DNA of 64,000 bases from Armatimonadota bacterium (GTDB lineage: Bacteria; Armatimonadota; Fimbriimonadia; Fimbriimonadales; Fimbriimonadaceae): NCBI GenBank assembly GCA_016125185.1, contig WGMG01000002.1:248001-312000 (forward strand), in the 5' to 3' direction. Both the position numbers and the translations under genes were made by a program. The notes beneath the pieces were generated by a model, which saw nothing but the letters and a program-made list of their open reading frames with translations, did not search any database and was not told the origin of the DNA. Of the stretch, positions 1-64,000 are shown piece by piece (position 1 is the first letter of the stretch; every line of letters begins with the position of its first letter).

Positions 1-780
1 CTTACCCGCCTTTAGGTCGGCGTACGCTTTGTCGATCTTTTCCTTCGCCTGAGCGTCGGTTACCTTGGCGTCCATGCGAACCAGGACTTCCTTCACGTAG
101 GAGGTCTCGAAGGTCGACTTAATCTGGTCGTCGGTGGGGTTGATGCTCGCCTTCCATTTATCCTGAAGGTATGCGCCCGAAGCCTGCAGCGCCAAGAGAA
201 TTTTCTTTTGGCCGTCCTTCAGCAACTTGTCGATCTGATCGGTTTGATCCTTGTAGAAGCTGGAGATGCTCTTTCCTGGAGCCTGTTTGGCGATGAGGTC
301 GTCAAGGTCCTTGTCGGTGGAATCCGGCTTTAGCTGTCCGGCCTCTCTCAGCGATTTGGTGACGTAGTCCCGGAAGGCCTTTTCGCTTTCGATATGGAGC
401 GCCTTCTTGATCGTCTGTTCGTCGCCGCTGTAGCCTTCTCGCTGGGCGATCATGTAAAGATCGGCCGAGGATATTGCCTGAGTAATGGCTCCGGCCACGA
501 TTTGGAGCCGGTAGTCCGGCATTGCATCGAGGATTCCCGGCGGCAGCTTCGATAGTTGATCGTCAACTGCCTTGTCGACCATATCGTTCGGAAGGTAGAC
601 ATCGCCAACCTGGGCAAAATTTGCCACCTCGTTGCCTTGGAGGTCATGCGCTTTCAGCGACTGCGCGCGACCGCAGTTCGAAAACACCATACCGAAAACT
701 AGAACTGCACCAAATACGAGCACCAAAGCTTGGCCACAGCCGCCCTTGATGAACTTTTCTTGAAATTTGTTAATCGACAA
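1..780 (-). CDS. SurA/PrsA-like peptidyl-prolyl isomerase, C-terminus outside window
   Basis: The reading frame is open from a TTG at 780 to the window edge, giving about 260 residues with no stop. A TGA lies in frame just upstream of the TTG. An AGGTG ribosome site sits about 7 bases before it, which decides the start. The N-terminus has one hydrophobic segment (about residues 14-33), so the protein is membrane-anchored or exported. After it comes a long, charged, helical region typical of SurA N-terminal chaperone domains. The last visible part (VLVRMDAKVTDAQAKEKIDK) resembles the entry into a parvulin domain. The likely role is folding of exported proteins. The catalytic domain is not visible, so the isomerase activity is inferred. 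Confidence 0.6.
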   Translation of the reverse strand, partial: MSINKFQEKFIKGGCGQALVLVFGAVLVFGMVFSNCGRAQSLKAHDLQGNEVANFAQVGDVYLPNDMVDKAVDDQLSKLPPGILDAMPDYRLQIVAGAITQAISSADLYMIAQREGYSGDEQTIKKALHIESEKAFRDYVTKSLREAGQLKPDSTDKDLDDLIAKQAPGKSISSFYKDQTDQIDKLLKDGQKKILLALQASGAYLQDKWKASINPTDDQIKSTFETSYVKEVLVRMDAKVTDAQAKEKIDKAYADLKAGK

Positions 781-840
781 CCAAAATCACCTACGTTGTT
801 TCTGCTCCGTGTATTATGACGGATTTTTTTCCAGGCACTC

Positions 841-892
841 TTGACAGGTAGACAAAAGAAGCGTATAATGCGTCTACCGTTACAGGTAGACG
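841..892 (+). promoter_or_regulatory. lexA promoter with putative LexA operator
   Basis: A TTGACA box (841-846) and a TATAAT box (864-869) are separated by exactly 17 bases, a consensus sigma-70 promoter. Just downstream is a perfect inverted repeat, CGTCTACC-gttaca-GGTAGACG (871-892). The 10-mer ACAGGTAGAC occurs twice, at 844-853 overlapping the -35 box and at 882-891. Three copies of one half-site in a promoter directly ahead of lexA are best read as the autoregulatory SOS operator. It does not match the E. coli (CTGT-N8-ACAG) or Bacillus (GAAC-N4-GTTC) boxes. The upstream half-site also lies between lexA and the divergent gene at 780. Confidence 0.8.
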
Positions 893-898
893 TGCAAA

Positions 899-1531
899 AT
901 GGCGAAAGGACTCACAAAGCGACAAGAGGAAATTCTGGATTTCATCCTACAGTACGTTGAATCGGAGGGATATCCTCCCTCGATTCGAGAAATCGGTCAG
1001 AAATTTGAGATCGGCTCCCTGCGAGGGGTGACCGTTCACCTCGACGCCTTGGAGCGGAAAAGCTACATTTCCCGGTCCAACACGCCGCGTTCGATTAAGC
1101 TAACGCACCCCAAATTCACCCCCGGCAATTCCCGTGTGACGATGCTTCCGCTCGTCGGTACGATTGCCGCCGGCACCCCAGTTCTCGCTCAAGAAGAAAT
1201 CGAAGGAATGATTCCGGTTCCTTCGGAAATGGTCCGCAACGTCGATGGCGCGTTCCTGCTCCGCGTCAAAGGCGATTCGATGATTGGCGACGGCATCATG
1301 CCACGCGACCTCGTCGTGATCCGCCCGCAGAAGACCTTCCACGGAAATGACGTGATGGCCGTTCGCGTTGGCGAAGAGGCGACCGTCAAACGTATCCATA
1401 AGACGCCGAAGGGCGTCCAGTTGCTGTCTAGCAATCCCGATTATGCGCCGATCGAGGTTGATCCGACCGAAACGGAAGTAATCGGCAAGGTCGTGGGCCT
1501 GTTCCGCGACTACGAAGGCATGAGCTTCTAG
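899..1531 (+). CDS. lexA: LexA repressor / self-cleaving SOS regulator
   Basis: This is a 210-residue protein of normal LexA length. Residues 1-70 form the winged-helix DNA-binding domain (LTKRQEEILDFI, GYPPSIREIG). The S24 peptidase domain follows, with the Ala91-Gly92 cleavage site (VGTIAAGTPV), catalytic Ser127 (KGDSMIGDG) and catalytic Lys164 (EATVKRI), so autoproteolysis should work. The ATG at 899 lies only about 20-25 bases downstream of the expected transcription start. The operator arm GGTAGACG occupies the place of a ribosome site and no strong Shine-Dalgarno is visible. The protein represses DNA-damage genes until RecA filaments trigger cleavage. Identification is firm. Confidence 0.97.
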   Translation: MAKGLTKRQEEILDFILQYVESEGYPPSIREIGQKFEIGSLRGVTVHLDALERKSYISRSNTPRSIKLTHPKFTPGNSRVTMLPLVGTIAAGTPVLAQEEIEGMIPVPSEMVRNVDGAFLLRVKGDSMIGDGIMPRDLVVIRPQKTFHGNDVMAVRVGEEATVKRIHKTPKGVQLLSSNPDYAPIEVDPTETEVIGKVVGLFRDYEGMSF

Positions 1532-1543
1532 CTCAGCTTTGAA

Positions 1544-1574
1544 GGGATGGCCTTTGGGGGCCATCCCTTTTTTT
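1544..1574 (+). terminator. Rho-independent terminator of lexA
   Basis: A perfect 9-bp stem GGGATGGCC / GGCCATCCC (1544-1552 with 1559-1567) is followed by seven T residues (1568-1574). It lies 13 bases after the lexA stop. The T tract overlaps the stop codon of the converging thioredoxin-like gene. Confidence 0.9.
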
Positions 1575-2121
1575 ATTTGAGCTTACGGTTTGCCTGGATG
1601 ATTTGGCTGAGTTTTTCGGTCGTAAGCGGGTCTTCCGGTTGCGAAGGGAAACCCTGATAGCGGACAATTCCGTCCTTGGAGATAACGAGGACGTGTGGAA
1701 TGCCCTTCACTCCAACCCTCTTGGACATGGTCTTGTCGGGGTCGATGGTGACGTTATATTCCATTGGCGTACTCTCCATAAATTCCTTCACGGTGCCAGT
1801 CGTTTCGTCGCTCACGCCGACCACTACCAAATCCTTCGCGAATTTCTTCTTCCACTCGTTCAGTTCGGGGATGACCGCACGGCATGGGCCGCACCAAGTC
1901 GCCCAAAAGTCGATCAACAGGACCTTACCCTTGAGGTCTGCTGCAGTCGGAACCTTGCCGTGGACCGCCTTGCCAAACACCAGATTCTTGAAAACCTTGC
2001 CGCGAAGATCGTTGTCGGCGTAGAGCGTCTTGTCCTTCACGTACGGAGGAAAATCGGCTGGTGCCTTCCACGCAATTAGGGCCGGTACAGCCAGAAGTGG
2101 AACCAAGAGCATACGTCTCAT
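1573..2121 (-). CDS. TlpA/ResA-like secreted thioredoxin-fold protein
   Basis: The protein has 182 residues. It begins with a short signal peptide (MRRMLLVPLLAVPALIAW), followed by an AhpC/TSA-Redoxin type thioredoxin fold. The redox motif is FWATWCGPC (Cys77 and Cys80), with the cis-proline segment GVKGIPHVLVI near the end. Such proteins act outside the cytoplasmic membrane as thiol-disulfide reductants, for example in cytochrome c maturation. The frame stays open upstream to 2355, but that stretch has no signal-peptide character and would lie antisense to the lipoprotein gene, so the ATG at 2121 is preferred. The substrate is unknown. A second thioredoxin-fold protein of this type is at 34704. 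Confidence 0.85.
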   Translation of the reverse strand: MRRMLLVPLLAVPALIAWKAPADFPPYVKDKTLYADNDLRGKVFKNLVFGKAVHGKVPTAADLKGKVLLIDFWATWCGPCRAVIPELNEWKKKFAKDLVVVGVSDETTGTVKEFMESTPMEYNVTIDPDKTMSKRVGVKGIPHVLVISKDGIVRYQGFPSQPEDPLTTEKLSQIIQANRKLK

Positions 2122-2190
2122 GGTTTTATTGTAGTTGGAGACTCGCCGTTTTTGGGCGAGTATCCTCAAAGTGGCCCACTTTGTGATGCA

Positions 2191-2574
2191 ATGACCTTTA
2201 AGCCTTTGAAAGCAACAAACCTCCTCGTTTTGCTCACCGCCCTGACCTTGGCGGGATGCCAGCAGCACGGCGCTAAGGACCTCGTCGGTACTTGGACTGC
2301 CGAGCGGGACAACCCGAAGACCACCGTGACCTTCAACCCCGATGGCACCTATCACACGGTCTCCGACGGCGGAGCCAACTACGTTGACGACAAGGGCAAG
2401 TACACCATCGACGGCGATACGCTGGTCTGGATCACCCCCGCAGGCACGATCGGCGCGAATGGCAAGCCGAGCGACAAGGACCGCCAGACGGAGATGTCGA
2501 TCAACTGGATTGACGACAAGACGATCGAACTAGAGCTGGGCGGACAGAATCTGAAATTCAACCGGACGCAATAG
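2191..2574 (+). CDS. Small lipoprotein with lipocalin-like (META/DUF-type) beta domain
   Basis: A signal peptide ends in the lipobox LAGC, so the mature protein of about 100 residues should be lipid-anchored at Cys. The mature part is rich in beta strands: LVGTWTAER, TVTFNPDGTYHTV, GKYTIDGDTLVWI, IELELGGQNLKF. The GTW...FxxDGTY pattern is typical of small lipocalin-like proteins that sense or bind unknown ligands. A TTG at 2152 is an alternative start, but the ATG at 2191 places the signal peptide correctly. A 7-bp hairpin, ACTCGCC/GGCGAGT (2141-2161), lies between this gene and the divergent thioredoxin-like gene. Function unknown. Confidence 0.7.
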   Translation: MTFKPLKATNLLVLLTALTLAGCQQHGAKDLVGTWTAERDNPKTTVTFNPDGTYHTVSDGGANYVDDKGKYTIDGDTLVWITPAGTIGANGKPSDKDRQTEMSINWIDDKTIELELGGQNLKFNRTQ

Positions 2575-2590
2575 GCGCGGTTTTAGGGCA

Positions 2591-2774
2591 CCCACTCCCC
2601 TCCGGTTCACTCGTACCTCGTTCACCGACTCCCCGCTGGGGCGTAGCCATTCTGTTACAGGTCAGAAGCTCTAACATCCTTACAGAGCATTCGAAACCTT
2701 AAGACGATTGTATAGTTGCGACTAGGCTACGCCCCAGCGGGAAGTCGGTGAGCTTGCGAACCGGAGGGGAGTGG
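2591..2774. repeat. Inverted pair of REP-like elements
   Basis: The left arm 2591-2648 and right arm 2725-2774 are imperfect reverse complements. Both contain CCCCTCCGGTTC and CCCCGCTGGGGCGTAGCC-type blocks, separated by about 75 unrelated bases. Read in one orientation each arm is GGCTACGCCCCAGCGGG, then AGTCGGTGAGC, then GCGAACCGGAGGGG. The middle part matches the core of the repeats at 53094, 53189, 59121 and 59262. A two-headed arrangement of this kind is typical of REP pairs. No ORF is present between 2575 and 2807. Confidence 0.75.
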
Positions 2775-2807
2775 ACAGCCCTCAATACGGTAGCCTAATC
2801 TTCGCAT

Positions 2808-3200
2808 TTGAAGGATCAGCAACCTGACTTTCTCATTCAATTAGCTCGGAAAAATCGGGCCAATCTCTCCTTGCCCGAAAAGCTACTTTGGGCGCGCCTA
2901 AAGACGTCGGCCCAAAATGAAATTCCGATTCGCCGTCAGTTCCCAGTCCTTGGAAAATACATCCTCGACTTCTTCTACGAAGACTTGCAGTTAGCCATCG
3001 AAGTCGATGGAAATGCGTTCCACGATGACAGGACGGAGGAGGACATTCTTCGACAGCAAGAAGTCGAGGCAATTGGCATTGAATTCCTTGGCCTCCCTGC
3101 CCGTTTCGTTCTCCGTACGCCCGACAAAGCTGCAGAATTAGTTTTGAGCGTCTGTCGAGGAGAAGTCCAACTTGAAGAGCTGGACACAATGTTCCTCTGA
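2808..3200 (+). CDS. DUF559 family protein (Vsr/restriction-endonuclease-like fold)
   Basis: The protein has 130 residues and matches the DUF559 pattern: an N-terminal helix with LSLPEKLLWARLK, then RRQFPVLGKYILDFFYEDLQLAIEVDGNAFHDDRTEEDILRQQ split over the core. The Asp of LDFF and the Glu of IEVDG correspond to the PD-(D/E)XK-like metal site shared with very-short-patch repair endonucleases. The start is a TTG at 2808 with only a weak ribosome site. It lies between a REP pair and the converging cysS gene, whose stop is two bases away. Such genes are often found alone and their biological role is unknown. Family call firm, activity inferred. Confidence 0.8.
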   Translation: MKDQQPDFLIQLARKNRANLSLPEKLLWARLKTSAQNEIPIRRQFPVLGKYILDFFYEDLQLAIEVDGNAFHDDRTEEDILRQQEVEAIGIEFLGLPARFVLRTPDKAAELVLSVCRGEVQLEELDTMFL

Positions 3201-3202
3201 CC

Positions 3203-4681
3203 CTACGCCAAAGACCAGGTAACCGAGCCGTCCGGATTGTCAGTCAGGAGGATTCCTTGCTCCGCCAATTCCTTTCGAATCGCGTCCGCTTGGCCCCAAT
3301 CCTTGGCCGTCTTCGCCGCCTTGCGAGCTTCGATCTTCTCCAAGATCAGAGATTCGTCGACCGCCGGCTCCTTTGTGGCAGCGACCGCGTGCAAGGGCTC
3401 GATGTGCCGCACGATTCCGAGTAGGTCGTTGATTTTGTCCAGGAACTCCATGGCTGACCGCGCCGATGCCGCCGTCAACGGCTCACGGTTGATGGCACGC
3501 GCGCCTTGCAGAGCCGCAGCCAAGGCCTCCGGCGTATTCACGTCGTCGAGCATCGCATCCAGCGTCTGACCATACAGTGATGAAAGCTCGCCGCCGATGG
3601 CGTCGTCCCCCGGTGTGCCTGCCTCAATGGCTTCCAGCGCCGAGGCTTCCGCTCGACGGAAGCGGTCGATGTTCGTCTTGGCATCTTCCAAGCCCTGGTC
3701 GGTAAAGTTCAGATTCTTGCCATACTTGCCCGAGATCAGCGCATAGCGGATTGCCAGCGGGTCGGCTCCGTTGTCTACCAAGCCCCGCACGTAATAGAAA
3801 TTTCCCAGGCTCTTGGACATCTTCTGGCCATTGACCTGCAGGAAGGCAGTATGCGTCCAGTGGTTGCAGAACGGCTTGCCAGTGAGAGATTCGCTTTGCG
3901 CAATTTCGCATTCGTGGTGCGGAAATTTGTTGTCTTCGCCGCCGCTGTGCAGGTCGATGGTGTCGCCAAGGTAGGCGCGGGCCATGACCGAGCACTCGAT
4001 ATGCCAGCCCGGAAAGCCCCAGCCGTAAGGCGAAAACCACTGCATCAGGTGCTTGTTGTCCTTCTTCCAAACCGCAAAGTCGGACTGGTCGCGCTTGTTC
4101 TCGTCCATCACGACATCGCGAACGCCCTTTCGCAGACTCTCTTGCGTGTTTCCGCTCAACTTGCCGTACTGCGGAAACTTCTCGACACTGAAGTACACGC
4201 CCGTCGGCGTCTCGTAGGCGATCCCCTTTTCGATGAGATCCTCGGCAGCCAAAATCTGCTCCCGCACGTGCTGGGTCGCCCGCGGTCGAACTTCGGGCTC
4301 GACCAAATTGAGCAGTTTCCAGTCAGCTCGATAGGCGTTCTCGTAGTATTCGGCCAGTTCCCAAATGTTGTGGAACTGTTCCCCTTCTTTTGACCGAAGC
4401 GCCTTCTCCATCTTGTCTTCGCCGGTCGCGTCGGCAATGTCGTCGTCCGTTAGGTGCCCGACATCGGTGATGTTGGACACCCAGGTGACCTTCCAACCGA
4501 TGGCACGGGCGGTGCGAACGATCAGATCGGCGGTCAGAAAGGACCGAAAGTTGCCGATGTGCGCGTAGGAGTAGACCGTGGGTCCACAGGTGTAAAAGCG
4601 GAGGTGCCCCGGCTCGATGGTTTCGAGGGGCATGACTTTTCGCGACAAAGAATCGTAAAGCCGGAACTGCTTTTCACTCAT
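3203..4681 (-). CDS. cysS: Cysteinyl-tRNA synthetase
   Basis: The protein has 492 residues, a normal length for CysRS. It charges tRNA-Cys with cysteine in the cytoplasm. The class I signatures are present: HIGH-type motif YAHIGN near residue 37 and KMSKSLGN. The zinc ligands are visible in CGPTVYS, HIECSVMA and HHECEIAQS. The C-terminal helical domain (KIEARKAAKTAKDWGQADAIRKEL) is also typical. Of two closely spaced ATGs (4690 and 4681), the second fits the family start MSEKQFRLYDSL. The frame remains open further upstream, but that part lacks family similarity. It is divergent from csoR. Confidence 0.96.
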   Translation of the reverse strand: MSEKQFRLYDSLSRKVMPLETIEPGHLRFYTCGPTVYSYAHIGNFRSFLTADLIVRTARAIGWKVTWVSNITDVGHLTDDDIADATGEDKMEKALRSKEGEQFHNIWELAEYYENAYRADWKLLNLVEPEVRPRATQHVREQILAAEDLIEKGIAYETPTGVYFSVEKFPQYGKLSGNTQESLRKGVRDVVMDENKRDQSDFAVWKKDNKHLMQWFSPYGWGFPGWHIECSVMARAYLGDTIDLHSGGEDNKFPHHECEIAQSESLTGKPFCNHWTHTAFLQVNGQKMSKSLGNFYYVRGLVDNGADPLAIRYALISGKYGKNLNFTDQGLEDAKTNIDRFRRAEASALEAIEAGTPGDDAIGGELSSLYGQTLDAMLDDVNTPEALAAALQGARAINREPLTAASARSAMEFLDKINDLLGIVRHIEPLHAVAATKEPAVDESLILEKIEARKAAKTAKDWGQADAIRKELAEQGILLTDNPDGSVTWSLA

Positions 4682-4828
4682 AGACTCCATAAGTCTACTC
4701 GTGGACATCAACGGTAGTTTCAAACTTGCGACCTTGTCGTGCCAACCGCAGCCACATACAGTACCCACCCATCGTATTTAAGCAAAGTGAATCGTTTTTC
4801 TAATATAAAGAATAGGGAAGGATATTTG

Positions 4829-5107
4829 ATGAGCAAAGCCAATACGACCTACGAGGACGCAAAGCGGCGTCTGAACCGCATCACCGGGCAGGTCAATGGC
4901 ATCCACAAGATGCTCGACGAAGAACGCTACTGTGTGGATATTCTCACTCAGGTCTCAGCCCTTCGCGCGGCCCTGGACCAACTCGGGCTGCTCCTGCTCA
5001 CGCATCACATCGAGGACTGCGTGTATGGCGAAGAGCACCACCACTACGAGTCTCAGGAAGAGAAGGTGAAGGAACTCCGCACTACACTCAACCGCTTTTT
5101 GAAGTAG
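4829..5107 (+). CDS. CsoR/RcnR-family metal-sensing repressor
   Basis: A 92-residue, all-helical DUF156 protein. The copper-sensing triad of CsoR is present in order: Cys35 (ERYCVDIL), His60 and Cys64 (LTHHIEDCV). Family members repress a metal efflux operon and release DNA on binding Cu(I) at these residues. The formaldehyde sensor FrmR is a close relative, so copper is likely but not proven. The ATG at 4829 has the strong ribosome site AGGGAAGGA 7 bases upstream. A longer frame starting at 4739 is not supported. The next gene is a small membrane protein rather than a CopA/CopZ pair. The copper cluster at 17 kb is a possible remote target. Confidence 0.88.
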
Positions 5108-5171
5108 AAACTCAGTGCATTTCCCGGTTGGAGGGATGCAGTTAGAGCCTGTGAGCCGTCATAATGACGAT

Positions 5172-5504
5172 ATGTCAGAAATGCCACAGGAACCCAAGCC
5201 AGTCATTGAAGAGGATGCAAAACTTGCGCGGATCTTCGGCGTGGTCCTGTTCGTCATCGTTCCGATCTTCGGATTCTATTACGGCACGGTGTTCGGGAAG
5301 ACCAATCCGGTCGACGGCAAAATCTGGTTTTTCGACTACATGACGTCGGACCTGGTCCCGGGTGGTATTGGCGCTTTGATCGGCCTGGCAATCGCCGGCG
5401 CCATCAACTATCACATCTGGTTCCGCTATAAGAAGCAGGTTGAAGAAGATTTGATCAACGAGTGGTACGATCCGCAGTCGCACAAGTCGGCCGGGCATCA
5501 CTAA
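5172..5504 (+). CDS. Small two-helix membrane protein, unknown
   Basis: The 110-residue product has two hydrophobic segments: ARIFGVVLFVIVPIFGFYYG (about 20-40) and VPGGIGALIGLAIAGAINYH (about 62-82). Acidic N- and C-termini flank them, and the end is His-containing (SHKSAGHH). It follows the csoR-type gene by 64 bases on the same strand and may share its transcript. Alternative in-frame starts exist at 5115 (GTG) and 5136 (ATG). I do not recognise the family. The topology suggests an accessory subunit of a membrane complex, such as a small respiratory or transporter subunit, but that is a guess. Confidence 0.6.
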   Translation: MSEMPQEPKPVIEEDAKLARIFGVVLFVIVPIFGFYYGTVFGKTNPVDGKIWFFDYMTSDLVPGGIGALIGLAIAGAINYHIWFRYKKQVEEDLINEWYDPQSHKSAGHH

Positions 5505-5532
5505 GTAAGGCTTCAGAAAGAACCAGCGTAAC

Positions 5533-5955
5533 TTAAGCGTTCTTCGTCTGATCTTCGACGCCCAGCTTCTCGCCCAATAGGCGAATGCACTCGTCGTAAC
5601 CGTTCATCTTCGGCAGCAGGAAAAACGTCTGGTGATTGCCCTTTACGTAGCACCACTTGTCGGTGCGAAGCTTGACCTTCTCGATGTCGTCGTAGCGGAT
5701 CACACCAACCGTGCGGCCAAGCACGATTTTCTTGATCTTGGTCTCGGAAAACTGATACTCCGTCAGCGACGCCCCCAACTGCGAAAGTGAAAGGCTGGCC
5801 GAGAAAAGAACGATCGGAGAAAACGCGAACGCGAGCCAAACCCGAAGGGCGAGATAGTGAACCAATCCTCCCATCGGCATGATGGCAAAAACGCAAAACC
5901 GCAACGCAGAAACCCACTGCGATCGGATGCTGTAATGAACGTTCACAAATCCCAT
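5533..5955 (-). CDS. Membrane protein with PH-like (YdbT/bPH-type) domain
   Basis: The 140-residue protein has two membrane helices near the N-terminus (LRFCVFAIMPMGGLVHYLAL and VWLAFAFSPIVLFSASLSL). A C-terminal cytosolic beta domain follows, with the pattern YQFSETKIKKIVLGRTVGVIRYDDIEKVKL. This resembles bacterial PH-like domains that follow paired helices. The ATG at 5955 faces the esterase ATG at 5992, leaving 36 bases for divergent control. The longer open frame through 6291 is only the antisense of the esterase. Function unknown. A similar helix-pair plus PH-like layout recurs in the orphan protein at 26655. Confidence 0.65.
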   Translation of the reverse strand: MGFVNVHYSIRSQWVSALRFCVFAIMPMGGLVHYLALRVWLAFAFSPIVLFSASLSLSQLGASLTEYQFSETKIKKIVLGRTVGVIRYDDIEKVKLRTDKWCYVKGNHQTFFLLPKMNGYDECIRLLGEKLGVEDQTKNA

Positions 5956-5991
5956 TATACGACTAAGAAATAGCCGTTCGGGTAAAAGAAA

Positions 5992-6750
5992 ATGATGTCT
6001 CTGAGCGAGGTCCGTTACTATTCTCAGGCATTGCAAAAAGCCACTGGTACGTTCGTCATTCACCCTGATCAAAACGTCCAACGACCGTACCATTGTATGG
6101 TCCTTTTGCATGGTCTGAGCGATGACTACACTATCTGGCAAAGGCGCACGTCGATCGAACGATATGTGGCCGACAAGCCTCTCATTGTCGTGATGCCCGA
6201 CGGCGGCCGAGGCTTTTATGTCGACGCCCTCCAGGGGTACCAATATCTGCAAGCTATTGCTTACGAACTGCCTGAACTGATCGGCCATCACTACACCGTT
6301 GACGGGTCATGGTGTACAGCCGGATTGTCGATGGGTGGGTACGGCGCGCTTCGTGTGGCGCTGGAGCGCCCCGACATGTTTCGATCCGCCGTCTCTCACT
6401 CAGGCGCGGTCACCATCGGACGTCACTATCCGACCGAAGTCCCGACTTCGGGCCACGAGCGCGAGGAACCGTTCATTCGCGAGTTTCTGCCCGTGTTCGG
6501 ACCCGTGACACCGGGCGGCAAGAACGACCTGGTCGCTCTTGCGCAGAAAGCCTCGCCACGCCCGGCGATCCGTTTCGATTGTGGGACGGAAGACTTCCTC
6601 TTGCCAGCCAACCGGTCCTTCCACGCAGACCTGACCGAGCTTGGGATCGCCCACGAATATGAGGAGTTTCCCGGCGACCACAATTGGGCCTACTGGGACG
6701 AGCATATTCGCGAGGCGGTCGAGTTCAACATGCGTAACCTGAACAACTAG
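5992..6750 (+). CDS. Esterase D / S-formylglutathione hydrolase-like alpha/beta hydrolase
   Basis: The 252-residue protein is of the putative esterase family (tributyrin esterase EstA / FrmB-like). The oxyanion segment VLLHGLSDDYTIW comes first. The nucleophile Ser113 is in AGLSMGGYGA, the acid Asp201 in CGTEDFLL and the base His230 in PGDHNWAYW. No signal peptide is visible, so it should be cytoplasmic. It hydrolyses short-chain or thiol esters. Whether it acts in formaldehyde detoxification, which would fit the nearby CsoR/FrmR-type regulator, cannot be told from sequence. Confidence 0.85.
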   Translation: MMSLSEVRYYSQALQKATGTFVIHPDQNVQRPYHCMVLLHGLSDDYTIWQRRTSIERYVADKPLIVVMPDGGRGFYVDALQGYQYLQAIAYELPELIGHHYTVDGSWCTAGLSMGGYGALRVALERPDMFRSAVSHSGAVTIGRHYPTEVPTSGHEREEPFIREFLPVFGPVTPGGKNDLVALAQKASPRPAIRFDCGTEDFLLPANRSFHADLTELGIAHEYEEFPGDHNWAYWDEHIREAVEFNMRNLNN

Positions 6751-6757
6751 GGTAATT

Positions 6758-6813
6758 CTCCTTCACCCGTGAAGGAGTCCGGTCGACCCGGTAGGAGCAA
6801 GAACTACCGGGTC
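6758..6813. terminator. Two adjacent hairpins between convergent genes
   Basis: Hairpin one is CTCCTTCAC-cc-GTGAAGGAG (6758-6777). Hairpin two is GACCCGGTAG / CTACCGGGTC (6785-6794 with 6804-6813). Both are perfect, and they fill the gap between the esterase stop (6750) and the converging GH18 stop (6821). Neither has a clear T tract, so intrinsic termination is likely but unproven. They could instead block Rho or protect 3' ends. Confidence 0.5.
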
Positions 6814-6820
6814 GGACCCT

Positions 6821-7777
6821 CTACTCTCTATTCGGAATCAGCTTCCAAATGGCCGGATCTTCCGATCCGCAATACCAGAACGCCACGGAACCGACTCCAA
6901 ACTTCGTCGCCAAATCGAGCTTTTGCCGGAACGACTCGGCCCCACCAAAGTGCAGCTTGCCATCGACGACTTCCCCACTCTTCGGGTCGATGGCGGTCGG
7001 CTTGGTGGCCAGATCATCCCAACCAACCGAGCGGCCCGGGCTCGTGCTCCAGTCGTAGCCGTAGCAGGCGATCCCCATTCCAATCTTCTTGGGATCGATC
7101 TGCGTCTTGGCAAAGCTGATCACGCGCTCGACCCAATCGTTTGGAGCGATCGGACCTTCGGGTGAACTGCTCCAACTGAAATCGTAAGTCATGATGTTGA
7201 CGCGATCCGCCCACTCGCCAATGGCTTTGTAGTCCTGCGCCTGGTTGCCGTCCCAAGTTCCCCTGGCTTCCTGCTTCGGGTGGACCGTCACGGATAGTTT
7301 CATCTTTTGCCCATGCAGAAGTCGGGCGAGGGTTTTGACGAAGGCGCTGTAACGGTCGCGGTCGTCGGCCTTCATCGACTCGATATCGAGGTCCACGCCA
7401 TCGGCTTTGTCCTCTTTGGCGAGGAGCATCAGGCTCATCGCCAAAGAGAATCGGGTCTGTTCGGTCGCCACCGCCTTGGTCATCCGCATGGGGTCGAATC
7501 CGTCGCTACCCGCGCCCTCTTGGTAGTTGTTGATCATCGCGTAGTACTCGATGTGGTGGTCCTTGGCGATGGACCGAGCCCGGTTGGTGGCATCGCGGTT
7601 GGCTTCTCGGCGGGCGGGCATTCCGTCGGCGTTGACCATGTACGACTCCATGAAGATCGTGCTTAGCTGGTCGGCATGCTCAGCCAAACGCTGAACGCTA
7701 GCCGGATTGTAGCCGACCACCCACGCGGTGACCTGCGGCTTGGCGGCGAACATGAGGGCGAGGGCGGCGGTGACCAT
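6821..7777 (-). CDS. GH18-family glycosidase (chitinase-like), secreted
   Basis: The protein has 318 residues from the ATG at 7777, with a short signal peptide (MVTAALALMFAAKPQVTAW). The GH18 catalytic signature DGVDLDIE is complete, with the acid Glu133. Other barrel landmarks are WVVGYNP at strand 1, MTYDFSWSSS at strand 6 and VAFWYCGSEDPAIW at strand 8. The layout resembles the YaaH/peptidoglycan-hydrolase branch of GH18 as much as true chitinases. The substrate (chitin, peptidoglycan or glycan stems) is therefore open. The frame extends upstream to 7885, but that part overlaps the tRNA promoter. Confidence 0.85.
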   Translation of the reverse strand: MVTAALALMFAAKPQVTAWVVGYNPASVQRLAEHADQLSTIFMESYMVNADGMPARREANRDATNRARSIAKDHHIEYYAMINNYQEGAGSDGFDPMRMTKAVATEQTRFSLAMSLMLLAKEDKADGVDLDIESMKADDRDRYSAFVKTLARLLHGQKMKLSVTVHPKQEARGTWDGNQAQDYKAIGEWADRVNIMTYDFSWSSSPEGPIAPNDWVERVISFAKTQIDPKKIGMGIACYGYDWSTSPGRSVGWDDLATKPTAIDPKSGEVVDGKLHFGGAESFRQKLDLATKFGVGSVAFWYCGSEDPAIWKLIPNRE

Positions 7778-7868
7778 AGCGTCATTGTATCGTGCGCTTG
7801 CCACCGACAGGAGGTCTTTTGCCTTCCCGGCAGATGAGAATGTGCCCAACGGTTTTGTAGTCGGCATC

Positions 7869-7898
7869 TTGAATCGCCAAGGCACGATGGGGTTTAAT
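7869..7898 (+). promoter_or_regulatory. Putative promoter of tRNA-Val
   Basis: TTGAAT (7869-7874) and TTTAAT (7893-7898) are spaced by 18 bases and end 13 bases before the mature tRNA 5' end. Position and spacing fit a sigma-70 promoter for a stable RNA. Confidence 0.5.
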
Positions 7899-7911
7899 AC
7901 AGGTTCCCTTC

Positions 7912-7986
7912 GGGCGGTTAGCTCAGTGGTAGAGCACTACAATGACACTGTAGGGGTCACAGGTTCAAGTCCTGTACCGCCCACCA
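7912..7986 (+). tRNA. tRNA-Val (anticodon GAC)
   Basis: A complete cloverleaf with encoded CCA. The acceptor stem is GGGCGGT/ACCGCCC. The D arm is GCTCAGTGGTAGAGC. The anticodon stem CTACA/TGTAG encloses the loop ATGACAC, whose positions 34-36 read GAC. The T arm is ACAGG-TTCAAGT-CCTGT. It reads GUC codons. Decayed 3' halves of the same tRNA occur at 22598, 24031 and 27261, each starting at the anticodon loop. The downstream flank of this gene is also duplicated at those places. Confidence 0.97.
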
Positions 7987-8138
7987 TTTTCTTTCCCATA
8001 AGAATTAAACGCGCGAGCGATATGGGGCTTGACTGTGAGCCCTTGGGTTACAGAATTCAAGTCTGGAGCGAAGCGATATCCCGCCAAGGGGAAATGAGCG
8101 TAGCGAATCGGGACTGTACCGCCCACCATTTTCTTCTC
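7987..8138 (+). repeat. tRNA-Val downstream spacer, source copy of a dispersed repeat
   Basis: The sequence after the tRNA starts CCATTTTCTTTCCCATAAGA and ends with a second CCGCCCACCATTTTCTTC, so the tRNA 3' end is partly duplicated about 140 bases downstream (near 8118-8135). Between them lies a REP-like block, CCCGCCAAGGGGAAATGAGC then GCGAATCGGGAC (8083-8113). Parts of this spacer recur at 24085-24180 and 27300-27385. The duplicated tRNA 3' end resembles the paired attachment sites left by an integrated element. Confidence 0.6.
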
Positions 8139-8147
8139 GTGTACTTC

Positions 8148-8390
8148 ATGTACATCCTCCAAAGCGAATCAAGCGGACGATTCTACGTCGGTCATACCGA
8201 CGATCTCGACCAACATCTGGAATTCCACAACACGGGACAATCGCATTACACGGCAAGAAGAGGTCCATGGAAGCTCATCTACTCAGAGCCATTCGAAACT
8301 TGCAGCGAAGCGATGAAGCGGGAAGCCGAAATCAAGAAGTGGAAGAGCGCGGCCCTGATTCGAAGGCTCATCGCGGATAGCGAAGTTTAG
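8148..8390 (+). CDS. GIY-YIG domain endonuclease-like protein (UPF0213/YhbQ type)
   Basis: About 80 residues matching the single-domain GIY-YIG pattern: MYILQSESSGRFYVGHTDDL (the GIY...YIG pair appears as MYI and FYVG), then LEFHNTGQSHYTARRGPWKL with the catalytic Arg/His region, SEPFETCSEAMKREAEIKKWK with the metal-binding Glu, and a basic tail. A GTG at 8139 is a possible in-frame alternative start. These small nucleases act in DNA repair or as components of mobile elements. It directly follows tRNA-Val, and a decayed copy with the same end sits at 22662, so it probably travels with the tRNA-linked repeat. Confidence 0.82.
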   Translation: MYILQSESSGRFYVGHTDDLDQHLEFHNTGQSHYTARRGPWKLIYSEPFETCSEAMKREAEIKKWKSAALIRRLIADSEV

Positions 8391-8613
8391 AGCATCCCGA
8401 TTCATCGCGTAACGCTCACCACTCCTCAACGCGGAATGCCCATCGCAGCAACTTCTAGCCAAGGAGGATCATTCTTTCCAGATTCAAGTTCACCCCCTTA
8501 CGAATCCTTTTGATACTGGGGCTTCCTTAGTGACCATAAAGGAGCCTTCACGTGTACGGCGGTTTGCCATGAACGCACCTCTCCACCGAATTGAATTCAG
8601 GCAAGCCGCATGT

Positions 8614-9420
8614 TCAGGGCAACCTTAAAGACCTTTTTCGAACCTCACGAGGCGATTGCCCTTTCATCTGATGCAACAGTCGGTTGAACTGATGAAGGTC
8701 GGGGACGCCAACCGTTCTCGCAATGGTTTTGATGGGCATAGTGGTAGAGGCAAGGAGGTGTTCGGCGAGATCGGCCCGGCGGGTGCGGATGTGGCTCACG
8801 ACGCTCCGGCCGCAAGCTACCTGGAAGAGTCGGGAAAGATAGCCCTCCGAGACTCCGACCTCATTCGATATTCCCTGGATGCTAAGTGGGCCGCTCATCC
8901 GTTCCTCAATGAGCCTAAGAGCCAGTTCGACCGCTGGATGATTCTGTGGGTAGTCGCTCCCGGGAACGTCGCGCATCATCTCGGCGGACTCCCACAGCAG
9001 CGACCAAAGAATGGCCAGTTGGGACGCCGGGTTTTGGAGGGGACTCATCGCCGTCTTTCTAACCCTTTCGTAAATCGGCATGTACCGTTCGTGCAGGTCA
9101 TATACAAACGGCACCGCCATCGCCGTGCCTTGAGCGTCGGGGCGAAAATGGAAGTAGACGTGCTCGCTATGTCCCAGATAACGGTAAACGATCTGTGTAC
9201 TCGCCGGGATAATGCTGACAGCTCCGGGACGGATAGGATAGGGCACCCCATCCAGTTCTAATGATCCCTCGTAGCTGTAGATGTGAAAGCACCAGAGATC
9301 GGGCAGGAAAAACTCATCGACAAGCTGAATACCTCCATGCCGTCCGACACCACAGACGACTAACTCTGGGGGGCAATCCAGAGTGATCCGGCATGCATTA
9401 GAAATGTGTATGTTTGCCAT
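8614..9420 (-). CDS. AraC-family transcriptional regulator
   Basis: The 268-residue protein has an N-terminal cupin-like sensing domain (residues about 15-110, with FHIYSYEGSLELDGVPYPIRPG split over two strands). At the C-terminus are the two helix-turn-helix motifs of AraC proteins (SIQGISNEVGVSEGYLSRLF and IARTVGVPDLHQFNRLLHQM). It is divergent from the pseudopilin gene that heads a run of fucose- and rhamnose-type glycosidases. It probably activates that locus in response to a sugar. A perfect palindrome CCAAATTTGG (9439-9448) lies just upstream of its start and is a candidate binding site. Confidence 0.9.
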   Translation of the reverse strand: MANIHISNACRITLDCPPELVVCGVGRHGGIQLVDEFFLPDLWCFHIYSYEGSLELDGVPYPIRPGAVSIIPASTQIVYRYLGHSEHVYFHFRPDAQGTAMAVPFVYDLHERYMPIYERVRKTAMSPLQNPASQLAILWSLLWESAEMMRDVPGSDYPQNHPAVELALRLIEERMSGPLSIQGISNEVGVSEGYLSRLFQVACGRSVVSHIRTRRADLAEHLLASTTMPIKTIARTVGVPDLHQFNRLLHQMKGQSPREVRKRSLRLP

Positions 9421-9769
9421 ATCTTCAAACTTACTATCCCAAATTTGGACAACTCAAGAAATCTCTTGGCTTAGATTTGCATTCACTATATCCTATTCCT
9501 AAAATTCTTGCCTTCGCCGCTGAAGATAGGAAAGGGCTCAGCGCTATGAATCGCAGGAATATGTTTTGGGTGTTCGACGAGAATGGCCCTCGGCGTGCCA
9601 ACAGTACGTCGCCGTCCATCCATCCGTCTTCGAGGACCCCGCACAGGGGATTCACATTCATATTTTCCTTGGCTCCAACCTCGCCGTTCGGCATCGCCCG
9701 GCATGCTTCAGCCTGCCAGGCGAGCCATATCTCTGCGCCGAAGACAGACGGCGCCCCTCCATTGAAATC
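9421..9769. promoter_or_regulatory. Divergent regulatory region of the AraC / sugar locus
   Basis: About 350 bases without a convincing gene. The first 90 bases are AT-rich and contain the palindrome CCAAATTTGG (9439-9448) and TATATCC/TATTCC-like -10 candidates around 9488-9500. The rest is GC-richer. Its open frames (for example from 9546) lack a ribosome site and protein character, so it reads as a long 5' leader of the pseudopilin gene. No strong hairpin was found directly before the ATG at 9770. Confidence 0.4.
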
Positions 9770-10552
9770 ATGAAAAAACTAAGAACATCGGCATTTACGC
9801 TCATCGAGCTTCTTGTCGTTATTGCTATTATCGCCATCCTGGCGGCTATTCTCTTCCCCGTCTTTGCCCAAGCTAAAGAGGCGGCTAAGAAGGCGTCCTG
9901 CATCAGCAACAACAAACAGTTGGGACTGTCCTTCGCCATTTACTCCAACGACTATGACGACTACTTTCCTTGCGCCATGAAGGGTTTGTCGGGAGACAAC
10001 ACACGCCTCGGCGGATGGATGACCTGGGATGGAGCTTCGGCAACATCCAATACACAGAACACGGCGTTTCGCCCTGAACTGGGATCGCTGTATCCGTATG
10101 TGAAGAACGCCCAGGTCTATGTATGCCCTTCGGATACGTCGAAACAGAAAAACAGCTACGCCGTCAACGCGATGCTTTGGCCCGACAACAAGGCCATTCA
10201 GATTCCGGGAGCTCCGAGCGGATACACGATTCGGCCCGGCATGAGCGTCACTCAGTTCGTCTACGTCGCGAGCACCATCCTTCTCGTCGAAGAAGGCACG
10301 ACGTTGGGCGGCGGCACTGACGATGCATTTTTCGCCCCTCCTACCTATTGCCCAGCTAAACCGAACGGCATCCGATACAACTATCCAACGGTTCGACATA
10401 CTGGTGGGAGCGCTTATCTTATGGCTGACACTCACGCAAAGTGGCTCAAGCTGTCGCAGATTCCGCTCGCCCCAGAAGACAACTCGACGTCGTGTAACAT
10501 TCAGTGGACGGTCTCTCAGAATGGCAACATGCCAAGCTGGTCTCCGTGGTAG
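9770..10552 (+). CDS. DUF1559-type pseudopilin (prepilin N-terminal signal)
   Basis: The 260-residue protein starts [20 protein letters not shown], a class III/type II secretion prepilin signal cleaved before Phe. The 20-residue hydrophobic helix that forms pilin filaments follows. The body continues with [20 protein letters not shown] and NDYDDYFP, as in DUF1559/H-X9-DG proteins common in Planctomycetes and Armatimonadota. The terminal motif is slightly altered here (H-X9-DT, in [20 protein letters not shown]). It is the first gene of the glycosidase locus, so it may be a surface or secretion component expressed with these enzymes. The frame is open upstream, but the signal fixes the start. 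A paralogue is at 52144. Confidence 0.88.
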
Positions 10553-11544
10553 GAGCCTTGCTGACTTCTTTCGCTCTTCTCCTGACGGAGAAGAGCGATG
10601 GCATTAACCTAGTCCGTTCCGAGTTCATATACGTATCGGCTCCGTTTCCTTCGTGTCATGCATCAACGATTGTTCAAACGCGAACGGGCAAAATTCTGGC
10701 CGCTTGGTTTGGGGGCAAAGCCGAAAGCAATCCCGACGTGGGAGTTTATGTCTCCGAACTCCAGGGCGATAACTGGACCGTTCCCAAAGAGGTAGCGGTC
10801 GGATACGCCCCAAACGGCGAACGACGCCCCTGCTACAATCCGGTGCTGTTTCAGCCCTCCGGCGGCCCGATTCTGTTGTTCTACAAGGTTGGTACGGGAC
10901 CTCAAGGTTGGTGGGGAATGCTGACGAAGTCCACCGACGATGGACGAACGTGGGACAAGCCGGTTCGGCTTCCCGACGGCATTCTCGGTCCGATCAAGAA
11001 TAAGCCGATGGAACTGCCCGACCACACGCTGATTTGTCCGTCGAGCACAGAGGAGGGCGGCTGGCGAGTTCACTTTGAATTCACCAAGGACTTCGGCAAG
11101 ACATGGACCAAGACCGATCCCGTCAACGACGGCAAGTCAATAGGAGCCATTCAACCCTCTTTGCTAAAACTCCCGGGAGGAAAGCTCCGCGCCGTCGGCC
11201 GAACCCAACAAGGGCGGGTCTTCTCTATTGATTCCAACGACAAAGGCAAGACGTGGGGACCGATGTCGCTCACCGACGTTCCAAACCCCAACTCCGGTTG
11301 TGACGCTATCACACTCAAGGATGGTCGCCATCTCATGGTTTACAACAACACTCCAAGCGGACGTACACCGCTGTGTGTCGCTATTTCGAGCGATGCCAAA
11401 ACCTGGACCCCGGTTCTGACTCTGGAAAGCGACCCAGGCGAATACTCCTATCCTTCGCTGATTCAAACAAAGGATGGATTGGTTCACATTGTCTATACCT
11501 GGCAGAGGAAGCGCATCAAGCACGCCGTCGTCGCTGTGAAATAG
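10546..11544 (+). CDS. BNR-repeat sialidase-like secreted protein
   Basis: About 332 residues forming a six-bladed propeller of the sialidase superfamily. Asp-box-like motifs are visible ([40 protein letters not shown]). The N-terminal stretch [16 protein letters not shown] is a probable signal peptide. The start is uncertain: GTG at 10546 overlaps the end of the pseudopilin gene, and a TTG at 10558 is also possible. Related proteins are called exo-alpha-sialidases, but many act on other sugars. Its neighbours cut fucose and rhamnose, so true sialic acid specificity is doubtful. Translational coupling with the upstream gene is likely. Confidence 0.75.
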
Positions 11545-11735
11545 TGATCTGGTCCGAGCCCTCATGAGCTGGGAACGAGGCTCGGACTAAGAGACTTCAA
11601 CAGTTGGCAGATTTCCGGAATAAGTGTCCCAAAACTGAACGAAAAGTCCGGATCAATGGCAGCCTATCGACCCCGCAGTATCCTGAAGTTGAAGCCACGA
11701 TCTCTACGATCAACGGCGGCGTAGGACTTGGGTCG

Positions 11736-14114
11736 ATGAACCGCAGAGACATTTTGAAGGCATTTGCCGCCACGGCATTTACGCCGTTAGTCGGTTCGAT
11801 CGACGTAGTCAACGGCACGCCAGACGAGCTTACGGAAGGGATTGCTTCAAACCTAAAGCTCTGGTACGACCGACCAGCAAACAACTGGCTGGAAGCCTTG
11901 CCTCTCGGAAATGGCCGAATTGGGGCAATGGTTTACGGTGGTCTGGCAACGGAGACCGTACAGCTTAACGAATTGACGCTTTGGGCCGGACAACCACACT
12001 GCTACAACAATCCTGAGGCCAAGGCATTCTTAGAGCCTATTCGAGAAGCAATTCTTGCTGGGGACTACAAGCTTGCCCAGGACCTCGTGGGCAAACATTG
12101 GATTGGGCGGCCTTGGGCCCAGATGCCCTACCAACCCTTCGGGAGCCTCAAGCTGGCGTTCGACCACTCCGCCACTGAACCGACCCACTATCGACGCGAA
12201 CTCGATCTTGACTCTGCCATCACAACCACCACCTACCAACTAAAAGGCACGAAATTCCGCAGAGAAGCATTCATAAGCTATCCGGACCAAGTCTTCATCA
12301 TGCGGATTACGGCCGATAATCTCGGACAAATTGGCTTCACTGCCGAGTTCGAGACGCCACACGTGAAGAAGCAAACATCCGCTAACGGAAACGACCTCAT
12401 TCTGGAAGTCGAAGGCGGAGCGGCAAAAGGTCTTGATGGTGGTGTGCGAGGCTATGGAATTTTGCGCGTGATCGCCGACGGAGTGCAAATTCAGTCGAAC
12501 GATTCCCAATTGACGGTAAAGGGCGCGAACGCGGTCACCCTTCTGGTTTCCCTCGCGACAAGCTATCACAACTACCGAGACATCACCGACGATCCGATCG
12601 AGAAGGCGAACCGTTGGCTGGCTCAGGCGAAATCCAGGACCTTCGGAAACCTGAAGAGTAGTCACGAAGCCGACTACCGAAGTCTTTTCGACCGCGTCCA
12701 TCTCGATTTCGGCGCGAAGCCAAGCCAACTGCCGACCGACCAACGAATTCTGGCCTTTCCTAAGGGGCAGGACCCCGAACTTGTCGCTCTGCACTTTCAA
12801 TATGCGCGCTACCTCCTGATTTCATCCTCAAGACCTGGTGGACAGCCAGCGACTCTTCAGGGAATTTGGAACAACTCACTGGAACCGGCCTGGGATTCAA
12901 AGTACACCGTCAATATCAATGCCGAAATGAACTACTGGCCCGCTGAGTCCTGCGCCCTCAGCGAGTGCCACGAACCGCTTTTCCAACTTATTTCCGAGAT
13001 CGCAGAAACCGGAGCCAAAACCGCCCAAGACTCGTATGGTGCTCGGGGATGGGTTTGCCATCACAATACTGATGTATGGCGAGGTACGGCTCCGGTCGAT
13101 TGGTACGGCTCGGGCATGTGGCCTCTTGGCGGCGCGTGGCTCTGCATGCACCTCTGGGAGCACTACCTGTACGGACTCGACAAGCAGGCGTTAGCCAAGC
13201 ACTACCCGTTGATGAAGGGTGCGGCGCAGTTCTTCTTGGATACGCTCATCGAAGAACCAAAGCACAAGTGGCTCGTGACGTGCCCTTCGCTATCGCCCGA
13301 GCATGAGCATCACGAACGGGCGACTCTCTGCGCCGGGCCGACAATGGACATGCAGATTCTCCGAGACCTCTTCGGTGCCTGTGCTAAAGCGTCCGAAATA
13401 TTGGAGACCGACGCCGACTTCCGCAGAGAAGTCCAGGATGCCCAGGCCAGATTGGCTCCCATGCAAGTCGGTGCCCAGGGCCAGCTTCAAGAGTGGGCGG
13501 AGGACTGGGATGCTGATGCGCCTGACCAAAAGCATCGGCACGTATCGCATCTGTACGGCCTCTATCCCAGCCACCAGATCACGCCAAGCACCCCCGACCT
13601 GTTCGCCGCCGCCAAACGAACGCTCGAGATTCGTGGAGACGAAGGAGTGGGATGGAGCTTGGCCTGGAAGATCGCTTTCTGGGCTCGACTATTGGACGGA
13701 AATCATGCTTTCAAGTTGGTCTCCGAAGCGCTCAAGCCAGCCGACGCGACTTCGACTCGATACGATGAGGGAGGGGGAGTCTATCCGAATCTATTCGATT
13801 CTCATCCGCCGTTTCAGATCGATGGGAACTTCGGCTTTGCCGCCGGTATCGTCGAAATGCTGATGCAGAGCCATCTTGGAGAGATTCATCTCCTTCCTGC
13901 CCGGCCCGACGCCTGGCCGAATGGGTCCGTCCGAGGTCTTCGAGCGAGAGGCGGCTACGTGGTGGATGTGGAATGGAAGAAGGGCCAACTGTCGAGGGCT
14001 TTGATCAGGGCATCGCACAGCGGCAAGTGTGTGGTTCGCTACGGAGACAAACGAAAAGAAATGCAGGTCAAGACGGGCGGATCCTATCGAGTGGAAGCCC
14101 ATGACTTTCTATGA
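11736..14114 (+). CDS. GH95 family alpha-L-fucosidase-like glycosidase
   Basis: 792 residues from the ATG at 11736. The N-terminus MNRRDILKAFAATAF looks like a Tat signal. The N-terminal beta domain follows (WLEALPLGNGRIGAMVYGG, LNELTLWAG), then the (alpha/alpha)6 barrel with TVNINAEMNYWPAE, which holds the Asn pair of the fucosidase AfcA active site, and PFQIDGNFG with the conserved Asp. The reaction is removal of terminal alpha-1,2-linked fucose (some members use galactose) by inversion. The frame extends upstream to 11604 without family similarity. The last 14 bases overlap the next gene, so the two are co-translated. Confidence 0.88.
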   Translation: MNRRDILKAFAATAFTPLVGSIDVVNGTPDELTEGIASNLKLWYDRPANNWLEALPLGNGRIGAMVYGGLATETVQLNELTLWAGQPHCYNNPEAKAFLEPIREAILAGDYKLAQDLVGKHWIGRPWAQMPYQPFGSLKLAFDHSATEPTHYRRELDLDSAITTTTYQLKGTKFRREAFISYPDQVFIMRITADNLGQIGFTAEFETPHVKKQTSANGNDLILEVEGGAAKGLDGGVRGYGILRVIADGVQIQSNDSQLTVKGANAVTLLVSLATSYHNYRDITDDPIEKANRWLAQAKSRTFGNLKSSHEADYRSLFDRVHLDFGAKPSQLPTDQRILAFPKGQDPELVALHFQYARYLLISSSRPGGQPATLQGIWNNSLEPAWDSKYTVNINAEMNYWPAESCALSECHEPLFQLISEIAETGAKTAQDSYGARGWVCHHNTDVWRGTAPVDWYGSGMWPLGGAWLCMHLWEHYLYGLDKQALAKHYPLMKGAAQFFLDTLIEEPKHKWLVTCPSLSPEHEHHERATLCAGPTMDMQILRDLFGACAKASEILETDADFRREVQDAQARLAPMQVGAQGQLQEWAEDWDADAPDQKHRHVSHLYGLYPSHQITPSTPDLFAAAKRTLEIRGDEGVGWSLAWKIAFWARLLDGNHAFKLVSEALKPADATSTRYDEGGGVYPNLFDSHPPFQIDGNFGFAAGIVEMLMQSHLGEIHLLPARPDAWPNGSVRGLRARGGYVVDVEWKKGQLSRALIRASHSGKCVVRYGDKRKEMQVKTGGSYRVEAHDFL

Positions 14115-16542
14115 ACACGCCCGGTCATTGGCCGGCCGTTTCTGGCTTGCGATTTTGCTGCTTGGGATTACAGGTGTCAGCGCGGCAAGGCCTATGGAAA
14201 CCAGGCCGATGAATCCCGACAGGATTGGCGCGCAACTGGACTCATTGTTTGTCTCGACCGAGGGGTCACCACGAGAGACAACTTCGGGAGCATGCGTCGC
14301 CTTTCGCAAAGCCTTTGAGTTATCCAGCGTGCCCACAAGCGCCACTTTCAATCTCTTTGCCGATGCACGCTACGTGCTTTGGATCAATGGCCGCTACTGT
14401 TCGCGCGGTCCAGCCCGCTTCGAGCCTTCGGGTCCAGAGTACGATCCGATTCCGGTCGCCCAATATCTGAAAGGAGGAAAGAACCAGATTGCCATTCTGG
14501 TGATCGGTCGGGTGAGCAACGGCAAAACTCGCTGGCGTCCCCTCGGAATGACCGCGAACCTGATGGTCGGAAACCGGAGCCTGATTCAGACCGACTCGAC
14601 TTGGCGGTGGAGCGAGGCCACTCGCTATCGAAAAGTCCTAGTCGATTGGGCCAATCTCTATGATGTTGTCGATGCCAGAGCCGAAGACGGCGACTGGACA
14701 AACCCGGAGTATGACGACTCTCGCTGGAAACCGGCTGTCCGAGTCGCTCCAAACCCGACTCTCCTGAAAGTGACAACGCGCGTCGATTGGCAGGAGGACG
14801 CCAGACTCGACGTCAAACCGATCGGTGGCTCGTGGTGGGGACCGCTCTCGAGGAGGCGGACACCGCTCCTGCGAGAGACGAAAGTCGAACCAGCCTGGAC
14901 ATCATTGCTCCCGGTAACGCTTCGCGCCGGCGAAAAAGCCACCTTCCGCTTTGCACACTTGGTGCTGGCAACCACGGGTTTTGAGGCCGACGCTGAAGAA
15001 GGATGCGAGATTCGCTTCAGCTACCTTCCTCAGACGAGCTACATCTGCAAGGGCGGAACTCAGTCCTTCGTCACAACGGACAGCCACGCTATCTTCGAAG
15101 GTTCCATTGAAGTCATTCGAGGTCGAGTCACATTCAAGAAGATTGAGTTTTCCGAACGCCTCTACCCGTTTGCGATGGTCGGCAGTTTTCGGAGTAGCGA
15201 TCCGCTCCTCGATCGCCTTTGGAAGACGTGTGTTCGCGGGCTCGAAGTCACCAGCGAGGATGCCTACGTCGATTGCACGGATCGGGAGCGGGTGGAGTGG
15301 ATGGATACCGATCCTCCCGCTTTCGATGTCACTCGGGTAGCCATGGCCGGACCGCCTATCAACGGGAAGCCGACCTACTCCGACCCAAGGCTTTTGGAGT
15401 CAATGCTCCGCCGAACCGCGCTGACTCTCCAACCCGAGGGATGGGTCAAAGCCCACACTTGCTCGGACCGGTTTGACATTCACGCCAAGATGGAAGACAG
15501 AGCCTGCGACTGGGTAGAAGGCGCTCGAAGGTATGTGGAGTCAACCGGCCAGACGAAGGTCGTGCGGGAGATTTGGCCTGCGATGGTGCGTCAGATGGAC
15601 TATTTCCTATCGCACAAAACCAAGCGCGGTCTCGTATTGGGTCGTGAGTGGACCGTCTGGGGCAACCCCGTCGGCTACCAAACCTGTGAAGGCACCACAC
15701 TCAACGCGTTCGTTTGTCGAGCCTTGTTCGATGCCGCTTCCTTGGGTCGAAAGATCGGCGAGAATAAAGAGGCCCTTCGGTTCGAGGCGGCAGCCAAGGA
15801 ACTATCCAATACGATCAATAAGGTTCTGTGGGATGAGGACGCGGGAACGTACTTTGCTGGTTTTTACGACCTCGACATTGCCAAAGCCGCGCCGGACTAT
15901 CGTCCGCTAAAGCTCCAAGTCACAAATGGGTTGATCGAGCCAACCCGCCATGCCGCCCTGTTCATGCTCGACCAAGGAGTTGTGCCTGCCGATCGGATTG
16001 CAAGGACGACCGCCTATCTCACGTCCCATCCGCCCCACGAAAACGACATCATGCAGTACTACTACTTTTGGAAGCAGTGTTACCGGTTGGATACACCGGA
16101 CGCCGATCTTCAGGTTCTGGATATGATGCGGAGGGAGTGGAAGGACATGGCGGAGAGCCCCTTCGAAGCCACCTTCGAAGGCCTTCATTCGTGGGGTTCG
16201 CAAGCGCACGGATACGGTATGTTCCCTGCGTACTTCCTCAGTTCGTACGTTCTGGGTGTGCGGCGAGAGGGTAACGGGTTGTTGATTGAGCCCCGACTCG
16301 CCGATCTGACCCATGCCTCTGGAGTGGTGGCGACGGAATTCGGCCCGGTCGATGTTGAGTGGAAATTGGGTAAGTCTGGAGGATCATTCAAACTGACCAT
16401 TCCTCGGGGCACAAAAGCGATCCTTCGCCTCCCCGCAGGTCAAGCAACCCTAACAGGCGAGCTCAGCGCCAGATTCAGGAAACATGGTCGCTGGCTGGAA
16501 ATATCTCTGAAGGAAGGGCTATCGGAGGGAACATGGCGATAA
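14101..16542 (+). CDS. GH78 family alpha-L-rhamnosidase
   Basis: 813 residues with an N-terminal signal peptide (WLAILLLGITGVSAA). Beta-sandwich domains follow (ADARYVLWINGRYCSRGP is a typical lectin-like strand pair). The catalytic (alpha/alpha)6 domain begins near ILDRLW-type sequence, with DCTDRERVEWMDTDP corresponding to the family DCPQRERxxWxGDA acid region. The C-terminal beta domain ends VDVEWKLGKSGGSFKLTIPRG. It removes terminal rhamnose from pectin, gums or glycosides. Its start overlaps the GH95 gene. Together with the AraC gene, the pseudopilin and the propeller protein it forms a small polysaccharide-utilisation locus without SusCD. Confidence 0.86.
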   Translation: MTFYEHARSLAGRFWLAILLLGITGVSAARPMETRPMNPDRIGAQLDSLFVSTEGSPRETTSGACVAFRKAFELSSVPTSATFNLFADARYVLWINGRYCSRGPARFEPSGPEYDPIPVAQYLKGGKNQIAILVIGRVSNGKTRWRPLGMTANLMVGNRSLIQTDSTWRWSEATRYRKVLVDWANLYDVVDARAEDGDWTNPEYDDSRWKPAVRVAPNPTLLKVTTRVDWQEDARLDVKPIGGSWWGPLSRRRTPLLRETKVEPAWTSLLPVTLRAGEKATFRFAHLVLATTGFEADAEEGCEIRFSYLPQTSYICKGGTQSFVTTDSHAIFEGSIEVIRGRVTFKKIEFSERLYPFAMVGSFRSSDPLLDRLWKTCVRGLEVTSEDAYVDCTDRERVEWMDTDPPAFDVTRVAMAGPPINGKPTYSDPRLLESMLRRTALTLQPEGWVKAHTCSDRFDIHAKMEDRACDWVEGARRYVESTGQTKVVREIWPAMVRQMDYFLSHKTKRGLVLGREWTVWGNPVGYQTCEGTTLNAFVCRALFDAASLGRKIGENKEALRFEAAAKELSNTINKVLWDEDAGTYFAGFYDLDIAKAAPDYRPLKLQVTNGLIEPTRHAALFMLDQGVVPADRIARTTAYLTSHPPHENDIMQYYYFWKQCYRLDTPDADLQVLDMMRREWKDMAESPFEATFEGLHSWGSQAHGYGMFPAYFLSSYVLGVRREGNGLLIEPRLADLTHASGVVATEFGPVDVEWKLGKSGGSFKLTIPRGTKAILRLPAGQATLTGELSARFRKHGRWLEISLKEGLSEGTWR

Positions 16543-16572
16543 TCATCTGATTCGGGCGAATCGCCAATCTGC

Positions 16573-16722
16573 GGTCTCTCAATTGTCTCTCAGTAGGAGG
16601 AGATTTTCGGAGACTTCCAGGCTCGTCCGTAGAATCAAAATCAATACTTTGAACCTAAGAAAACTCCCTTGAGGTGGTCGTGTTCACGAGGCGTGAAGGT
16701 TCGAGTCCTTTCCCGCGCACCA
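16573..16722 (+). repeat. Relic element copy 1 joined to a tRNA-Leu(GAG) 3' half
   Basis: Bases 16573-16667 match the family seen at 22513 and 27181 (GTCTCTCAA, TCTCTCA, GGAGGAGA, GGAGACTTC, then CTTTGAACCTAAGAAAACT, shared with copy 2). At 16668 the sequence becomes the 3' half of tRNA-Leu: anticodon loop TTGAGGT, long variable arm, T arm GAAGGTTCGAGTCCTTTC and CCGCGCACCA, ending at 16722. No 5' half exists upstream, so this is not a functional tRNA. It lies just upstream of the copper cluster. Confidence 0.8.
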
Positions 16723-16769
16723 GCTTTCTCTCCAGAAAATGATTCCCTCGGGAAGGACCAGAAGTTTTT

Positions 16770-16850
16770 CCAGCCGTAGGGAAATGTCGAAGATTCCGAG
16801 AGGCTGAGCCGAATCGGAAAGTGAAGCGAATCGGGACTGCACTCCTCAGA
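16770..16850 (-). repeat. Inverted REP-like block
   Basis: In reverse complement this matches the internal block of the elements at 24200 and 25048: CCCGATTCGCTTC, CTTTCCGATTCGGCTCAGCC, TCTCGGAATCTTCG, CATTTCCCT. The block can fold (TTCCGA with TCGGAA). It lies directly downstream of the tRNA-Leu 3' half. The bases 16889-17074 hold no further recognisable feature. Confidence 0.65.
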
Positions 16851-16865
16851 TTCAAATTTCGCTCT

Positions 16866-16888
16866 TTTAGTTTGGAAACCAAACTAAA
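16866..16888. promoter_or_regulatory. Perfect 10-bp stem, 3-nt loop hairpin
   Basis: TTTAGTTTGG-AAA-CCAAACTAAA, 190 bases upstream of the copper cluster. It could be an operator (two 10-bp half-sites), a terminator stem, or the outer end of the repeat beside it. Confidence 0.45.
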
Positions 16889-17074
16889 TTTCAAGTAATA
16901 ATCTGCCGTGTCTCTGAAATATTAAAGCGTACAACGCGGTCGTGCCCTTTCGGACTCTTGCAGCGAAGTTCTAAGTCTTCAAATCGCCTCTGCATTCTGC
17001 CATGCCCGCGGATTTGGGGTTCTTGAAGTTTCGGGAACGAAGATTTCTTCTCATGCGTCATACTCAGTAAGTCG

Positions 17075-17548
17075 ATGGTACGGCTACCACGGGTACTGGC
17101 TACGCTATTCATGCTGTTTGCTCTTATATTGCAAACATCGGCATGTAGCGCCTGCACGATCGGTTGCCTTCTCGGTGTCTGCAGTTCAAAGCAAATCTCA
17201 ACCCTTCATCATGACCACGATGAAGATCGGGGTGGTAGTTGCTGCGATCATGAAAAGGACGAGCCCTCGGTTCACGACCACAGTGGTTTGGCTCAAATCG
17301 GTTCTGAGCACAAGGATTCTTGCGGATGTCCGTCAATTGCAAGCTGCGCCTCTGCGTTTTCGGTGCAGAAACAGGATATCGGGGTTCAGGCTCCCAATGT
17401 CGACCTGCCTGCCACCTTGCCAGATACCCGTGACTTGAAGTTTAGCGTCGTTCGTGTTCCCGAGCCGGGATATTTTGGCAACGACTCTAGCCCACCCGTT
17501 CTTGGTGAGTATGCGCCTGATCACGGTCGGGCTCCTCCAGTTGTGTAA
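17075..17548 (+). CDS. Secreted Cys/His-rich protein, first gene of copper cluster
   Basis: 157 residues. A signal peptide (VLATLFMLFALILQTSACSAC) is followed by clustered Cys and His: CTIGCLLGVCSSKQ, LHHDHDEDRGGSCCDHEKDE, VHDHSG, CGCPSIASC. The second half is plain and proline-containing. I know no family for it. The density of thiol and imidazole ligands, and five downstream copper-type genes on the same strand, suggest a periplasmic or surface metal-binding protein, which is an inference. The gap to the next gene is 81 bases. Confidence 0.65.
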   Translation: MVRLPRVLATLFMLFALILQTSACSACTIGCLLGVCSSKQISTLHHDHDEDRGGSCCDHEKDEPSVHDHSGLAQIGSEHKDSCGCPSIASCASAFSVQKQDIGVQAPNVDLPATLPDTRDLKFSVVRVPEPGYFGNDSSPPVLGEYAPDHGRAPPVV

Positions 17549-17629
17549 AGCTCCCAACCTTGTGCGCTGAAAAGTGGCGCAGCAGGGTTTTTCGGCGTCT
17601 TTGACTACCAATTTCAACTGGATACAAAA

Positions 17630-18244
17630 ATGATCTTTACTACCCTTGTCGCGACAACCGCGATGTCACTCGTCACCCAACAAGCCCCGGCCATCTCTTG
17701 CCCCATCACCGGCGAACCGATCGTTAAGGGCATGAAAGTCACCGAATATAACGGTGCTCGCTTCACGTACTGCTGCGCGGGTTGCGATACGCAATTCGAA
17801 AAAGATCCCAAGGCTGCCCTCGACAAAGCCGCGAAGACCGGCAAGACGATCGGCGTATTCCTTTTCGATCCGGTCAGCATGAAGCGTCTCGAAGCGGACA
17901 AGGCCAAAGGCGGCTTCACCGATTACAAAGGCCTCCGCTTCTACTTCGAGTCAGAAGCCGACAAAGCGGCATTTGACAAGGAACCCGCAAAATTCGGGGT
18001 CCTACCAAAGAAGGAAGCTCTGTACTGCCCTGTGAGCAAAGAAGTCGTCACGTCCTATACCAAGGCAAGCGGATACGGAGACTTTAACGGCACCCGTTAC
18101 TACTTCTGCTGCGGAGGGTGTGAAGGACCGTTTGGTAAAGAGCCGGCAAAGTTTGCCGAAGTCGCGAAGGGACATGTTAAGACCCCTGCTCCAATTGCCG
18201 CTGAGAAGCCAGCACAAAAGAGCGGTGGAGGCGACAACCAATGA
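17630..18244 (+). CDS. Tandem YHS-like metal-binding protein, secreted
   Basis: 204 residues with a short N-terminal signal-like segment. Two YHS/TRASH-type units are seen: CPITGEPIVKGM with FTYCCAGCDTQFEKDP (about residues 24-62), and CPVSKEVVTSY with YYFCCGGCEGPFGKEPAKF (about 130-180). Between them is a degenerate unit that keeps YFESEADKAAFDKEPAKFG but not the cysteines. Each YCCAGC/CP pair is a typical site for Cu or other soft metals. The tail is Lys/Pro/Gly-rich. The TGA stop overlaps the next ATG (ATGA at 18241), so translation is coupled. Probable periplasmic copper carrier. Confidence 0.82.
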   Translation: MIFTTLVATTAMSLVTQQAPAISCPITGEPIVKGMKVTEYNGARFTYCCAGCDTQFEKDPKAALDKAAKTGKTIGVFLFDPVSMKRLEADKAKGGFTDYKGLRFYFESEADKAAFDKEPAKFGVLPKKEALYCPVSKEVVTSYTKASGYGDFNGTRYYFCCGGCEGPFGKEPAKFAEVAKGHVKTPAPIAAEKPAQKSGGGDNQ

Positions 18245-18792
18245 GAGCCTTCACGCTATTTCCGGCTTTGGCCATTACGATCAGCGCCGCCGCTATTAGT
18301 TCCGCCGACGGATTCGCCGTCAGCGGAACGAAGAAACTGACCGTGAGCGCAAGTAGTCTGGCAAAAGCGAGAAGGAAAGCGACGGCTGGAAGTGTAAGCT
18401 CGGACAAGAAGTCGATCACGTTCAGCTCGGCCTCTGCCCAGCTTGTCGTTGAGACCGGACCGAAGAACGATATGATGTCGTATCGAATCCAGAGTTTGCG
18501 CAATCCTTGCCTTGTCGTGAAGCCAGGCGCAACGCTTCATATCCTCTTCGTCAACACCGACGACGATATGCTCCACAGCCTTCGATTCACTTCGGAAGCC
18601 GCTCCGTTTGACGCCAAGATCGGAACGAAAGGCTCGGTTGGCTCAGCCGAACTAAAACCCATGTCGGGCAAGTCTTTCTTCGGGCAGGAATTTGCGATTA
18701 AGGTGCCGGTCAAGAAGGGTTCTTATAGCTATATATGTACGACTGCAGGACACGCCGCCGCAGGTATGTACGGGACCATTACCGTCCGCTGA
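18241..18792 (+). CDS. Cupredoxin (type 1 copper protein), secreted
   Basis: 183 residues with a signal peptide (LFPALAITISAAAISSADG). A long basic linker precedes the cupredoxin fold. Type 1 copper ligands are complete and in the usual order: His112 (DDDMLHSLRF), then Cys166, His171 and Met176 in ICTTAGHAAAGM. This resembles plastocyanin/azurin-like and sulfocyanin-like domains. It should carry single electrons or bind copper in the periplasm, plausibly passing electrons to or from the multicopper oxidase encoded 6 bases downstream. It overlaps the preceding gene by 4 bases. Confidence 0.86.
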   Translation: MRAFTLFPALAITISAAAISSADGFAVSGTKKLTVSASSLAKARRKATAGSVSSDKKSITFSSASAQLVVETGPKNDMMSYRIQSLRNPCLVVKPGATLHILFVNTDDDMLHSLRFTSEAAPFDAKIGTKGSVGSAELKPMSGKSFFGQEFAIKVPVKKGSYSYICTTAGHAAAGMYGTITVR

Positions 18793-18798
18793 GACATC

Positions 18799-20058
18799 AT
18801 GAGCAAAGACAAACCAAGTGAAAACAACGAGGAAACTCTCGGTCGGCGAGAACTCCTCAAGCTAGGAGGTATCGGACTCGGAACCGGACTCATGGGCAAT
18901 GCTTTCGGGCAACAAGGGCACAGGGCTACTGCGCAGCAACAGGTGTCGCAGTGGCCCTCGGCCTTCGATCCGCTAGAAACCCATCCGCCGTACCCGCCGC
19001 GCGACCGCCCGAAACCGGGCGAAAAGATTCATGTTCACGACATCGAGGTAACGATTGAGGTTCACGAAATCGTGCCGGGCGTCCAGACCCACATGTTCAT
19101 GTTCAACAAGTCGTATCCCGGCCCGGAAATTAGGGTCAAGGAAGGCGACTGGGTGCAGATCAATCTTAAAAACAGCAGTCCCGAATTCCATACCATTCAT
19201 TGGCACGGCATCATGGTCCCCATGGAAATGGACGGCGTGCCCCTGGGAACTCAGTGGCCAGTTGGTCCTAACCAGGAGTTCCGATATCTGTGGAAGGCGC
19301 AGCCGGCCGGCACGCACTTCTATCATTGCCACGTTATGACAACGCTCCACCAACAGGCGGGTCTTGTCGGATCTCTGATCGTCGAGCCCAAGGAGCCCGA
19401 TATCGTGCAGAAGACGTTCCCGTACAAGCGCGAATACACCATGATCTTGAGCGAACTTGACACCAATTTCGTTCGCAACATGATGTCCGAGATGGTTGAG
19501 ATGGGCGTCCAAATGGAGCGAATGAACCACAGCGCAAAGATGATGCGAGAAATGAACGGCAAGATGATGGGTTGGTTCAAATCGAAAGAGGAGTTCGTGA
19601 AGGCGGTCAAGAACGGGTACATCCCGCCGTATCTGGCGGCGAGAACCGGAACGGCAATGCCCATCACGCCGAACTACTTCATGATCAACGGAAAGTCGTA
19701 TCCGATGACCGATCCCCTCATGATTCGGCGCGACGAGAACATTCGGGTCCGGCTCATTGCCGGAGGCTTCATGCCGCACTTCATCCACCTTCATGGGCAT
19801 GACTTCTGGCACGTCTGCCAAGACGGATCGCCCCTGGCGGCGCCGGTGCGGATGAACACAATTCCAATCTATCCTGGCACAACCAGCGACATTGTAATCC
19901 AAGGTACGAACCCGGGATTCTGGCATTTCCACGACCATAGCGATCTGTGTACGACCAATAACGGCCAACATCCGGGCGGGATGATGACCATGCTAATGTA
20001 CGAAGATGCTCGTGAGGCGGGCATCAAGTGGGAAGAGGTCATCGCGATCAGCTCATAG
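18799..20058 (+). CDS. Two-domain multicopper oxidase, Met-rich
   Basis: 419 residues with a Tat-type signal (GRRELLKLGGIGLGTGL). Domain 1 carries IHWHG (His134/136) and HFYHCHVMTTLH (His176, Cys177, His178, His184). Domain 2 carries HFIHLHGHD (His327-334) and WHFHDHSD (His378, Asp379, His380). The trinuclear-site histidines are present, but the usual type 1 Cys of the last motif is Asp379, so the type 1 copper must be in domain 1. Residues 228-258 are very Met-rich (12 Met in about 31), like the cuprous-oxidase inserts of CueO. The likely role is oxidation of periplasmic Cu(I). Neighbours support copper handling. Confidence 0.88.
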   Translation: MSKDKPSENNEETLGRRELLKLGGIGLGTGLMGNAFGQQGHRATAQQQVSQWPSAFDPLETHPPYPPRDRPKPGEKIHVHDIEVTIEVHEIVPGVQTHMFMFNKSYPGPEIRVKEGDWVQINLKNSSPEFHTIHWHGIMVPMEMDGVPLGTQWPVGPNQEFRYLWKAQPAGTHFYHCHVMTTLHQQAGLVGSLIVEPKEPDIVQKTFPYKREYTMILSELDTNFVRNMMSEMVEMGVQMERMNHSAKMMREMNGKMMGWFKSKEEFVKAVKNGYIPPYLAARTGTAMPITPNYFMINGKSYPMTDPLMIRRDENIRVRLIAGGFMPHFIHLHGHDFWHVCQDGSPLAAPVRMNTIPIYPGTTSDIVIQGTNPGFWHFHDHSDLCTTNNGQHPGGMMTMLMYEDAREAGIKWEEVIAISS

Positions 20059-20076
20059 AAACAGGAGTAAAGGCAA

Positions 20077-21294
20077 ATGAAAACACAAATTAAATACATC
20101 GGAATCTTGGCCACAAGCGCTCTTACTGCTGCGTCTGGAGCACAGACTCAACAATCCCCTGTGCAGCAAATTAGTCTGCAACCGCAAATTGAAATCGCCG
20201 GCTCGGGGCTTGCAACGCTGGATTTCGGCCGCGAAGGCATGTTTGGCGGTAGAGGCATAGGAAGCCGAAGCCAGATCAACTTTTCGGACTCGTCGTTGAG
20301 CTTCGGTGTTGCCCAGCGAATGTATCGAGGGGCCATCGGCAGTTTTACCCTTGGCGGCGTTGCAATCGACGAAGCAAACAGCGGGCACGGAAAGCAGGTC
20401 TTCATGCATCAGGCGTTCGCAGATTTCCAAGAATTGCGCTTCGAAGGATATATCGGACGGACCAATACGCCGACCGCTCAAATCGTTGAGTTTCCGACGA
20501 TCCGGGAGGACGACCTGGTGGACTATACGTCGGTTCTGAATCCCTTCTCGAACGGAGCTAACCCCGAAGAACACCGCTATAGCAATGTTGCGGGCATCGT
20601 GTTTAACGGCGATCTTCACCACTTCCTCAATGTTCATGCGCAGCACCAGATCGACAGTGCCGGGGTTGGACAAAGCGACAGCGGGCTTAACTCGGTGGGA
20701 ATCAGTTTCCAGTATGAAGGCAACCCAGCTCTAAGCACCATCGATCGCTTTCCGTCCTATGGCTTCGGTCTCGAAAGTCGAGCCATCAACAAAAGCTTCG
20801 GCGGGACATCGAATGTCTTCTATGGCGGTGGAGTCCTCAATTTGCAGCCGGGCCTCGTGGATAAGCTGGATTTACGCCTTTTGGGCCAAGTGTCGTTTGG
20901 CAACGATACCAACACGCTAACCACGCTCAATGACACGTACCGGGCCGATCAGGAGTCGATTGCGCTATCGCTGCGCAAACTCTACAGCCCGTTCGGAAAA
21001 CCGGCGTCGCAAATCGCCATGACCGCCGGAATGAAGCGTTATTCAAAGGTGCCCAATGCGAACTCCTATGGTGTCGCCTTGAGTTACGGGAAGAACTTGG
21101 GCCAAGGCTTCGACTTTGTTTCTCAGCTTGGCTACGAGCGTCGAAGCAGCGGGATGACTATGGCTTTTGGCGGTCACAGTGACGCCCTGGTCTTACAGTT
21201 TGGACTTTCGTTCAACTTTGGCTCAACCTTCAATCAGAGCATCGGACCGCGCAGGTCGCCGACGAACCTGCTCCACCAATACATTCCAAATTAA
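20077..21294 (+). CDS. Putative outer-membrane beta-barrel of copper cluster
   Basis: 405 residues with a signal peptide (YIGILATSALTAASGAQ). Alternating amphipathic strands with many Gly, Ser, Phe and Tyr (SFTLGGVAIDE, LRFEGYIGRTN, FGLESRAINKSFGG) follow, ending near a strand LVLQFGLSFNFG. This is the look of an outer-membrane barrel, although no named family is recognised. In PcoA/PcoB-type systems the oxidase gene is followed by an outer-membrane copper protein, and this gene has that position 18 bases after the oxidase. Its N-terminus lacks the Met/His repeats of CopB, so homology to CopB is not claimed. Confidence 0.65.
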   Translation: MKTQIKYIGILATSALTAASGAQTQQSPVQQISLQPQIEIAGSGLATLDFGREGMFGGRGIGSRSQINFSDSSLSFGVAQRMYRGAIGSFTLGGVAIDEANSGHGKQVFMHQAFADFQELRFEGYIGRTNTPTAQIVEFPTIREDDLVDYTSVLNPFSNGANPEEHRYSNVAGIVFNGDLHHFLNVHAQHQIDSAGVGQSDSGLNSVGISFQYEGNPALSTIDRFPSYGFGLESRAINKSFGGTSNVFYGGGVLNLQPGLVDKLDLRLLGQVSFGNDTNTLTTLNDTYRADQESIALSLRKLYSPFGKPASQIAMTAGMKRYSKVPNANSYGVALSYGKNLGQGFDFVSQLGYERRSSGMTMAFGGHSDALVLQFGLSFNFGSTFNQSIGPRRSPTNLLHQYIPN

Positions 21295-21303
21295 GGAGTC
21301 ACC

Positions 21304-22449
21304 ATGTTAAGAAAACAACTGTACTCACTTCTCTTCGTTTCGACATTCTCGGCTTCTCTGCCTGCTTTTCAACAGAACCCTCCCGCTGGCGGCAGAACTC
21401 TTGAAGCTTCGGCCGTCATTAAGCCTGCCGCACCTAAAACGGGCGAGAACGTCCTTGAGATCACCTTCATGGAAGGCTCAAAGCCGGTCGCCGGCTTGAA
21501 GCTTGTCTCAAACGTGGGCATGACAAACATGGATATGGGGACGGCCCATCCCGCGGTAAGAGAAACCGCACCTGGACACTACACCTTGAAGCCCATGTTT
21601 CTGATGGACGGTCCGTGGCGGGTAACCCTCATCAGCAAAGACCCCAAATTCACCGTCAACTTTGACATGACTTCGGGGGCAAAGGGACCGTGGAAACCAA
21701 CCAAACAAACGATAAAGATCGGCGAATCGGGAACTCCCGCAGTTCAGCCCAAGGATAAGACTGAGCCGCCGAAAACTGATCCGAAGGGGACGGATTCTCC
21801 CAAAAAGGACCCCGCGAAGACTGAACCTTCCACCACCGAGCCCGTAAACCAAGACCCGAAAAAGGAGCCGACAAAACCGGAGCAAGGCTATGACATGACA
21901 AGCATGGGACACGTTGCAGTGTCGATGCCCCAACTGAAGGAAAAGTCCTCCTATGAGTGGACAGGCAACGAAGACTGGGATACTCGAACTGGATTTGGCA
22001 AGCTTGAGCCGATGGTCAAAATGATGATTCTCATGATGGTGTCCGGTTCCGGCATGGAAGGGATGAAAATGCTCCCCATGGATATGGTGTTCAATGCCGA
22101 AAACTTTAGCGAAGGTGGTGATTCCCCGATGAAAGACATGCCCATGGCAAACTCAAAAGCCTTGAAGGTCGAGGCCAAGATTGAGAAGGCTGGTATCGGT
22201 GACAATAACGTCTCCATCACAATCAACACACCGGATGGTAAGGCCGTGACCGGTGCGAAGATCACGACCGCCGTCGCGATGACGAACATGGATATGGGCA
22301 CGACTCACCCGGCGGTTAAGGACCTCGGCAAAGGCAAGTACGCTGTAAAGGCCACCTTCAGCATGAGGGGACCTTGGCGACTTACACTCATCGTTTCGGC
22401 AACCGGAATGCAGCCACTGACTTATACCTTTGATTTTCAGGCGAAGTAG
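21304..22449 (+). CDS. Protein with two YtkA/FixH-like Met-rich domains
   Basis: 381 residues with a signal peptide (YSLLFVSTFSASLPAF). Two similar domains are visible: residues about 35-125 (VGMTNMDMGTAHPAV, FLMDGPWRVTLI) and about 285-378 (VAMTNMDMGTTHPAV, FSMRGPWRLTLI). The MTNMDMG/HPAV/GPWRVTL pattern is that of YtkA-like domains, and the Met groups could bind Cu(I). Between them lie a Lys/Pro/Thr linker (about 140-200) and another Met-rich piece (MKMLPMDMVFN, MKDMPMANS). It is the last gene of the copper run. Probable periplasmic copper-binding or chaperone protein. Confidence 0.72.
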   Translation: MLRKQLYSLLFVSTFSASLPAFQQNPPAGGRTLEASAVIKPAAPKTGENVLEITFMEGSKPVAGLKLVSNVGMTNMDMGTAHPAVRETAPGHYTLKPMFLMDGPWRVTLISKDPKFTVNFDMTSGAKGPWKPTKQTIKIGESGTPAVQPKDKTEPPKTDPKGTDSPKKDPAKTEPSTTEPVNQDPKKEPTKPEQGYDMTSMGHVAVSMPQLKEKSSYEWTGNEDWDTRTGFGKLEPMVKMMILMMVSGSGMEGMKMLPMDMVFNAENFSEGGDSPMKDMPMANSKALKVEAKIEKAGIGDNNVSITINTPDGKAVTGAKITTAVAMTNMDMGTTHPAVKDLGKGKYAVKATFSMRGPWRLTLIVSATGMQPLTYTFDFQAK

Positions 22450-22512
22450 ATGAATCGAAATGGAGCGCGTTTGAAGAACAAACCAGAGGAGACTCATGCT
22501 GCGAGGTGATTC

Positions 22513-22642
22513 AGTCTCTCAATTTGAGGAGAAATTGAGAGACTTCTGGGCATCTCTGTGGATTCGAAACCTTCTCTTTGAACCTCAAGAAACTTGGATG
22601 ACACTGTAGGGGGTCATCCCGATTCATCGGGACACCCCGCCA
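22513..22642 (+). repeat. Relic element copy 2 joined to a decayed tRNA-Val 3' half
   Basis: AGTCTCTCAA, GAGGAGA, GAGAGACTTCT and CTTTGAACCTCAAGAAACT match copy 1. At 22598 it becomes ATGACACTGTAGGGGGTC, the anticodon loop and stem of tRNA-Val(GAC). A changed T arm (CCCGATTCATCGGG) and ACCCCGCC follow, ending near 22642. It lies 64 bases after the copper cluster, so copies 1 and 2 bracket that cluster in the same orientation. Confidence 0.78.
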
Positions 22643-22661
22643 ACTTCGTCAGGTGCCAATC

Positions 22662-22857
22662 ACGTACATCCCCCAAGGTGATTCTACGTCTGCCATACAG
22701 ATCACTCAATCCAACGCTTGGATTTTCGCCATTACTCGGCATCGCCCCATCAGAGCCGTTCGAGACTCGCGATGAGCCGATGAAACGAGAATGAGAAATC
22801 AGGCGGCGGAAGAGTGGCGATCTTTTTCGAGAATGAATAGCCGATGGCGAAGTTTAG
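22662..22857 (+). pseudogene. Decayed GIY-YIG gene copy
   Basis: Nucleotide identity to the intact gene at 8148-8390 is clear in blocks: GTACATCC, GATTCTACGTC, CATAC, ATCACTC, CAGAGCCGTTCGAGACT, GCGATGA, GGAAGAG, GGCGAAGTTTAGAG. Deletions and stops destroy the frame. It follows the tRNA-Val 3' relic exactly as the intact gene follows intact tRNA-Val. The stretch 22858-22976 holds nothing else recognisable. Confidence 0.75.
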
Positions 22858-22976
22858 AGTGACCGATTCTCTACTGACAACCAGCGGCGTGTTAAGTCTT
22901 CTTCTTTTGTCCTGTGGAACGAAGCGTCACCTATCAGAGAGGAAAAAAATTCAAGACTAGGCGTAGACTCATCAAC

Positions 22977-23951
22977 ATGAAAATCGCTTTGATGTGGCAC
23001 GGAAGTCGGGAGACCAGAGATGCCGTCAACCTGGACGAGCACCGCTTGGCCCCAACCGCCGCCGCATTCCGGACAGAAGGATTCGAAGTCGAGCCATGTG
23101 TCTACAATGACAACTTTGCCGATGAAGTTCGGGCGCAGCTTAGGCACGTGGACGCCGTCCAGGTTTGGGTCAATCCGATCACCGATGAAGGACGGACGCG
23201 CGCCAAGCTCGACGCTTTGCTTGCCGAGATAGCCGATTCGGGAGTGCTGGTCCGAACCCATCCTGCGACCATCCAGAAGATGGGCACGAAGGAAGTGCTA
23301 TTCACGACACGCGAAATGAGTTGGGGCTCGGACGTTCGCCGCTACTCGACGATGGACGAAATGCGTCACGGGCTCGTCGGTTCGCTCTCTACCGGACCGC
23401 GAGTGCTGAAGCAGTTTCGCGGACATAGCGGCCAGGGCATCTGGAAACTGACTCCCACCAGCGACCCGGAACGAGTCCTTGCACGACACGCCCCGAGGGG
23501 CAGCCAGGAGGAAGAACTTCCCCTCGAGCAGTGGATCGAGAACTGCGCCCCCTATTTCGCCACCGGCCCCATGTACGATCAGGAATACAACCTCCGAATC
23601 GGGGAAGGCACGATCCGGTGCTATTTTGTGCAAGACCGAATCGAAGGATTTGGCCACCAAGAAGTGAACGCGCTTGTGCCGGGGACCGATTCCGGCCCTC
23701 GTCTCTATTCTCCGCCGACCGATGAACGCTTCCAAGACCTTAGGCGGCAGGCCGAATCGGAGTGGCTGCCCCAACTGATGGAGAAGGTCGGCGTTACGTT
23801 CGACGAACTTCCGATGCTCTGGGACATCGATTTGATGTTTGCCGATCGTGGCTATATGCTCTGCGAGATCAACGTGAGCTCGGTCTATCCCTACCCGGAA
23901 AGCGCGATGCAACCCCTCGCAAGGGCCTTCAAAAATCGGATCTCGAGCTAG
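22977..23951 (+). CDS. Cj0069-family ATP-grasp-like protein
   Basis: 324 residues of the Cj0069 family: MKIALMWHGSRETRDA start, VQVWVNPITDEGRTRAKLDA, LVRTHPATIQKMGTKEVLF, then GPRVLKQFRGHSGQGIWKL, the glycine-rich nucleotide loop of an ATP-grasp fold. LWDIDLMFADRGYMLCEINVSSVYPYPES carries the acidic metal ligands. ATP-grasp enzymes join a carboxylate to an amine or thiol, but the substrate of this family is not known to me. The ATG at 22977 is preferred over a longer frame from 22914. It lies between two tRNA-linked repeat copies. A different ATP-grasp gene is at 62820. Confidence 0.82.
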   Translation: MKIALMWHGSRETRDAVNLDEHRLAPTAAAFRTEGFEVEPCVYNDNFADEVRAQLRHVDAVQVWVNPITDEGRTRAKLDALLAEIADSGVLVRTHPATIQKMGTKEVLFTTREMSWGSDVRRYSTMDEMRHGLVGSLSTGPRVLKQFRGHSGQGIWKLTPTSDPERVLARHAPRGSQEEELPLEQWIENCAPYFATGPMYDQEYNLRIGEGTIRCYFVQDRIEGFGHQEVNALVPGTDSGPRLYSPPTDERFQDLRRQAESEWLPQLMEKVGVTFDELPMLWDIDLMFADRGYMLCEINVSSVYPYPESAMQPLARAFKNRISS

Positions 23952-23984
23952 TTTGCTCTTTCATCTGGCAGAGACCGTCTAAGA

Positions 23985-24199
23985 CTTCCCAAAGAGTCTA
24001 TTTTGCCCGTCTGATTCGGTGAAGACATCGATGACACGTAGGACCATTTGGGCCTTGGTCTCCGCTTGGGGCCAAAATCATTTCTGACGATCGGTTTGAC
24101 CTGTGACATCCTCTGAGTCGCAGAGTTCAGGTTTGGGGCGAAGCGAGGGGGAATGGAATCGGAACTATACCGCCCACTATTTCCTATTCCATTTTTTGC
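23985..24199 (+). repeat. Relic element copy 4 with tRNA-Val fragment and flank
   Basis: TTGCCCGTCTGATTCGGTGAAGA (from about 24003) aligns with the end of copy 3. ATGACACGTAGGACC at 24031 matches the tRNA-Val anticodon loop onward. Bases 24085-24180 match the tRNA-Val downstream spacer at 8026-8130, including GTTCAGGTTTGGGGCGAAGCG and ACCGCCCACTATTTCC. It is the most decayed of the four copies. Confidence 0.6.
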
Positions 24200-24415
24200 G
24201 TGGTGATACAATCGCTCTTATGAGGGTTGGTGAATTTCAATCCGCTACCAGGGTTCCAACATATCCTCTCAACATCGTCCCGATTCGCTTCGCTTTCCGA
24301 TTCGGCTCAGCCTCTCGGAATCTTCGCTCATTTCCCTTTGGCGGGATCCATCGACAGATTTTCGGGTATGCAGAGCACTCCTGAAGCCGACATTTGTCCC
24401 GCTCACGAAAGTGGC
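24200..24415 (+). repeat. MITE-like element C (left end missing)
   Basis: It matches elements A and B from the inner GGTG.TACAAT...TTATGA block to the end: GGTGAATTTCAATCCGCTAC, TTCCGATTCGGCTCAGCC, GGCGGGATCCATCGACAG, then the right terminal repeat TTTTCGGGTATGCAGAGCAC (24359-24378) and the shared outer tail CATTTGTCCCGCTCACGAAAGTGGC. The left terminal repeat is absent because copy 4 abuts it. The orphan ORF at 24454 starts about 40 bases later. Confidence 0.7.
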
Positions 24416-24453
24416 TCGCCGTTCTGGCAATAGCGACCGTTGCCTAGTTTGAC

Positions 24454-24915
24454 ATGAGACTAAGGGTTATTAGATTCAGGCGATTTACCCGCACACTGCT
24501 GGTAACCGCTATAGCTGCATCAGTGGCAATATTACTTTTGGGCACGAGACGTGAACCATTTAGCTTTCTGCGGTCAGGCTATCTTAAGAGAGTGGATATG
24601 GGTCGATTCTCAACAAACCCGACTGGTACTGTATCGGAATTCGATGAATATGTAGTGCCCATCGATTGTACGGCACTCTTGTTATCGAGCAGAGACGAAT
24701 TAAATACCCGAGGATTTGCATTATATTCAAAAGACGAAAAGTCAACAATATATGCAAATATGGGAGACTCAAGCTATATTGAATTTTCCAACCAGCCTAA
24801 AACGGCGTCGATAAATCGACTACCAAATTGTACCGTTACGTATGCTCGTTCCTTGGATGAGACAATTTGGACCAAGATTAAGTTTGAGATTTACCTTCTA
24901 CAACATAGAGATTAG
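24454..24915 (+). CDS. Orphan membrane-anchored protein, AT-rich
   Basis: 153 residues. A basic N-terminus (MRLRVIRFRRFTR) and one hydrophobic helix (TLLVTAIAASVAILLLG) are followed by about 120 residues of soluble, probably extracytoplasmic sequence with two Cys (VPIDCTALL, LPNCTVTY). No family recognised. Base composition is clearly more AT-rich than the surrounding genome. The gene follows element C by about 40 bases, the same relation seen for the ORFs at 25419 and 26655. Coding status rests on length, composition and context only. Confidence 0.5.
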   Translation: MRLRVIRFRRFTRTLLVTAIAASVAILLLGTRREPFSFLRSGYLKRVDMGRFSTNPTGTVSEFDEYVVPIDCTALLLSSRDELNTRGFALYSKDEKSTIYANMGDSSYIEFSNQPKTASINRLPNCTVTYARSLDETIWTKIKFEIYLLQHRD

Positions 24916-25047
24916 TGAAAGACAAACCTAGTAGAAAAGCCGACAGACGCTCGTTGTCGCTTAAAATGACCAAGTGTATGAGTTAGGGCTGATCAGTCCC
25001 CATTTCCTGACCAGGTTAGAGTTGACGAGCATTTCGTGAACTGACCA

Positions 25048-25405
25048 GTCACTATGTGAGATGGGTTAACCGAGTGGCCCGCATACCCGAAGGATACGTA
25101 GGGTCTTTTGCGGCCAGACTCATGGTCCTCGGGTTTCGTGTTGGATTTGGAGTTCGAACGATGTCCAACACCTTCTCGCGCTTGGTGTTACAATCAAACT
25201 TATGAAGGTCGGCGAATTTCAAACTCGCTCGGCTACCGGAGTGCCTGCATATCCTCTCAGCTTCGTCCGGATTCATATCGCTTTCCGATTCGGCTCAGCC
25301 TCTCGGAATCTTCGACATTTTCCTTTGGCGGGATCCGTCGACAGATTTTCGGGTATGCAGGCCACACCTGAAGTTGACATTTGTCCCGCCCACGAAAGTG
25401 GCTCT
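25048..25405 (+). repeat. MITE-like element A with terminal inverted repeats
   Basis: The left terminal repeat GAGTGGCCCGCATACCCGAA (25072-25091) and right TTCGGGTATGCAGGCCACAC (25348-25367) are inverted copies matching at 18 of 20 positions. Inside are GTCTTTTGCGGCCAGACTCA, TGTCCAACACCTTCTCGC, a TTACAAT box and the REP-like TTCCGATTCGG block. Similarity to element B also covers both outer flanks (GACCAGTCAC on the left, CCCGCCCACGAAAGTGGCTC on the right). The right end touches the ribosome site of the ORF at 25419. The bases 24916-25047 hold no feature. Confidence 0.75.
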
Positions 25406-25418
25406 CCAGAGGTGCAAA

Positions 25419-25796
25419 ATGAGTAAGGTGAATTATCTTTCAAATAGGGGCAACTCCGGATCAATTCTCAGGCAGTCAATGGAGATGTCTTGGTATTTCG
25501 CTCGAATATCTTTTGGAATTGTTGCACTTTTTGTTATGTTTGCCCATCCAATGCACGAATATTTGACAGGTGATGTGGTCCCACAGGTTTGGTCAATGAT
25601 TGCTGCTGCACTGATTACTTTGGTTCTCGGCAGAACGGTCTTTATTACGATCTGTGCGGTTAGGCGAGAAAAGTGCTTTTCATCCCGCGTTTTAGTTCCG
25701 CCTCCGTCATTTGTGGCCACTTTAATATATGGTTCACTGTGTTTCCTAAGTATTGCGGTGAAAGTCCTGTTTATTGCTAGCCCTAGCATGAAATAG
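25419..25796 (+). CDS. Orphan three-helix membrane protein, AT-rich
   Basis: 125 residues. Three hydrophobic segments are visible: YFARISFGIVALFVMFAHPM, VWSMIAAALITLVLGRTVFI and FVATLIYGSLCFLSIAVKVL. The ATG at 25419 has the ribosome site AGAGGTG 4-9 bases upstream, right after the tail of element A, which therefore supplies the start region. A longer frame from 25374 runs inside the repeat. No family recognised and AT-rich codon use. Possibly a cassette-borne membrane protein; function unknown. Confidence 0.55.
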   Translation: MSKVNYLSNRGNSGSILRQSMEMSWYFARISFGIVALFVMFAHPMHEYLTGDVVPQVWSMIAAALITLVLGRTVFITICAVRREKCFSSRVLVPPPSFVATLIYGSLCFLSIAVKVLFIASPSMK

Positions 25797-25989
25797 TTTT
25801 TGTTCACTATTGGCAAGCCACTGGAAAGGTGTTGACGAACCCTCTTCAGTTTGTTACCGGCTATCTTCTATATCGTTGATGCAAGGACGCGAGAAGCCTC
25901 AATCGTCGCTATTCGGTTCGACTCCTTAGGAGTCTTTGCTGGCAGAGGACCATCCTTTGCGCAAGATTCGCTCAGATTTCAATGTCTGA

Positions 25990-26180
25990 TATGTGCGTTT
26001 AGCGTCTGCGTTCGAGACGAGCTACGGCCAGGTTGGCAATCCGAGCGTTCCGACTCCGGTTCTTCTTCGGGCGTGGCTTTTGATGGCTCTGTACAGCATC
26101 AGGAGCGAGCGGGCTTTGTGCGAGCAGATTACGATGAACGCGAGCTCTCGCTGGTTCGTTGGACTGGACCAGTCACGGCG
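25990..26180 (+). pseudogene. IS1182/IS5-type transposase N-terminal remnant
   Basis: In one frame the sequence reads FETSYGQVGNPSVPTPVLLR, then AWLLMALYSIRSERALCEQI, then NASSRWFVGLDQS. This is the N-terminal DUF772 region of IS1182-like transposases (pattern LLxALxLQxLYSIRSERxLxEQIxxNLxxRWFVGL). There is no upstream start domain and no catalytic DDE part. Similarity stops where element B begins. The rest of 25797-25989 shows no gene. Confidence 0.72.
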
Positions 26181-26494
26181 TGAGTTGGGTTAATGGAGTG
26201 GCCTGCGTACCCGAAGGATACGCAGGGTCTTTTGCGGCCAGACTCATGGTCCTCGGCTTTGGGGTTGGATTGAAAGCACCGGACGGTGTCCAACACCTTC
26301 TCGCACTTGGTGTTACAATGGCGCTTATGAGGGTTGGTGAATTTCAATCCGCTACCAGGATTCCAGCATATCCTCTCAACATCGTCCCGATTCGCTTCAC
26401 TCATTTCCCTTTGGCGGGATCCATCGACAGATTTTCGGATATGCAGGCCGCTCCTGAAGCTGACATTTGTCCCGCCCATGAAAGTGGCTCGCCC
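26170..26494 (+). repeat. MITE-like element B with terminal inverted repeats
   Basis: The left repeat GAGTGGCCTGCGTACCCGAA (26196-26215) and right TTCGGATATGCAGGCCGCTC (26434-26453) match at 17 of 20 inverted positions. The interior parallels element A but lacks the central TTCCGATTCGG...GGAATCTTCG block, so it is shorter. The left end can also form a local CCTGCGTA/TACGCAGG hairpin with a UUCG loop on the minus strand. It abuts the transposase remnant. Bases 26495-26654 separate it from the ORF at 26655 and show no gene. Confidence 0.75.
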
Positions 26495-26654
26495 GAGGTA
26501 GTACTAGAAGCTGAGGTTTGCATTGGGCTGTCGGCATTTCTGACCAAAATTGAAGGATGCGGCACCTGTAAGGAACCCCCAGGCGAGGTTGGGTGGGTTG
26601 ATCCAACGTTCACATTCGAGTGGACCTCAGCTACCCCATCCATTGGAATAAAGG

Positions 26655-27128
26655 TTGGTGGAAAGCGTGAAAAGTGCAAGTGACGATAGTCGTTTTGGAT
26701 ATGGCAATTATGCTAGATTTGTTCTAATCCTTGGATTCTTGATCTCATCGGGCGTGGACGCGGTGTTCATCGTTGTGAGTGTCCGAATGCTTCTGAATAA
26801 CCGTTTGGATCAAGTGTTGCTGGGATCCATCGCTATAGTTCTTACTAGCATAGTTGTATCTGTAGTTAGCTACCTTTTCTTTGTCGTTTGTAAAACCGAT
26901 TTAGTCATACTCAAAGACGGCCTAGCTGAGTTCAGATTTGGCACAAAGAAGAATTCTATATTATGGGACGATGTTGAAGACTTGGAGACTTTCCTTAATA
27001 AGTCCGTTCGTACTTTCGTCGTTTATGGTAAGGAAAATCAGTCAATAATGTTCAGTGCATCTTTGCCGCGATATAAGAGGCTTGTGCGGGAGATTGAAGC
27101 GAGGACCTCGAAAAGCTTCAATAAGTGA
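26655..27128 (+). CDS. Orphan membrane protein with PH-like C-terminal domain, AT-rich
   Basis: About 155 residues. Two helices (ARFVLILGFLISSGVDAVFIVV and LLGSIAIVLTSIVVSVVSYLFFVV) are followed by a C-terminal beta domain: LVILKDGLAEFRFGTKKNSI, LWDDVEDLETF, VRTFVVYGKENQSIMFS, ending in a helix (RYKRLVREIEARTS). This is the usual layout of bacterial PH-like membrane proteins. The start is uncertain: TTG 26655, GTG 26658 or GTG 26667. It is AT-rich like the other island ORFs. Coding status is more secure than for its neighbours because of the recognisable domain pattern. Confidence 0.6.
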   Translation: MVESVKSASDDSRFGYGNYARFVLILGFLISSGVDAVFIVVSVRMLLNNRLDQVLLGSIAIVLTSIVVSVVSYLFFVVCKTDLVILKDGLAEFRFGTKKNSILWDDVEDLETFLNKSVRTFVVYGKENQSIMFSASLPRYKRLVREIEARTSKSFNK

Positions 27129-27180
27129 AGTTTTCTCGGACGACATTGGTGTGCCTTTGATTTGCTTGGAGATATGTTCT

Positions 27181-27385
27181 AGTCTCTCAAATGTCTCTCA
27201 ATTGGAGGAGACGTCTGGAGATTTCTAGACATGCCCGAAGATTCAATGTACGAGAACTCCCACGACACTATAGGGGTCATCCCGATCGGGATACCGCCAC
27301 CATTTTCTTCCCTTAAGAACCAAAACGCATCAGCGGTATGGGGCTTAGCCGTGGGTAAAAAGGGCACGGACTTCAATTCTTGAGC
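27181..27385 (+). repeat. Relic element copy 3 joined to a tRNA-Val 3' half and its flank
   Basis: AGTCTCTCAAATGTCTCTCA, TTGGAGGAGA, GGAGATTTCT and AGAACTCCC match copy 1. At 27261 it becomes CACGACACTATAGGGGTC (tRNA-Val anticodon arm), then CCCGATCGGG and ATACCGCCACCA ending at 27302. The next 80 bases match the tRNA-Val downstream spacer (CATTTTCTTCCCTTAAGAA, TATGGGGCTT). It closes the island on the right. Confidence 0.8.
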
Positions 27386-27404
27386 ATGAAATTCCCACGG
27401 CCAT

Positions 27405-28124
27405 CTACTCGGCAAAAGCGCTCACAAAGTTCTCGATGATCACCGTCTTCACGTGAACGTTGCGAGGCGAGGCCAACATCCACAATCCCAGATCGGCGAC
27501 TTGGTCGATCGTCATCATTCGTCCACGCTGTTCGGGCGTCGCGTGGTCTCCCCAAATGTCCGTGTCCGCCGCGCCCGGACCAACGCTCATCGCCCGGATT
27601 CCGAAGGGTGCGCCCTCCAACGCCAGAACCTGCGTAAGTCCGTTAAGACCCCACTTGCTGGAGCAGTAAGCGCTCATGTCGGTGTAGGCGTTGTCGCCGG
27701 CGATCGAGCTAATGTTCAGAATCTGGCCCTTCGATTCCTTCAGGTGCGGCCACGCGTGACGCGAACACAGAAATGGCCCACGAAGATTGGTGGCGATGAC
27801 CGCGTCGAAGTACTCGGTAGAGGTCTCCTCGAAGGGAATCCAGTCTCCGATTCCCGCGTTATTGACCAAGATATCGAGCTTCCCGTAATGCGCAATAGTG
27901 GACGCAACGACCGACGCGATATCGGTCTCTTGGGTGACGTCGCACCGAAGCGCGAGATGTTCTGGCCCAAGCTGAGCGGCGGCGCTTTCCAGCACGTCCA
28001 TCCGACGACCACAAAGCACCACCGACGCCCCTTCCGCCACAAGTCCACGGGCAAAGGCCAAGCCAAGTCCAGCCCCTCCGCCAGTTACGAGCGCAACCTG
28101 GTTCTCAAACTTCATTTTCGCCAT
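27405..28124 (-). CDS. Short-chain dehydrogenase/reductase (SDR), FabG-like
   Basis: 239 residues, a classical SDR: cofactor loop TGGGAGLGLAFARGL, NNAG motif (LVNNAGIGDW), catalytic Ser in ILNISSIAG and catalytic Tyr-Lys in YCSSKWGL. The residue after beta2 is Arg (VVLCGRRMDVL), which favours NADP(H). It catalyses reversible oxidation of an alcohol group; the substrate is unknown. It lies 30 bases downstream of the VOC gene on the same strand, which follows the YciI-like gene, so the three probably form one operon. Confidence 0.9.
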   Translation of the reverse strand: MAKMKFENQVALVTGGGAGLGLAFARGLVAEGASVVLCGRRMDVLESAAAQLGPEHLALRCDVTQETDIASVVASTIAHYGKLDILVNNAGIGDWIPFEETSTEYFDAVIATNLRGPFLCSRHAWPHLKESKGQILNISSIAGDNAYTDMSAYCSSKWGLNGLTQVLALEGAPFGIRAMSVGPGAADTDIWGDHATPEQRGRMMTIDQVADLGLWMLASPRNVHVKTVIIENFVSAFAE

Positions 28125-28154
28125 TGTACATCCGGCATCGGAAGTCTGAGACGG

Positions 28155-28592
28155 TCACTTTAGCTCTTCAGCGAGCCCAATCAAAATCCCTTCGGGCCCG
28201 CGGATGTAGCACAGCCGATAGATGTCCTCGTACTGCACAACTTCCCCCTCGAGCGTCGCCCCGATCTTCAATAACTTCGCCAGCACCTCGTCGAGATTTT
28301 CCACCGCAAACATCACGCGCAAATACCCAAGCGCATTGACAGGAGCCTTGCGATGGTCCGCCACCACGGCAGGACGAATAAAGCGCGAAAGCTCTAGTCG
28401 CCCATGCCCGTCCGGCATCCGCATCATCGCAATCTCAACCTCTTGATCACCCAAGCCTGTGATCCGCCCCGCCCATTCTCCCTCGACCTTCGCCCGACCT
28501 TCGAGTTCGAGCCCAAGCTCCAGAAAGAATTCGATCGCTACCTCGAGGTTCTCGACGACGATCCCGATGTTGTCCATTCGCAATGCGGCCAT
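28155..28592 (-). CDS. VOC (glyoxalase/bleomycin resistance) superfamily protein
   Basis: 145 residues with two beta-alpha-beta-beta-beta units: DNIGIVVENLEVAIEFFLEL opens the first and YLRVMFAVENLDEVLAKL the second. The end LCYIRGPEGILIGLAEEL carries the usual terminal Glu metal ligand. His/Glu ligands are not fully clear, so it could be an enzyme or a binding protein. It sits in the middle of a three-gene minus-strand group with the YciI-like and SDR genes. Confidence 0.85.
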   Translation of the reverse strand: MAALRMDNIGIVVENLEVAIEFFLELGLELEGRAKVEGEWAGRITGLGDQEVEIAMMRMPDGHGRLELSRFIRPAVVADHRKAPVNALGYLRVMFAVENLDEVLAKLLKIGATLEGEVVQYEDIYRLCYIRGPEGILIGLAEELK

Positions 28593-28621
28593 AAGGTCAT
28601 TATTGCTCGACTCGGGCGGTT

Positions 28622-28975
28622 CTACGTCTCGTCCCGGCTTCCATGGAACTGACGAACCTCAACGGGCGCCCGGCAGGAAAGGGCCGCCTTTCGGCCCCAC
28701 TCCAAGGCCTCTTCCATGTCGGCGACTTCCAGAACCCAAAGTCCGGCAACATGCTCACCGCCGGGTAAATAAGCCCCATCCGAAACGACCACCTCGCCAC
28801 CCGGCTTAGCCACGAGCGACTTCGCGGTTTCGGCCCGGTGCAGGCCGCCAACGAATACCCGAACGCCCGCCGCAACCATTTCGTCGTTCAGGTCGTCGAT
28901 GGCTTGAATCCTCGCTTTGTCTTCGCCGGAACCATCATGGTCATCAGCATGGTGAACGGCAACTAAAAACTTCAT
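28622..28975 (-). CDS. YciI-like (YCII domain) protein
   Basis: 117 residues with the compact alpha/beta YCII pattern: MKFLVAVHHADDHDG start, then INDLNDEM-like helix, RVFVGGLHRAETAKSL, EVVVSDGAYLPGGEHVAGLW, and a helix ADMEEALEWGRK. Members are dimeric ferredoxin-like proteins, and some have His-dependent hydrolase activity. In many bacteria they accompany sigma-70 ECF genes, which are absent here. First gene of the YciI-VOC-SDR group. Confidence 0.82.
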   Translation of the reverse strand: MKFLVAVHHADDHDGSGEDKARIQAIDDLNDEMVAAGVRVFVGGLHRAETAKSLVAKPGGEVVVSDGAYLPGGEHVAGLWVLEVADMEEALEWGRKAALSCRAPVEVRQFHGSRDET

Positions 28976-29123
28976 CGTACTTTTCCGTTGGACAAGGTCC
29001 CGACCTTGCCTTCATCATCATAACGAACGACCAAACGGAAATGGGACGAGCCTACTAAAAGAAAAGTCCCTTTGAGTTTGGCTTGGCAAACGCCGTAACG
29101 CTCTCGTAACGGTGACCAGTGCA

Positions 29124-29147
29124 AGAGTGTCCTGATAGGAACACTCT
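29124..29147 (+). promoter_or_regulatory. Hairpin covering the ribosome site of the HAF-repeat gene
   Basis: AGAGTGTCCT-gat-AGGaACACTCT ends directly at the ATG (29148). The stem has 10 pairs with one bulged A, and its right arm contains the only ribosome-site candidate (AGGA). If formed in RNA it would block initiation. As DNA it could be an operator. Confidence 0.55.
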
Positions 29148-30812
29148 ATGATCAATCGTAAACTGCCTCCTCGTCTGCTCGGATACGCCGCATTATTGAC
29201 CCTGCTCGCCTGCGGCGGAGGAGGCGAAACCGTCGGACCCACGATCGAAAATCCGACCGTAAGCATCACTTGGCCGGCGCGAACCCGCGACGACGGGGCG
29301 ATTCCTGCCCCCGGCTCGGCCCTCTCCGCTCATGTTTATATCGAAGGCGTGAATACCGGCGCCAACTGCGATGTGTACATCACGCGCGATGACAACACCA
29401 GCCTGCACACCGGGAGGTACCCGATCGGCCAGCCCTGGACCCACGAACCGGCTCGCATCACCTCGACCTTCTTCTCGGGCCCCAACCAAACCGGCGACAT
29501 CGTCGGCGTCGCGACCGGCGACGTGAATGCGACGGGCAACAATTTCAACCTGATCAATTTCAGCTTGACCAACACCGTCAAATCCTGCAAAGTCATCCCA
29601 CCAACCACCGTCAGCGTCGGCTCGACCGCGACCCAGCTCCTTTTCGAAGCCGATGGTGACCAAAGCACGGTCGTTGCGGTCTCGCCTGGATCGGCCAAAT
29701 GGACGCTTGTTTCTGGAAGCGGCGCAACCCTGACACCGGACGGTCTACTGACAGCGACGGTGGCAGGAACCCTAACCGTCAAGGTGACGGTCGATGGCAT
29801 CGCCAGTCAAAACACGACCATCACGGCGACCGAGGGAAGCATCGGACAGGTGACCTTCGAAGACCTTTCTAGCGCGGACGCCGCCGTCGCGGCGGGTACG
29901 GCTTCCCCCGGCTCAGGAACGATCGGCGGCTACTTCTCCTACGAATTCGCCCCTGAACACGACCGAGCCGCCATTTGGTCCAACGGCGAAAGGCAAGACT
30001 GCCACCCGACCGGGATGTATAGCTCCATCATCAACGCGATGGATGGCGACGTCGGCGCGGGAACCATAAGCCCGAATGGCAGTTCCTTCTCGGCCGCCAT
30101 CATCACCCACGGCGGCTACGTGAACCTTTGCCCGACCGACTTCTCGGAGGCATTGGGCATCAGCGGTTCCACCGAGGTCGGACATAAAATAAGGAAAGCT
30201 TGCCTTTGGATGGGCTCTGCCGCTAGCTACGTCGATCTCCACCCCTCCGAATGGCGCGAGTCCTATGCAACCGCGATTTCGGGTTCAAATATCGTCGGAT
30301 GGGTCACGAGCACCCCCACAATTCCCGGAAGCAAGGCGGTTATGTGGACGGGTACCGATCACACTCTGGCCTACCTCGACCCAACCGGCTACAGCGGCTC
30401 GGCGGCGTATGCTGTATCGGGCAATACGGAGGGCGGAACCTTTACGCAAAACGATGCCAGCAAGAGCATCCACGCCTGCCTATGGCACGGCTCCGCCGAC
30501 AGCGTCGTAGACCTCAACCCATCGTTCGCGGGCGGCTCGCAAGTACTGGGTCTTTCCAACGATGTCGCGGTGGGGTGGTACGTGTTGCCCAACAACGACC
30601 AAATCTATCGAGCCTGTATCTGGAACGGCACCTCTAGCCACTTCGTCGACCTCAACGCGGCGTTGGGATCGTCATACATCACCGGAAGCCAGGCGCTCAG
30701 CGTTTCGCCGGAGCTTGGCGGGTACCAGGTTGTGGGGTGGGCAAAGTCCAAAGAAGGCGAAACCTATGGCCGACGAGTGATCGTCTGGCACGTTCCGTCG
30801 AGTCTGCTGTAA
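29148..30812 (+). CDS. Secreted lipoprotein with Ig-like segment and HAF-type repeats
   Basis: 554 residues. The signal peptide ends LLTLLACGGGGETV, so the Cys of LLAC is the probable lipidation site. Residues about 30-230 are beta-rich and include a bacterial Ig/BIG-like piece (VSPGSAKWTLVSGSGATLTP, GLLTATVAGTLTVKVT). Residues about 230-550 contain five or six repeats of about 50 residues with the HAF pattern (AAIWSNGERQDCHP, ACLWMGSAASYVDLHPSEW, AVMWTGTDHTLAYLDP, ACLWHGSADSVVDLNP, ACIWNGTSSHFVDLN), expected to fold as a propeller. Extracellular, function unknown. An SD-covering hairpin precedes the ATG. Confidence 0.75.
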   Translation: MINRKLPPRLLGYAALLTLLACGGGGETVGPTIENPTVSITWPARTRDDGAIPAPGSALSAHVYIEGVNTGANCDVYITRDDNTSLHTGRYPIGQPWTHEPARITSTFFSGPNQTGDIVGVATGDVNATGNNFNLINFSLTNTVKSCKVIPPTTVSVGSTATQLLFEADGDQSTVVAVSPGSAKWTLVSGSGATLTPDGLLTATVAGTLTVKVTVDGIASQNTTITATEGSIGQVTFEDLSSADAAVAAGTASPGSGTIGGYFSYEFAPEHDRAAIWSNGERQDCHPTGMYSSIINAMDGDVGAGTISPNGSSFSAAIITHGGYVNLCPTDFSEALGISGSTEVGHKIRKACLWMGSAASYVDLHPSEWRESYATAISGSNIVGWVTSTPTIPGSKAVMWTGTDHTLAYLDPTGYSGSAAYAVSGNTEGGTFTQNDASKSIHACLWHGSADSVVDLNPSFAGGSQVLGLSNDVAVGWYVLPNNDQIYRACIWNGTSSHFVDLNAALGSSYITGSQALSVSPELGGYQVVGWAKSKEGETYGRRVIVWHVPSSLL

Positions 30813-30826
30813 GAGCACGAACGAAG

Positions 30827-30847
30827 GAGGCGGAAGCAGGCCGCCTC
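30827..30847 (+). terminator. Hairpin after HAF-repeat gene
   Basis: GAGGCGG-aagcagg-CCGCCTC, 14 bases after the stop at 30812. There is no T tract behind it, so intrinsic termination is only possible. Confidence 0.35.
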
Positions 30848-30900
30848 TCACTGTCCAATTTGGCGGAACAAAACCTTTTGGCGCAAAGTATTAGTGACCA

Positions 30901-31653
30901 ATGATCGCCAGCATTCTTGCCGTCGCGATGGCCCCTTATCCGCTTCCCGCGGTTGAGTTCAAGACGGCCACGCGGCATCCTATGAAGTACTACCTTTCGT
31001 TGCCCGAAGGATGGAACGCAGGCAAGAAATGGCCCGTTGTTTTGGCGATCGAAGATGCCGAGAGAGACTTCGCCGGAGCCGCCGAACGATTCGCCAAGGC
31101 CCGAGGTCACCAGCCCTTCATCGTAGTGGTGCCGATGGTCGTCACCAACGGAGGGCCAAGCTATCGGAGCGTGCCGACCTACAAGTATTCCGCTGAAGAT
31201 TGGAAAAGGGTCGATCAGGTCGGAGAATACAATTTCGACCTCGACGGCATTAGTGCCGTCCTCGCCGACGTCAAAGCCACCTATTCCGGCGAACCGAAGG
31301 CGTATGCTTCGGCGTTTGAGGCCGGATGCCACACACTCTTCGCGCTGACCTTCCGCCACCCGGATTGGCTGAACGCATCCGCGCCGAATTCGCCCAACTA
31401 TCAGGGCCGAGGCATCACCGAAGGAAGCTTTTCGAAGTCGAGCGCCAAAGCTGACCTTCCCATCCACGAAATCCACGGAAGCGACGACCCATTCTGCGCA
31501 CCGGGCAAACCGTTTTTCGCCCAATGGCAAGCCGCCGAAGCCGCCGCTAAAAGCCACGGATTCACCAAGATTTCAACGCAATCCGTCCCGGGTAAGGGCC
31601 ACGTTTGGCTGATGAGCGAGGCCCTCGCCTACTTTACGAGTCTTCGCCGATGA
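30901..31653 (+). CDS. Alpha/beta hydrolase-fold protein lacking the catalytic serine
   Basis: 250 residues with a short N-terminal signal-like stretch and the layout of PHB-depolymerase/esterase-like hydrolases: LPEGWNAGKKWPVVLAIED, a helix-rich middle, HEIHGSDDPFCAPG (acid Asp) and PGKGHVWLM (base His). At the nucleophile elbow, where relatives have GFSAGGH, this protein reads AFEAGCH, so Glu replaces the catalytic Ser. It may be an inactive binding protein or use another chemistry. The ATG at 30901 is the first in frame. It converges on the YncE-like gene. Confidence 0.7.
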   Translation: MIASILAVAMAPYPLPAVEFKTATRHPMKYYLSLPEGWNAGKKWPVVLAIEDAERDFAGAAERFAKARGHQPFIVVVPMVVTNGGPSYRSVPTYKYSAEDWKRVDQVGEYNFDLDGISAVLADVKATYSGEPKAYASAFEAGCHTLFALTFRHPDWLNASAPNSPNYQGRGITEGSFSKSSAKADLPIHEIHGSDDPFCAPGKPFFAQWQAAEAAAKSHGFTKISTQSVPGKGHVWLMSEALAYFTSLRR

Positions 31654-31660
31654 GCCGAAA

Positions 31661-32626
31661 TTACTTGAGCACGGGCTCAAGAACACGTAGGCGCGGTTTC
31701 CCCCCGTCGTCCTTCAGGGCCACGAACACATGGTGGGTTTTCTGGTCCACAGACAATGTGTGAGCGTTTGCCGCGTTGTACGAGCCTAGCGACTTCAGCC
31801 CCCGCCCCACGACCTCGAAAACATCGACCGCGCCACCCTCGCACCCGACATAGAGCCGCTTCAAACCCTTATCGAAGGCCAGCACATCGGGACCACTTGT
31901 GACCGGAAATTTCTGAAGGGTCTTCATGGTAGCCAAATCCACAACCAACAACGAATCGCTGCCTTCGCACGACACGTAGGCCAAGTTGCGAGCAGCGTCG
32001 ACGTAGAAGCCGTGGGGCTGATCGCCGCCGGATATCGGATATTTCTTGACCGTTAGCGTTTTCGGATCGATCGCGGCCATCTCATTCCGGCTTTGAACCG
32101 CAACCAGGATGCGATTGTTCTTCGCGTCGTATTGAGTGTTGCCCGCCTCCCCTCCCAGATCAATCCTAGAAAGGACCTTATTCGTCACCGCATCGATGAC
32201 CAAATCGATTCCGCCCGACTCATCGGAAACAAACACCCGCCTCACGCCCGGAACATACGCGATGCCGTCGGGAAAACGCACACCCTTCAGCCTGGTGATG
32301 ACTTTCAGAGTATTCATGTCTGTCACGACGACCTCGTGGGTTTCCGTTGCCGACGCGTAGACCTTTTCCTCGTTCGGGACGGCCAAGACTCCGGTCACGG
32401 TTCCGTAACCCGGCAGATCGGCAACAACCGCTTTTTTGTCGACATCGATGACCACCAGGTGTCCGTCACCCATGTGGGAAAGGAAGAGACGACGCGACTT
32501 TTCGTCGAAAGACTGGTAGTCAAATCGCGTCGTCCGACCCGGAAGATTGATCACCTCAGCCAAGTGCAAGGGTGGGCTCTGCTGAGAGCCTGCCGCAAGG
32601 CCGAAAAGAAGCCAAACGCCAATCAT
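31661..32626 (-). CDS. YncE-like beta-propeller protein, secreted
   Basis: 321 residues with a signal peptide (IGVWLLFGLAAGSQQ). Repeated units of about 42 residues follow, of the YVTN/YncE type (HLVVIDVDKKAVVADLPG, EVVVTDMNTLKVITRLKG, DLVIDAVTNKVLSRIDLG, NEMAAIDPKTLTVKKYPI, LLVVDLATMKTLQKFPV). This should be a seven-bladed propeller in the periplasm. Such proteins bind DNA, metals or surface partners in different species; the role here is unknown. It starts 36 bases after the DUF1801 gene stop and may be the tail of the ArsR-led operon. Confidence 0.82.
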   Translation of the reverse strand: MIGVWLLFGLAAGSQQSPPLHLAEVINLPGRTTRFDYQSFDEKSRRLFLSHMGDGHLVVIDVDKKAVVADLPGYGTVTGVLAVPNEEKVYASATETHEVVVTDMNTLKVITRLKGVRFPDGIAYVPGVRRVFVSDESGGIDLVIDAVTNKVLSRIDLGGEAGNTQYDAKNNRILVAVQSRNEMAAIDPKTLTVKKYPISGGDQPHGFYVDAARNLAYVSCEGSDSLLVVDLATMKTLQKFPVTSGPDVLAFDKGLKRLYVGCEGGAVDVFEVVGRGLKSLGSYNAANAHTLSVDQKTHHVFVALKDDGGKPRLRVLEPVLK

Positions 32627-32662
32627 ATATCGAGTATGTAACCAAAGTACCGTGCGGTTGCG

Positions 32663-33073
32663 TTATCCCGCCGCTCTCTTCACCAACTCTCTCAGCCTCG
32701 CCTCAACCTCCGGCGTCCACTCCTTCAGGGCAAAGCCGGTGGGCCACATCGGCCCGTCGTCCAGCTTCGCCATGTCCGAGAATCCGACCGTCGAGTATCG
32801 CGTTTTAAACTTGGTGCCGCCTTGGAAGAACACCACGACCTTGCCGCCCGCGCCAGCGTAGGCCGGCATTCCGTAGAAGGTTCTCGGCGTTAGCTCCGGT
32901 GCCGCCTCTCGAATCACGGCGCACACCACCTCACCCAGGGCTCGATCCGCCTCCGGTAGCGCCTCCAACGCTTCCTTCAGGAGCTGGCCGCCGTCAACGT
33001 CTTTGGCCCGCTTCCGTTCGCGCATCGTATCGCGCAGGGCGGCTTTCTCTTCTTTACTCAGTCCTTCGCTCAT
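32663..33073 (-). CDS. DUF1801-family protein
   Basis: 136 residues. The DUF1801 core is seen in VIREAAPELTPRTFYGMPAYAGAGGKVVVFF split over two strands and FKTRYSTVGFSDMAKLDDGP. The N-terminus is charged (SKEEKAALRDTMRERKR). These small YdhG/Fra-like proteins are often found beside SRPBCC/AHSA1 genes, as here, where the upstream gene ends 4 bases away. Cytoplasmic, biochemical role unclear. Confidence 0.75.
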   Translation of the reverse strand: MSEGLSKEEKAALRDTMRERKRAKDVDGGQLLKEALEALPEADRALGEVVCAVIREAAPELTPRTFYGMPAYAGAGGKVVVFFQGGTKFKTRYSTVGFSDMAKLDDGPMWPTGFALKEWTPEVEARLRELVKRAAG

Positions 33074-33077
33074 CGCC

Positions 33078-33632
33078 TCACCAATTTGGCACCTTGACCT
33101 CGATGCCGAACTGCTCGGAATACTCCCGGTTCAGCCTCTGCCAACCCTCCAGGTGAAGGGCGTCGTGAGCGACCAATCGACCGATCGGCTCGCCCGCCAG
33201 CAGGAAGTCCAGCACGTCGAAGCAGACATGCCATCCAGCCGCGCCCATGCCGATGTAACCGCGGGCGATGTTCGTCCAAAGGGTCAGCTTTGTGCCCTCG
33301 TCGGTCGGTTCCAACTGCCACAGCATGTTGAATGTGCCCCATTTGTATTCCAGCACGTGCGGAGCCTCGGCTCGCGTCACGGTCGTCTCCGAGGCGTACT
33401 CGGGCGGAGCGCCGACCGTCGTCAGTTTGGCGGTCACGCCGACCTTCCCCAGATTGCCATCGGCATCAAATGGCGACCACTGCGACAACTGCTCCGGCTC
33501 CGTCAGGGCAGCCCAGACCTTCTCGGGCGAATGCCGCAAGCTCTTCTCAACCACTAGGGTCCAATGGTCCCCGTCTTTCTCTACATGTGCGACGTTCGCC
33601 GCGCCCGGACTGTATAGTTCTCGATTACTCAT
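33078..33632 (-). CDS. SRPBCC/AHSA1-type ligand-binding protein
   Basis: 184 residues with the START/Bet v 1-like pattern of AHSA1 proteins: VEKSLRHSPEKVWAALTEPE at the N-terminus, LSQWSPFDADGN, HVLEYKWGTFNMLWQLEPTD, TKLTLWTNIARGYIGMGAAG and a long C-terminal helix region. It probably binds a hydrophobic ligand. It belongs to a minus-strand operon, ArsR - YdeI-like - SRPBCC - DUF1801, a common gene set in which the ArsR protein controls the rest. Confidence 0.85.
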   Translation of the reverse strand: MSNRELYSPGAANVAHVEKDGDHWTLVVEKSLRHSPEKVWAALTEPEQLSQWSPFDADGNLGKVGVTAKLTTVGAPPEYASETTVTRAEAPHVLEYKWGTFNMLWQLEPTDEGTKLTLWTNIARGYIGMGAAGWHVCFDVLDFLLAGEPIGRLVAHDALHLEGWQRLNREYSEQFGIEVKVPNW

Positions 33633-33681
33633 TTGTCTTCTCTCAGCTACTTAAGTTCATTTGAAAAAATCTTTGTGCTCG

Positions 33682-34269
33682 CTAGTCCTGCAAGCCTTTG
33701 CCTTCCATGATCATAGGTTTCGATTTCTCGATCCTCGCCTCTCGCGTTTTGGCTTGCTTGGCTCCAGCAAAATACAGCAGATAGCCTCGCTGTCGGCCCG
33801 GCGTCAAGGCCTCAAAAGCGGCTCGATACTCGGCGTCCTGGTCCAGTCGCTGCTGGAACTCTTCGACGACCGTAAATTCGCTCGTCGGCTTCAGAGCCAC
33901 CCTTAATCCCGCGTCCTCCACCACGATCGCCTCGCGGATGTAAGCCAAAATGATCGGCTCCAGACGGTTGATCTCGTCCACGCTCGCAACCCGAATTTGG
34001 CGGCTGGACTGCACGTTTTCCGTTTGCTGGATCAGCACATTGTGAGGGTCCTTCAGGATCGCACCCTTGAAGAACAGCAGGGCGCAGTACTCGTTAAATC
34101 CATGGATCAGGACGATATTTTTCTTGTCGTGCGTGTAGCATGGGCAGCCCCATTTCAACTCCTCCGTGAGGCCGCTGTCGAGGGCGATCTCTCGCAACCT
34201 TGCATACTCGCTCTTCCATTCCACCGGACGGTTGAAAAACCAATCCACCTTCGGATTCGGCTCGCTCAT
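33682..34269 (-). CDS. YdeI/OmpD-associated family protein (DUF1801 plus OmdA)
   Basis: 195 residues. An N-terminal DUF1801 domain (LREIALDSGLTEELKWGCPCYTHDKKNIVLI in parts) is followed by a C-terminal OmdA helix region with YRAAFEALTPGRQRGYLLYFAGAKQAKTREARIEKS in pieces. The last segment is the family hallmark. The ATG at 34269 overlaps the ArsR stop (ATGA), giving translational coupling. The frame runs to 34350, but that part is antisense to arsR. Cytoplasmic; the role of the family is poorly known. Confidence 0.85.
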   Translation of the reverse strand: MSEPNPKVDWFFNRPVEWKSEYARLREIALDSGLTEELKWGCPCYTHDKKNIVLIHGFNEYCALLFFKGAILKDPHNVLIQQTENVQSSRQIRVASVDEINRLEPIILAYIREAIVVEDAGLRVALKPTSEFTVVEEFQQRLDQDAEYRAAFEALTPGRQRGYLLYFAGAKQAKTREARIEKSKPMIMEGKGLQD

Positions 34270-34580
34270 TCTTGGTCCTCCATCTGATCCAAATGACGTT
34301 CTAGGGCGTCCACATGCGCCGTCCAGAATCGGCGGAAGGGCGTCAGCCAATCCTCGACTTCGCGCAAAGACTCCGCCCGCACCCGGTACACCCGTCGCTG
34401 GGCGTCGATCTGGGCCTGCACAAGCCCCGCGTCGCGCAGCACCCGCAAGTGCTTCGAGACCTTTGGTTGAGACATCCCCAACTGCTTCTCGATCTCGCCA
34501 ACCGACTGCTCCGAAGCCGCCAATAGGCTCAGAATCGCTCGGCGATTTGGCTCGACGATTACTTCAAAGACCGATTGCAT
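34266..34580 (-). CDS. ArsR/SmtB-family transcriptional repressor
   Basis: 104 residues with the winged-helix pattern PNRRAILSLLAASEQSVGEI, LGMSQPKVSKHLRVLRDAGL and QRRVYRVRAESLREVEDWL. No metal-binding Cys cluster is present, which fits the SdpR-like branch that controls SRPBCC genes. It is first in the operon. Just upstream lie overlapping TATACG/CGTATA half-sites that could be its operator. Confidence 0.9.
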   Translation of the reverse strand: MQSVFEVIVEPNRRAILSLLAASEQSVGEIEKQLGMSQPKVSKHLRVLRDAGLVQAQIDAQRRVYRVRAESLREVEDWLTPFRRFWTAHVDALERHLDQMEDQE

Positions 34581-34587
34581 GTCGTTA

Positions 34588-34612
34588 TTATACGTTTATA
34601 CGTATATACATG
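34588..34612 (-). promoter_or_regulatory. Putative ArsR operator
   Basis: AT-rich sequence with TATACG at 34589 (approx.), the palindrome TATACGTATA at 34597-34606 and a following TATACAT. It lies 8-30 bases upstream of the arsR ATG, where an autoregulated promoter would be, and between arsR and the divergent TlpA-like gene. Confidence 0.5.
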
Positions 34613-34703
34613 TCAATACATATAAGAAAATCCAGGACCTGTGCCCAATTGGAACCCGAACAACTTCGATTCAGTTAAAATGTTCGATAGGAAGGTATCC
34701 CCC

Positions 34704-36044
34704 ATGAAGCAACTCTTCGCTCTCGCGCTCGCTGCGGCCATCTTTAGCGGGTTCGCGTCCCAAGGCCAAGACCCCAAGGCCATTCTCCAACAGGTCCGAG
34801 AATTCCAGACCAAGGCGTACGACAGCGCCCCGAAGCCATTCACCCAAGAAGCATTCGACAAGATTCAAGTGCAGGTGAAGCAGATGATCCGCGACTCGCT
34901 CAAGGATGTCGACCCCGCCAAGGTCGATGCGAAGGATTCGTACGACTGGGCTGAGCTCTACTCGATGATCGACGAGCACAAGACGGTATGCGACCTGGCC
35001 CACAAATTCCTCACCACAAACCCGACGCCCGAGCAGAAGTTCCAAGATCAGCTTCTCATGATGCGAAGCTGCAACGCCCTCGGCGAGGCCGACATGCTGG
35101 AGAGCACGCTCACCGAAGTCACCCCAACCTCCTCGAACGACAGCATGAGCCTGGCCTACCAGGTCGGCGACTTCGTCGACACGATCGCCTCCAAGAAGGG
35201 CAATGACGAAGGCATGAAGGTCCTGGACCAGGTTCAGAGCCACCTTAAGCTGGCCGACCCGAAGGAGACCGCCAAGAAGCGACTGGAAGCTGAAAAGAAT
35301 CCGCCGAAAGGCAACGGGAACAGCATCCCCGCCACTCGGATCGGCGGCACGAACGGCCAAAAGCCGCTCACGGATGACGAAAAGCTGGCTCAGTACGAGA
35401 AGCAGGCCCAAGCTCAGAACGACTCGGTTCTCTCCGAACTCGTGATGAAGAAGGCTAGCCTCTTCCAGCAGATGAAAAAGAAAGACCAGGCCGTCGCCAG
35501 CATTTCCGACTTCATCAAGGGCCACCCCAGCCTTTCGCCTTCGGCCAAGAACCAGCTCGAAATGTCGTCCAAGCAGATCGGCCTGACCATGACACCCGCA
35601 ACCGACCTCCAGGCGGAAAAGACCATCGGTTCCTTCAGCGGTATCGGCGCGCTGAAAGGTAAGGTCGTCGTTCTCGACTTCTTCGCCCACTGGTGCGGCC
35701 CGTGCATGGCCTCCGTGCCCAGTATGGTCGACATGTACAGTGAGCTCCACGACAAGGGACTCGAGATCGTCGGCGTCACTCAATACTACGGCTTCTTCGG
35801 CAAGGACCGAGGCATCACACCAGAAGACGAATTCACGAAGCTCCAAGGCCTGATCACTGACAAGAAGATGACCTGGCCGATCGTCGTCGGGCCGAAAGAC
35901 AACAGCCAGGCGTACGGCGTCTGGGGCATTCCTGAGACCGTCATCATCGACAAGCAAGGCATCGTCCGCGACATCAAAGTTGGCTACGACCCAGCCCAGG
36001 AAGCGGCCATCAAGAAGGAAATCGAAGACCTCCTGAAGGAGTAG
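34704..36044 (+). CDS. Large TlpA-like protein with helical N-terminal domain
   Basis: 446 residues. The ATG at 34704 has the strong ribosome site AGGAAGG and is followed by a signal peptide (LFALALAAAIFSGFASQ). Residues about 20-290 are charged and helical, perhaps TPR-like. Residues about 295-440 form a thioredoxin fold with FFAHWCGPCMASVPSM (CxxC) and VWGIPETVIID (cis-Pro). ITPEDEFTKLQGLITDKKM resembles the insert of peroxiredoxin-like TlpA proteins. It should act as an extracytoplasmic thiol-disulfide protein. A longer frame from 34641 is not supported. A terminator follows directly. Confidence 0.85.
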   Translation: MKQLFALALAAAIFSGFASQGQDPKAILQQVREFQTKAYDSAPKPFTQEAFDKIQVQVKQMIRDSLKDVDPAKVDAKDSYDWAELYSMIDEHKTVCDLAHKFLTTNPTPEQKFQDQLLMMRSCNALGEADMLESTLTEVTPTSSNDSMSLAYQVGDFVDTIASKKGNDEGMKVLDQVQSHLKLADPKETAKKRLEAEKNPPKGNGNSIPATRIGGTNGQKPLTDDEKLAQYEKQAQAQNDSVLSELVMKKASLFQQMKKKDQAVASISDFIKGHPSLSPSAKNQLEMSSKQIGLTMTPATDLQAEKTIGSFSGIGALKGKVVVLDFFAHWCGPCMASVPSMVDMYSELHDKGLEIVGVTQYYGFFGKDRGITPEDEFTKLQGLITDKKMTWPIVVGPKDNSQAYGVWGIPETVIIDKQGIVRDIKVGYDPAQEAAIKKEIEDLLKE

Positions 36045-36058
36045 TCTTCATCGCTCAA

Positions 36059-36095
36059 AAGCTCGGCGTCGATCTTTCGGTGCCGAGCTTTTTTT
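36059..36095 (+). terminator. Rho-independent terminator of the TlpA-like gene
   Basis: AAGCTCGGC / GCCGAGCTT (36059-36067 with 36082-36090), with the right arm running into TTTTTTT to 36095. An A-run on the left lets it serve the converging minus-strand gene too. Confidence 0.88.
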
Positions 36096-37170
36096 ATGGC
36101 TTCGCAAGCCGAATTCGGACGAACTTTGGCCAATAGAGATCGGCATTTCGCGCCACTTCCCAAAAATCGAACGAATTGACGGCGTACGTGACTACTACCT
36201 CGTCGCCCGCCGACAGGCTCGGGTGAGCCTTCGCCGCGTAGGTGAAAACGTTCTTCATCGTTCCCATTTCTGGACAGGTGTACAAGGTCGCCGCAGTGGA
36301 CCAAGGTCCCCACGGGTGCTCGGCGTATCGCCCAACGATCTTCGGCGACAGCCCATTCTCCGTCGTGACCTCCAAGTACCCACGGCCGAACCGCGTAACC
36401 GAGTACTCGGTGGCAATCTGATCGGACAGCGGAGCCGCCGCCGCAAACGACTTCGCCCAGCCTTTGCCGTCGAAATACTCCCACCGACTCACGTCGTCGA
36501 CCATCGTTTTTGGCACCCGGGCAAGAGTCATCGAGCGGGCGATCTGCCCGTCTTTGCGGTGTTCGTCGGTGCCATAGATGTAGGCCCAGTTCCCGTCGAT
36601 CATCGACGAGGCTCCCCAAACCAACGTCCGGTCCGGCTGAAACAACGTGTTCGTGAGTCGGATCTGCTTGGTCTGCCACGTGTTCGGATCATCACTCGGA
36701 TTGGGCGTCACGCCCAGCCACAGGCCGGTCGAGCGGAAACTGAATACGCCCTTGTCGTCGGTGTGCTCCACCTCGTTGAGGAACTGAAAGAGCGTCCCGC
36801 CGGCGTAGCAGCCAGACTGGAGCCAGAACCACCCGTGCCCCTCACTCGGCACGATTTGCGAAGCCGCCTTCCCTTCCTCGGTCTTCCGCAAATAGAATTC
36901 GGCCGGAGACTTGGCCGATGCCTGCACCCCGATCGTGTTGTTCACCATCGACGCCTCGACGCGGTGTCCGTCACGAACTTTGCCGACCCATGTATCGCTG
37001 AACAGCCAGAGCACCTTGCCCTTGCCGATGGTCACCGAGTAGTCGCCATCTGCCCCGACCCAGCCGTCCTCCCGCCGAAAGAGTGCGTCTAGCTCGGGCG
37101 CGGGTTTCGCCGACAGCGCCGTCGGCGGCTGGACGGTCCCAAAACCAAAAAGGCAGAGTGCGGACAGCAT
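36094..37170 (-). CDS. DUF4185/DUF5005-like five-bladed propeller protein, secreted
   Basis: 358 residues with an N-terminal signal-like stretch (MLSALCLFGFGTVQPPTALS). The opening WVGADGDYSVTIGKGKVLWLFSDTWVG and later VNNTIGV, GHGWFWLQSGCY, LWLGVTPNPSDDP, VWGASSMIDGNWAYIYGTD and GPWSTAATLY match the style of DUF4185-like propellers related to GH43/GH117-type carbohydrate-active proteins. It probably binds or cuts an extracellular polysaccharide. Its stop lies in the shared terminator. Confidence 0.65.
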   Translation of the reverse strand: MLSALCLFGFGTVQPPTALSAKPAPELDALFRREDGWVGADGDYSVTIGKGKVLWLFSDTWVGKVRDGHRVEASMVNNTIGVQASAKSPAEFYLRKTEEGKAASQIVPSEGHGWFWLQSGCYAGGTLFQFLNEVEHTDDKGVFSFRSTGLWLGVTPNPSDDPNTWQTKQIRLTNTLFQPDRTLVWGASSMIDGNWAYIYGTDEHRKDGQIARSMTLARVPKTMVDDVSRWEYFDGKGWAKSFAAAAPLSDQIATEYSVTRFGRGYLEVTTENGLSPKIVGRYAEHPWGPWSTAATLYTCPEMGTMKNVFTYAAKAHPSLSAGDEVVVTYAVNSFDFWEVARNADLYWPKFVRIRLAKP

Positions 37171-37204
37171 TTCTCTATACTATCCGCACTCTGCCGATCA
37201 ACGC

Positions 37205-37675
37205 CTAGTTATGCGAAGCGCACGAGCCCTGCGGGTCACCCACGCCATGTGTCAGGAACTTCGCCAGGCTGTCCTGCACGAAGAAGCTCCATCCCTGCAC
37301 GCATCGCTCGTAGCATTCGCACGAAGGCGTCAGTCCCTCGTGCGTCAGCGTCACTCGCGTTCCTGAGCCGGTCGATTCGAGGTCGAATACGACCTTCGTA
37401 CCCGTCCATTCGGTCTGGTTTTGAAGGAACGGCAGACTGCAGTCCGTAACCTCCCAGACCGTGCGCCGCGACGGAGCGATCTCGGTGACCCGGAAGTCGG
37501 CGAAGGTTGCATCGAACATCACGCGGAAGGTGTCGCCAACCTTGTCCGCGCTACCCACCGTGCTGGAGCACCACCAGCCGGAAACGCACGCGATCTTCTC
37601 CTGGGCCTCGCTGGCCGAAACCGGCGCTTCGATCGAGGCCTGAATGTCGAGTTTAGAGTCTGTCAAAGTGTTCAT
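37205..37675 (-). CDS. SRPBCC-domain protein
   Basis: 156 residues from the ATG at 37675, which has the ribosome site AGGGAAAGAAG directly upstream. Pattern: LDIQASIEAPVSASEAQEKI, VSGWWCSSTVG, DTFRVMFDATFADFRVTEI, RTVWEVTDCSLPF, TRVTLTHEGLTP, then a C-terminal helix with CECYERCVQGWSFFV. It contains six Cys, unusual for the family. Probably a small-molecule binding protein. Repeated GTTGC half-sites upstream suggest dedicated regulation. Confidence 0.78.
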   Translation of the reverse strand: MNTLTDSKLDIQASIEAPVSASEAQEKIACVSGWWCSSTVGSADKVGDTFRVMFDATFADFRVTEIAPSRRTVWEVTDCSLPFLQNQTEWTGTKVVFDLESTGSGTRVTLTHEGLTPSCECYERCVQGWSFFVQDSLAKFLTHGVGDPQGSCASHN

Positions 37676-37687
37676 CTTCTTTCCCTG

Positions 37688-37760
37688 CGGTTGCCGAATA
37701 AGCAACCGATTAGTTGCATTATAGGATAGATTCCATCTTTATGCAACTTTTCTGTTGCAT
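37688..37760 (-). promoter_or_regulatory. Cluster of GTTGC(A) half-sites upstream of SRPBCC gene
   Basis: CGGTTGC-cgaataa-GCAACCG (37688-37708), then AGTTGCA (37712-37718), TGCAACT (37742-37748) and GTTGCAT (37754-37760). Five half-sites in 73 bases form two or more inverted pairs. This is a likely operator array. The regulator is not obvious in the window. Confidence 0.5.
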
Positions 37761-37825
37761 TTTCTCAAAAAAGTGTCTTGGGACCCAAAATGAACCAATT
37801 CGGAACACGAACGTAAAACCTTCTC

Positions 37826-38965
37826 GTGCTCAGCTCGTTGATCGCCGCCGTCGCCCTGGCCCAAACTCCAGTCCAAACTCCGGTTCAGGTTCCCTCATTC
37901 TCCCAAACCGTCCTTCAGGACTTCCAAACCTGGGATGCCGACCACGACGGAACGTTGACGCAAGCCGAGGTTGACAAAGCCGCTCTCGATCCCAAGTTTC
38001 ACGGCGCAGACGCCGCTGCCCTGGCCGCCCTACATAGGTGGCTGATCGCGGTCGATGGGCCCGCACCGACGCTCACGAAAGATTGGTTCCAGAACTACAA
38101 GCCGGTCGTGTTTCGCGCTACCAAAGGCTCGACTGCACAGGAAAAGAAGGAGCAGCGCAAGGCATTCACCTCTAATCCCGGCTCGCTCCAAGGCACCTTC
38201 GTCGCCGGTTATCGAAAGCTGTCGCGCATGACCCAGACCCCGCTTTTCGCTGACAGCCCCGAGCTGTCCGACATTCGACAGGGCGGCCTCAGCGACTGCT
38301 ACATGCTCGCTCCTCTTGGCGCGCTCGTCCACCGTAATCCCAGCGACGTCAAGAACATGATCGTCCCGAATAGCAACGGTTACACCGTCAAGTTCGCCGA
38401 CGGCCAGACCGTCCAGGTTAGCCTGCTCACCGATACCGAACTCGCGATGGTCGGGTCGTCGATCAAGGAAGGGCTCTGGATTCGCGTGATGGAGAAAGCC
38501 TACGGCACCCGCAAGATCGCCGACGGCGAGACCAAAGTCGCCACCGATAGCATGCACGGTGGCAACAGCGGTGTCGCCGGAAAGGCGTTTACGGGGCACA
38601 AATTCAAGGGAATCAAGCTGATTGGCGACTTCCAAAAGGAGGTTTCGACCCAAACGCTCGACGCCAAAATGGCTGAACTGAGAACCGACATTCCCAAAGC
38701 CGCCGCGGAGCACAGGCTGATGACGGCAGGCACCCCGAAGAAGGATATGCCGAAGAGCATTTCACCTAACCACGCATACGCTGTGTTCGGCTACGATGCA
38801 AAAACTGACCGGATCACCCTTTGGAATCCGCACGGAAACGACTTCACGCCAAAAGGCCCCGAAGGTCCGACGAATGGCTACAAGATTGACGATGGGGTCT
38901 TCTCGATGCCGCTCGACATGTTTGTCCGTACCTTCGGCAACATCCAGTTCGAACAGGGCGAATAG
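37826..38965 (+). CDS. Secreted calpain-like cysteine protease with EF-hand
   Basis: 379 residues with a GTG start and a short signal peptide (SLIAAVALAQTP). A canonical EF-hand loop DADHDGTLTQAE occupies residues 37-48. The calpain (C2) catalytic core follows: Cys158 in RQGGLSDCYMLAPLGAL (Q and C of the QxGxCW motif, with Tyr for Trp), His316 in PNHAYAVFGYD and Asn334 in LWNPHGND. The triad is complete, so it should be an active, possibly Ca-dependent, extracytoplasmic protease. Bacterial calpains are scattered among phyla. The EF-hand plus minimal catalytic domain is unlike animal calpains, where the hands are C-terminal. Confidence 0.88.
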   Translation: MLSSLIAAVALAQTPVQTPVQVPSFSQTVLQDFQTWDADHDGTLTQAEVDKAALDPKFHGADAAALAALHRWLIAVDGPAPTLTKDWFQNYKPVVFRATKGSTAQEKKEQRKAFTSNPGSLQGTFVAGYRKLSRMTQTPLFADSPELSDIRQGGLSDCYMLAPLGALVHRNPSDVKNMIVPNSNGYTVKFADGQTVQVSLLTDTELAMVGSSIKEGLWIRVMEKAYGTRKIADGETKVATDSMHGGNSGVAGKAFTGHKFKGIKLIGDFQKEVSTQTLDAKMAELRTDIPKAAAEHRLMTAGTPKKDMPKSISPNHAYAVFGYDAKTDRITLWNPHGNDFTPKGPEGPTNGYKIDDGVFSMPLDMFVRTFGNIQFEQGE

Positions 38966-39004
38966 TCTCCCTGTTCACTGCGCCCTGCGAACTGTGCTCT
39001 ATCC

Positions 39005-41353
39005 TCAGCGCTTCAACAGCCGCACATCGTAAAACCCACCCGCTAGCCACACTTTGGCCACGAATCGGACGGTCACCAGGCCGTCCTTCCGTGCCGCCAA
39101 TGCCTCAGCCGGGATCGGATAGCGAACCTCGAAAAACTTCCCAGGCTTATCACCCACCAGCGCCTGCGTCGAAATCAGATGGTCGTTGACGAAGATGTCG
39201 AACGTCCGACCATTGTCGCCACCCGAGTAGGTCACCGCCAGATCGACCTTGTCGAACCCCTTCGGGTTCAAGGTGTACTGCACGACCTTGCCATGCCGCC
39301 AGCGCCGACCGTTGAAGAACCCAGTCTCCAGGCCCTCGCCCTTCATCTGGTGGTCGACTTCTGGCTGCTGCTCGCCGACGGCCACCGAATCCAGGGTCGC
39401 CGCCTCGCGCGCCAACTTCGCCTTTTCCTCTTCCGCCAGCCGCTTCTGCCGCTCGGCGAATCCCTCCGAGGTCATCACTTCCCAATACATTTGATAGCGG
39501 CTCTCCTGCAGGCGGAAAAACGGCACGAGCGATAGCCCCGCTTTCGAAGTCGGCTCAACGACGTCGGTCAACCGAAAATGGAGCGGACCCCCGCTCGGAT
39601 CGGGCACAACATGCGTCGGCAAGGCCTTTTGCCATGTGATCAGCACCGGCGCTTTGTCCAGCGGCACTACCGGTCCCTGCGCAATATGGTCACCTCGTCC
39701 CGCTCCAGCGTGCAGACCGGTCTGGTCTTCCGTCCCCGATGGATGCACCAACACGATTGGCCCGTGCAGGATCGCGTACCAATCCGACTGATCGGGCAGT
39801 TCTTCGACCGTCGTCCGCATCGGCAGGCTCAGTTCGACCTTGTCGCCATCGTGCCACTGCCGACGCACCCCAATGTAGGACGAAGATTTCGACGGCGCGT
39901 CCACCTTCTTGCCGTTAACCTTGATGACAAACCCCTCGTCCGAAACCCAGCCAGGATGTCGCAGAATCAGCGAGTACTCCATTGGCTTTTTCATGTGCAG
40001 GGTTAGCGTCGTACGCTCTTCATCCGGGAACTTCGTCTCCTGGCGCACCACCAAATCAGTACCGGGCACTTTCAGTTCCGATGGAATGAAGAGGTTCACG
40101 TAGAGGCCGTCTTTCGCTTTTGCATAGATGAACTGCCCATACCGGCCCGGGTTCTCCATTCCGGTCCCAACGCAACACCAGAACGACTCACCCGGCGTCG
40201 AATACACGCGGTAGTGCTCCGGCCGGATCGGCGTAAAGTACACGTAGCCCGGATGCTCCGGGTCGATCGACGCCAAGATGTGGTTGTACAGCGCCCGTTC
40301 GTAAAAGTCGGCGTACTTCGCGACCGGATCGGTGGCAAATAACCCCTCCGTCAGCCGAAGCATGTTGTAGGTGTTGCAAGTCTCCGGCCCCTCCCGGTGC
40401 TCCAGCATCCCCTGGAAGTCCTTCGGATCGTTGAAGTGCTCCGACACGCTATTCCCGCCGAACGCCACGCTTCGATGCTGGGTCACGCGATCCCAAAAGA
40501 ACCGTGCCCCGCTGTCCTCCCGCTCGTCCCCGTCCAACGACGCGATCTTCTCGAAGCCGATCACCTTGGGAATCTGAGTATTGGCATGCAAGCCGGTCAG
40601 TTTGTCCTGGTGATTCTCCAGCGGATCGAGGATCGCCTCGTGCGAAAACTTCTTCGCCGCCGTCAGATACCTCTCGTCGCCGGTGATGGCATAAACATCG
40701 GCCAAAACCTCGTTCATGCCGCCGTGCTCCTGCGTCATCATCCGTTGCATCTGCTCGTCGCTGAGGCCGGAGATTTCCTTGCACGCCCAGTCGGCGTATT
40801 TCACCAGCACGTCCCGCGCCTTCTGGTTCCCCGCCACCTCGTAGGCGTCCCGCAGACCGGCAAACGTCTTGTGCAGGTTGTACCAAGGCACCCATTTGTC
40901 GAAAACCGCCTCGACGTGCCCCGCCGCCACCTTCGCCCACAGTTCCTTACTGCCCGGAACGCCGCCGATGTACCCATCCCCCGACGCCTTCTGACACTCG
41001 GCAAGCTCGTCCACCATGTAGTCCAGGCGACGCTTCATTTCGTGGTCCTTCGTGTCTTCGCCGCTAGCGATCATGTCCGCCAGGGCCGAAAGGTAGTGCC
41101 CGCCAGTGTGTCCGTCCAGGCCCATGCTCTCCCAGTTTCCGTAGGACTCCTTTCGCGGTTTCAAACCAGCCTCGCGTCGAAACGGTGCCAGCAAACGGTC
41201 CGCATCCAACGCCAGCACATACTTTCGGTTCGCCTCAACCGCCTTGGTGAACGGGCTCGGCAAAAGCCGAACCGCGCTGAGCGGAAACATCTGTGCCGGA
41301 GTCGGGAGCGAGCCGTGGGAAAGCATCATTGCAGTTAGGGCGATTATAACCAT
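39005..41353 (-). CDS. GH127-like (DUF1680) glycosidase, secreted
   Basis: 782 residues with an N-terminal signal (IIALTAMMLSHGSLPTPAQ). The (alpha/alpha)6 domain has KESYGNWESMGLDGHTGGHY, WYNLHKTFAGLRDAY and MTQEHGGMNEVLADVY. The GH127 catalytic cysteine region is complete: EHREGPETCNTYNMLRLTE and GESFWCCVGTGMENPGRY. Beta domains and a lectin-like C-terminal domain (about 650-782) follow. GH127 enzymes remove beta-L-arabinofuranose with a Zn/Cys site. This long secreted type is common in plant-polymer degraders. It stands alone on the minus strand. Confidence 0.87.
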   Translation of the reverse strand: MVIIALTAMMLSHGSLPTPAQMFPLSAVRLLPSPFTKAVEANRKYVLALDADRLLAPFRREAGLKPRKESYGNWESMGLDGHTGGHYLSALADMIASGEDTKDHEMKRRLDYMVDELAECQKASGDGYIGGVPGSKELWAKVAAGHVEAVFDKWVPWYNLHKTFAGLRDAYEVAGNQKARDVLVKYADWACKEISGLSDEQMQRMMTQEHGGMNEVLADVYAITGDERYLTAAKKFSHEAILDPLENHQDKLTGLHANTQIPKVIGFEKIASLDGDEREDSGARFFWDRVTQHRSVAFGGNSVSEHFNDPKDFQGMLEHREGPETCNTYNMLRLTEGLFATDPVAKYADFYERALYNHILASIDPEHPGYVYFTPIRPEHYRVYSTPGESFWCCVGTGMENPGRYGQFIYAKAKDGLYVNLFIPSELKVPGTDLVVRQETKFPDEERTTLTLHMKKPMEYSLILRHPGWVSDEGFVIKVNGKKVDAPSKSSSYIGVRRQWHDGDKVELSLPMRTTVEELPDQSDWYAILHGPIVLVHPSGTEDQTGLHAGAGRGDHIAQGPVVPLDKAPVLITWQKALPTHVVPDPSGGPLHFRLTDVVEPTSKAGLSLVPFFRLQESRYQMYWEVMTSEGFAERQKRLAEEEKAKLAREAATLDSVAVGEQQPEVDHQMKGEGLETGFFNGRRWRHGKVVQYTLNPKGFDKVDLAVTYSGGDNGRTFDIFVNDHLISTQALVGDKPGKFFEVRYPIPAEALAARKDGLVTVRFVAKVWLAGGFYDVRLLKR

Positions 41354-41450
41354 AGCGGGTTGCCTATGAGTGGTTTACCCTACGTGCTTAGAATGGAACC
41401 TTCTCCGCTTGCGATTCGCCACCCATTTAAGCGAGCGACTTCCTCTGAAG

Positions 41451-41480
41451 GCCGACCAACCCTGATGAGAGTTGGTCGGC
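41451..41480 (-). terminator. Hairpin after the TIGR03118 gene
   Basis: Perfect stem GCCGACCAAC / GTTGGTCGGC with a 10-base loop, directly past the stop at 41487 on the minus strand. There is no T run, so the terminator role is tentative. Confidence 0.4.
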
Positions 41481-41486
41481 AACGAA

Positions 41487-42554
41487 CTACGGCGCGACCG
41501 CAACCGAGCCAAACAGCCCGCTGGATTCGTCATTGGGACCAGCGGTAAAGAACAAGGTCGTCGTTGACCCCGCACTGGCCCCATTGCCAAACGACAGACC
41601 CCAAAGACCGTCGATCACGATGGGGTTTCCTCCCGCATCGTGCAAGGTCGCGATAAGATTCCCGGTGGTCGCATCGTAGGCGTTGATTTTGCCGTCGCCA
41701 AAGTTGCCGACCAAAAGAGCGTTCGATGCCGCTCCAAACGACGAAGGCGCCTTCGCCAAGCCCCACGGAGCATTGAGCGCTCCATTGCTGACCAGACGCT
41801 TGTTCAGCGTCCCGTCCTCGTTAAAGACATCGACATAGCCAAACCCTGCGCCTTTGACGTCATCCACCTTATTGGCGTCTTGCTTGGCGTAGCTGACGTA
41901 GATCAGACTGCCGATGGCCTGGATGCCGAACGGACCGTAACCGGCCGGGATGCTTGGATCGGTGAACGAATTCACCAGCGCGAACGATCCGTCGAAGACG
42001 TCCACCATTCCCGAATGGAAGTTGGTTGCATAGAGAGAGGTCCCCGACGAGGACATCGCCAAGCCCTTGTAGATCGCTCCCGTTCCCGATAGATCGTTGA
42101 CGGCCACGGCTGAAGTTCCAGAATTCCACGCAGAAAGAACGCCGTCCTCGGTCACAAAAATAAACCTGGTCGTGAGGACACCCGAAATCAGAAAGTTCGA
42201 CGTCGGATTGTAGACCTGACCTGTAACGGGCCCATTTGCAACACCAACTCCAGGCACATTGACGACAAGGGCGTTGACGGTTCCGTCCCCACTGTAGAGG
42301 GTCGTTTTTCCCGTACCGTTGTCGCTGATCCACCACGGACCGGTCGGGCTAGCCGCCATCCCCCACGCATTGACCAGGTTCGGGTCGGTATGGCTCGCCG
42401 GGCCGGCGGTGTCGGCAACGAGATTGGTCACGACGAACTGGTTCGCGCCGCCAACGGAAACGCTGGAGCCGCCACAGCCGCCCACCGCGATCGCGATGGC
42501 GGCAATGAAGATCGCCTGTGATCGGCGAAGGAAGTTCCGGGGCATGGTGTGCAT
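41487..42554 (-). CDS. TIGR03118-family secreted protein
   Basis: About 355 residues. The signal peptide ends AIAIAVGGCGGSS, a lipobox-like site. The family hallmarks are clear: LVADTAGPASHTDPNLVNAW, GPWWISDNGTGKTTLYSGDG, FIFVTEDGVLSAWN, KGLAMSSSGTSLYATNFHSG, GYGPFGIQAIG and VIDGLWGLSFGNG. It is a six- or seven-bladed propeller of unknown function, common in Acidobacteria, Planctomycetes and relatives. Two ATGs (42554, 42545) are possible starts; the AGGAG motif sits 2 bases from the first and 11 from the second. Confidence 0.85.
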   Translation of the reverse strand: MHTMPRNFLRRSQAIFIAAIAIAVGGCGGSSVSVGGANQFVVTNLVADTAGPASHTDPNLVNAWGMAASPTGPWWISDNGTGKTTLYSGDGTVNALVVNVPGVGVANGPVTGQVYNPTSNFLISGVLTTRFIFVTEDGVLSAWNSGTSAVAVNDLSGTGAIYKGLAMSSSGTSLYATNFHSGMVDVFDGSFALVNSFTDPSIPAGYGPFGIQAIGSLIYVSYAKQDANKVDDVKGAGFGYVDVFNEDGTLNKRLVSNGALNAPWGLAKAPSSFGAASNALLVGNFGDGKINAYDATTGNLIATLHDAGGNPIVIDGLWGLSFGNGASAGSTTTLFFTAGPNDESSGLFGSVAVAP

Positions 42555-42745
42555 AACTCCTAAGTCGTCGCGACAAGGGACAAAAGTTTGGCGTCGAGCG
42601 CCCAATTCTCAAATCAAGGACCATGGTCCCAATTTGCTGGCCGGAACTCATTCCAGGTTATCAACACCAAAGCCTTGGTTGGCACATAAATTGCCTCGAC
42701 AGGTATGGGCGAATCTGAACTCCAGGCTCGCCGGCGAGGCACCAC

Positions 42746-43288
42746 ATGAATCATTCACAAACTTTCCGAGCACTTACGATCGCGAGCTCAGTTCTTCTGG
42801 CCGTGGCCGCCAACGCGCAGTCCAGGAGTTCTTTCCAGATTCCAACCTCTCTGTCGGGCGTTAGCGTCGACCGTCTCAACAACACCGATTTCAATGTTTC
42901 GCTTGCGACTGGAGCAACCATCAATATCAGCGGCATGAGCGGTCAAATCACCGATATCTTCGGATTCTGGGCTCTCGACGACGACGACGATCTAACCGCC
43001 ACCGGCTCTCCAATGGATCCTTGGTCGTTCGACGCAAACTACTCTGGCACCGGCGGAATCGTGGGATTCAAAACGAACCCGAATACCGGTATCACGCAGG
43101 GCGGTTCGCAGACCTTCCACTTCGACAGCCTGTCGGGAAGCGTCGAAGGATACGGCGTCCACGTCCGAATCGATGGAAGCAACACCATCTACACGGCGGT
43201 CGTCAACCCCGTTCCCGAGCCTGCTTCACTAGCCGTCCTGGGCCTAGGCGCCTTAGGGCTCGTCCGACGACGACGACAAAAGGCTTAG
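42746..43288 (+). CDS. PEP-CTERM sorted exoprotein
   Basis: 180 residues. A signal peptide (RALTIASSVLLAVAANAQS) and a plain beta-rich middle (NISGMSGQITDIFGFWALDD) are followed by a C-terminal sorting tag: VPEPASLAVLGLGALGLVRRRR. The tag (VPEP, hydrophobic helix, Arg cluster) is recognised by an exosortase, which is not in this window. Extracellular, function unknown. A 28-base perfect palindrome follows 9 bases after the stop. Confidence 0.85.
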   Translation: MNHSQTFRALTIASSVLLAVAANAQSRSSFQIPTSLSGVSVDRLNNTDFNVSLATGATINISGMSGQITDIFGFWALDDDDDLTATGSPMDPWSFDANYSGTGGIVGFKTNPNTGITQGGSQTFHFDSLSGSVEGYGVHVRIDGSNTIYTAVVNPVPEPASLAVLGLGALGLVRRRRQKA

Positions 43289-43296
43289 GGCCAACA

Positions 43297-43324
43297 GTCG
43301 GGTGATCCGATCGGATCACCCGAC
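43297..43324 (+). terminator. Perfect 28-base palindrome after PEP-CTERM gene
   Basis: GTCGGGTGATCCGA followed immediately by its reverse complement. In RNA it would form a very stable hairpin. No T tract follows. It is probably a 3'-end or termination structure. Confidence 0.5.
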
Positions 43325-43419
43325 GACCTTCTCTTACGGCCTCACCCACCTCCTTTTGCCGCAGTTGGCGGCTTGAGACTCGTAGGTTATACTCGGGACT
43401 CGCAGGAAAGGAGACTTGA

Positions 43420-44754
43420 ATGGATCGTAGATTTGTTTTCGGCTTGATTGCCGCGTCGGCAACGACCGTCGCCGTTGTTGGAACAACCACCGCATGCGCC
43501 ATACCTGGGCACGCGTCCGCCGGACAAACACAGGGCGTGCGCACTGGTCAGGCCGCGCTCGACGACTGGACCGGCGATGCTCCGGGAGTTCGCCGCAAGA
43601 TCACCGTCGCCGACCTACCTGAACCCTACTCGACGCGAAGCGTCGATAATGGCCCCCATATGGTTCGCCGCCCCGAAGGCGCATGGCCGAAGGTCCCTGA
43701 AGGCTTCAAAGTCACCGAATACATGACGGGCCTCAACAATCCGCGCGAAATCGTCACCGCGCCCAACGGCGACCTCTTCATCGCCGAAAGCGGTCCGGGA
43801 CGAATCCGCATCCTACGTGGCCGGGGTACCGACGGGCGACCGACCACCAACGAGGTCTTTGCATCCGGCCTCCACCAGCCTTTCGGCATCGCTTTCTACC
43901 CTCCCGGGCCGAATCCACAGTACGTCTACATCGGCGACACCGACGCCGTCGTACGATACGCTTACCATAACGGCGATCTCCATGCCACAGGCGAAATGGA
44001 GCACATTGCCGACCTGCCCGGTGGCGGTCGCCTACGCGGCGGTGGTCACTGGAGCCGCGACGTGCGATTCCGCGCCGACGGCAAAAAGATGTACGTCTCT
44101 GTCGGCTCCCTCACCAACGATCACGAGGGCGGGCGAGGCGAAGAAACCCACCGTGCCGACATCCTCGAATTCGATCCCGACGGCAAGAACGAGCGCATTT
44201 ACGCCTACGGAATCCGGAACGCCGTCGGCCTGGGAATCCACCCCAAAACCCACGAACTCTGGTGTTCCATCAATGAACGCGACGGCCTCGGCGACGACCT
44301 CCCGCCCGATTACATCACGCGAGTGAAGGAAGGCGGCTTCTATGGGTGGCCATGGTTCTACATCGGAAACCACCAAGACCCGCGCCATCCCGGCGAGCAC
44401 CCCGAACTCAAGGATAAGGTGCTCGTGCCCGAGGTCCTCGTCGGCTCGCACCAAGCTTCCCTCTGCATGACTTTCTACACGGGATCCAGCTTCCCCAAGG
44501 AGTACGATCTTGAGCCGTTTGCCGCCGAGCACGGCTCGTGGAATCGTGCCAAGCGGGTGGGCTACAAAGTCATTCGCGTGGTCACCAAAGACGGCGCGCC
44601 CACCGGAGTCTTCGAAGACTTCATGACCGGCTTCGTGACCGAAGATGGAAACGTATGGGGCCGCCCAGTCGGCGTGGCCGTCGCTCCCGATGGTGCGATG
44701 ATGGTCTCCGACGACGGCTCTGGCACAATCTGGCGCATCCAACACGAGAAATAA
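43420..44754 (+). CDS. PQQ-dependent sugar dehydrogenase-like (sorbosone dehydrogenase type)
   Basis: 444 residues with a signal peptide (FGLIAASATTVAVVGTTTACA). The soluble glucose/sorbosone dehydrogenase propeller is seen in GLNNPREIVTAPNGDLFIAE, SGLHQPFGIAFYP, GGHWSRDVRFRADGKKMYVSVGS, YAYGIRNAVGLGIHP and AAEHGSWNRAKRVGYKVIRV. These periplasmic enzymes oxidise aldoses using PQQ. No PQQ biosynthesis gene lies in the window, so cofactor use is inferred from the family. Confidence 0.86.
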   Translation: MDRRFVFGLIAASATTVAVVGTTTACAIPGHASAGQTQGVRTGQAALDDWTGDAPGVRRKITVADLPEPYSTRSVDNGPHMVRRPEGAWPKVPEGFKVTEYMTGLNNPREIVTAPNGDLFIAESGPGRIRILRGRGTDGRPTTNEVFASGLHQPFGIAFYPPGPNPQYVYIGDTDAVVRYAYHNGDLHATGEMEHIADLPGGGRLRGGGHWSRDVRFRADGKKMYVSVGSLTNDHEGGRGEETHRADILEFDPDGKNERIYAYGIRNAVGLGIHPKTHELWCSINERDGLGDDLPPDYITRVKEGGFYGWPWFYIGNHQDPRHPGEHPELKDKVLVPEVLVGSHQASLCMTFYTGSSFPKEYDLEPFAAEHGSWNRAKRVGYKVIRVVTKDGAPTGVFEDFMTGFVTEDGNVWGRPVGVAVAPDGAMMVSDDGSGTIWRIQHEK

Positions 44755-44986
44755 CGGTTCGCAGATTCGAAAGTCATCTATAGACTGCTCGACAAACGAA
44801 GTCCAGCCCTTGCGTTTCGACCTCGGAGAGAGGGTCCGGCAGAGGAATGCCACAAAGGCATTCTTCTGTTGGATGCAGAGCCTAGACGATTGTCACCGCC
44901 CTTCCCAAATCTGCACCCGCGTGTCGTTCTTAAGTCCGACTCCATTCCGCCCCAAAGATCGGGCACACTAAAGGTAGGTGACCGCT

Positions 44987-45862
44987 ATGAGAATTCTCGT
45001 CGGAATCGACCTCGGGCGCGACTACGTGTCGACCCTCCACCTTGCCAACCGGCTTCGCTTTGAAGCTCCCAAGTACACCTTGGCCCATGTCGTCGACACC
45101 TCGATGGCCTTCGGAGGCTATAGCGTCATCTCAGAAGCGCCGATGGCGTACGACTACTATGCCCAAGCCAGCAAAATTGGCCAGGAGGCTGTCGACGAAG
45201 CCGAAAAGACCGCCAAGGGCCTCGGCTTGGATTGCGAGGGCAAACTCCTGACCGGAAGCGCCACCGCCCTGCTCACCAAAGTGGCCGACGACCTCAACGC
45301 CGACCTCATTTGCGTTCATTCCGAACGCAAGAGCGCACTCGGTTCCCTCTTCCTCGGTAGCGTCTGCCGAGGGGTAGCCATTGGAGCCCACCACTCGCTC
45401 CTGATCTCAAAAGGGGAGTTCGCAGCCGCAGGTGACCTCATCGCCGTCTTCGCCACCGACCATTCGGAGTATGCCAACCACGCTCTCGACCGTTTCCTCG
45501 AAATGAACCCGAAAGGCATCCGCCGCACCCACGTCCTGACCGCCCTGCACATTTCCTCCCTTGGCACCCACCCCGAACTCGCCGATCTCCACACCCAGAT
45601 TCAGCGCGATCTCTTGAGTGAAGCCGCCACCAAAACCGACGCCGTTGTCAATCGCCTCGCCGGCGCGGGCTACTCGGCCACCGGCGAGGTCGTCAACCTT
45701 ACCGTCAACGACGCCATCAGCCAGGTCATGGATCAAACCAAAGCCGACCTTCTCATCATCGGCGCACAGGGCCACGGATTTATGCATCGCGTCATGCTGG
45801 GCAGCACCTCGATGCACCAGATCGTCGCTGAGCCGTACTCAGTCCTGGTCATCCGACCGTAA
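44987..45862 (+). CDS. Universal stress protein, two UspA domains
   Basis: 291 residues. Domain 1 begins MRILVGIDLGRDYVSTLHLA and ends near LLISKG. Domain 2 begins LIAVFATDHSEYANHALDRF and ends with ADLLIIGAQGHGFMHRVMLGSTSMHQIV, the G-x2-G-x9-G(S/T) ATP-binding loop. Domain 1 has a similar but weaker loop (RKSALGSLFLGSVCRGV). Cytoplasmic ATP-binding stress protein. The ATG at 44987 has the ribosome site GGTAGGTG upstream, so the GTG at 44978 is not needed. Confidence 0.88.
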   Translation: MRILVGIDLGRDYVSTLHLANRLRFEAPKYTLAHVVDTSMAFGGYSVISEAPMAYDYYAQASKIGQEAVDEAEKTAKGLGLDCEGKLLTGSATALLTKVADDLNADLICVHSERKSALGSLFLGSVCRGVAIGAHHSLLISKGEFAAAGDLIAVFATDHSEYANHALDRFLEMNPKGIRRTHVLTALHISSLGTHPELADLHTQIQRDLLSEAATKTDAVVNRLAGAGYSATGEVVNLTVNDAISQVMDQTKADLLIIGAQGHGFMHRVMLGSTSMHQIVAEPYSVLVIRP

Positions 45863-45871
45863 ACCAAGATT

Positions 45872-46660
45872 CTATCCGTCCAAAGCCCGAGGAGAACGCC
45901 CAACCAGGGCCTCGAAATCGTTGGAAACCCCGCCAAAGCGTCCCTCGCGGATCGAGGCAAATAGCGTCGAAAAAGCTTCCGGCCAAGGGGCGTCCCAAAC
46001 CGTCCTTAACCAAGTCGTATATTCCTCGATGCCGCAATCACGAAAAACCGCCCCTGCCCATGCGGCGATCTCGCCAAACGTCATCGCCCGATCGCCGGTC
46101 AACTGAAAGGTCCTACCGCTAAACCCAGAGGGCTCGCGTGCCACAGCCGCCAAAGCCGCTGCGACATCGTCTCGATAAATCAGCGCAATGCGTGCGTCGC
46201 CCGCCGGAACCCAAAATTCCCCGGCCGCATTCGGAAGCGACTTCAGTACAAAGTCCGAATACAGACCGCTCCGCAGAACCACGAAAGTCATTCCCGACTC
46301 GCGTAGTCTTACTTCTGCCCGCCGATAGACCGGCGCGTAGTAGAACGGCGAACCTTCGTCCACGTCCACAATACTCAGGAACACAAAAGTCCGAATCGAA
46401 GATATACGGGCCGCCTCGATCACGTTCTCGCAGTGCCGCGCGATGTCCTCGGCGAACCCGTCGCTCGGAACGAAGATCAGCGTTCGAATACCTTCGAACG
46501 CCTTCACCAAAGAATCCAGATCGTCGTAATCGCCAACCCGAAACTGGATACCTGCCGGTGCCCGCGTTGGCTCCCGCACCAGGGCGACAACCTCATCGGG
46601 TACCAAGCTGCGCACCACTGCTCCGCCAACGTACCCCGAGGCTCCTGTCACCATCGTCAT
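45872..46660 (-). CDS. NmrA-like NAD(P)-binding protein (SDR atypical)
   Basis: 262 residues. The Rossmann fold begins MVTGASGYVGGAVVRSLV (GxxGxxG). VGDYDDLDSLVKAFEGIRTLIFV, the segment around FVFLSIVDVDEG and SGRTFQLTGDRAMTFGEIAAW follow, as in NmrA/QOR2-type proteins. The usual catalytic Tyr-x3-Lys is not obvious, so it may be a redox sensor or quinone reductase. Start: ATG 46660 or 46654. Confidence 0.82.
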   Translation of the reverse strand: MTMVTGASGYVGGAVVRSLVPDEVVALVREPTRAPAGIQFRVGDYDDLDSLVKAFEGIRTLIFVPSDGFAEDIARHCENVIEAARISSIRTFVFLSIVDVDEGSPFYYAPVYRRAEVRLRESGMTFVVLRSGLYSDFVLKSLPNAAGEFWVPAGDARIALIYRDDVAAALAAVAREPSGFSGRTFQLTGDRAMTFGEIAAWAGAVFRDCGIEEYTTWLRTVWDAPWPEAFSTLFASIREGRFGGVSNDFEALVGRSPRALDG

Positions 46661-46741
46661 CGCCTCAATCTTACCAACGCAAAGCCCGAACAATTACCGG
46701 CCATCAAGTCATCGACGAAAACCGATAACAACAAAGGGACC

Positions 46742-46963
46742 ATGACGATTTCGGCCGTTTCCTATCAGCCGGTGCGGAGTAATTCGCCTGCCAGTCTGGA
46801 CCCACAGGTCAAGGCCCTGGAGGCCAAGATGAAGGACTGGGCCGAGTGCCCAACTACCGATCCTCAAACCAAGAAGGCGATCGTTGGCCGCCTGCAAACC
46901 CAGCTCGACTCTCTCGCGTCGTCCATCGAGTCGCGCCATCAGAAGCTGGATATTTACGCCTGA
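46742..46963 (+). CDS. Small coiled-coil-like protein, unknown
   Basis: 73 residues. The first 15 are unstructured (SYQPVRSNSPASLD) and the rest is helical with heptad-like spacing (VKALEAKMKDW, KKAIVGRLQTQLDSLASSIE). An AAGGG ribosome site precedes the ATG, and a G/C-rich hairpin follows the stop. No family recognised. It is cytoplasmic and may be a small structural or adaptor protein. Confidence 0.55.
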   Translation: MTISAVSYQPVRSNSPASLDPQVKALEAKMKDWAECPTTDPQTKKAIVGRLQTQLDSLASSIESRHQKLDIYA

Positions 46964-46972
46964 AAGAAAGGA

Positions 46973-46995
46973 GCCCCCTTTTAGGAGATGGGGGC
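46973..46995 (+). terminator. Hairpin after the 73-residue ORF
   Basis: GCCCCC-ttttaggagat-GGGGGC, 10 bases after the stop. It is followed by CTGTTGGG without a T run. Confidence 0.4.
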
Positions 46996-47120
46996 CTGTT
47001 GGGAGTGTCAGAGGAGCTAAATCGTTTTTGTCGCGAAATGCGATTTCAGCAGCCTATGCTCTACAGACTGGCACTGCGACGACGCCGTTCCGAACGGGGA
47101 CTAAGGGCCCGACCGTCAAC

Positions 47121-48305
47121 CTACGCCGCCGACTGTGTCGGCTTGACGCAGAAATCCAGCCAACCGGCGACTTCGGGCTCCAAGAAGTGCTGCTCAATGA
47201 AGAGCCAATTCAGCTTCTCGATGATCCCGGTCCGATCGAGCGACGGATGATCGCACACAACGTCGGCGACGTGAACCGCCGCCATCACGACCGGGTCCAA
47301 GGTCGACTCCTCGATATTGTGGTGGCACGTAACCGCTTCGACGATCGGCATGGGAATACCCCATGTCGCCAGCAAGTGCCCGCCAAGTTCGGCATGGGTC
47401 ACTCCGAAGCACGTTCGCTCCACTTCGCAGAGGGTCTCTGCCTTTCCCGTCCGGTCCAGAGCAACGCGGTAAATCTGCCCGTTTGAACTCGCCGCCGCCA
47501 GCATGCCACAGTCACGCAACAGAGCCGCTGTCATTCCCATCGCCCGCAATGGATGGCCAACCAGGAACTGCGAAACCATCGCCGCTCCCTTAAACGCCTT
47601 ATCGCAGGTCGCGTCGATCAAGCGCGCAAATGGCTGGCTCTCCAACGTAACGCGGAAAACCTCGTTAGCCACCGCAAGCGCCTGGGCGCATTCGAAACCG
47701 ATAAACATCACCGCCTCCGCAATGCTATCCACATGCTTCGATCTCCCCATGACCGCCGAATTTGCAATCTGGAGAACCCGGGCCCCAAGTCCTGGGTCGT
47801 GCTCAATCAGAAGCCCAACCTCACGCATGTCGACCTCCTGACTCGCAGCGAGTTGTCGCAGCTTCAGAGCCGTCTTTGGCGCGCTGGGGACGCATCGCGC
47901 CGATCCAATCAGGCGGCGTACGATCTCATTTTCGATCCGGTCGTGCAAATCGACGGTTCGGTCCAGCAGGGCGATCAGGTCGCTCGGATTAAATGGTTTG
48001 TACAGAAACTGGTGAGTCACCGGAGCCATGCGCACGATGGATTCGCGGTCGGCCTGGCCGGTCAGCAGGAACCGAATAATGTGCGGATACCGCTCCTGAA
48101 TGTATCCGAGAAGCGTGACGCCATCCATTTGCGGCATCTGCATGTCGGACACAACAATGTCAAATTTCCCACGCGAAAGAATTTCCAACGCACCTTCGCC
48201 TGTTTGGGCGAAGGCCATGTTCCAGTCGGACGCTCGCCGATGCAAAGCGTCCCGGAGTCCTTCCAGGATATCAAGTTCGTCGTCTACGAAAAGAATCGAA
48301 ATCAT
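47121..48305 (-). CDS. Response regulator with HDOD output domain
   Basis: 394 residues. The receiver domain (1-120) has the acidic pair FVDDELD, the phosphorylatable Asp in IVVSDMQMPQMDG, the Thr in FLLTGQ and Lys in FLYKPF. The HDOD domain (about 135-330) has LRQLAASQEVDMREVGLLIE, DPGLGARVLQIANSA, HVDSIAEAVMFIGFECAQ and HAELGGHLLATWGIP, which lacks most HD-type metal ligands, as usual for HDOD. It is a cytoplasmic two-component output protein. The sensor kinase is not adjacent. It may act with the EAL-HDOD protein and chemoreceptor nearby. Confidence 0.92.
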   Translation of the reverse strand: MISILFVDDELDILEGLRDALHRRASDWNMAFAQTGEGALEILSRGKFDIVVSDMQMPQMDGVTLLGYIQERYPHIIRFLLTGQADRESIVRMAPVTHQFLYKPFNPSDLIALLDRTVDLHDRIENEIVRRLIGSARCVPSAPKTALKLRQLAASQEVDMREVGLLIEHDPGLGARVLQIANSAVMGRSKHVDSIAEAVMFIGFECAQALAVANEVFRVTLESQPFARLIDATCDKAFKGAAMVSQFLVGHPLRAMGMTAALLRDCGMLAAASSNGQIYRVALDRTGKAETLCEVERTCFGVTHAELGGHLLATWGIPMPIVEAVTCHHNIEESTLDPVVMAAVHVADVVCDHPSLDRTGIIEKLNWLFIEQHFLEPEVAGWLDFCVKPTQSAA

Positions 48306-48775
48306 AATAACCCGACCCGCGCCCGGCTACCCACCACCATCATCTCACTGATCCGGCGGCAGCCCTCGCAGTTCCGGGTCTTCCGCGTCGAGGCTTAGAA
48401 GACACGAAAGAACCCAATTAATAGTTTCATTGTTGGTGCTCCCAAAGCCGATCCTACAGATCAAATTAAACTATTTATCAGATACTACTAAGATTACGGG
48501 CAGACTCTATAAAATCCAATTCAGGGCTCTTGGGTGCAATAGGATTGGAGGACATCGTTTCACCTAATTTCTGTAGTAGCCGAAGGCTTCTTGGAAGTTT
48601 TAAAGAGTAAAGAGATTGCTGCACTCTGCACTACAGCCCTAGCAACGCGTGCTTTTGCGGAACGCCCATTGCACACCAAACCCAATCGTCCACAATCGTT
48701 CATTTATCAGACCAATCCCTGAGAATCGGTAAACGTTCTTCCAAAAATCTCATTTGTGAACCTGGGAGGGTCTAA
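48306..48775. other. AT-rich intergenic region without a recognised gene
   Basis: 470 bases. ATTTATCAGA occurs at 48473-48482 and 48702-48711. TATAAA and TTTAAAGAG boxes appear near 48509 and 48600. A clear ribosome site GGGAGGG (48763-48769) precedes the TTG at 48776. No ORF of note and no perfect hairpin were seen, so a long leader or distal promoter for the barrel/chemoreceptor pair is the simplest reading. Confidence 0.4.
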
Positions 48776-49951
48776 TTGATTTTCATTCCTGCGCTACCAC
48801 TGAAGCCTGAAACCAATCAACTAAAATTCAAAACGACCATCGAATACCGTGCGCGGTATGAGAGACGGACCGACGGCGATTTCAACGCTGCCGCCAACGA
48901 CAATAAGAGCTACCTTTATCAGCGTGTACGTCCAAGCCTCAGTTGGAAGTACGGCAAAACTTGGTCAGGCCTCTTGCAGTATCAGTACGCTCACCAATTA
49001 CAGTGGGCGCAGTCCGGCAACAATTCGACCGACAACAGCGACCTTTTCCAGGGCTATGTCACCAAGACGGACGGCGACAAGAAAGTGACCGTTGGCCGAC
49101 AGCGAATCAGTTTTGGTTCGACCCGGTTAATCGGTTCGCCCGATTGGGGCAACACCGGCAAGTCGTACGACGCCGTTCGCTACCAGTACAAGACCCTCGA
49201 TGTCGTCGTGGCCCGTTATGGCGCGGTGCAAAAGGCATCCAGTTCGGCTCGCTATGCAGCAGTCGGCATGGAGAATAAGCTCGGCACCACCGCCCTCATC
49301 TACAAGCACGACACCGCGACCGGCGGCCGCATCGACCACTACACGCTGGATCACGTTTACGAATCTAACCTAGGTAAAGCCAAGGCCGAAGCCGAAGGCG
49401 CTTACCAAGTTGGTCGAAATGCGGGCAAGGACCAGAATGCCTGGGCGGTTCACCTCAAGCTGAGCAACAAATTTGGCAAAAAGGACTCCGGCTACTTCGA
49501 GATCAACTCCGCCAGCGGCGGCTCGACCGCGACCACTAATCGAGGCTTCGATGTGCTCACCCCGTCCACCCACGGAGTCTATGGCCTGATGGATGTTCAA
49601 GGTTGGAAGAACATGAACCAGATTGCCATCGGCTTCAAGCACGATATCAATAAGTCGGTCGATCTTTCCTTCCGGGGCGCATCCAACGACCTGCGCGTTG
49701 TCAGCGACGGCTGGTATGGCACTTCCGGCTCGCTCAACAAGAGCGGCAGCACGTCTCTCATCGATGCAACCGGCTCTTCTGGCCGTCACGTCGGCGAAGA
49801 GTACGACCTCGAGTTCAACTTCAAGACCAAGCACAAGGACTCGATCAGCGCCGGACTCGCCATGTTCGCGCCGGGCACGTTCATCAAGAACGTCGCCGGC
49901 TCCAGTCGCAACCAGTATTGGGGCTATGTCCAATACTCGACCAAGTTTTAA
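48776..49951 (+). CDS. Outer-membrane porin-like beta-barrel (alginate-export type), no signal peptide seen
   Basis: 391 residues of alternating strand pattern: LKFKTTIEYRARYERRTDGD, SYLYQRVRPSLSWKYGKTWSG, KKVTVGRQRISFGSTRLIG, DHVYESNLGKAKAEAEGAYQ, ending WGYVQYSTKF with the terminal Phe of outer-membrane barrels. The start of the barrel is close to that of alginate-export-like porins. The TTG at 48776 has a good ribosome site, yet the N-terminus (MIFIPALPLKPETNQ) is not a usable signal peptide, and an upstream stop closes the frame. The 5' end may have been lost or miscalled. It is 15 bases upstream of the chemoreceptor gene. Confidence 0.65.
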   Translation: MIFIPALPLKPETNQLKFKTTIEYRARYERRTDGDFNAAANDNKSYLYQRVRPSLSWKYGKTWSGLLQYQYAHQLQWAQSGNNSTDNSDLFQGYVTKTDGDKKVTVGRQRISFGSTRLIGSPDWGNTGKSYDAVRYQYKTLDVVVARYGAVQKASSSARYAAVGMENKLGTTALIYKHDTATGGRIDHYTLDHVYESNLGKAKAEAEGAYQVGRNAGKDQNAWAVHLKLSNKFGKKDSGYFEINSASGGSTATTNRGFDVLTPSTHGVYGLMDVQGWKNMNQIAIGFKHDINKSVDLSFRGASNDLRVVSDGWYGTSGSLNKSGSTSLIDATGSSGRHVGEEYDLEFNFKTKHKDSISAGLAMFAPGTFIKNVAGSSRNQYWGYVQYSTKF

Positions 49952-49966
49952 GAGGAATTCCAAGCA

Positions 49967-51919
49967 ATGCAAGTACTAAAGAACATGTCCATCGCCGCCA
50001 AGCTGTGGACCGGAGCTTTCGTATTCTCGGCCGCTGTTGGCGTAGTGGCTATCGCCGGGATGTCGGGCACGGCTCAGCTTTCCGGCACCGTCGGCAACAT
50101 GACCAAGCGTCAGGTGCCCCAGCTCCAGCGACTGATGACCGCGAGCGTCGAAGCTCGTCAGGCTCGAACTCGCGAGTACCGTGAGTTAGTCGCCGCCAAC
50201 GAAGACAAGCGCAAGAAGCTCTACAAAGACGTTTCCGAAAATGTGGCCAACACCGCCGCCGCCATCCAGGATTTTGATCAGCACGCGACGACGGACAGCG
50301 AAAAGCAGACCGCAAAAGAGCTGGCCGACCTGTGGGCGAAGTACGCCGACTACGACAAGCAGATTCCTGGCTTGTTTGCCGCCGGCGATACCAAGGGCGT
50401 CATAACGCTTCTCGAAAAGACATCGCGAGAAACCTTCGTCGATAAGTTCATTCCGCTCATCGAAAAGGCAGGTGACGAAAAGGTGAAGGAGGCTCTGGCC
50501 GCCGAAACCACGCGAAAGAGCATCGAGGACGCGACCGAGACGAAGCTCATGATGTTTAGCTTCTTGGCCATTCTATCCGGTCTCACATTCTTCGGCTTCA
50601 TCGTGGCTGGTATCCGTAATTCCGTGAAGGTCGTCATGCGCGGCCTCGGACAGATTCGCGAGAATCAGATCAAGCCGCTTCGCACCGCCCTCGATAAGCT
50701 CGCGAACGCCGATCTGACCCATGAAATCGAAATCAATACGACCGAGATTTCCATTGAAGGCAAGGATGAACTCGCCAAGGTCGTCCGCGATCTCGAAGGT
50801 GTCCAGGCCGACTTCCGCGTCGCCATCGCTGGCTACAACGAAGCCCGCGCCGCTCTCACCTCGCTCATCGGCACGGTTAGCGAAGGTGCCAACGATGTGG
50901 CTACCTACAGTTCGTCGGTCGCCAACAACACCGACCACGTCGGTCTCGCCACCGTCGATATCGCTCGTGGTAGCACGGTTCTTGCCGGTAAGGCCGACGA
51001 GGCATCGCAAGCCATGACGCGATTCGGTCAGATGATCGACCGCATTACCCACCAGACCGAGGTTCAGGCCGAGGCGATCGAAACCGCTTCTTACAACCTG
51101 CAGGAGGCCACGACCATCCTCAACGATGTGGCTCACGCCGCCGACGAGATGAACGAAGCCGCCCGCACCGGAAGCGAGGCCGTCACCATCACCATCAAGG
51201 CGATGGAGAAGATCAAGTCCGAAGTTGGAATCTCCGCCGAGCGAATCCGCGACCTCGACCAGAAGGGTCAGCAGATCGGCCAGATTGTTTCCACGATCGA
51301 AGCCATCGCTGAGCAGACCAACCTTCTCGCCCTCAACGCCGCCATCGAAGCGGCCCGAGCCGGAGAGCATGGACGAGGCTTTGCCGTCGTCGCGACCGAA
51401 GTGCGAAAGCTGGCCGAAAAATCCGGTGAAGCCACTCGCGAGATCAGCGACCTTATCGAAAGCATCCGATCCAGTGTGGATGAGGCGGTCAAGACCATCC
51501 TCGCCACCCAAGAGCAGGTTCTGGACGGGACCAAGCAGAGCCAGTCCGCTGGTACCTCGCTGAAGTCGATTCTCGACTCCTCGACGAGTGTCGAAGAGCG
51601 AATCTCCGCCCTGCGCGAGGCATCGCTCAACGTCGAGTCGGCCATGACCGATGCCGACAAGGCCACGGCTCAAACCGTCGAACTGAAGGACTCGCTGATC
51701 AGCGAATCCAAGGTCGTCGGTGGCGCGATACAAGAGGTCGCCGCCGTCAGCCAAGACACTGCCGCCGCGTCGGAAGAGCTCAGTGCCACGTCCGACGAAG
51801 TTGCCCAGGTCGCCCAGCGTCTCGCCTCGCTGTCCGACTCCTTGCAAGGCTCGATTAGCATGTTCAAAACCTCGGCCCCGACTTTCGAAGTCGAAGCCGA
51901 CGAACCAATCGCAGCATAA
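49967..51919 (+). CDS. Methyl-accepting chemotaxis protein
   Basis: 650 residues. TM1 is at about 14-33 ([20 protein letters not shown]). A four-helix-bundle-type periplasmic domain of about 150 residues follows, then TM2 at about 190-212 ([22 protein letters not shown]), a HAMP-like segment, and the signalling hairpin with its conserved tip [20 protein letters not shown], then [20 protein letters not shown]. It senses an external or membrane signal and controls CheA. No che gene lies in the window. An AGAGGAA ribosome site precedes the ATG and a terminator follows. Confidence 0.95.
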
Positions 51920-51934
51920 AGGAACACTCCTCTT

Positions 51935-51964
51935 GCCCGGCTCACCCGAGCCGGGCCTTTTTTT
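51935..51964 (+). terminator. Rho-independent terminator of the chemoreceptor gene
   Basis: GCCCGGCTC-accc-GAGCCGGGC followed by C and seven T residues, 15 bases after the stop. Confidence 0.92.
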
Positions 51965-52020
51965 GTTTGGCAGGGACCTCATTTTCGATAAGCGGATGAA
52001 CGTTTCGCTTGCTGTGCCCC

Positions 52021-52055
52021 GTGCTCTGTGCTCTGTGCTCTGTGCTCTGTGCTCT
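52021..52055 (+). repeat. Five tandem GTGCTCT heptamers
   Basis: A perfect 5 x 7-base array, followed by GAATCCTCAAGCCTGAAGCC. A three-unit array of the same heptamer is at 53288-53308, and a related CTCAAGCC...GCCTGAAGCCTAA string ends the repeat array at 59401-59425. Confidence 0.85.
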
Positions 52056-52143
52056 GAATCCTCAAGCCTGAAGCCTAATACAACCTTAACCCCCCGATAG
52101 CCGCCCCTTAACCATGGTCCCGCAGACTCAAATGAGGTGTTTC

Positions 52144-53040
52144 ATGCGAAATCATAAGGGCTTCACCCTCATCGAACTGCTCGTCGTCATCGCGATCATC
52201 GCCATCCTCGCCGCGATCCTCTTTCCCGTCTTCGCCCAAGCCAAAGCTGCCGCCAAGAAGATCGCAAGCCTCAGCAACCAAAAGCAAATCGGCCTCGGTG
52301 CCGTGATGTATGCCAACGACTACGACGACTACCTGCCCGAGACCGGGTGGGACGGTCCCTGCTCCTCGCCAACCCCCGGCTCGAACGGCTATTACGCCGT
52401 CGGCGACGCCTACTTCAGCGGCGTCTTTTCCTTCCCTATCGCCGAAGCCCCGTACATGAAGAACCGCGACATCCTGAAGTGCCCGGCTGACGATGCCCCC
52501 GCCGTTTTCAACAAGCTCGGTTCGATGTGTTACGAACAGCAATTGATCCAAGGCGGCGTCCCCGGCGCCTACCCCGGCATGCGCAATGACGTCAACGCCA
52601 TGATGAAGGTTCTGCCGATGTCCTACGCCGGTAACTACTTCCTCAGCCAGACCTACGCGGTCTCCATCGCTGGCCCTCGATCTGCCCGCAACTCCGCGAA
52701 GATGTTCAACATGAGTTCGATCATCTATCCGGCCAACGTGTTCTTCTCCGCCGACGCCGGTTCGACCATCAACCCCGCGAACGGAAACTACTTCTCCGGT
52801 TGGTACATCGCTCCTGGCTACGACGCCGCCGGGCGATGGCTCAAAGGCATGCGTCACCAAGGCGGCCGAAACTTCTCGTACTGTGACGGCCACGCCAAGT
52901 ACTTCAAGGATGACTCGATCTTGAACGGAGCCGGTGGCAACAAAACCCAAGCCCAGATCATGCTTGCTTACCAAAAGCGTGGCCTGTACACCTATCCCGA
53001 AACGACCGATCCAGACTACGTTCGCCCGTCGAACTACTAA
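52144..53040 (+). CDS. DUF1559-type pseudopilin with H-X9-DG motif
   Basis: 298 residues. The prepilin signal [20 protein letters not shown] is followed by [18 protein letters not shown] and [12 protein letters not shown], the same opening as the paralogue at 9770. The C-terminal motif [20 protein letters not shown] matches H-X9-DG exactly. The ATG at 52144 gives the short leader expected for prepilin peptidase cleavage; the frame is open 30 bases further. It is located between the chemoreceptor and EAL-HDOD genes and stands alone, flanked by heptamer and REP-like repeats. Confidence 0.9.
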
Positions 53041-53093
53041 GCAATAATAGGCAGAGTCGGGTCGCCCCGGCGAAGCGTGCTCTGCGCCCAATT

Positions 53094-53146
53094 CTCCCTC
53101 GCTGGCCGAGGGAGCGGTGAGCAGGCCATAGGCGAACCAGAGGGAG
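53094..53146 (+). repeat. REP-like element, CTCCCTC arms
   Basis: CTCCCTCGCTGGCCGAGGGAG forms a local hairpin. The core CGGTGAGC...GGCGAACC follows, and AGAGGGAG closes with the left arm. Same core as the repeats at 2725 and 59121. Confidence 0.75.
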
Positions 53147-53188
53147 CAGGAAGCTTCAGCTCAACCAAGATATTTCTCTGGATTGGGT

Positions 53189-53265
53189 CCACCAGAATGG
53201 TGCCTTTGTGGCACCATTCTGGTGGAGAAGTCGGTGAGGTGTCGAAGACAGTGAACCGGATGAGG
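53189..53265 (+). repeat. REP-like element headed by a 16-bp perfect stem
   Basis: CCACCAGAATGGTGCC-tttgt-GGCACCATTCTGGTGG (53189-53225) is followed by AGAAGTCGGTGAGG and GTGAACCGGATGAGGC, the core seen in the other copies. The gap 53041-53416 holds these two repeats, the heptamer array at 53288 and no gene. Confidence 0.75.
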
Positions 53266-53287
53266 CGAGCCCTGCGCCCTGCGTTCT

Positions 53288-53308
53288 GTGCTCTGTGCTC
53301 TGTGCTCT
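53288..53308 (+). repeat. Three tandem GTGCTCT heptamers
   Basis: Same heptamer as at 52021, directly upstream of the leader of the EAL-HDOD gene. The preceding bases, CCCTGCGCCCTGCGTTCT, are also repetitive. Confidence 0.75.
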
Positions 53309-53416
53309 CCGCACTCATTACCTGCCCCGCCCCAGCAAAGCATGCCCTGTGCAAAATCGAACCTAATCCCACCCCGCCAAACAGCCGAAATAACTAATGG
53401 GGATTTTTGCTTTTCG

Positions 53417-54646
53417 ATGGTTCAGCCACACTTTCAAGAGGACAGCGCATTCTACATGGCGCGGCAGCCGATTTACGATCGGAACATGCAACTCGTCGCC
53501 TACGAGCTCCTCTACCGACGTGGAAACGCCGTCACCCCACCCGAATTCTCGTCTGACGACGAAGTCGCCGCTCTCGCAAACGTCCTCATCGAGGTCGGCC
53601 TAGATCGCCTCGTTGGCAAAACCCGAGCCTTCGTCAACGTCCCGCAGAGCCTTCTCTCAAGCGAAGCCCTTCGCCTTCTGCCGCCCAAGCGCGTCACCCT
53701 CGAAATCCTCGAAAACACGGTCTGGACTGAGGAAGTCGAGGCGCAAATCAAGGATCTCAAGGCCCTCGGCTACCAGGTCGCGCTCGACGACTACGTCTTC
53801 GAATCCCGTCACCAGCAGTTTCTCAAGCTCGTCGACCTCGTCAAGGTCGATATGCTCGGCGTACCGCCAGGGCTCGATATTCAATCATCGATCCTTAAGC
53901 TCCGCCGCCCGGGTCAACAGTTCCTCGCCGAAAAGGTCGAGACCCACGCCCAGTTCCAAAAATGCCTCGCGATGGGATTCAACCTCTTCCAGGGCTACTT
54001 CTTCGCCAAGCCGAAAACCATTCGCGGTACCGGCGTCCGCACCAACCAGTCGATGTCCATCTCGCTCCTCGCGAAAATTCAGGACCCGAACACGACGATG
54101 CATGAGCTCGAAAACCTCATCGTCAGCAACGTCGCCCTCGGCCACAAGGTGCTTCGTCTGGTCAACTGCGTAGCTAACGGCCTCACCAAGCGTGTGGATT
54201 CTATCCAACAGGCGCTGATGTTCCTCGGCACCGCCAAAATTCGAACGATGGCCTCGCTCGCCGTCATCACCAGTATCCCCGGCAAGCCGTCCGAGCTGTA
54301 TCGCCTGGCAATGATCCGCGCCAAATTCTGCGAAGCCGCCGCCCGATATGCCCGGTTCAACGATCCCGAAAAGCATTTCACCGTCGGACTCTTTTCCGTC
54401 CTCGATGCGCTCACGGACACGCCGATGAACGATATCCTGGGCGAACTTCCGCTTGCACCCGACGTCATCGACGCTCTGCGCGGTGATGGAGAACCGAACC
54501 TCTGCAAGGACTCGCTTCAGTACGTGCTCCAGGTCGAGCATGGCGCGTGGGAGCGAACCAATGTTGCCTTCCGCGACGTCCCCGCAAACGCCTATCCCGA
54601 AGCAGTCGAGTGGGCCCGCGAACAAGAACGCTCGTTGGCGTCGTAG
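53417..54646 (+). CDS. EAL-HDOD (YuxH-type) signalling protein
   Basis: 409 residues. The N-terminal degenerate EAL domain (about 12-200) reads YMARQPIYDRNMQLVAYELL, ILENTVWTEEVEAQI, VALDDYVFESRHQQFL and LVDLVKVDMLG. ELL replaces EAL, and several metal-binding acids remain (DDY, KVD), so phosphodiesterase activity is doubtful. The HDOD domain (about 210-400) has TTMHELENLIVSNVALGHKV, LRLVNCVANGLTKRVDSIQQAL and FTVGLFSVLDALTDTPM. Such proteins link c-di-GMP to motility or pili. The ATG at 53417 is preferred to the open frame from 53288, which runs through the repeat. Confidence 0.9.
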   Translation: MVQPHFQEDSAFYMARQPIYDRNMQLVAYELLYRRGNAVTPPEFSSDDEVAALANVLIEVGLDRLVGKTRAFVNVPQSLLSSEALRLLPPKRVTLEILENTVWTEEVEAQIKDLKALGYQVALDDYVFESRHQQFLKLVDLVKVDMLGVPPGLDIQSSILKLRRPGQQFLAEKVETHAQFQKCLAMGFNLFQGYFFAKPKTIRGTGVRTNQSMSISLLAKIQDPNTTMHELENLIVSNVALGHKVLRLVNCVANGLTKRVDSIQQALMFLGTAKIRTMASLAVITSIPGKPSELYRLAMIRAKFCEAAARYARFNDPEKHFTVGLFSVLDALTDTPMNDILGELPLAPDVIDALRGDGEPNLCKDSLQYVLQVEHGAWERTNVAFRDVPANAYPEAVEWAREQERSLAS

Positions 54647-54718
54647 GTTCACAGCCTCGGCACTCCGCACTTAGCTCTTTGCACTGCGCATTGAGTACTA
54701 AAATGCTACGATAACGAT

Positions 54719-57200
54719 GTGGACTACTGGACCCAGACGCCCGACGAGGTCGCCAAGACCTTGGGGGTTGATCTTGCCCAGGGTCTAACTCCCGACGCCC
54801 GCGCCGAGCGTCTCGCCCAGTCCACCGCCAGGGTCAAGCCCGGCCACCCCGCCGTCCGCGCTTTTCTCGCCCAATTCAAAAGCCCCATCCAGCTATTGCT
54901 CGTCGCCGCAGCCTGCCTCTCGTTCTCCCTCGGACAGCCTGTCGATGGCACCGTCGTCCTCCTCATCATCCTTGGGAGTGCCGTCATCAGCTTCCAGCAC
55001 GAATACCACGCCGACCAGGCCGTCAAGAACCTGATGAAGCTAGTCGAGACCAAGGTCAAAATCCTCCAAAACGGTCAGACGGTCGAAATTCCCAGCGCTT
55101 CCGTGGTCCCCGGCGACGTCATCCTCGTCGATGCCGGAAGCATCATCCCCGCCGACGGACTTCTCATCGCCTCGACGAACCTCTTCACCGATGAAGCCGC
55201 CCTCACCGGCGAGACCTTCCCGGTCGAGAAGGTGACCGGCACCTCCAAACCCGACGACGCTATCTCCGAGCGGAAGAATGTCCTCTTCTCGAGTAGCCAC
55301 GTCGCCAGCGGAGCCGGACGGTTTCTCGCTGTCCAAGTCGGACCTCAGACCGAAATCGGCCGCATTGCCAAAGGCCTGACCAACCCCCGCCCGGAGCCCG
55401 ATTTCGAACGCGGCATCCGCCGATTCGGGCTCCTTTTGGTCAACCTCACCATCCTCCTTACCCTCGGAGTCTTTGCCATCAATGCCTTCCTTGGGCGGTC
55501 CATCCTCGACTCCTTCCTTTTTGCCCTTGCCCTCGCGGTCGGACTCACACCCCAGCTCCTCCCTGCTATCATCAGCGTCAATCTTTCCCGCGGCGCCGTC
55601 GAAATGGCCAAGCGCCAGGTCATCGTCAAGCGCCTCTCCGCCATCGAAAGCATCGGGAGCATGGACGTCCTCTGCTCCGACAAAACCGGCACCCTCACCC
55701 TCGGCGAGGTTCGCGTCCACGGTGCCTACGACCTCGATGGCAAAGAGTCTGCCGAGGTCCTGCGCCTCGCCCAAATCAACGCCCTGCTTCAGTCCGGCTA
55801 TCGAAACCCAATCGATGGGGCCCTCGCTGCTTCCGCCCCCGATGGTCTCACCAAAAACACGCCCGTCCTCGCCGAAATCCCCTACGATTTCGTTCGCAAG
55901 CGCCTCAGTGTCCTCGTTCAAGACGGCGAACCCATCCTCATCTCCAAGGGTGCGCTCGATCCGATCCGCGCCGTCTGCACTCAAGCCCAAAGCCACTCCG
56001 ACGACGGAGTCCAAGCTCTATTCCAATCCTTCAGCCGCCAGGGCTATCGCGTTCTTGGCGTCGCTACCAAACCGCTTCCCGCGGGCACCACGACCGTCAC
56101 CACCCAAGACGAGGCTGGTCTCACCCTCGCGGGAATGATCGTCCTGGAAGACCCTCTTCGTCCCGAAATCGCCGATACCGTCGCCCACATTTCCTCCCTT
56201 GGCGGTCGAGCTCAAAGTGATCACCGGCGACAATCATCTCGTCGCCCAAACCCTTGGCGAACGCCTCGGCTTCGCCGACCCCACGCCGCTCACTGGCAAA
56301 GAAATTCAAACTCTCAGTGACGCCGCCCTGGTTCGCCAAGCCGCCGACCACCAGGTCTTCGCCGAGATCGAGCCGAACCAGAAAGCTCGCCTCATCGCCG
56401 CCCTAAAGCATGGTGGAAAGGTCGTCGGCTACATCGGCGATGGCATCAACGACGGCAGCGCGCTCCACACCGCCGACGCCGGAATCTCGGTCGCTAACGC
56501 CGTCGATGTCGCCAAGGAAGCCGCCGATTTCGTCATGCTAAAGCCTGGCCTCGATGTCATCGTCAACGCCATCATCGAGGGCCGCCGTACCTTTGCCAAC
56601 ACTATGAAGTACATCTTCATGGCTACCAGCGCCAACTTCGGCAACATGTTCAGCCTCGCCGGCGCGTCGCTCCTCGTCCCGTTCCTGCCCCTCCTCCCCA
56701 AGCAGGTTCTGATGATGAACCTCTTAACCGACATCCCCGAAATGTTCATCGCCAGCGACACCGTCGACGAGGAACAACTCCAAAAGCCGCAACGCTGGAA
56801 TCTCGCCTTCCTGCGTACCTTCATGATCGTCTTCGGCATCCTTAGCTCCGCCTTCGACTTCGCCACATTCGGAGCCCTGCTCGCCCTCAAAGCCCCCGAA
56901 AGCATCTTCCGCACCGGCTGGTTCATCGAGTCGATCGTCTCCGCCGCCCTCATCGTCCTCGTCATTCGCTCACGCCGCTCGATCTTCAAGACCCGCCCCG
57001 GTCAGCCGCTCCTCATCGCCACCGTCGCCATCATCGGCGTCGTGCTCCTGCTTCCCCTTTCGCCCCTCGCTTCCCCGCTCGGCCTCCACGCCCTGACGCC
57101 AAAGATCTGCGCCCTTGTCGCCGCCATCGTCTTGGCTTACTTCGCCAGCGCCGAACTTACGAAACACGTCTTCTACCGAACGGTGGGCAAAGCACACTAA
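54719..57200 (+). pseudogene. MgtA-type P-type ATPase interrupted by a +1 frameshift
   Basis: Frame 1 (54719-56320) encodes the N-terminal helices, the actuator domain (FTDEAALTGETFPVEK) and the phosphorylation motif CSDKTGTLTLGE. Frame 2 (from about 56202 to 57200) continues with VELKVITGDN, GDGINDGSALHTADAGISV and six C-terminal helices. LLQSGYRNPIDGALAA is the P3B (MgtA/MgtB) version of the nucleotide domain. The frames meet at TCC CTT GGC GGT (56195-56206), where removing one G restores SLAVELKVITGDN. The joined protein would be about 826 residues, near MgtA size. It would import Mg2+. Start is GTG. Neither half alone can work. Confidence 0.82.
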
Positions 57201-57272
57201 CTGCTCAAAAAAGTTGGGCCCCGCCGCCCCTTTATGTGGCAGGACCCAAAATGCAGCAACCAAATGGCGGGA

Positions 57273-58112
57273 TTAAGTCAATCCGATGGCGAAGGTTCCA
57301 ACTGCTCCCGTCCCACGCGGGTTGGCCGAAATATTCAGCATGAGGTGCGAACCGACCATCGTTCCGTCAGCCTGACGCGCGCTGTATACGTTGTCGTTAG
57401 TGTTGTAGACCCCGTTCGAATTTCGAACGTAGTAAGGCGACGACTGGAAGATCGAGTCGCTCGTCGAGTCGTCGAAGAAGAACTGCGACGTAAAGGTACT
57501 GGTGGCGTTACCCGAAGCGTTGTACGCCCGGATCTTGAAGTGGATATGCGGAGTTCGGCCGATGTACCAACCCGGCCAGATCGTCTGGAACGTGACCGTA
57601 CCCTTGCTATCCGTAATCTGATATCCGCGCAGGAACGTCTGACCTTGCGTGTTTTCCGCATTCAGGCCCTGGGGCTCGTCCGAATAAATGCCGTGCGCAT
57701 CCGCGTGCCAGACGTCGAAGTACAGACCTGGATAAGGGACGAACTGGTTGTTCACCAGTTTGTACACCGCCAAATTGAGGATCAGCGGTAGGCCACTAGT
57801 CACAGACGTTCGACTCGAACCCGACACCAAGTCGGACCGAAACAGCTTTTCATCAACAAAGAACGGTCCTTCCGTCACCTGCGGCGTCGCCAAGAGCGAG
57901 ATCGTGCGCGTCCCTCGCTGAGGCGGACTCGCCGCCGACGTCGTCGCCAAACCGGCCAGAGTGCTCGACAGCACGGCGCAAAGTCCCGCTTTCCCTGCCT
58001 GGGCTAGGGCCTCTCGTCGGGTGAGGATCGTCCCGACCATCTCGTCGTCGTTGTCCGATTCAGCGGCAAAGGCCGGGTTTGACAACAGATGATCGATGCG
58101 CGGGTCGTTCAC
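57273..58112 (-). CDS. Secreted intradiol ring-cleavage dioxygenase-like protein
   Basis: 279 residues. The N-terminus has about 25 residues and then LTRREALAQAGKAGLCAVLSSTLAGLA, a Tat-like signal placed late. The dioxygenase core has VTEGPFFVDEKLFR, YFDVWHADAHGIYSDEPQ (first Tyr ligand), and FQTIWPGWYIGRTPHIHFKI (second Tyr and the two His ligands). All four Fe(III) ligands of catechol 1,2-dioxygenases are therefore present. The substrate is likely an extracellular or periplasmic catechol, for example from lignin or siderophores, but this is unproven. Confidence 0.85.
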   Translation of the reverse strand: MNDPRIDHLLSNPAFAAESDNDDEMVGTILTRREALAQAGKAGLCAVLSSTLAGLATTSAASPPQRGTRTISLLATPQVTEGPFFVDEKLFRSDLVSGSSRTSVTSGLPLILNLAVYKLVNNQFVPYPGLYFDVWHADAHGIYSDEPQGLNAENTQGQTFLRGYQITDSKGTVTFQTIWPGWYIGRTPHIHFKIRAYNASGNATSTFTSQFFFDDSTSDSIFQSSPYYVRNSNGVYNTNDNVYSARQADGTMVGSHLMLNISANPRGTGAVGTFAIGLT

Positions 58113-58113
58113 C

Positions 58114-58764
58114 CTACGCCACCCCCGTCAAAACTCGTCCGTTCCGGCGTTTCTTGCGCACCAATAGCAGAACGCCAAGACCAACCGCCGTCACACCCGC
58201 TGGTTCGGGAACAGGGGTCGTGACCGTCATCGACCAGGACCCGCATGCCCCTGTGTCTTGAGCCGCATAGTCCCAAACTTCCAGAGTCCAGGTTCCGTCC
58301 AAGCTCTGACCGGCAAAGTCGCTAAAGTCGGTACGGCTGCCATTGGCCGACCCGCCGCCGTAGGTGCTCATCGCATAGCTACCTGAAGGCAAGTCGTAGC
58401 TCGTTCCCTGCCCGACCGTCGCCTCATCCACCGTCGAGAGGATGCTGCTTGGCACAAAGGTATACGTCCCATTAAAGTTCGAAGAGTCCAAATCGGGCGG
58501 TGACACCAGATCGACGTAGACTCCCAGGTCCGGGTTGTATAGGTCGATTTCCAGGTCGCCCATCCAAGTATGGGTTAGATTCGTTAGAGTGATCGAATCG
58601 ATCGACGTAAGGGTCGCCCCAGTTCCGCTGGTTACGATTGAGCTGGATGCATAACCGACACTTGACGAGGTCGCGTCCACAAGCGAGAAGCCCGCGCCGT
58701 GATAGGTCTGGGCCGTCGAAACGGCGGACAAAAGGGCCGAGATGGGAACAAGTAGGTTTTTCAT
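58114..58764 (-). CDS. PEP-CTERM protein with proprotein-convertase P domain
   Basis: 216 residues from the ATG at 58764, with ribosome site GGAGG. The signal peptide is NLLVPISALLSAVSTAQT. The middle matches a P/Homo B domain: ITLTNLTHTWMGDLEIDLYN, VDLVSPP, FAGQSLDGTWTLEVWDYAAQ, GACGSWSMTVT. The sorting tag is VPEPAGVTAVGLGVLLLVRK followed by Lys/Arg. A P domain without a protease domain suggests an adhesive or binding exoprotein. A longer frame to 58893 is not supported. It lies 2 bases downstream of the dioxygenase ATG on the same strand. Confidence 0.87.
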   Translation of the reverse strand: MKNLLVPISALLSAVSTAQTYHGAGFSLVDATSSSVGYASSSIVTSGTGATLTSIDSITLTNLTHTWMGDLEIDLYNPDLGVYVDLVSPPDLDSSNFNGTYTFVPSSILSTVDEATVGQGTSYDLPSGSYAMSTYGGGSANGSRTDFSDFAGQSLDGTWTLEVWDYAAQDTGACGSWSMTVTTPVPEPAGVTAVGLGVLLLVRKKRRNGRVLTGVA

Positions 58765-58776
58765 AGTCCTCCTTCG

Positions 58777-58846
58777 CTTCTCGCGAGCCCTGACGAGAAG
58801 AACTGATAGCCTTCGGGATGCGCTGGCCCGTCGACCAGACGCATCC
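58777..58846 (-). promoter_or_regulatory. Two-hairpin leader of the P-domain gene
   Basis: CTTCTCG/CGAGAAG (58777-58783 with 58794-58800), and GGATGCG-CTGG with CCAG-a-CGCATCC (58816-58826 with 58835-58846). Both lie in the transcribed leader, with the first just ahead of the GGAGG site. It matches no riboswitch class I can recall. Bases 58847-59009 show no feature. Confidence 0.4.
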
Positions 58847-59009
58847 TTTGGCAGATCCATCCGCTCGGAATATCGTCGAAACGGATATCCCAAACTCTAA
58901 CGATGAGTTGTTTGGAAATTATTTGGAAGCCAGAAAGGAATCGGGCGGATTTCCACAAATGGGACGTTCAAGGTCAAGTAGCCCAACGCTCGCCCTCGCC
59001 AAAACAAAG

Positions 59010-59388
59010 CTATCCCTTGGCGAAGAAATCCGTGGCCAGGAAACGATAGGGGCAGGACTTTAGAAGTCCCGCCCCTTGTTCACTGCAACTCAGCGTGCTC
59101 TCGCACTCGACAAAACAAAGCTATCCCTTGGCGAAGGGATCGGTGAGCAGTAGGCGAACCGAGGGATAGGCGACCACCTAAAAGAAAAAAGGGCAGGACT
59201 TTAGAAGTCCTGCCCCTTGTTCACTGCAACTCAGCGTGCACTCGCACTCGCCAAAACAAAGCTATCCCTTGGCGAAGGGATCGGTGAGCAGTAAGCGAAC
59301 CGAGGGATAGACGGCAGCCCCTAAGAACTTTGCAGACAGCTAATGGCTTCAAGCCCCAAAAGGGGCAGGACCTCTAAAGTCCTGCCCC
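59010..59388 (+). repeat. Tandem repeat array, 141-base period, REP-like plus palindromic modules
   Basis: Module P is the palindrome GGGGCAGGACTT-tag-AAGTCCTGCCCC, at 59049-59075, 59191-59216 and, with a changed loop, 59362-59388. Module R is CTATCCCTTGGCGAAGGGAT followed by CGGTGAGCAGT, GGCGAACC and GAGGGATAG, at 59121-59169 and 59262-59310, with a decayed copy at 59010-59049. P and R recur with exactly 141 bases between equivalent points (59049 to 59190 and 59121 to 59262). No ORF is present between 58894 and 59421. Confidence 0.88.
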
Positions 59389-59421
59389 AATCTCTGAACC
59401 CTCAAGCCGGGAGCCTGAAGC

Positions 59422-61140
59422 CTAACCCACATTCCACAATGCTTTGATTTCGCTCAGCGTCAGACGATAGTCGCCCCACGGGTTATAACTGTTCACCATG
59501 TTGGTGGCATCCGCCCCAAGGCCGGTCTCATTTCGCGGGTCGCTGTAGTAGCCGCCCCACCAGTAGATTCGTCCAAGATTCTGGGTCAGCGTTCCCGCCA
59601 TGTCGCGGCTGTACAACTCGGCTCGAATCGCGGCCAGCAGACTTTCTCGGCTCGCCGGCTGCTGAGGAAGGGTCTGCAGTGTGCCACCAACATTCTTGGT
59701 CGATCGCGCCAAAGCTCGAACCTGGTCAAACGTCATCGAACCAAAGTTCACCGTCGTACCGTCCGGCTTCTTCATCGACGAATCGAACGAAATCGCGCCC
59801 GACTGACCGCCTCCGAAGTAGCATTCCGTCACATCGACGATCTTCGCGCTGCCTGGCATCGGCTGGTTTGCAATGATGTTCACCTCTCGTTCCAGGTCGT
59901 CGACCCATCGCTTGGCGTACTCCTGAGGAGTCTCCCATCGCCCCAGCGCTGGATCAATCAGCGAGCTCGCCAGCAGGTCGTTCGGCTTGTTCGACATGTA
60001 CGCCGACGTCGCGTTGAACTTCCAGCGGTACACCGGCGAGTTAAAGTGCATGGCCCGCGTCTTGCACTTCGTCTGCCAAGCCATCCCGTTCATTTCGGCC
60101 CCATAGGTGCCTAGTTCGTTCAGAAACGGAGCATAGTTGCCGCCCCATTGGATGTTGCGCAACTGACCCTTGACCGTGTTGATTCGGTACGAGTCGACAT
60201 TTTCTGAGAGCATCGAAAACGCGGGCATCGTCACCTGGTTCGATCCGAAGCGGCTGAGAATCTTGTTCGCTGCCATCACGTCCGGAGACGGATGAAAGTC
60301 GATATCCGCCATCGTCTGCTCAAGGATCTTTCCAACACCGGTCCAAGAACCAACTGCGCCGTCGATCGACCCACCCGGATGCCCGGCTGCCGGTTCATTG
60401 CCCATCTGGAAGCCCAACCGGCTAATAACGTTTTCGGAGAGGCTGCCTGCGACCCGCGTTTTTGCGATCGCGACCGCCGTGTTGTTGACGTCGTATACGA
60501 ACGACTGCACGTGCTGATGAAGGTACGGCAGATACTCGTCCATCGGACGCCACCAGTCCCGTCGCGCCGGGTCGCCGGTCTGAATCGGGGTCGCCAAAGC
60601 CTGGCCGAACGGGTCGGTCGTGATCGTTGACCATGCGTCCGTCGCTGAAGTGTTGGGATAGACGCCCGGAGTCACATTCCAAAGAATGTTCAGGCCGTTC
60701 GACAAGCTCGTTCCGCGGAACATAATCCGCTTCATGATCGCATCCACGTTTCGCTCGCGGTTGGCGGGCCCGTTTGGGTTGTAAGGCTTCGAGTAGTGGT
60801 TCCAAAGGTTAGAGGTCACTCGGACCCACGTGCCCTTCGGCAGCAGATCGGTCATCTCATACAGGTCGGCCCACTGATGGTTGTTCGGGTCGTCCCAAGT
60901 CATCCCGTCCAAGCTTTTCAGGAGGGCTGTGCCCGACATGATGCCCGTCGTGTTGTTCCACCGGACGTTAGGCTTGCCGTCGTTATACGAGTAGTTGGTG
61001 TAGCTCGAAGGTGACTGGTAGTCGAAAAGGTCGGGAGCGGGGGCATTGAATCCAAAGCGTGCAGCGTACCAATCGGCAGTCTGAGCGAAGGAAGCGCAAC
61101 CAAGGAGAAGGAGCAAAGCAGCGGAAGAAAATCGCTTCAT
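59422..61140 (-). CDS. Secreted TIM-barrel glycosidase-like protein (clan GH-A features)
   Basis: 572 residues with a signal peptide (FSSAALLLLLGCASFAQT); GCA may also be a lipobox. No exact family recognised. VRVTSNLWNHYSKPY, LGFQMGNEPAAGHPGG (Asn-Glu-Pro, as in clan GH-A acid/base), QWGGNYAPFLNELGTYGAEM and KIVDVTECYFGGGQSG (a Glu at a later strand, possible nucleophile) suggest a retaining beta-barrel glycosidase. The opening DWYAARFGFNAP is plain. A long AT-rich leader with palindromes lies upstream. Function is inferred from two motifs only. Confidence 0.6.
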   Translation of the reverse strand: MKRFSSAALLLLLGCASFAQTADWYAARFGFNAPAPDLFDYQSPSSYTNYSYNDGKPNVRWNNTTGIMSGTALLKSLDGMTWDDPNNHQWADLYEMTDLLPKGTWVRVTSNLWNHYSKPYNPNGPANRERNVDAIMKRIMFRGTSLSNGLNILWNVTPGVYPNTSATDAWSTITTDPFGQALATPIQTGDPARRDWWRPMDEYLPYLHQHVQSFVYDVNNTAVAIAKTRVAGSLSENVISRLGFQMGNEPAAGHPGGSIDGAVGSWTGVGKILEQTMADIDFHPSPDVMAANKILSRFGSNQVTMPAFSMLSENVDSYRINTVKGQLRNIQWGGNYAPFLNELGTYGAEMNGMAWQTKCKTRAMHFNSPVYRWKFNATSAYMSNKPNDLLASSLIDPALGRWETPQEYAKRWVDDLEREVNIIANQPMPGSAKIVDVTECYFGGGQSGAISFDSSMKKPDGTTVNFGSMTFDQVRALARSTKNVGGTLQTLPQQPASRESLLAAIRAELYSRDMAGTLTQNLGRIYWWGGYYSDPRNETGLGADATNMVNSYNPWGDYRLTLSEIKALWNVG

Positions 61141-61299
61141 AGTGCCATCAGTACCGTGAGAGCCTTCTCACACTTTCGCGAAAAATACCAGCATCTAATA
61201 AACCGATCTATTTACGTGGTCAAATGGCATGACACCGTCATTTTGAACCTAAAAATCCCTATCTGGCCCGAAAAGTCAAGTTTTCCACACCTTCCATTT

Positions 61300-61350
61300 A
61301 GGTTCATTTGAACCTGATATTTATGAGCGTTTTATCACTTTATCGTGATA
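61300..61350 (-). promoter_or_regulatory. Two palindromes upstream of the GH-A-like gene
   Basis: AGGTTCA-tt-TGAACCT (61300-61315) and TATCAC-tttatc-GTGATA (61333-61350). TTTGAACCT also occurs at 61242-61250. The 61141-61370 region is AT-rich and gene-free, so these are probable operator sites for the gene starting at 61140. Confidence 0.5.
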
Positions 61351-61419
61351 GAGCGAAATTGGGTTCAAAAACGCCTAAAGTGGGTTGCATTCGGCCTGCC
61401 GTTTTGTACGGCATCTTTT

Positions 61420-61461
61420 CCCCTCCAAAGATTGGAGGGGTGTCGCGAAGCGACGAGGTGG
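61420..61461. repeat. REP-like hairpin, CCCCTCCAA type
   Basis: CCCCTCCAA-aga-TTGGAGGGG (61420-61440) is followed by TGTCGCGAAGCGACGAGGTGG, which holds a second small stem TCGC/GCGA. It lies just past the azoR stop and may help end its transcript. Confidence 0.6.
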
Positions 61462-61483
61462 ATGGTCCGAATGCACTCCTCCC

Positions 61484-62098
61484 CTAAACCAGGGCCAATT
61501 CTCCAGCTCGCGCCAAAGCCCCATTCAACGTACTCTCCAAGGCCTCTGGACCCATCGAAACCCCTTCGACCACAATCTCCTCTATCTGGTCCGCCCCAAG
61601 GAAGGTAAACACCGACCGCAGATAGGCTCCGTTGTGGTTGAACGCTGCCATCGGCCCTGACGAGTACACGCCTCCCGACGACGAAACGATGAACACTTGC
61701 TTCGGGCCGATCAAGCCCATCGGACCCGCCTCCGAGTACCCAAATGTCCGGCCGACCCTCGCAACATGGTCCGTCCACGCCTTCAGCGTCGAGGGGACGC
61801 CAAAATTGATCATCCCACTCGCGACCACGACCACGTCGGCCCACAAAAGTTCGTCGACCAACTGGTCCGAAAGCGCCAGCCTCGTCCGCTGCTCGTCCGT
61901 TCGGTCGGACTCCGGTGTAAATGCCGCCGCCACAAACGATCCGTCGATGTGTGGAACGGGCTCCGCCGCCAAATCGCGAGTTGTAATCGACACGTCGGAA
62001 TGCGCCGATCGCAGATTATCGACAAGTTGAAGAGCCACGCGCTTCGAGTGGGAGAGCTCTCCGCGCGGGCTCGAGGTAAGGAAAAGGATTTTCTTCAT
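61484..62098 (-). CDS. azoR: FMN-dependent NADH-azoreductase
   Basis: 204 residues of the flavodoxin-like AzoR family. The phosphate loop is TSSPRGELSHSKRVA. DVVVVASGMINFGVPSTLKAWTDHVARVGRTFGYSE and FIVSSSGGVYSSG (given in parts) mark the FMN and quinone sites. It reduces azo dyes and, physiologically, quinones by two-electron transfer using NADH. It is divergent from a TetR gene, a common arrangement in which the regulator senses quinones or electrophiles. Confidence 0.93.
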   Translation of the reverse strand: MKKILFLTSSPRGELSHSKRVALQLVDNLRSAHSDVSITTRDLAAEPVPHIDGSFVAAAFTPESDRTDEQRTRLALSDQLVDELLWADVVVVASGMINFGVPSTLKAWTDHVARVGRTFGYSEAGPMGLIGPKQVFIVSSSGGVYSSGPMAAFNHNGAYLRSVFTFLGADQIEEIVVEGVSMGPEALESTLNGALARAGELALV

Positions 62099-62140
62099 AG
62101 TCGCTGGTTCCGCTGCCTACCATTTCCGTCAGGCGATGGT

Positions 62141-62220
62141 TAAGCAACAGATGTCGTATAACTACGATAGGCACGACAAAACTCTGACCATCACATTGGC
62201 CCGTCTGTCGCCTAAGCAAC
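62141..62220. promoter_or_regulatory. Putative TetR operators between azoR and tetR
   Basis: TAAGCAACA occurs at 62141-62149 and TAAGCAACA again at 62213-62221 as direct repeats. TCGTA-taac-TACGA (62154-62167) is an inverted repeat near the centre of the 149-base divergent region. Confidence 0.4.
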
Positions 62221-62247
62221 ACAATCGACCAACTGTCGCGAAAAAAG

Positions 62248-62819
62248 ATGGAATGTCCCAATCAAACAACCGATCCCCGCGTGAAAAGAACCCGCGCTCT
62301 GCTCCAAAATGCCCTGCGGGACTTGCTTCGCGAGCGAGCCATTTCCGATATCTCGGTGCTCGACATCGCCGAACGCGCCACCGTCAATCGCGCGACGTTT
62401 TACGCCCACTTCGACGACAAACAGGCTATCATGACTAGCGTGCTCAGGGACGACCTGCACCAAGCCTTTCAAGCCCAGTTTCCCGAGTGCCCGGACTTCA
62501 ACCGCGCCAACGTCCTCAAGGTCGCCATCGTGGTCTACAAGTTCCTCTACTCGCTTCGGTCCAACTGCCCCGCTACCGCCCGTGAAATCACAGGCCCGCT
62601 ATCGAGCGCCGTGCAGGAAACCGTTTTCGACATGATGATGTACTGGTCCAAGCATCATCCGCCCGTCGGCATTCCTGATGGCTACACCGTCGAATCCCTG
62701 GCGACCGTTCTGAGTTGGAGCATCTTTGGTGGCGCGTCCCAATGGGCACAAAGCGACCGCAAAACGACCGCCGAAAAGCACGCTTCTGGCCTTCTTGATC
62801 TGATCTTTCGCGAAGCGGC

Positions 62820-62823
<4 letters not shown>
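62248..62823 (+). CDS. TetR-family transcriptional regulator
   Basis: 191 residues. The N-terminal HTH is typical: TRALLQNALRDLLRERAISD, ISVLDIAERATVNRATFYAH and FDDKQAIMTSVLRDDL. The C-terminal helical ligand domain (80-185) is of the TetR_C33-like kind, with WSIFGGASQWAQSDRKT near the end. It probably represses azoR and itself. The stop overlaps the stop of the converging ATP-grasp gene by 4 bases. Confidence 0.93.

Positions 62824-64000
<1,177 letters not shown>

Follow-up and report, generated by a model that had tools for sequence, protein, structure and literature searches.

Probable attR scars of a tyrosine-integrase element family at a tRNA-Val(GAC) gene of an Armatimonadota bacterium, with a copper cluster as their most likely cargo

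The 64,000-nt stretch of an Armatimonadota genome analysed here (hereafter the window) contains related repeats that run directly into the 3' part of a tRNA gene, which raises the question of what left them there and whether it also brought the copper genes and the orphan genes lying among them. An initial annotation of this DNA had described four such segments (at 16573, 22513, 23985 and 27181), one joined to tRNA-Leu(GAG) and three to tRNA-Val(GAC), and had read them as scars of one tRNA-targeting mobile family, group I introns being mentioned as another occupant of this position. The features on which our analysis is based are collected in Table 1.

Table 1. Features of the window and of the related element on contig C1 of the same genome
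Feature	Position	Strand	Basis
Intact tRNA-Val(GAC), apparent target gene of the island	7912..7986	+	ARAGORN, Rfam RF00005
Flank 3' of tRNA-Val, paralogous to the flank after copy 4	7987..8115	+	local alignment; no left-arm match
Extra tRNA-Val 3' end (~8115-8131), then single-domain GIY-YIG gene	8115..8390	+	sequence; PF01541 E 2e-16
Copy 1, right arm of the element family	16573..16668	+	nhmmer, other-genome profile E 4e-19; whole-genome E 2e-17
Displaced tRNA-Leu(GAG) 3' half, from the anticodon loop on	16669..16722	+	55/59 matches, including 5 nt before the loop
Copper cluster, six genes	17075..22449	+	Pfam; 81% DNA identity to G011:C56:337110-342523
Copy 2, right arm	22513..22597	+	other-genome profile E 7e-13; whole-genome E 4e-11
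Decayed tRNA-Val(GAC) 3' half of copy 2	22598..22642	+	anticodon part 18/19, then altered T-arm
GIY-YIG gene relic after the Val half of copy 2	22643..22870	+	alignment to 8115-8400, score 127; tblastn 63% over 35 aa
DUF6815 protein (22971-23951) and three ~1-kb repeat units, a different orphan ORF after each	22971..27128	+	Pfam, repeat comparison
Copy 4, right arm	27181..27261	+	other-genome profile E 8e-14; whole-genome E 9e-13
Decayed displaced tRNA-Val(GAC) 3' half of copy 4, probable distal border of the island	27262..27302	+	alignment, tRNA score, sequence
Chromosomal flank beyond the island, resembling the flank after tRNA-Val	27303..27400	+	alignment; position backed by the G024 empty site
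Complete tRNA-Leu(GAG) at the end of the C1 element	C1:65339-65424	-	sequence
Tyrosine integrase, 377 aa	C1:57988-59121		PF00589, E 3e-10

Right arms joined to tRNA 3' halves

When the window was searched with a profile built from right arms of other genomes only, exactly three matches (copies 1, 2 and 4, the matched parts being 16573-16667, 22514-22594 and 27181-27247) were above background, the next window match having an E of 2.7, and 20 Markov-shuffled windows together gave one match of E 0.67 and none better. A model search of the whole 4.5-Mb genome returned the same three copies, one more on contig C1 and nothing else. The segment at 23985 (copy 3) has no arm match in either the window or the whole-genome search and its tRNA part scores 20, which equals random sequence; it was dropped, leaving three related segments, with Leu(GAG) used once, as annotated, but Val(GAC) in two copies instead of three.

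The Leu(GAG) half of copy 1 is well preserved. In both Val halves the T-arm is altered alike (TCCCGAT..CGGGA), and the anticodon part is preserved in copy 4 (15/16) as it is in copy 2. Scored against a baseline of 400 random 87-mers (maximum 32), the Val halves of copies 2 and 4 reach 31 and 36, respectively; these values are near the random maximum, and thus the Val identity rests also on register, with position and register counting more than the score for copy 2. The junction of each of the three copies with its tRNA 3' part lies at the start of the anticodon loop, the same point across copies, in agreement with the first description; a differing junction, which would have counted against the integration model, was thus not observed.

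An integrase-bearing element with both ends recognisable was found on contig C1 of the same genome (26.7-65.4 kb). At one end, the complete tRNA-Leu(GAG) is followed, after ~80 nt, by GGTCTCTCAATTGGTCTCTCAATTG, with tandem GTCTCTCAATTG sites; the opposite end, 38.7 kb off, carries the right arm known from the window, joined to an identical copy of the Leu 3' half that begins at the anticodon loop. Besides the tyrosine integrase, the element encodes a Replic_Relax protein, a TrwB-like coupling ATPase (TrwB_AAD_bind), an ArdC protein and a large serine recombinase, and its NTPases look defence-like by sequence.

At the thresholds used, homologues of the integrase are present in 28 of 85 genomes of the same taxonomic family and in 28 of 291 in the phylum, nearly all from that family. 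They neighbour tRNA genes of several kinds, in most cases with two or three tandem GTCTCTCA-type sites. The left arm of these elements starts shortly after CCA with AGGTTCAAA or TTTGAACCT and ends in two to three tandem GTCTCTCAATTG sites, and the right arm (~97 nt) consists of tandem GTCTCTCA sites, GAGACTTCC, GTAGATTCAAAA and TTGAACCT. An intact tRNA together with a displaced 3' fragment in the same orientation was observed for C1 and for seven relatives. The displaced half is identical in G011 and G018 (both Leu(GAG)), G040 (Val(GAC)), G077 and G078 (both Arg(CCT)) and G022 (Pro(GGG)), and differs at 1 and 5 positions in G004 and G035, respectively. Tandem arrays of family elements occur in G040 and G011, the former with three tandem integrase genes ~11 kb apart.

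Among 60 distinct right arms gathered with the model outside the window (the C1 copy counted), 54 lead, without change of register, into a tRNA 3' half, with eight isoacceptors represented (Arg CCT 16, Val GAC 9, Leu GAG 8, Pro GGG 8, Val TAC 6, Val CAC 4, Thr GGT 2 and Arg CCG 1); L210, counted among these 54, was aligned with a complete tRNA slightly further on and is to be discounted. The remaining halves start at the anticodon loop or just before it, which is where they should start if strands are exchanged in the 7-nt loop, as established for lambda-type recombinases (PMC8371274). The proposal of one tRNA-targeting family with several target tRNAs is hence retained apart from its fourth copy, the recombinase being of the tyrosine type and the targets in relatives numbering at least eight isoacceptors; the recommended search of related genomes yielded both the element beside tRNA genes and intact copies with integrase and left arms, in C1 and in relatives. 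No relative was found in IMG/VR with the peptide patterns used, and a viral origin gained no support.

Group I introns do occur in tRNA anticodon loops, and on that ground the repeats might be taken for remains of group I or other introns. However, Rfam gave only a tRNA match and no intron in the window, a 5' half is absent beside every scar, and these arms also border elements that have an integrase and an intact tRNA. Faced with attL/attR pairs that enclose an integrase, we ruled out a group I intron and give an intron origin of any kind next to no credence.

The island at tRNA-Val(GAC)

Although the scars themselves have no 5' half, as the initial annotation stated, the window does contain an intact partner, tRNA-Val(GAC), in the same orientation as the displaced 3' fragment of copy 4. 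Starting from the anticodon loop, ~150 nt at 7942-8090 are paralogous to 27262-27400 (score 95 versus a shuffled maximum of 28). Neither an integrase nor an integrase relic was detected in the window, and the search for left arms there gave only cross-matches to right arms.

The corresponding region of the relative G024 (G024:C27) has the order CysS, GH18-like gene, tRNA-Val(GAC), acyl-CoA dehydrogenase-like gene and then orthologues of window genes. Protein identity is 81% between CysS and window gene 3203 and 58% between the GH18-like gene and 6821, and the downstream orthologues match 28622 (58%), 33682 (61%) and 36094 (52%). Genes lying past copy 4 in the window thus adjoin tRNA-Val in G024, which provides one clear case of an empty site, and this gene order indicates that all DNA enclosed by tRNA-Val (7912) and the copy 4 flank (27303) is additional to the window genome. 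The first description had proposed to look for empty sites lacking 16.6-22.6 kb or 22.6-27.4 kb; the one found covers tRNA-Val to the copy 4 flank, and the outer bounds are to be moved to tRNA-Val(GAC) and copy 4. In G008, tRNA-Val is also near a GH18-like gene but the downstream genes are unlike those of the window, and this genome was not counted as an empty site. The SDR gene at 27405, considered as a synteny anchor, is absent from other genus members at E <= 1e-50.

Considering that an intact tRNA-Val at one border and a displaced tRNA-Val 3' half at the other are the signature of integration at tRNA-Val, and that no integrase and no left arm remain, the region of 7.99-27.30 kb appears to be an array of islands at tRNA-Val(GAC) that has decayed and lost its integrase. 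In the mechanism that we propose, a circular element would carry a tRNA 3' half joined to its left arm, plus a right arm. The integrase would bind the arms, and strand exchange would span the 7 nt of the anticodon loop in the chromosomal tRNA; the 3' half supplied by the element would then rebuild the tRNA beside the left arm, and the old 3' half would be displaced beyond the right arm. Elements would have been stacked in this way at tRNA-Val(GAC) of the window, with subsequent loss of the integrase and the left arms. The attL/attR pairs, arms, integrase genes, register, tandem arrays and one empty site can be seen directly in the sequences; binding of GTCTCTCAATTG by the integrase and the exact cleavage points are what we infer. 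Taken together, the repeats are very probably attR scars of elements of a single tyrosine-integrase family, 7.99-27.30 kb being their decayed stack at tRNA-Val(GAC) and the copper cluster most likely their cargo.

Simple stacking does not predict the Leu scar inside a Val island, and it may be that either part of a tRNA-Leu array was taken along by an element that inserted at tRNA-Val or the arms recombined. The paralogous 150-nt flanks are not predicted either, simple integration placing a left arm after the tRNA; duplication via the shared tRNA 3' end could account for these flanks and for the extra Val ends before the GIY-YIG genes. On the short sequences compared, the right arms of copies 2 and 4 most resemble those of Leu-using elements, and a Val(GAC) element still present in G018 is similar to them at its core edge (AACTCCC). 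This arm comparison is too short to decide on a descent of the window's Val scars from Leu elements.

The copper cluster and the orphan stretch

The six genes of the copper cluster encode, according to Pfam, a YHS protein, a cupredoxin-like protein, a multicopper oxidase, a two-domain YtkA-like protein and two proteins without a Pfam family. The similarity to G011 noted in Table 1 extends over 5.4 kb, and the multicopper oxidases share ~95% protein identity. In G011 the cluster sits in a 122-kb family array at tRNA-Leu(GAG), with right arms at 268.3, 274.6, 289.9, 324.2, 326.3 and 345.6 kb; since the outermost of these arms and the C1 attR adjoin orthologous sulfatase genes, the G011 array and the C1 element occupy the same chromosomal site. 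Elements at tRNA-Arg(CCT) in G077 contain genes for a P-type ATPase with an HMA domain, a CsoR-type repressor and YHS proteins, whose homologues are found in G078 and partly in G004, suggesting that metal cargo is recurrent in the family.

It is also conceivable that the scars are real and that the copper genes at 17.0-22.4 kb arrived independently, by homologous recombination, with an unrelated island or in a similar manner. Homologues of the oxidase in G032, G027, G058 and G006, in which no arms were detected, suggest that the cluster also exists outside the family, and such an arrival would fit the inverted orientation of the cluster relative to the arms in G011 and the unlike tRNA halves on its two sides in the window. 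Nevertheless, its closest relative, judged by the oxidase, lies inside a family array, its end in the window is 64 nt short of a right arm, and metal genes recur in family elements, all of which makes independent arrival unlikely in our view. The copper cluster is most likely the cargo of a family element here, as it appears to be in G011. The earlier suggestion that the family delivered these genes is therefore kept with regard to the G011 array; the window has no integrase, and delivery to the exact place is inferred from that array.

The orphan island had been placed between copies 2 and 3. With copy 3 rejected, it would, if anything, lie between copies 2 and 4 (22.6-27.2 kb), and it may have arisen by local repeat expansion between two scars without being a family element. 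Its three repeat units with a different orphan ORF each, the matches of repeat parts elsewhere in the genome and the absence of a mobility gene from this stretch agree with such an expansion, whereas its bounds, two arms on Val halves with the same altered T-arm, are what stacked elements could leave. We regard local expansion as plausible, at slightly less than even likelihood.

Probable target switching and relation to known islands

In a maximum likelihood tree of 33 integrases, each labelled with its nearest tRNA (usually directly adjacent), the target labels require 10 changes versus a shuffled mean of 20, and the clades largely track the target tRNA. Leu users form one clade (100/100), as do Arg(CCT) users (99/99). 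Within a larger clade (99/91), the Leu users are nested among Val and Thr users, with a Val(GAC) integrase of G018 as their neighbour (92/87), and this nesting makes it likely that the target changed from a tRNA lacking a long variable arm to one that has it. The N-terminal part of the integrase showed no special conservation between users of different targets (52% versus 50% and 58%). A tentative and rather doubtful extension is that the elements combine a fixed arm module with an exchangeable core, the arm grammar being constant while the integrase was retargeted among at least eight isoacceptors and across the long-variable-arm boundary; the window would record such mixing in its Val scars with Leu-like right arms and in the Leu scar inside the Val island.

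The family offers a compact natural series on integrase retargeting (~30 full-length integrases, ~60 mapped junctions and eight isoacceptors with a nearly constant arm), and it explains some of the gene turnover in these Armatimonadota, including metal handling and defence-like genes. A literature search returned nothing on such elements in Armatimonadota, which is weak evidence of absence, and the family is undescribed as far as could be found.

Genomic islands that enter tRNA genes at an anticodon-centred site, leave a displaced 3' fragment and form tandem arrays are a familiar type (PMC4383910), and those with anticodon-centred attachment sites are Islander subsite A, as summarised in PMC4383910, citing Williams 2002. 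The present elements resemble them in having an intact tRNA at one end, a displaced same-orientation 3' fragment at the other, a tyrosine integrase inside and tandem arrays, but differ in that a single family, its arm hardly varying, has at least eight isoacceptors as targets. Having lost its integrase, the window copy would escape any search that depends on this gene. The arm profile detects integrase-less scars.

Full-size members are similar to ICE/IME in sharing an integrase, a Replic_Relax protein, a TrwB-like ATPase, an ArdC protein and a large serine recombinase, although the 11-kb elements of G040 have little of this backbone and an unsystematic inspection revealed no complete type IV secretion system. 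The spread of one family over many tRNA genes is comparable to that of archaeal integrases of the pT26-2 type, for which one integrase family over 14 reported tRNA genes has been described in pT26-2-related elements (PMC8371274). Unlike in archaeal suicidal integrases, the att site (tRNA half and arms) lies outside the integrase ORF here. In the archaeal integrase families reviewed, the line to tRNAs with a long variable arm is reported as not crossed (PMC8371274), whereas Leu users (long variable arm) and Val/Thr users are neighbours in the present family, a comparison made with archaea only. Anyhow, the mechanism is that of classical tRNA-targeted integration and textbook apart from its target range, and the family represents an unusually clear multi-target series within a known type of island.

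Recombinase and GIY-YIG genes

A large serine recombinase, like the one encoded in the intact element on contig C1 of the window's own genome (G000), is present in 7 of the 13 compared element segments, yet the borders of these segments fit the tyrosine integrase. All three single-domain GIY-YIG loci of this genome lie within ~300 bp of a tRNA gene, and its only remaining GIY-YIG domain is found inside a 620-aa UvrC-like frame. These single-domain genes may be another, distinct type of gene associated with tRNAs.

Gene and repeat content of the island

Five genes of the island's first half are listed in the table. A near-identical 50-bp repeat (CGAAGATTCCGAGAGGCTGAGCCGAATCGG...) occurs in the window, and stretches related to it were found near other tRNA loci. 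Window 24100-27130 comprises three units of ~1 kb sharing a ~280-bp repeat, inside which a short reading frame, M(K/R)VGEFQ..., is conserved. Each unit is followed by a different orphan ORF, none with a Pfam match, and the arrangement of units and ORFs is cassette-like.

Positions of the genes and repeats described (L042, a segment of C1)
Feature	Position	Remark
Large serine recombinase	L042 10151-12037	G000:C1:45148-47037
AraC-type regulator	within window 8600-16540	island first half
Pilin-like DUF1559 protein	within window 8600-16540	island first half
BNR-repeat protein	within window 8600-16540	island first half
GH95 enzyme	within window 8600-16540	island first half
Alpha-L-rhamnosidase-like enzyme	within window 8600-16540	island first half
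GIY-YIG locus	window 8142-8390	near tRNA-Val(GAC)
GIY-YIG locus	G000:C11:17221-17394	near tRNA-Ala(GGC)
GIY-YIG locus	G000:C11:81373-81587	near tRNA-Ala(CGC)
50-bp repeat	window 16788-16837, 24277-24326, 25278-25314	both orientations
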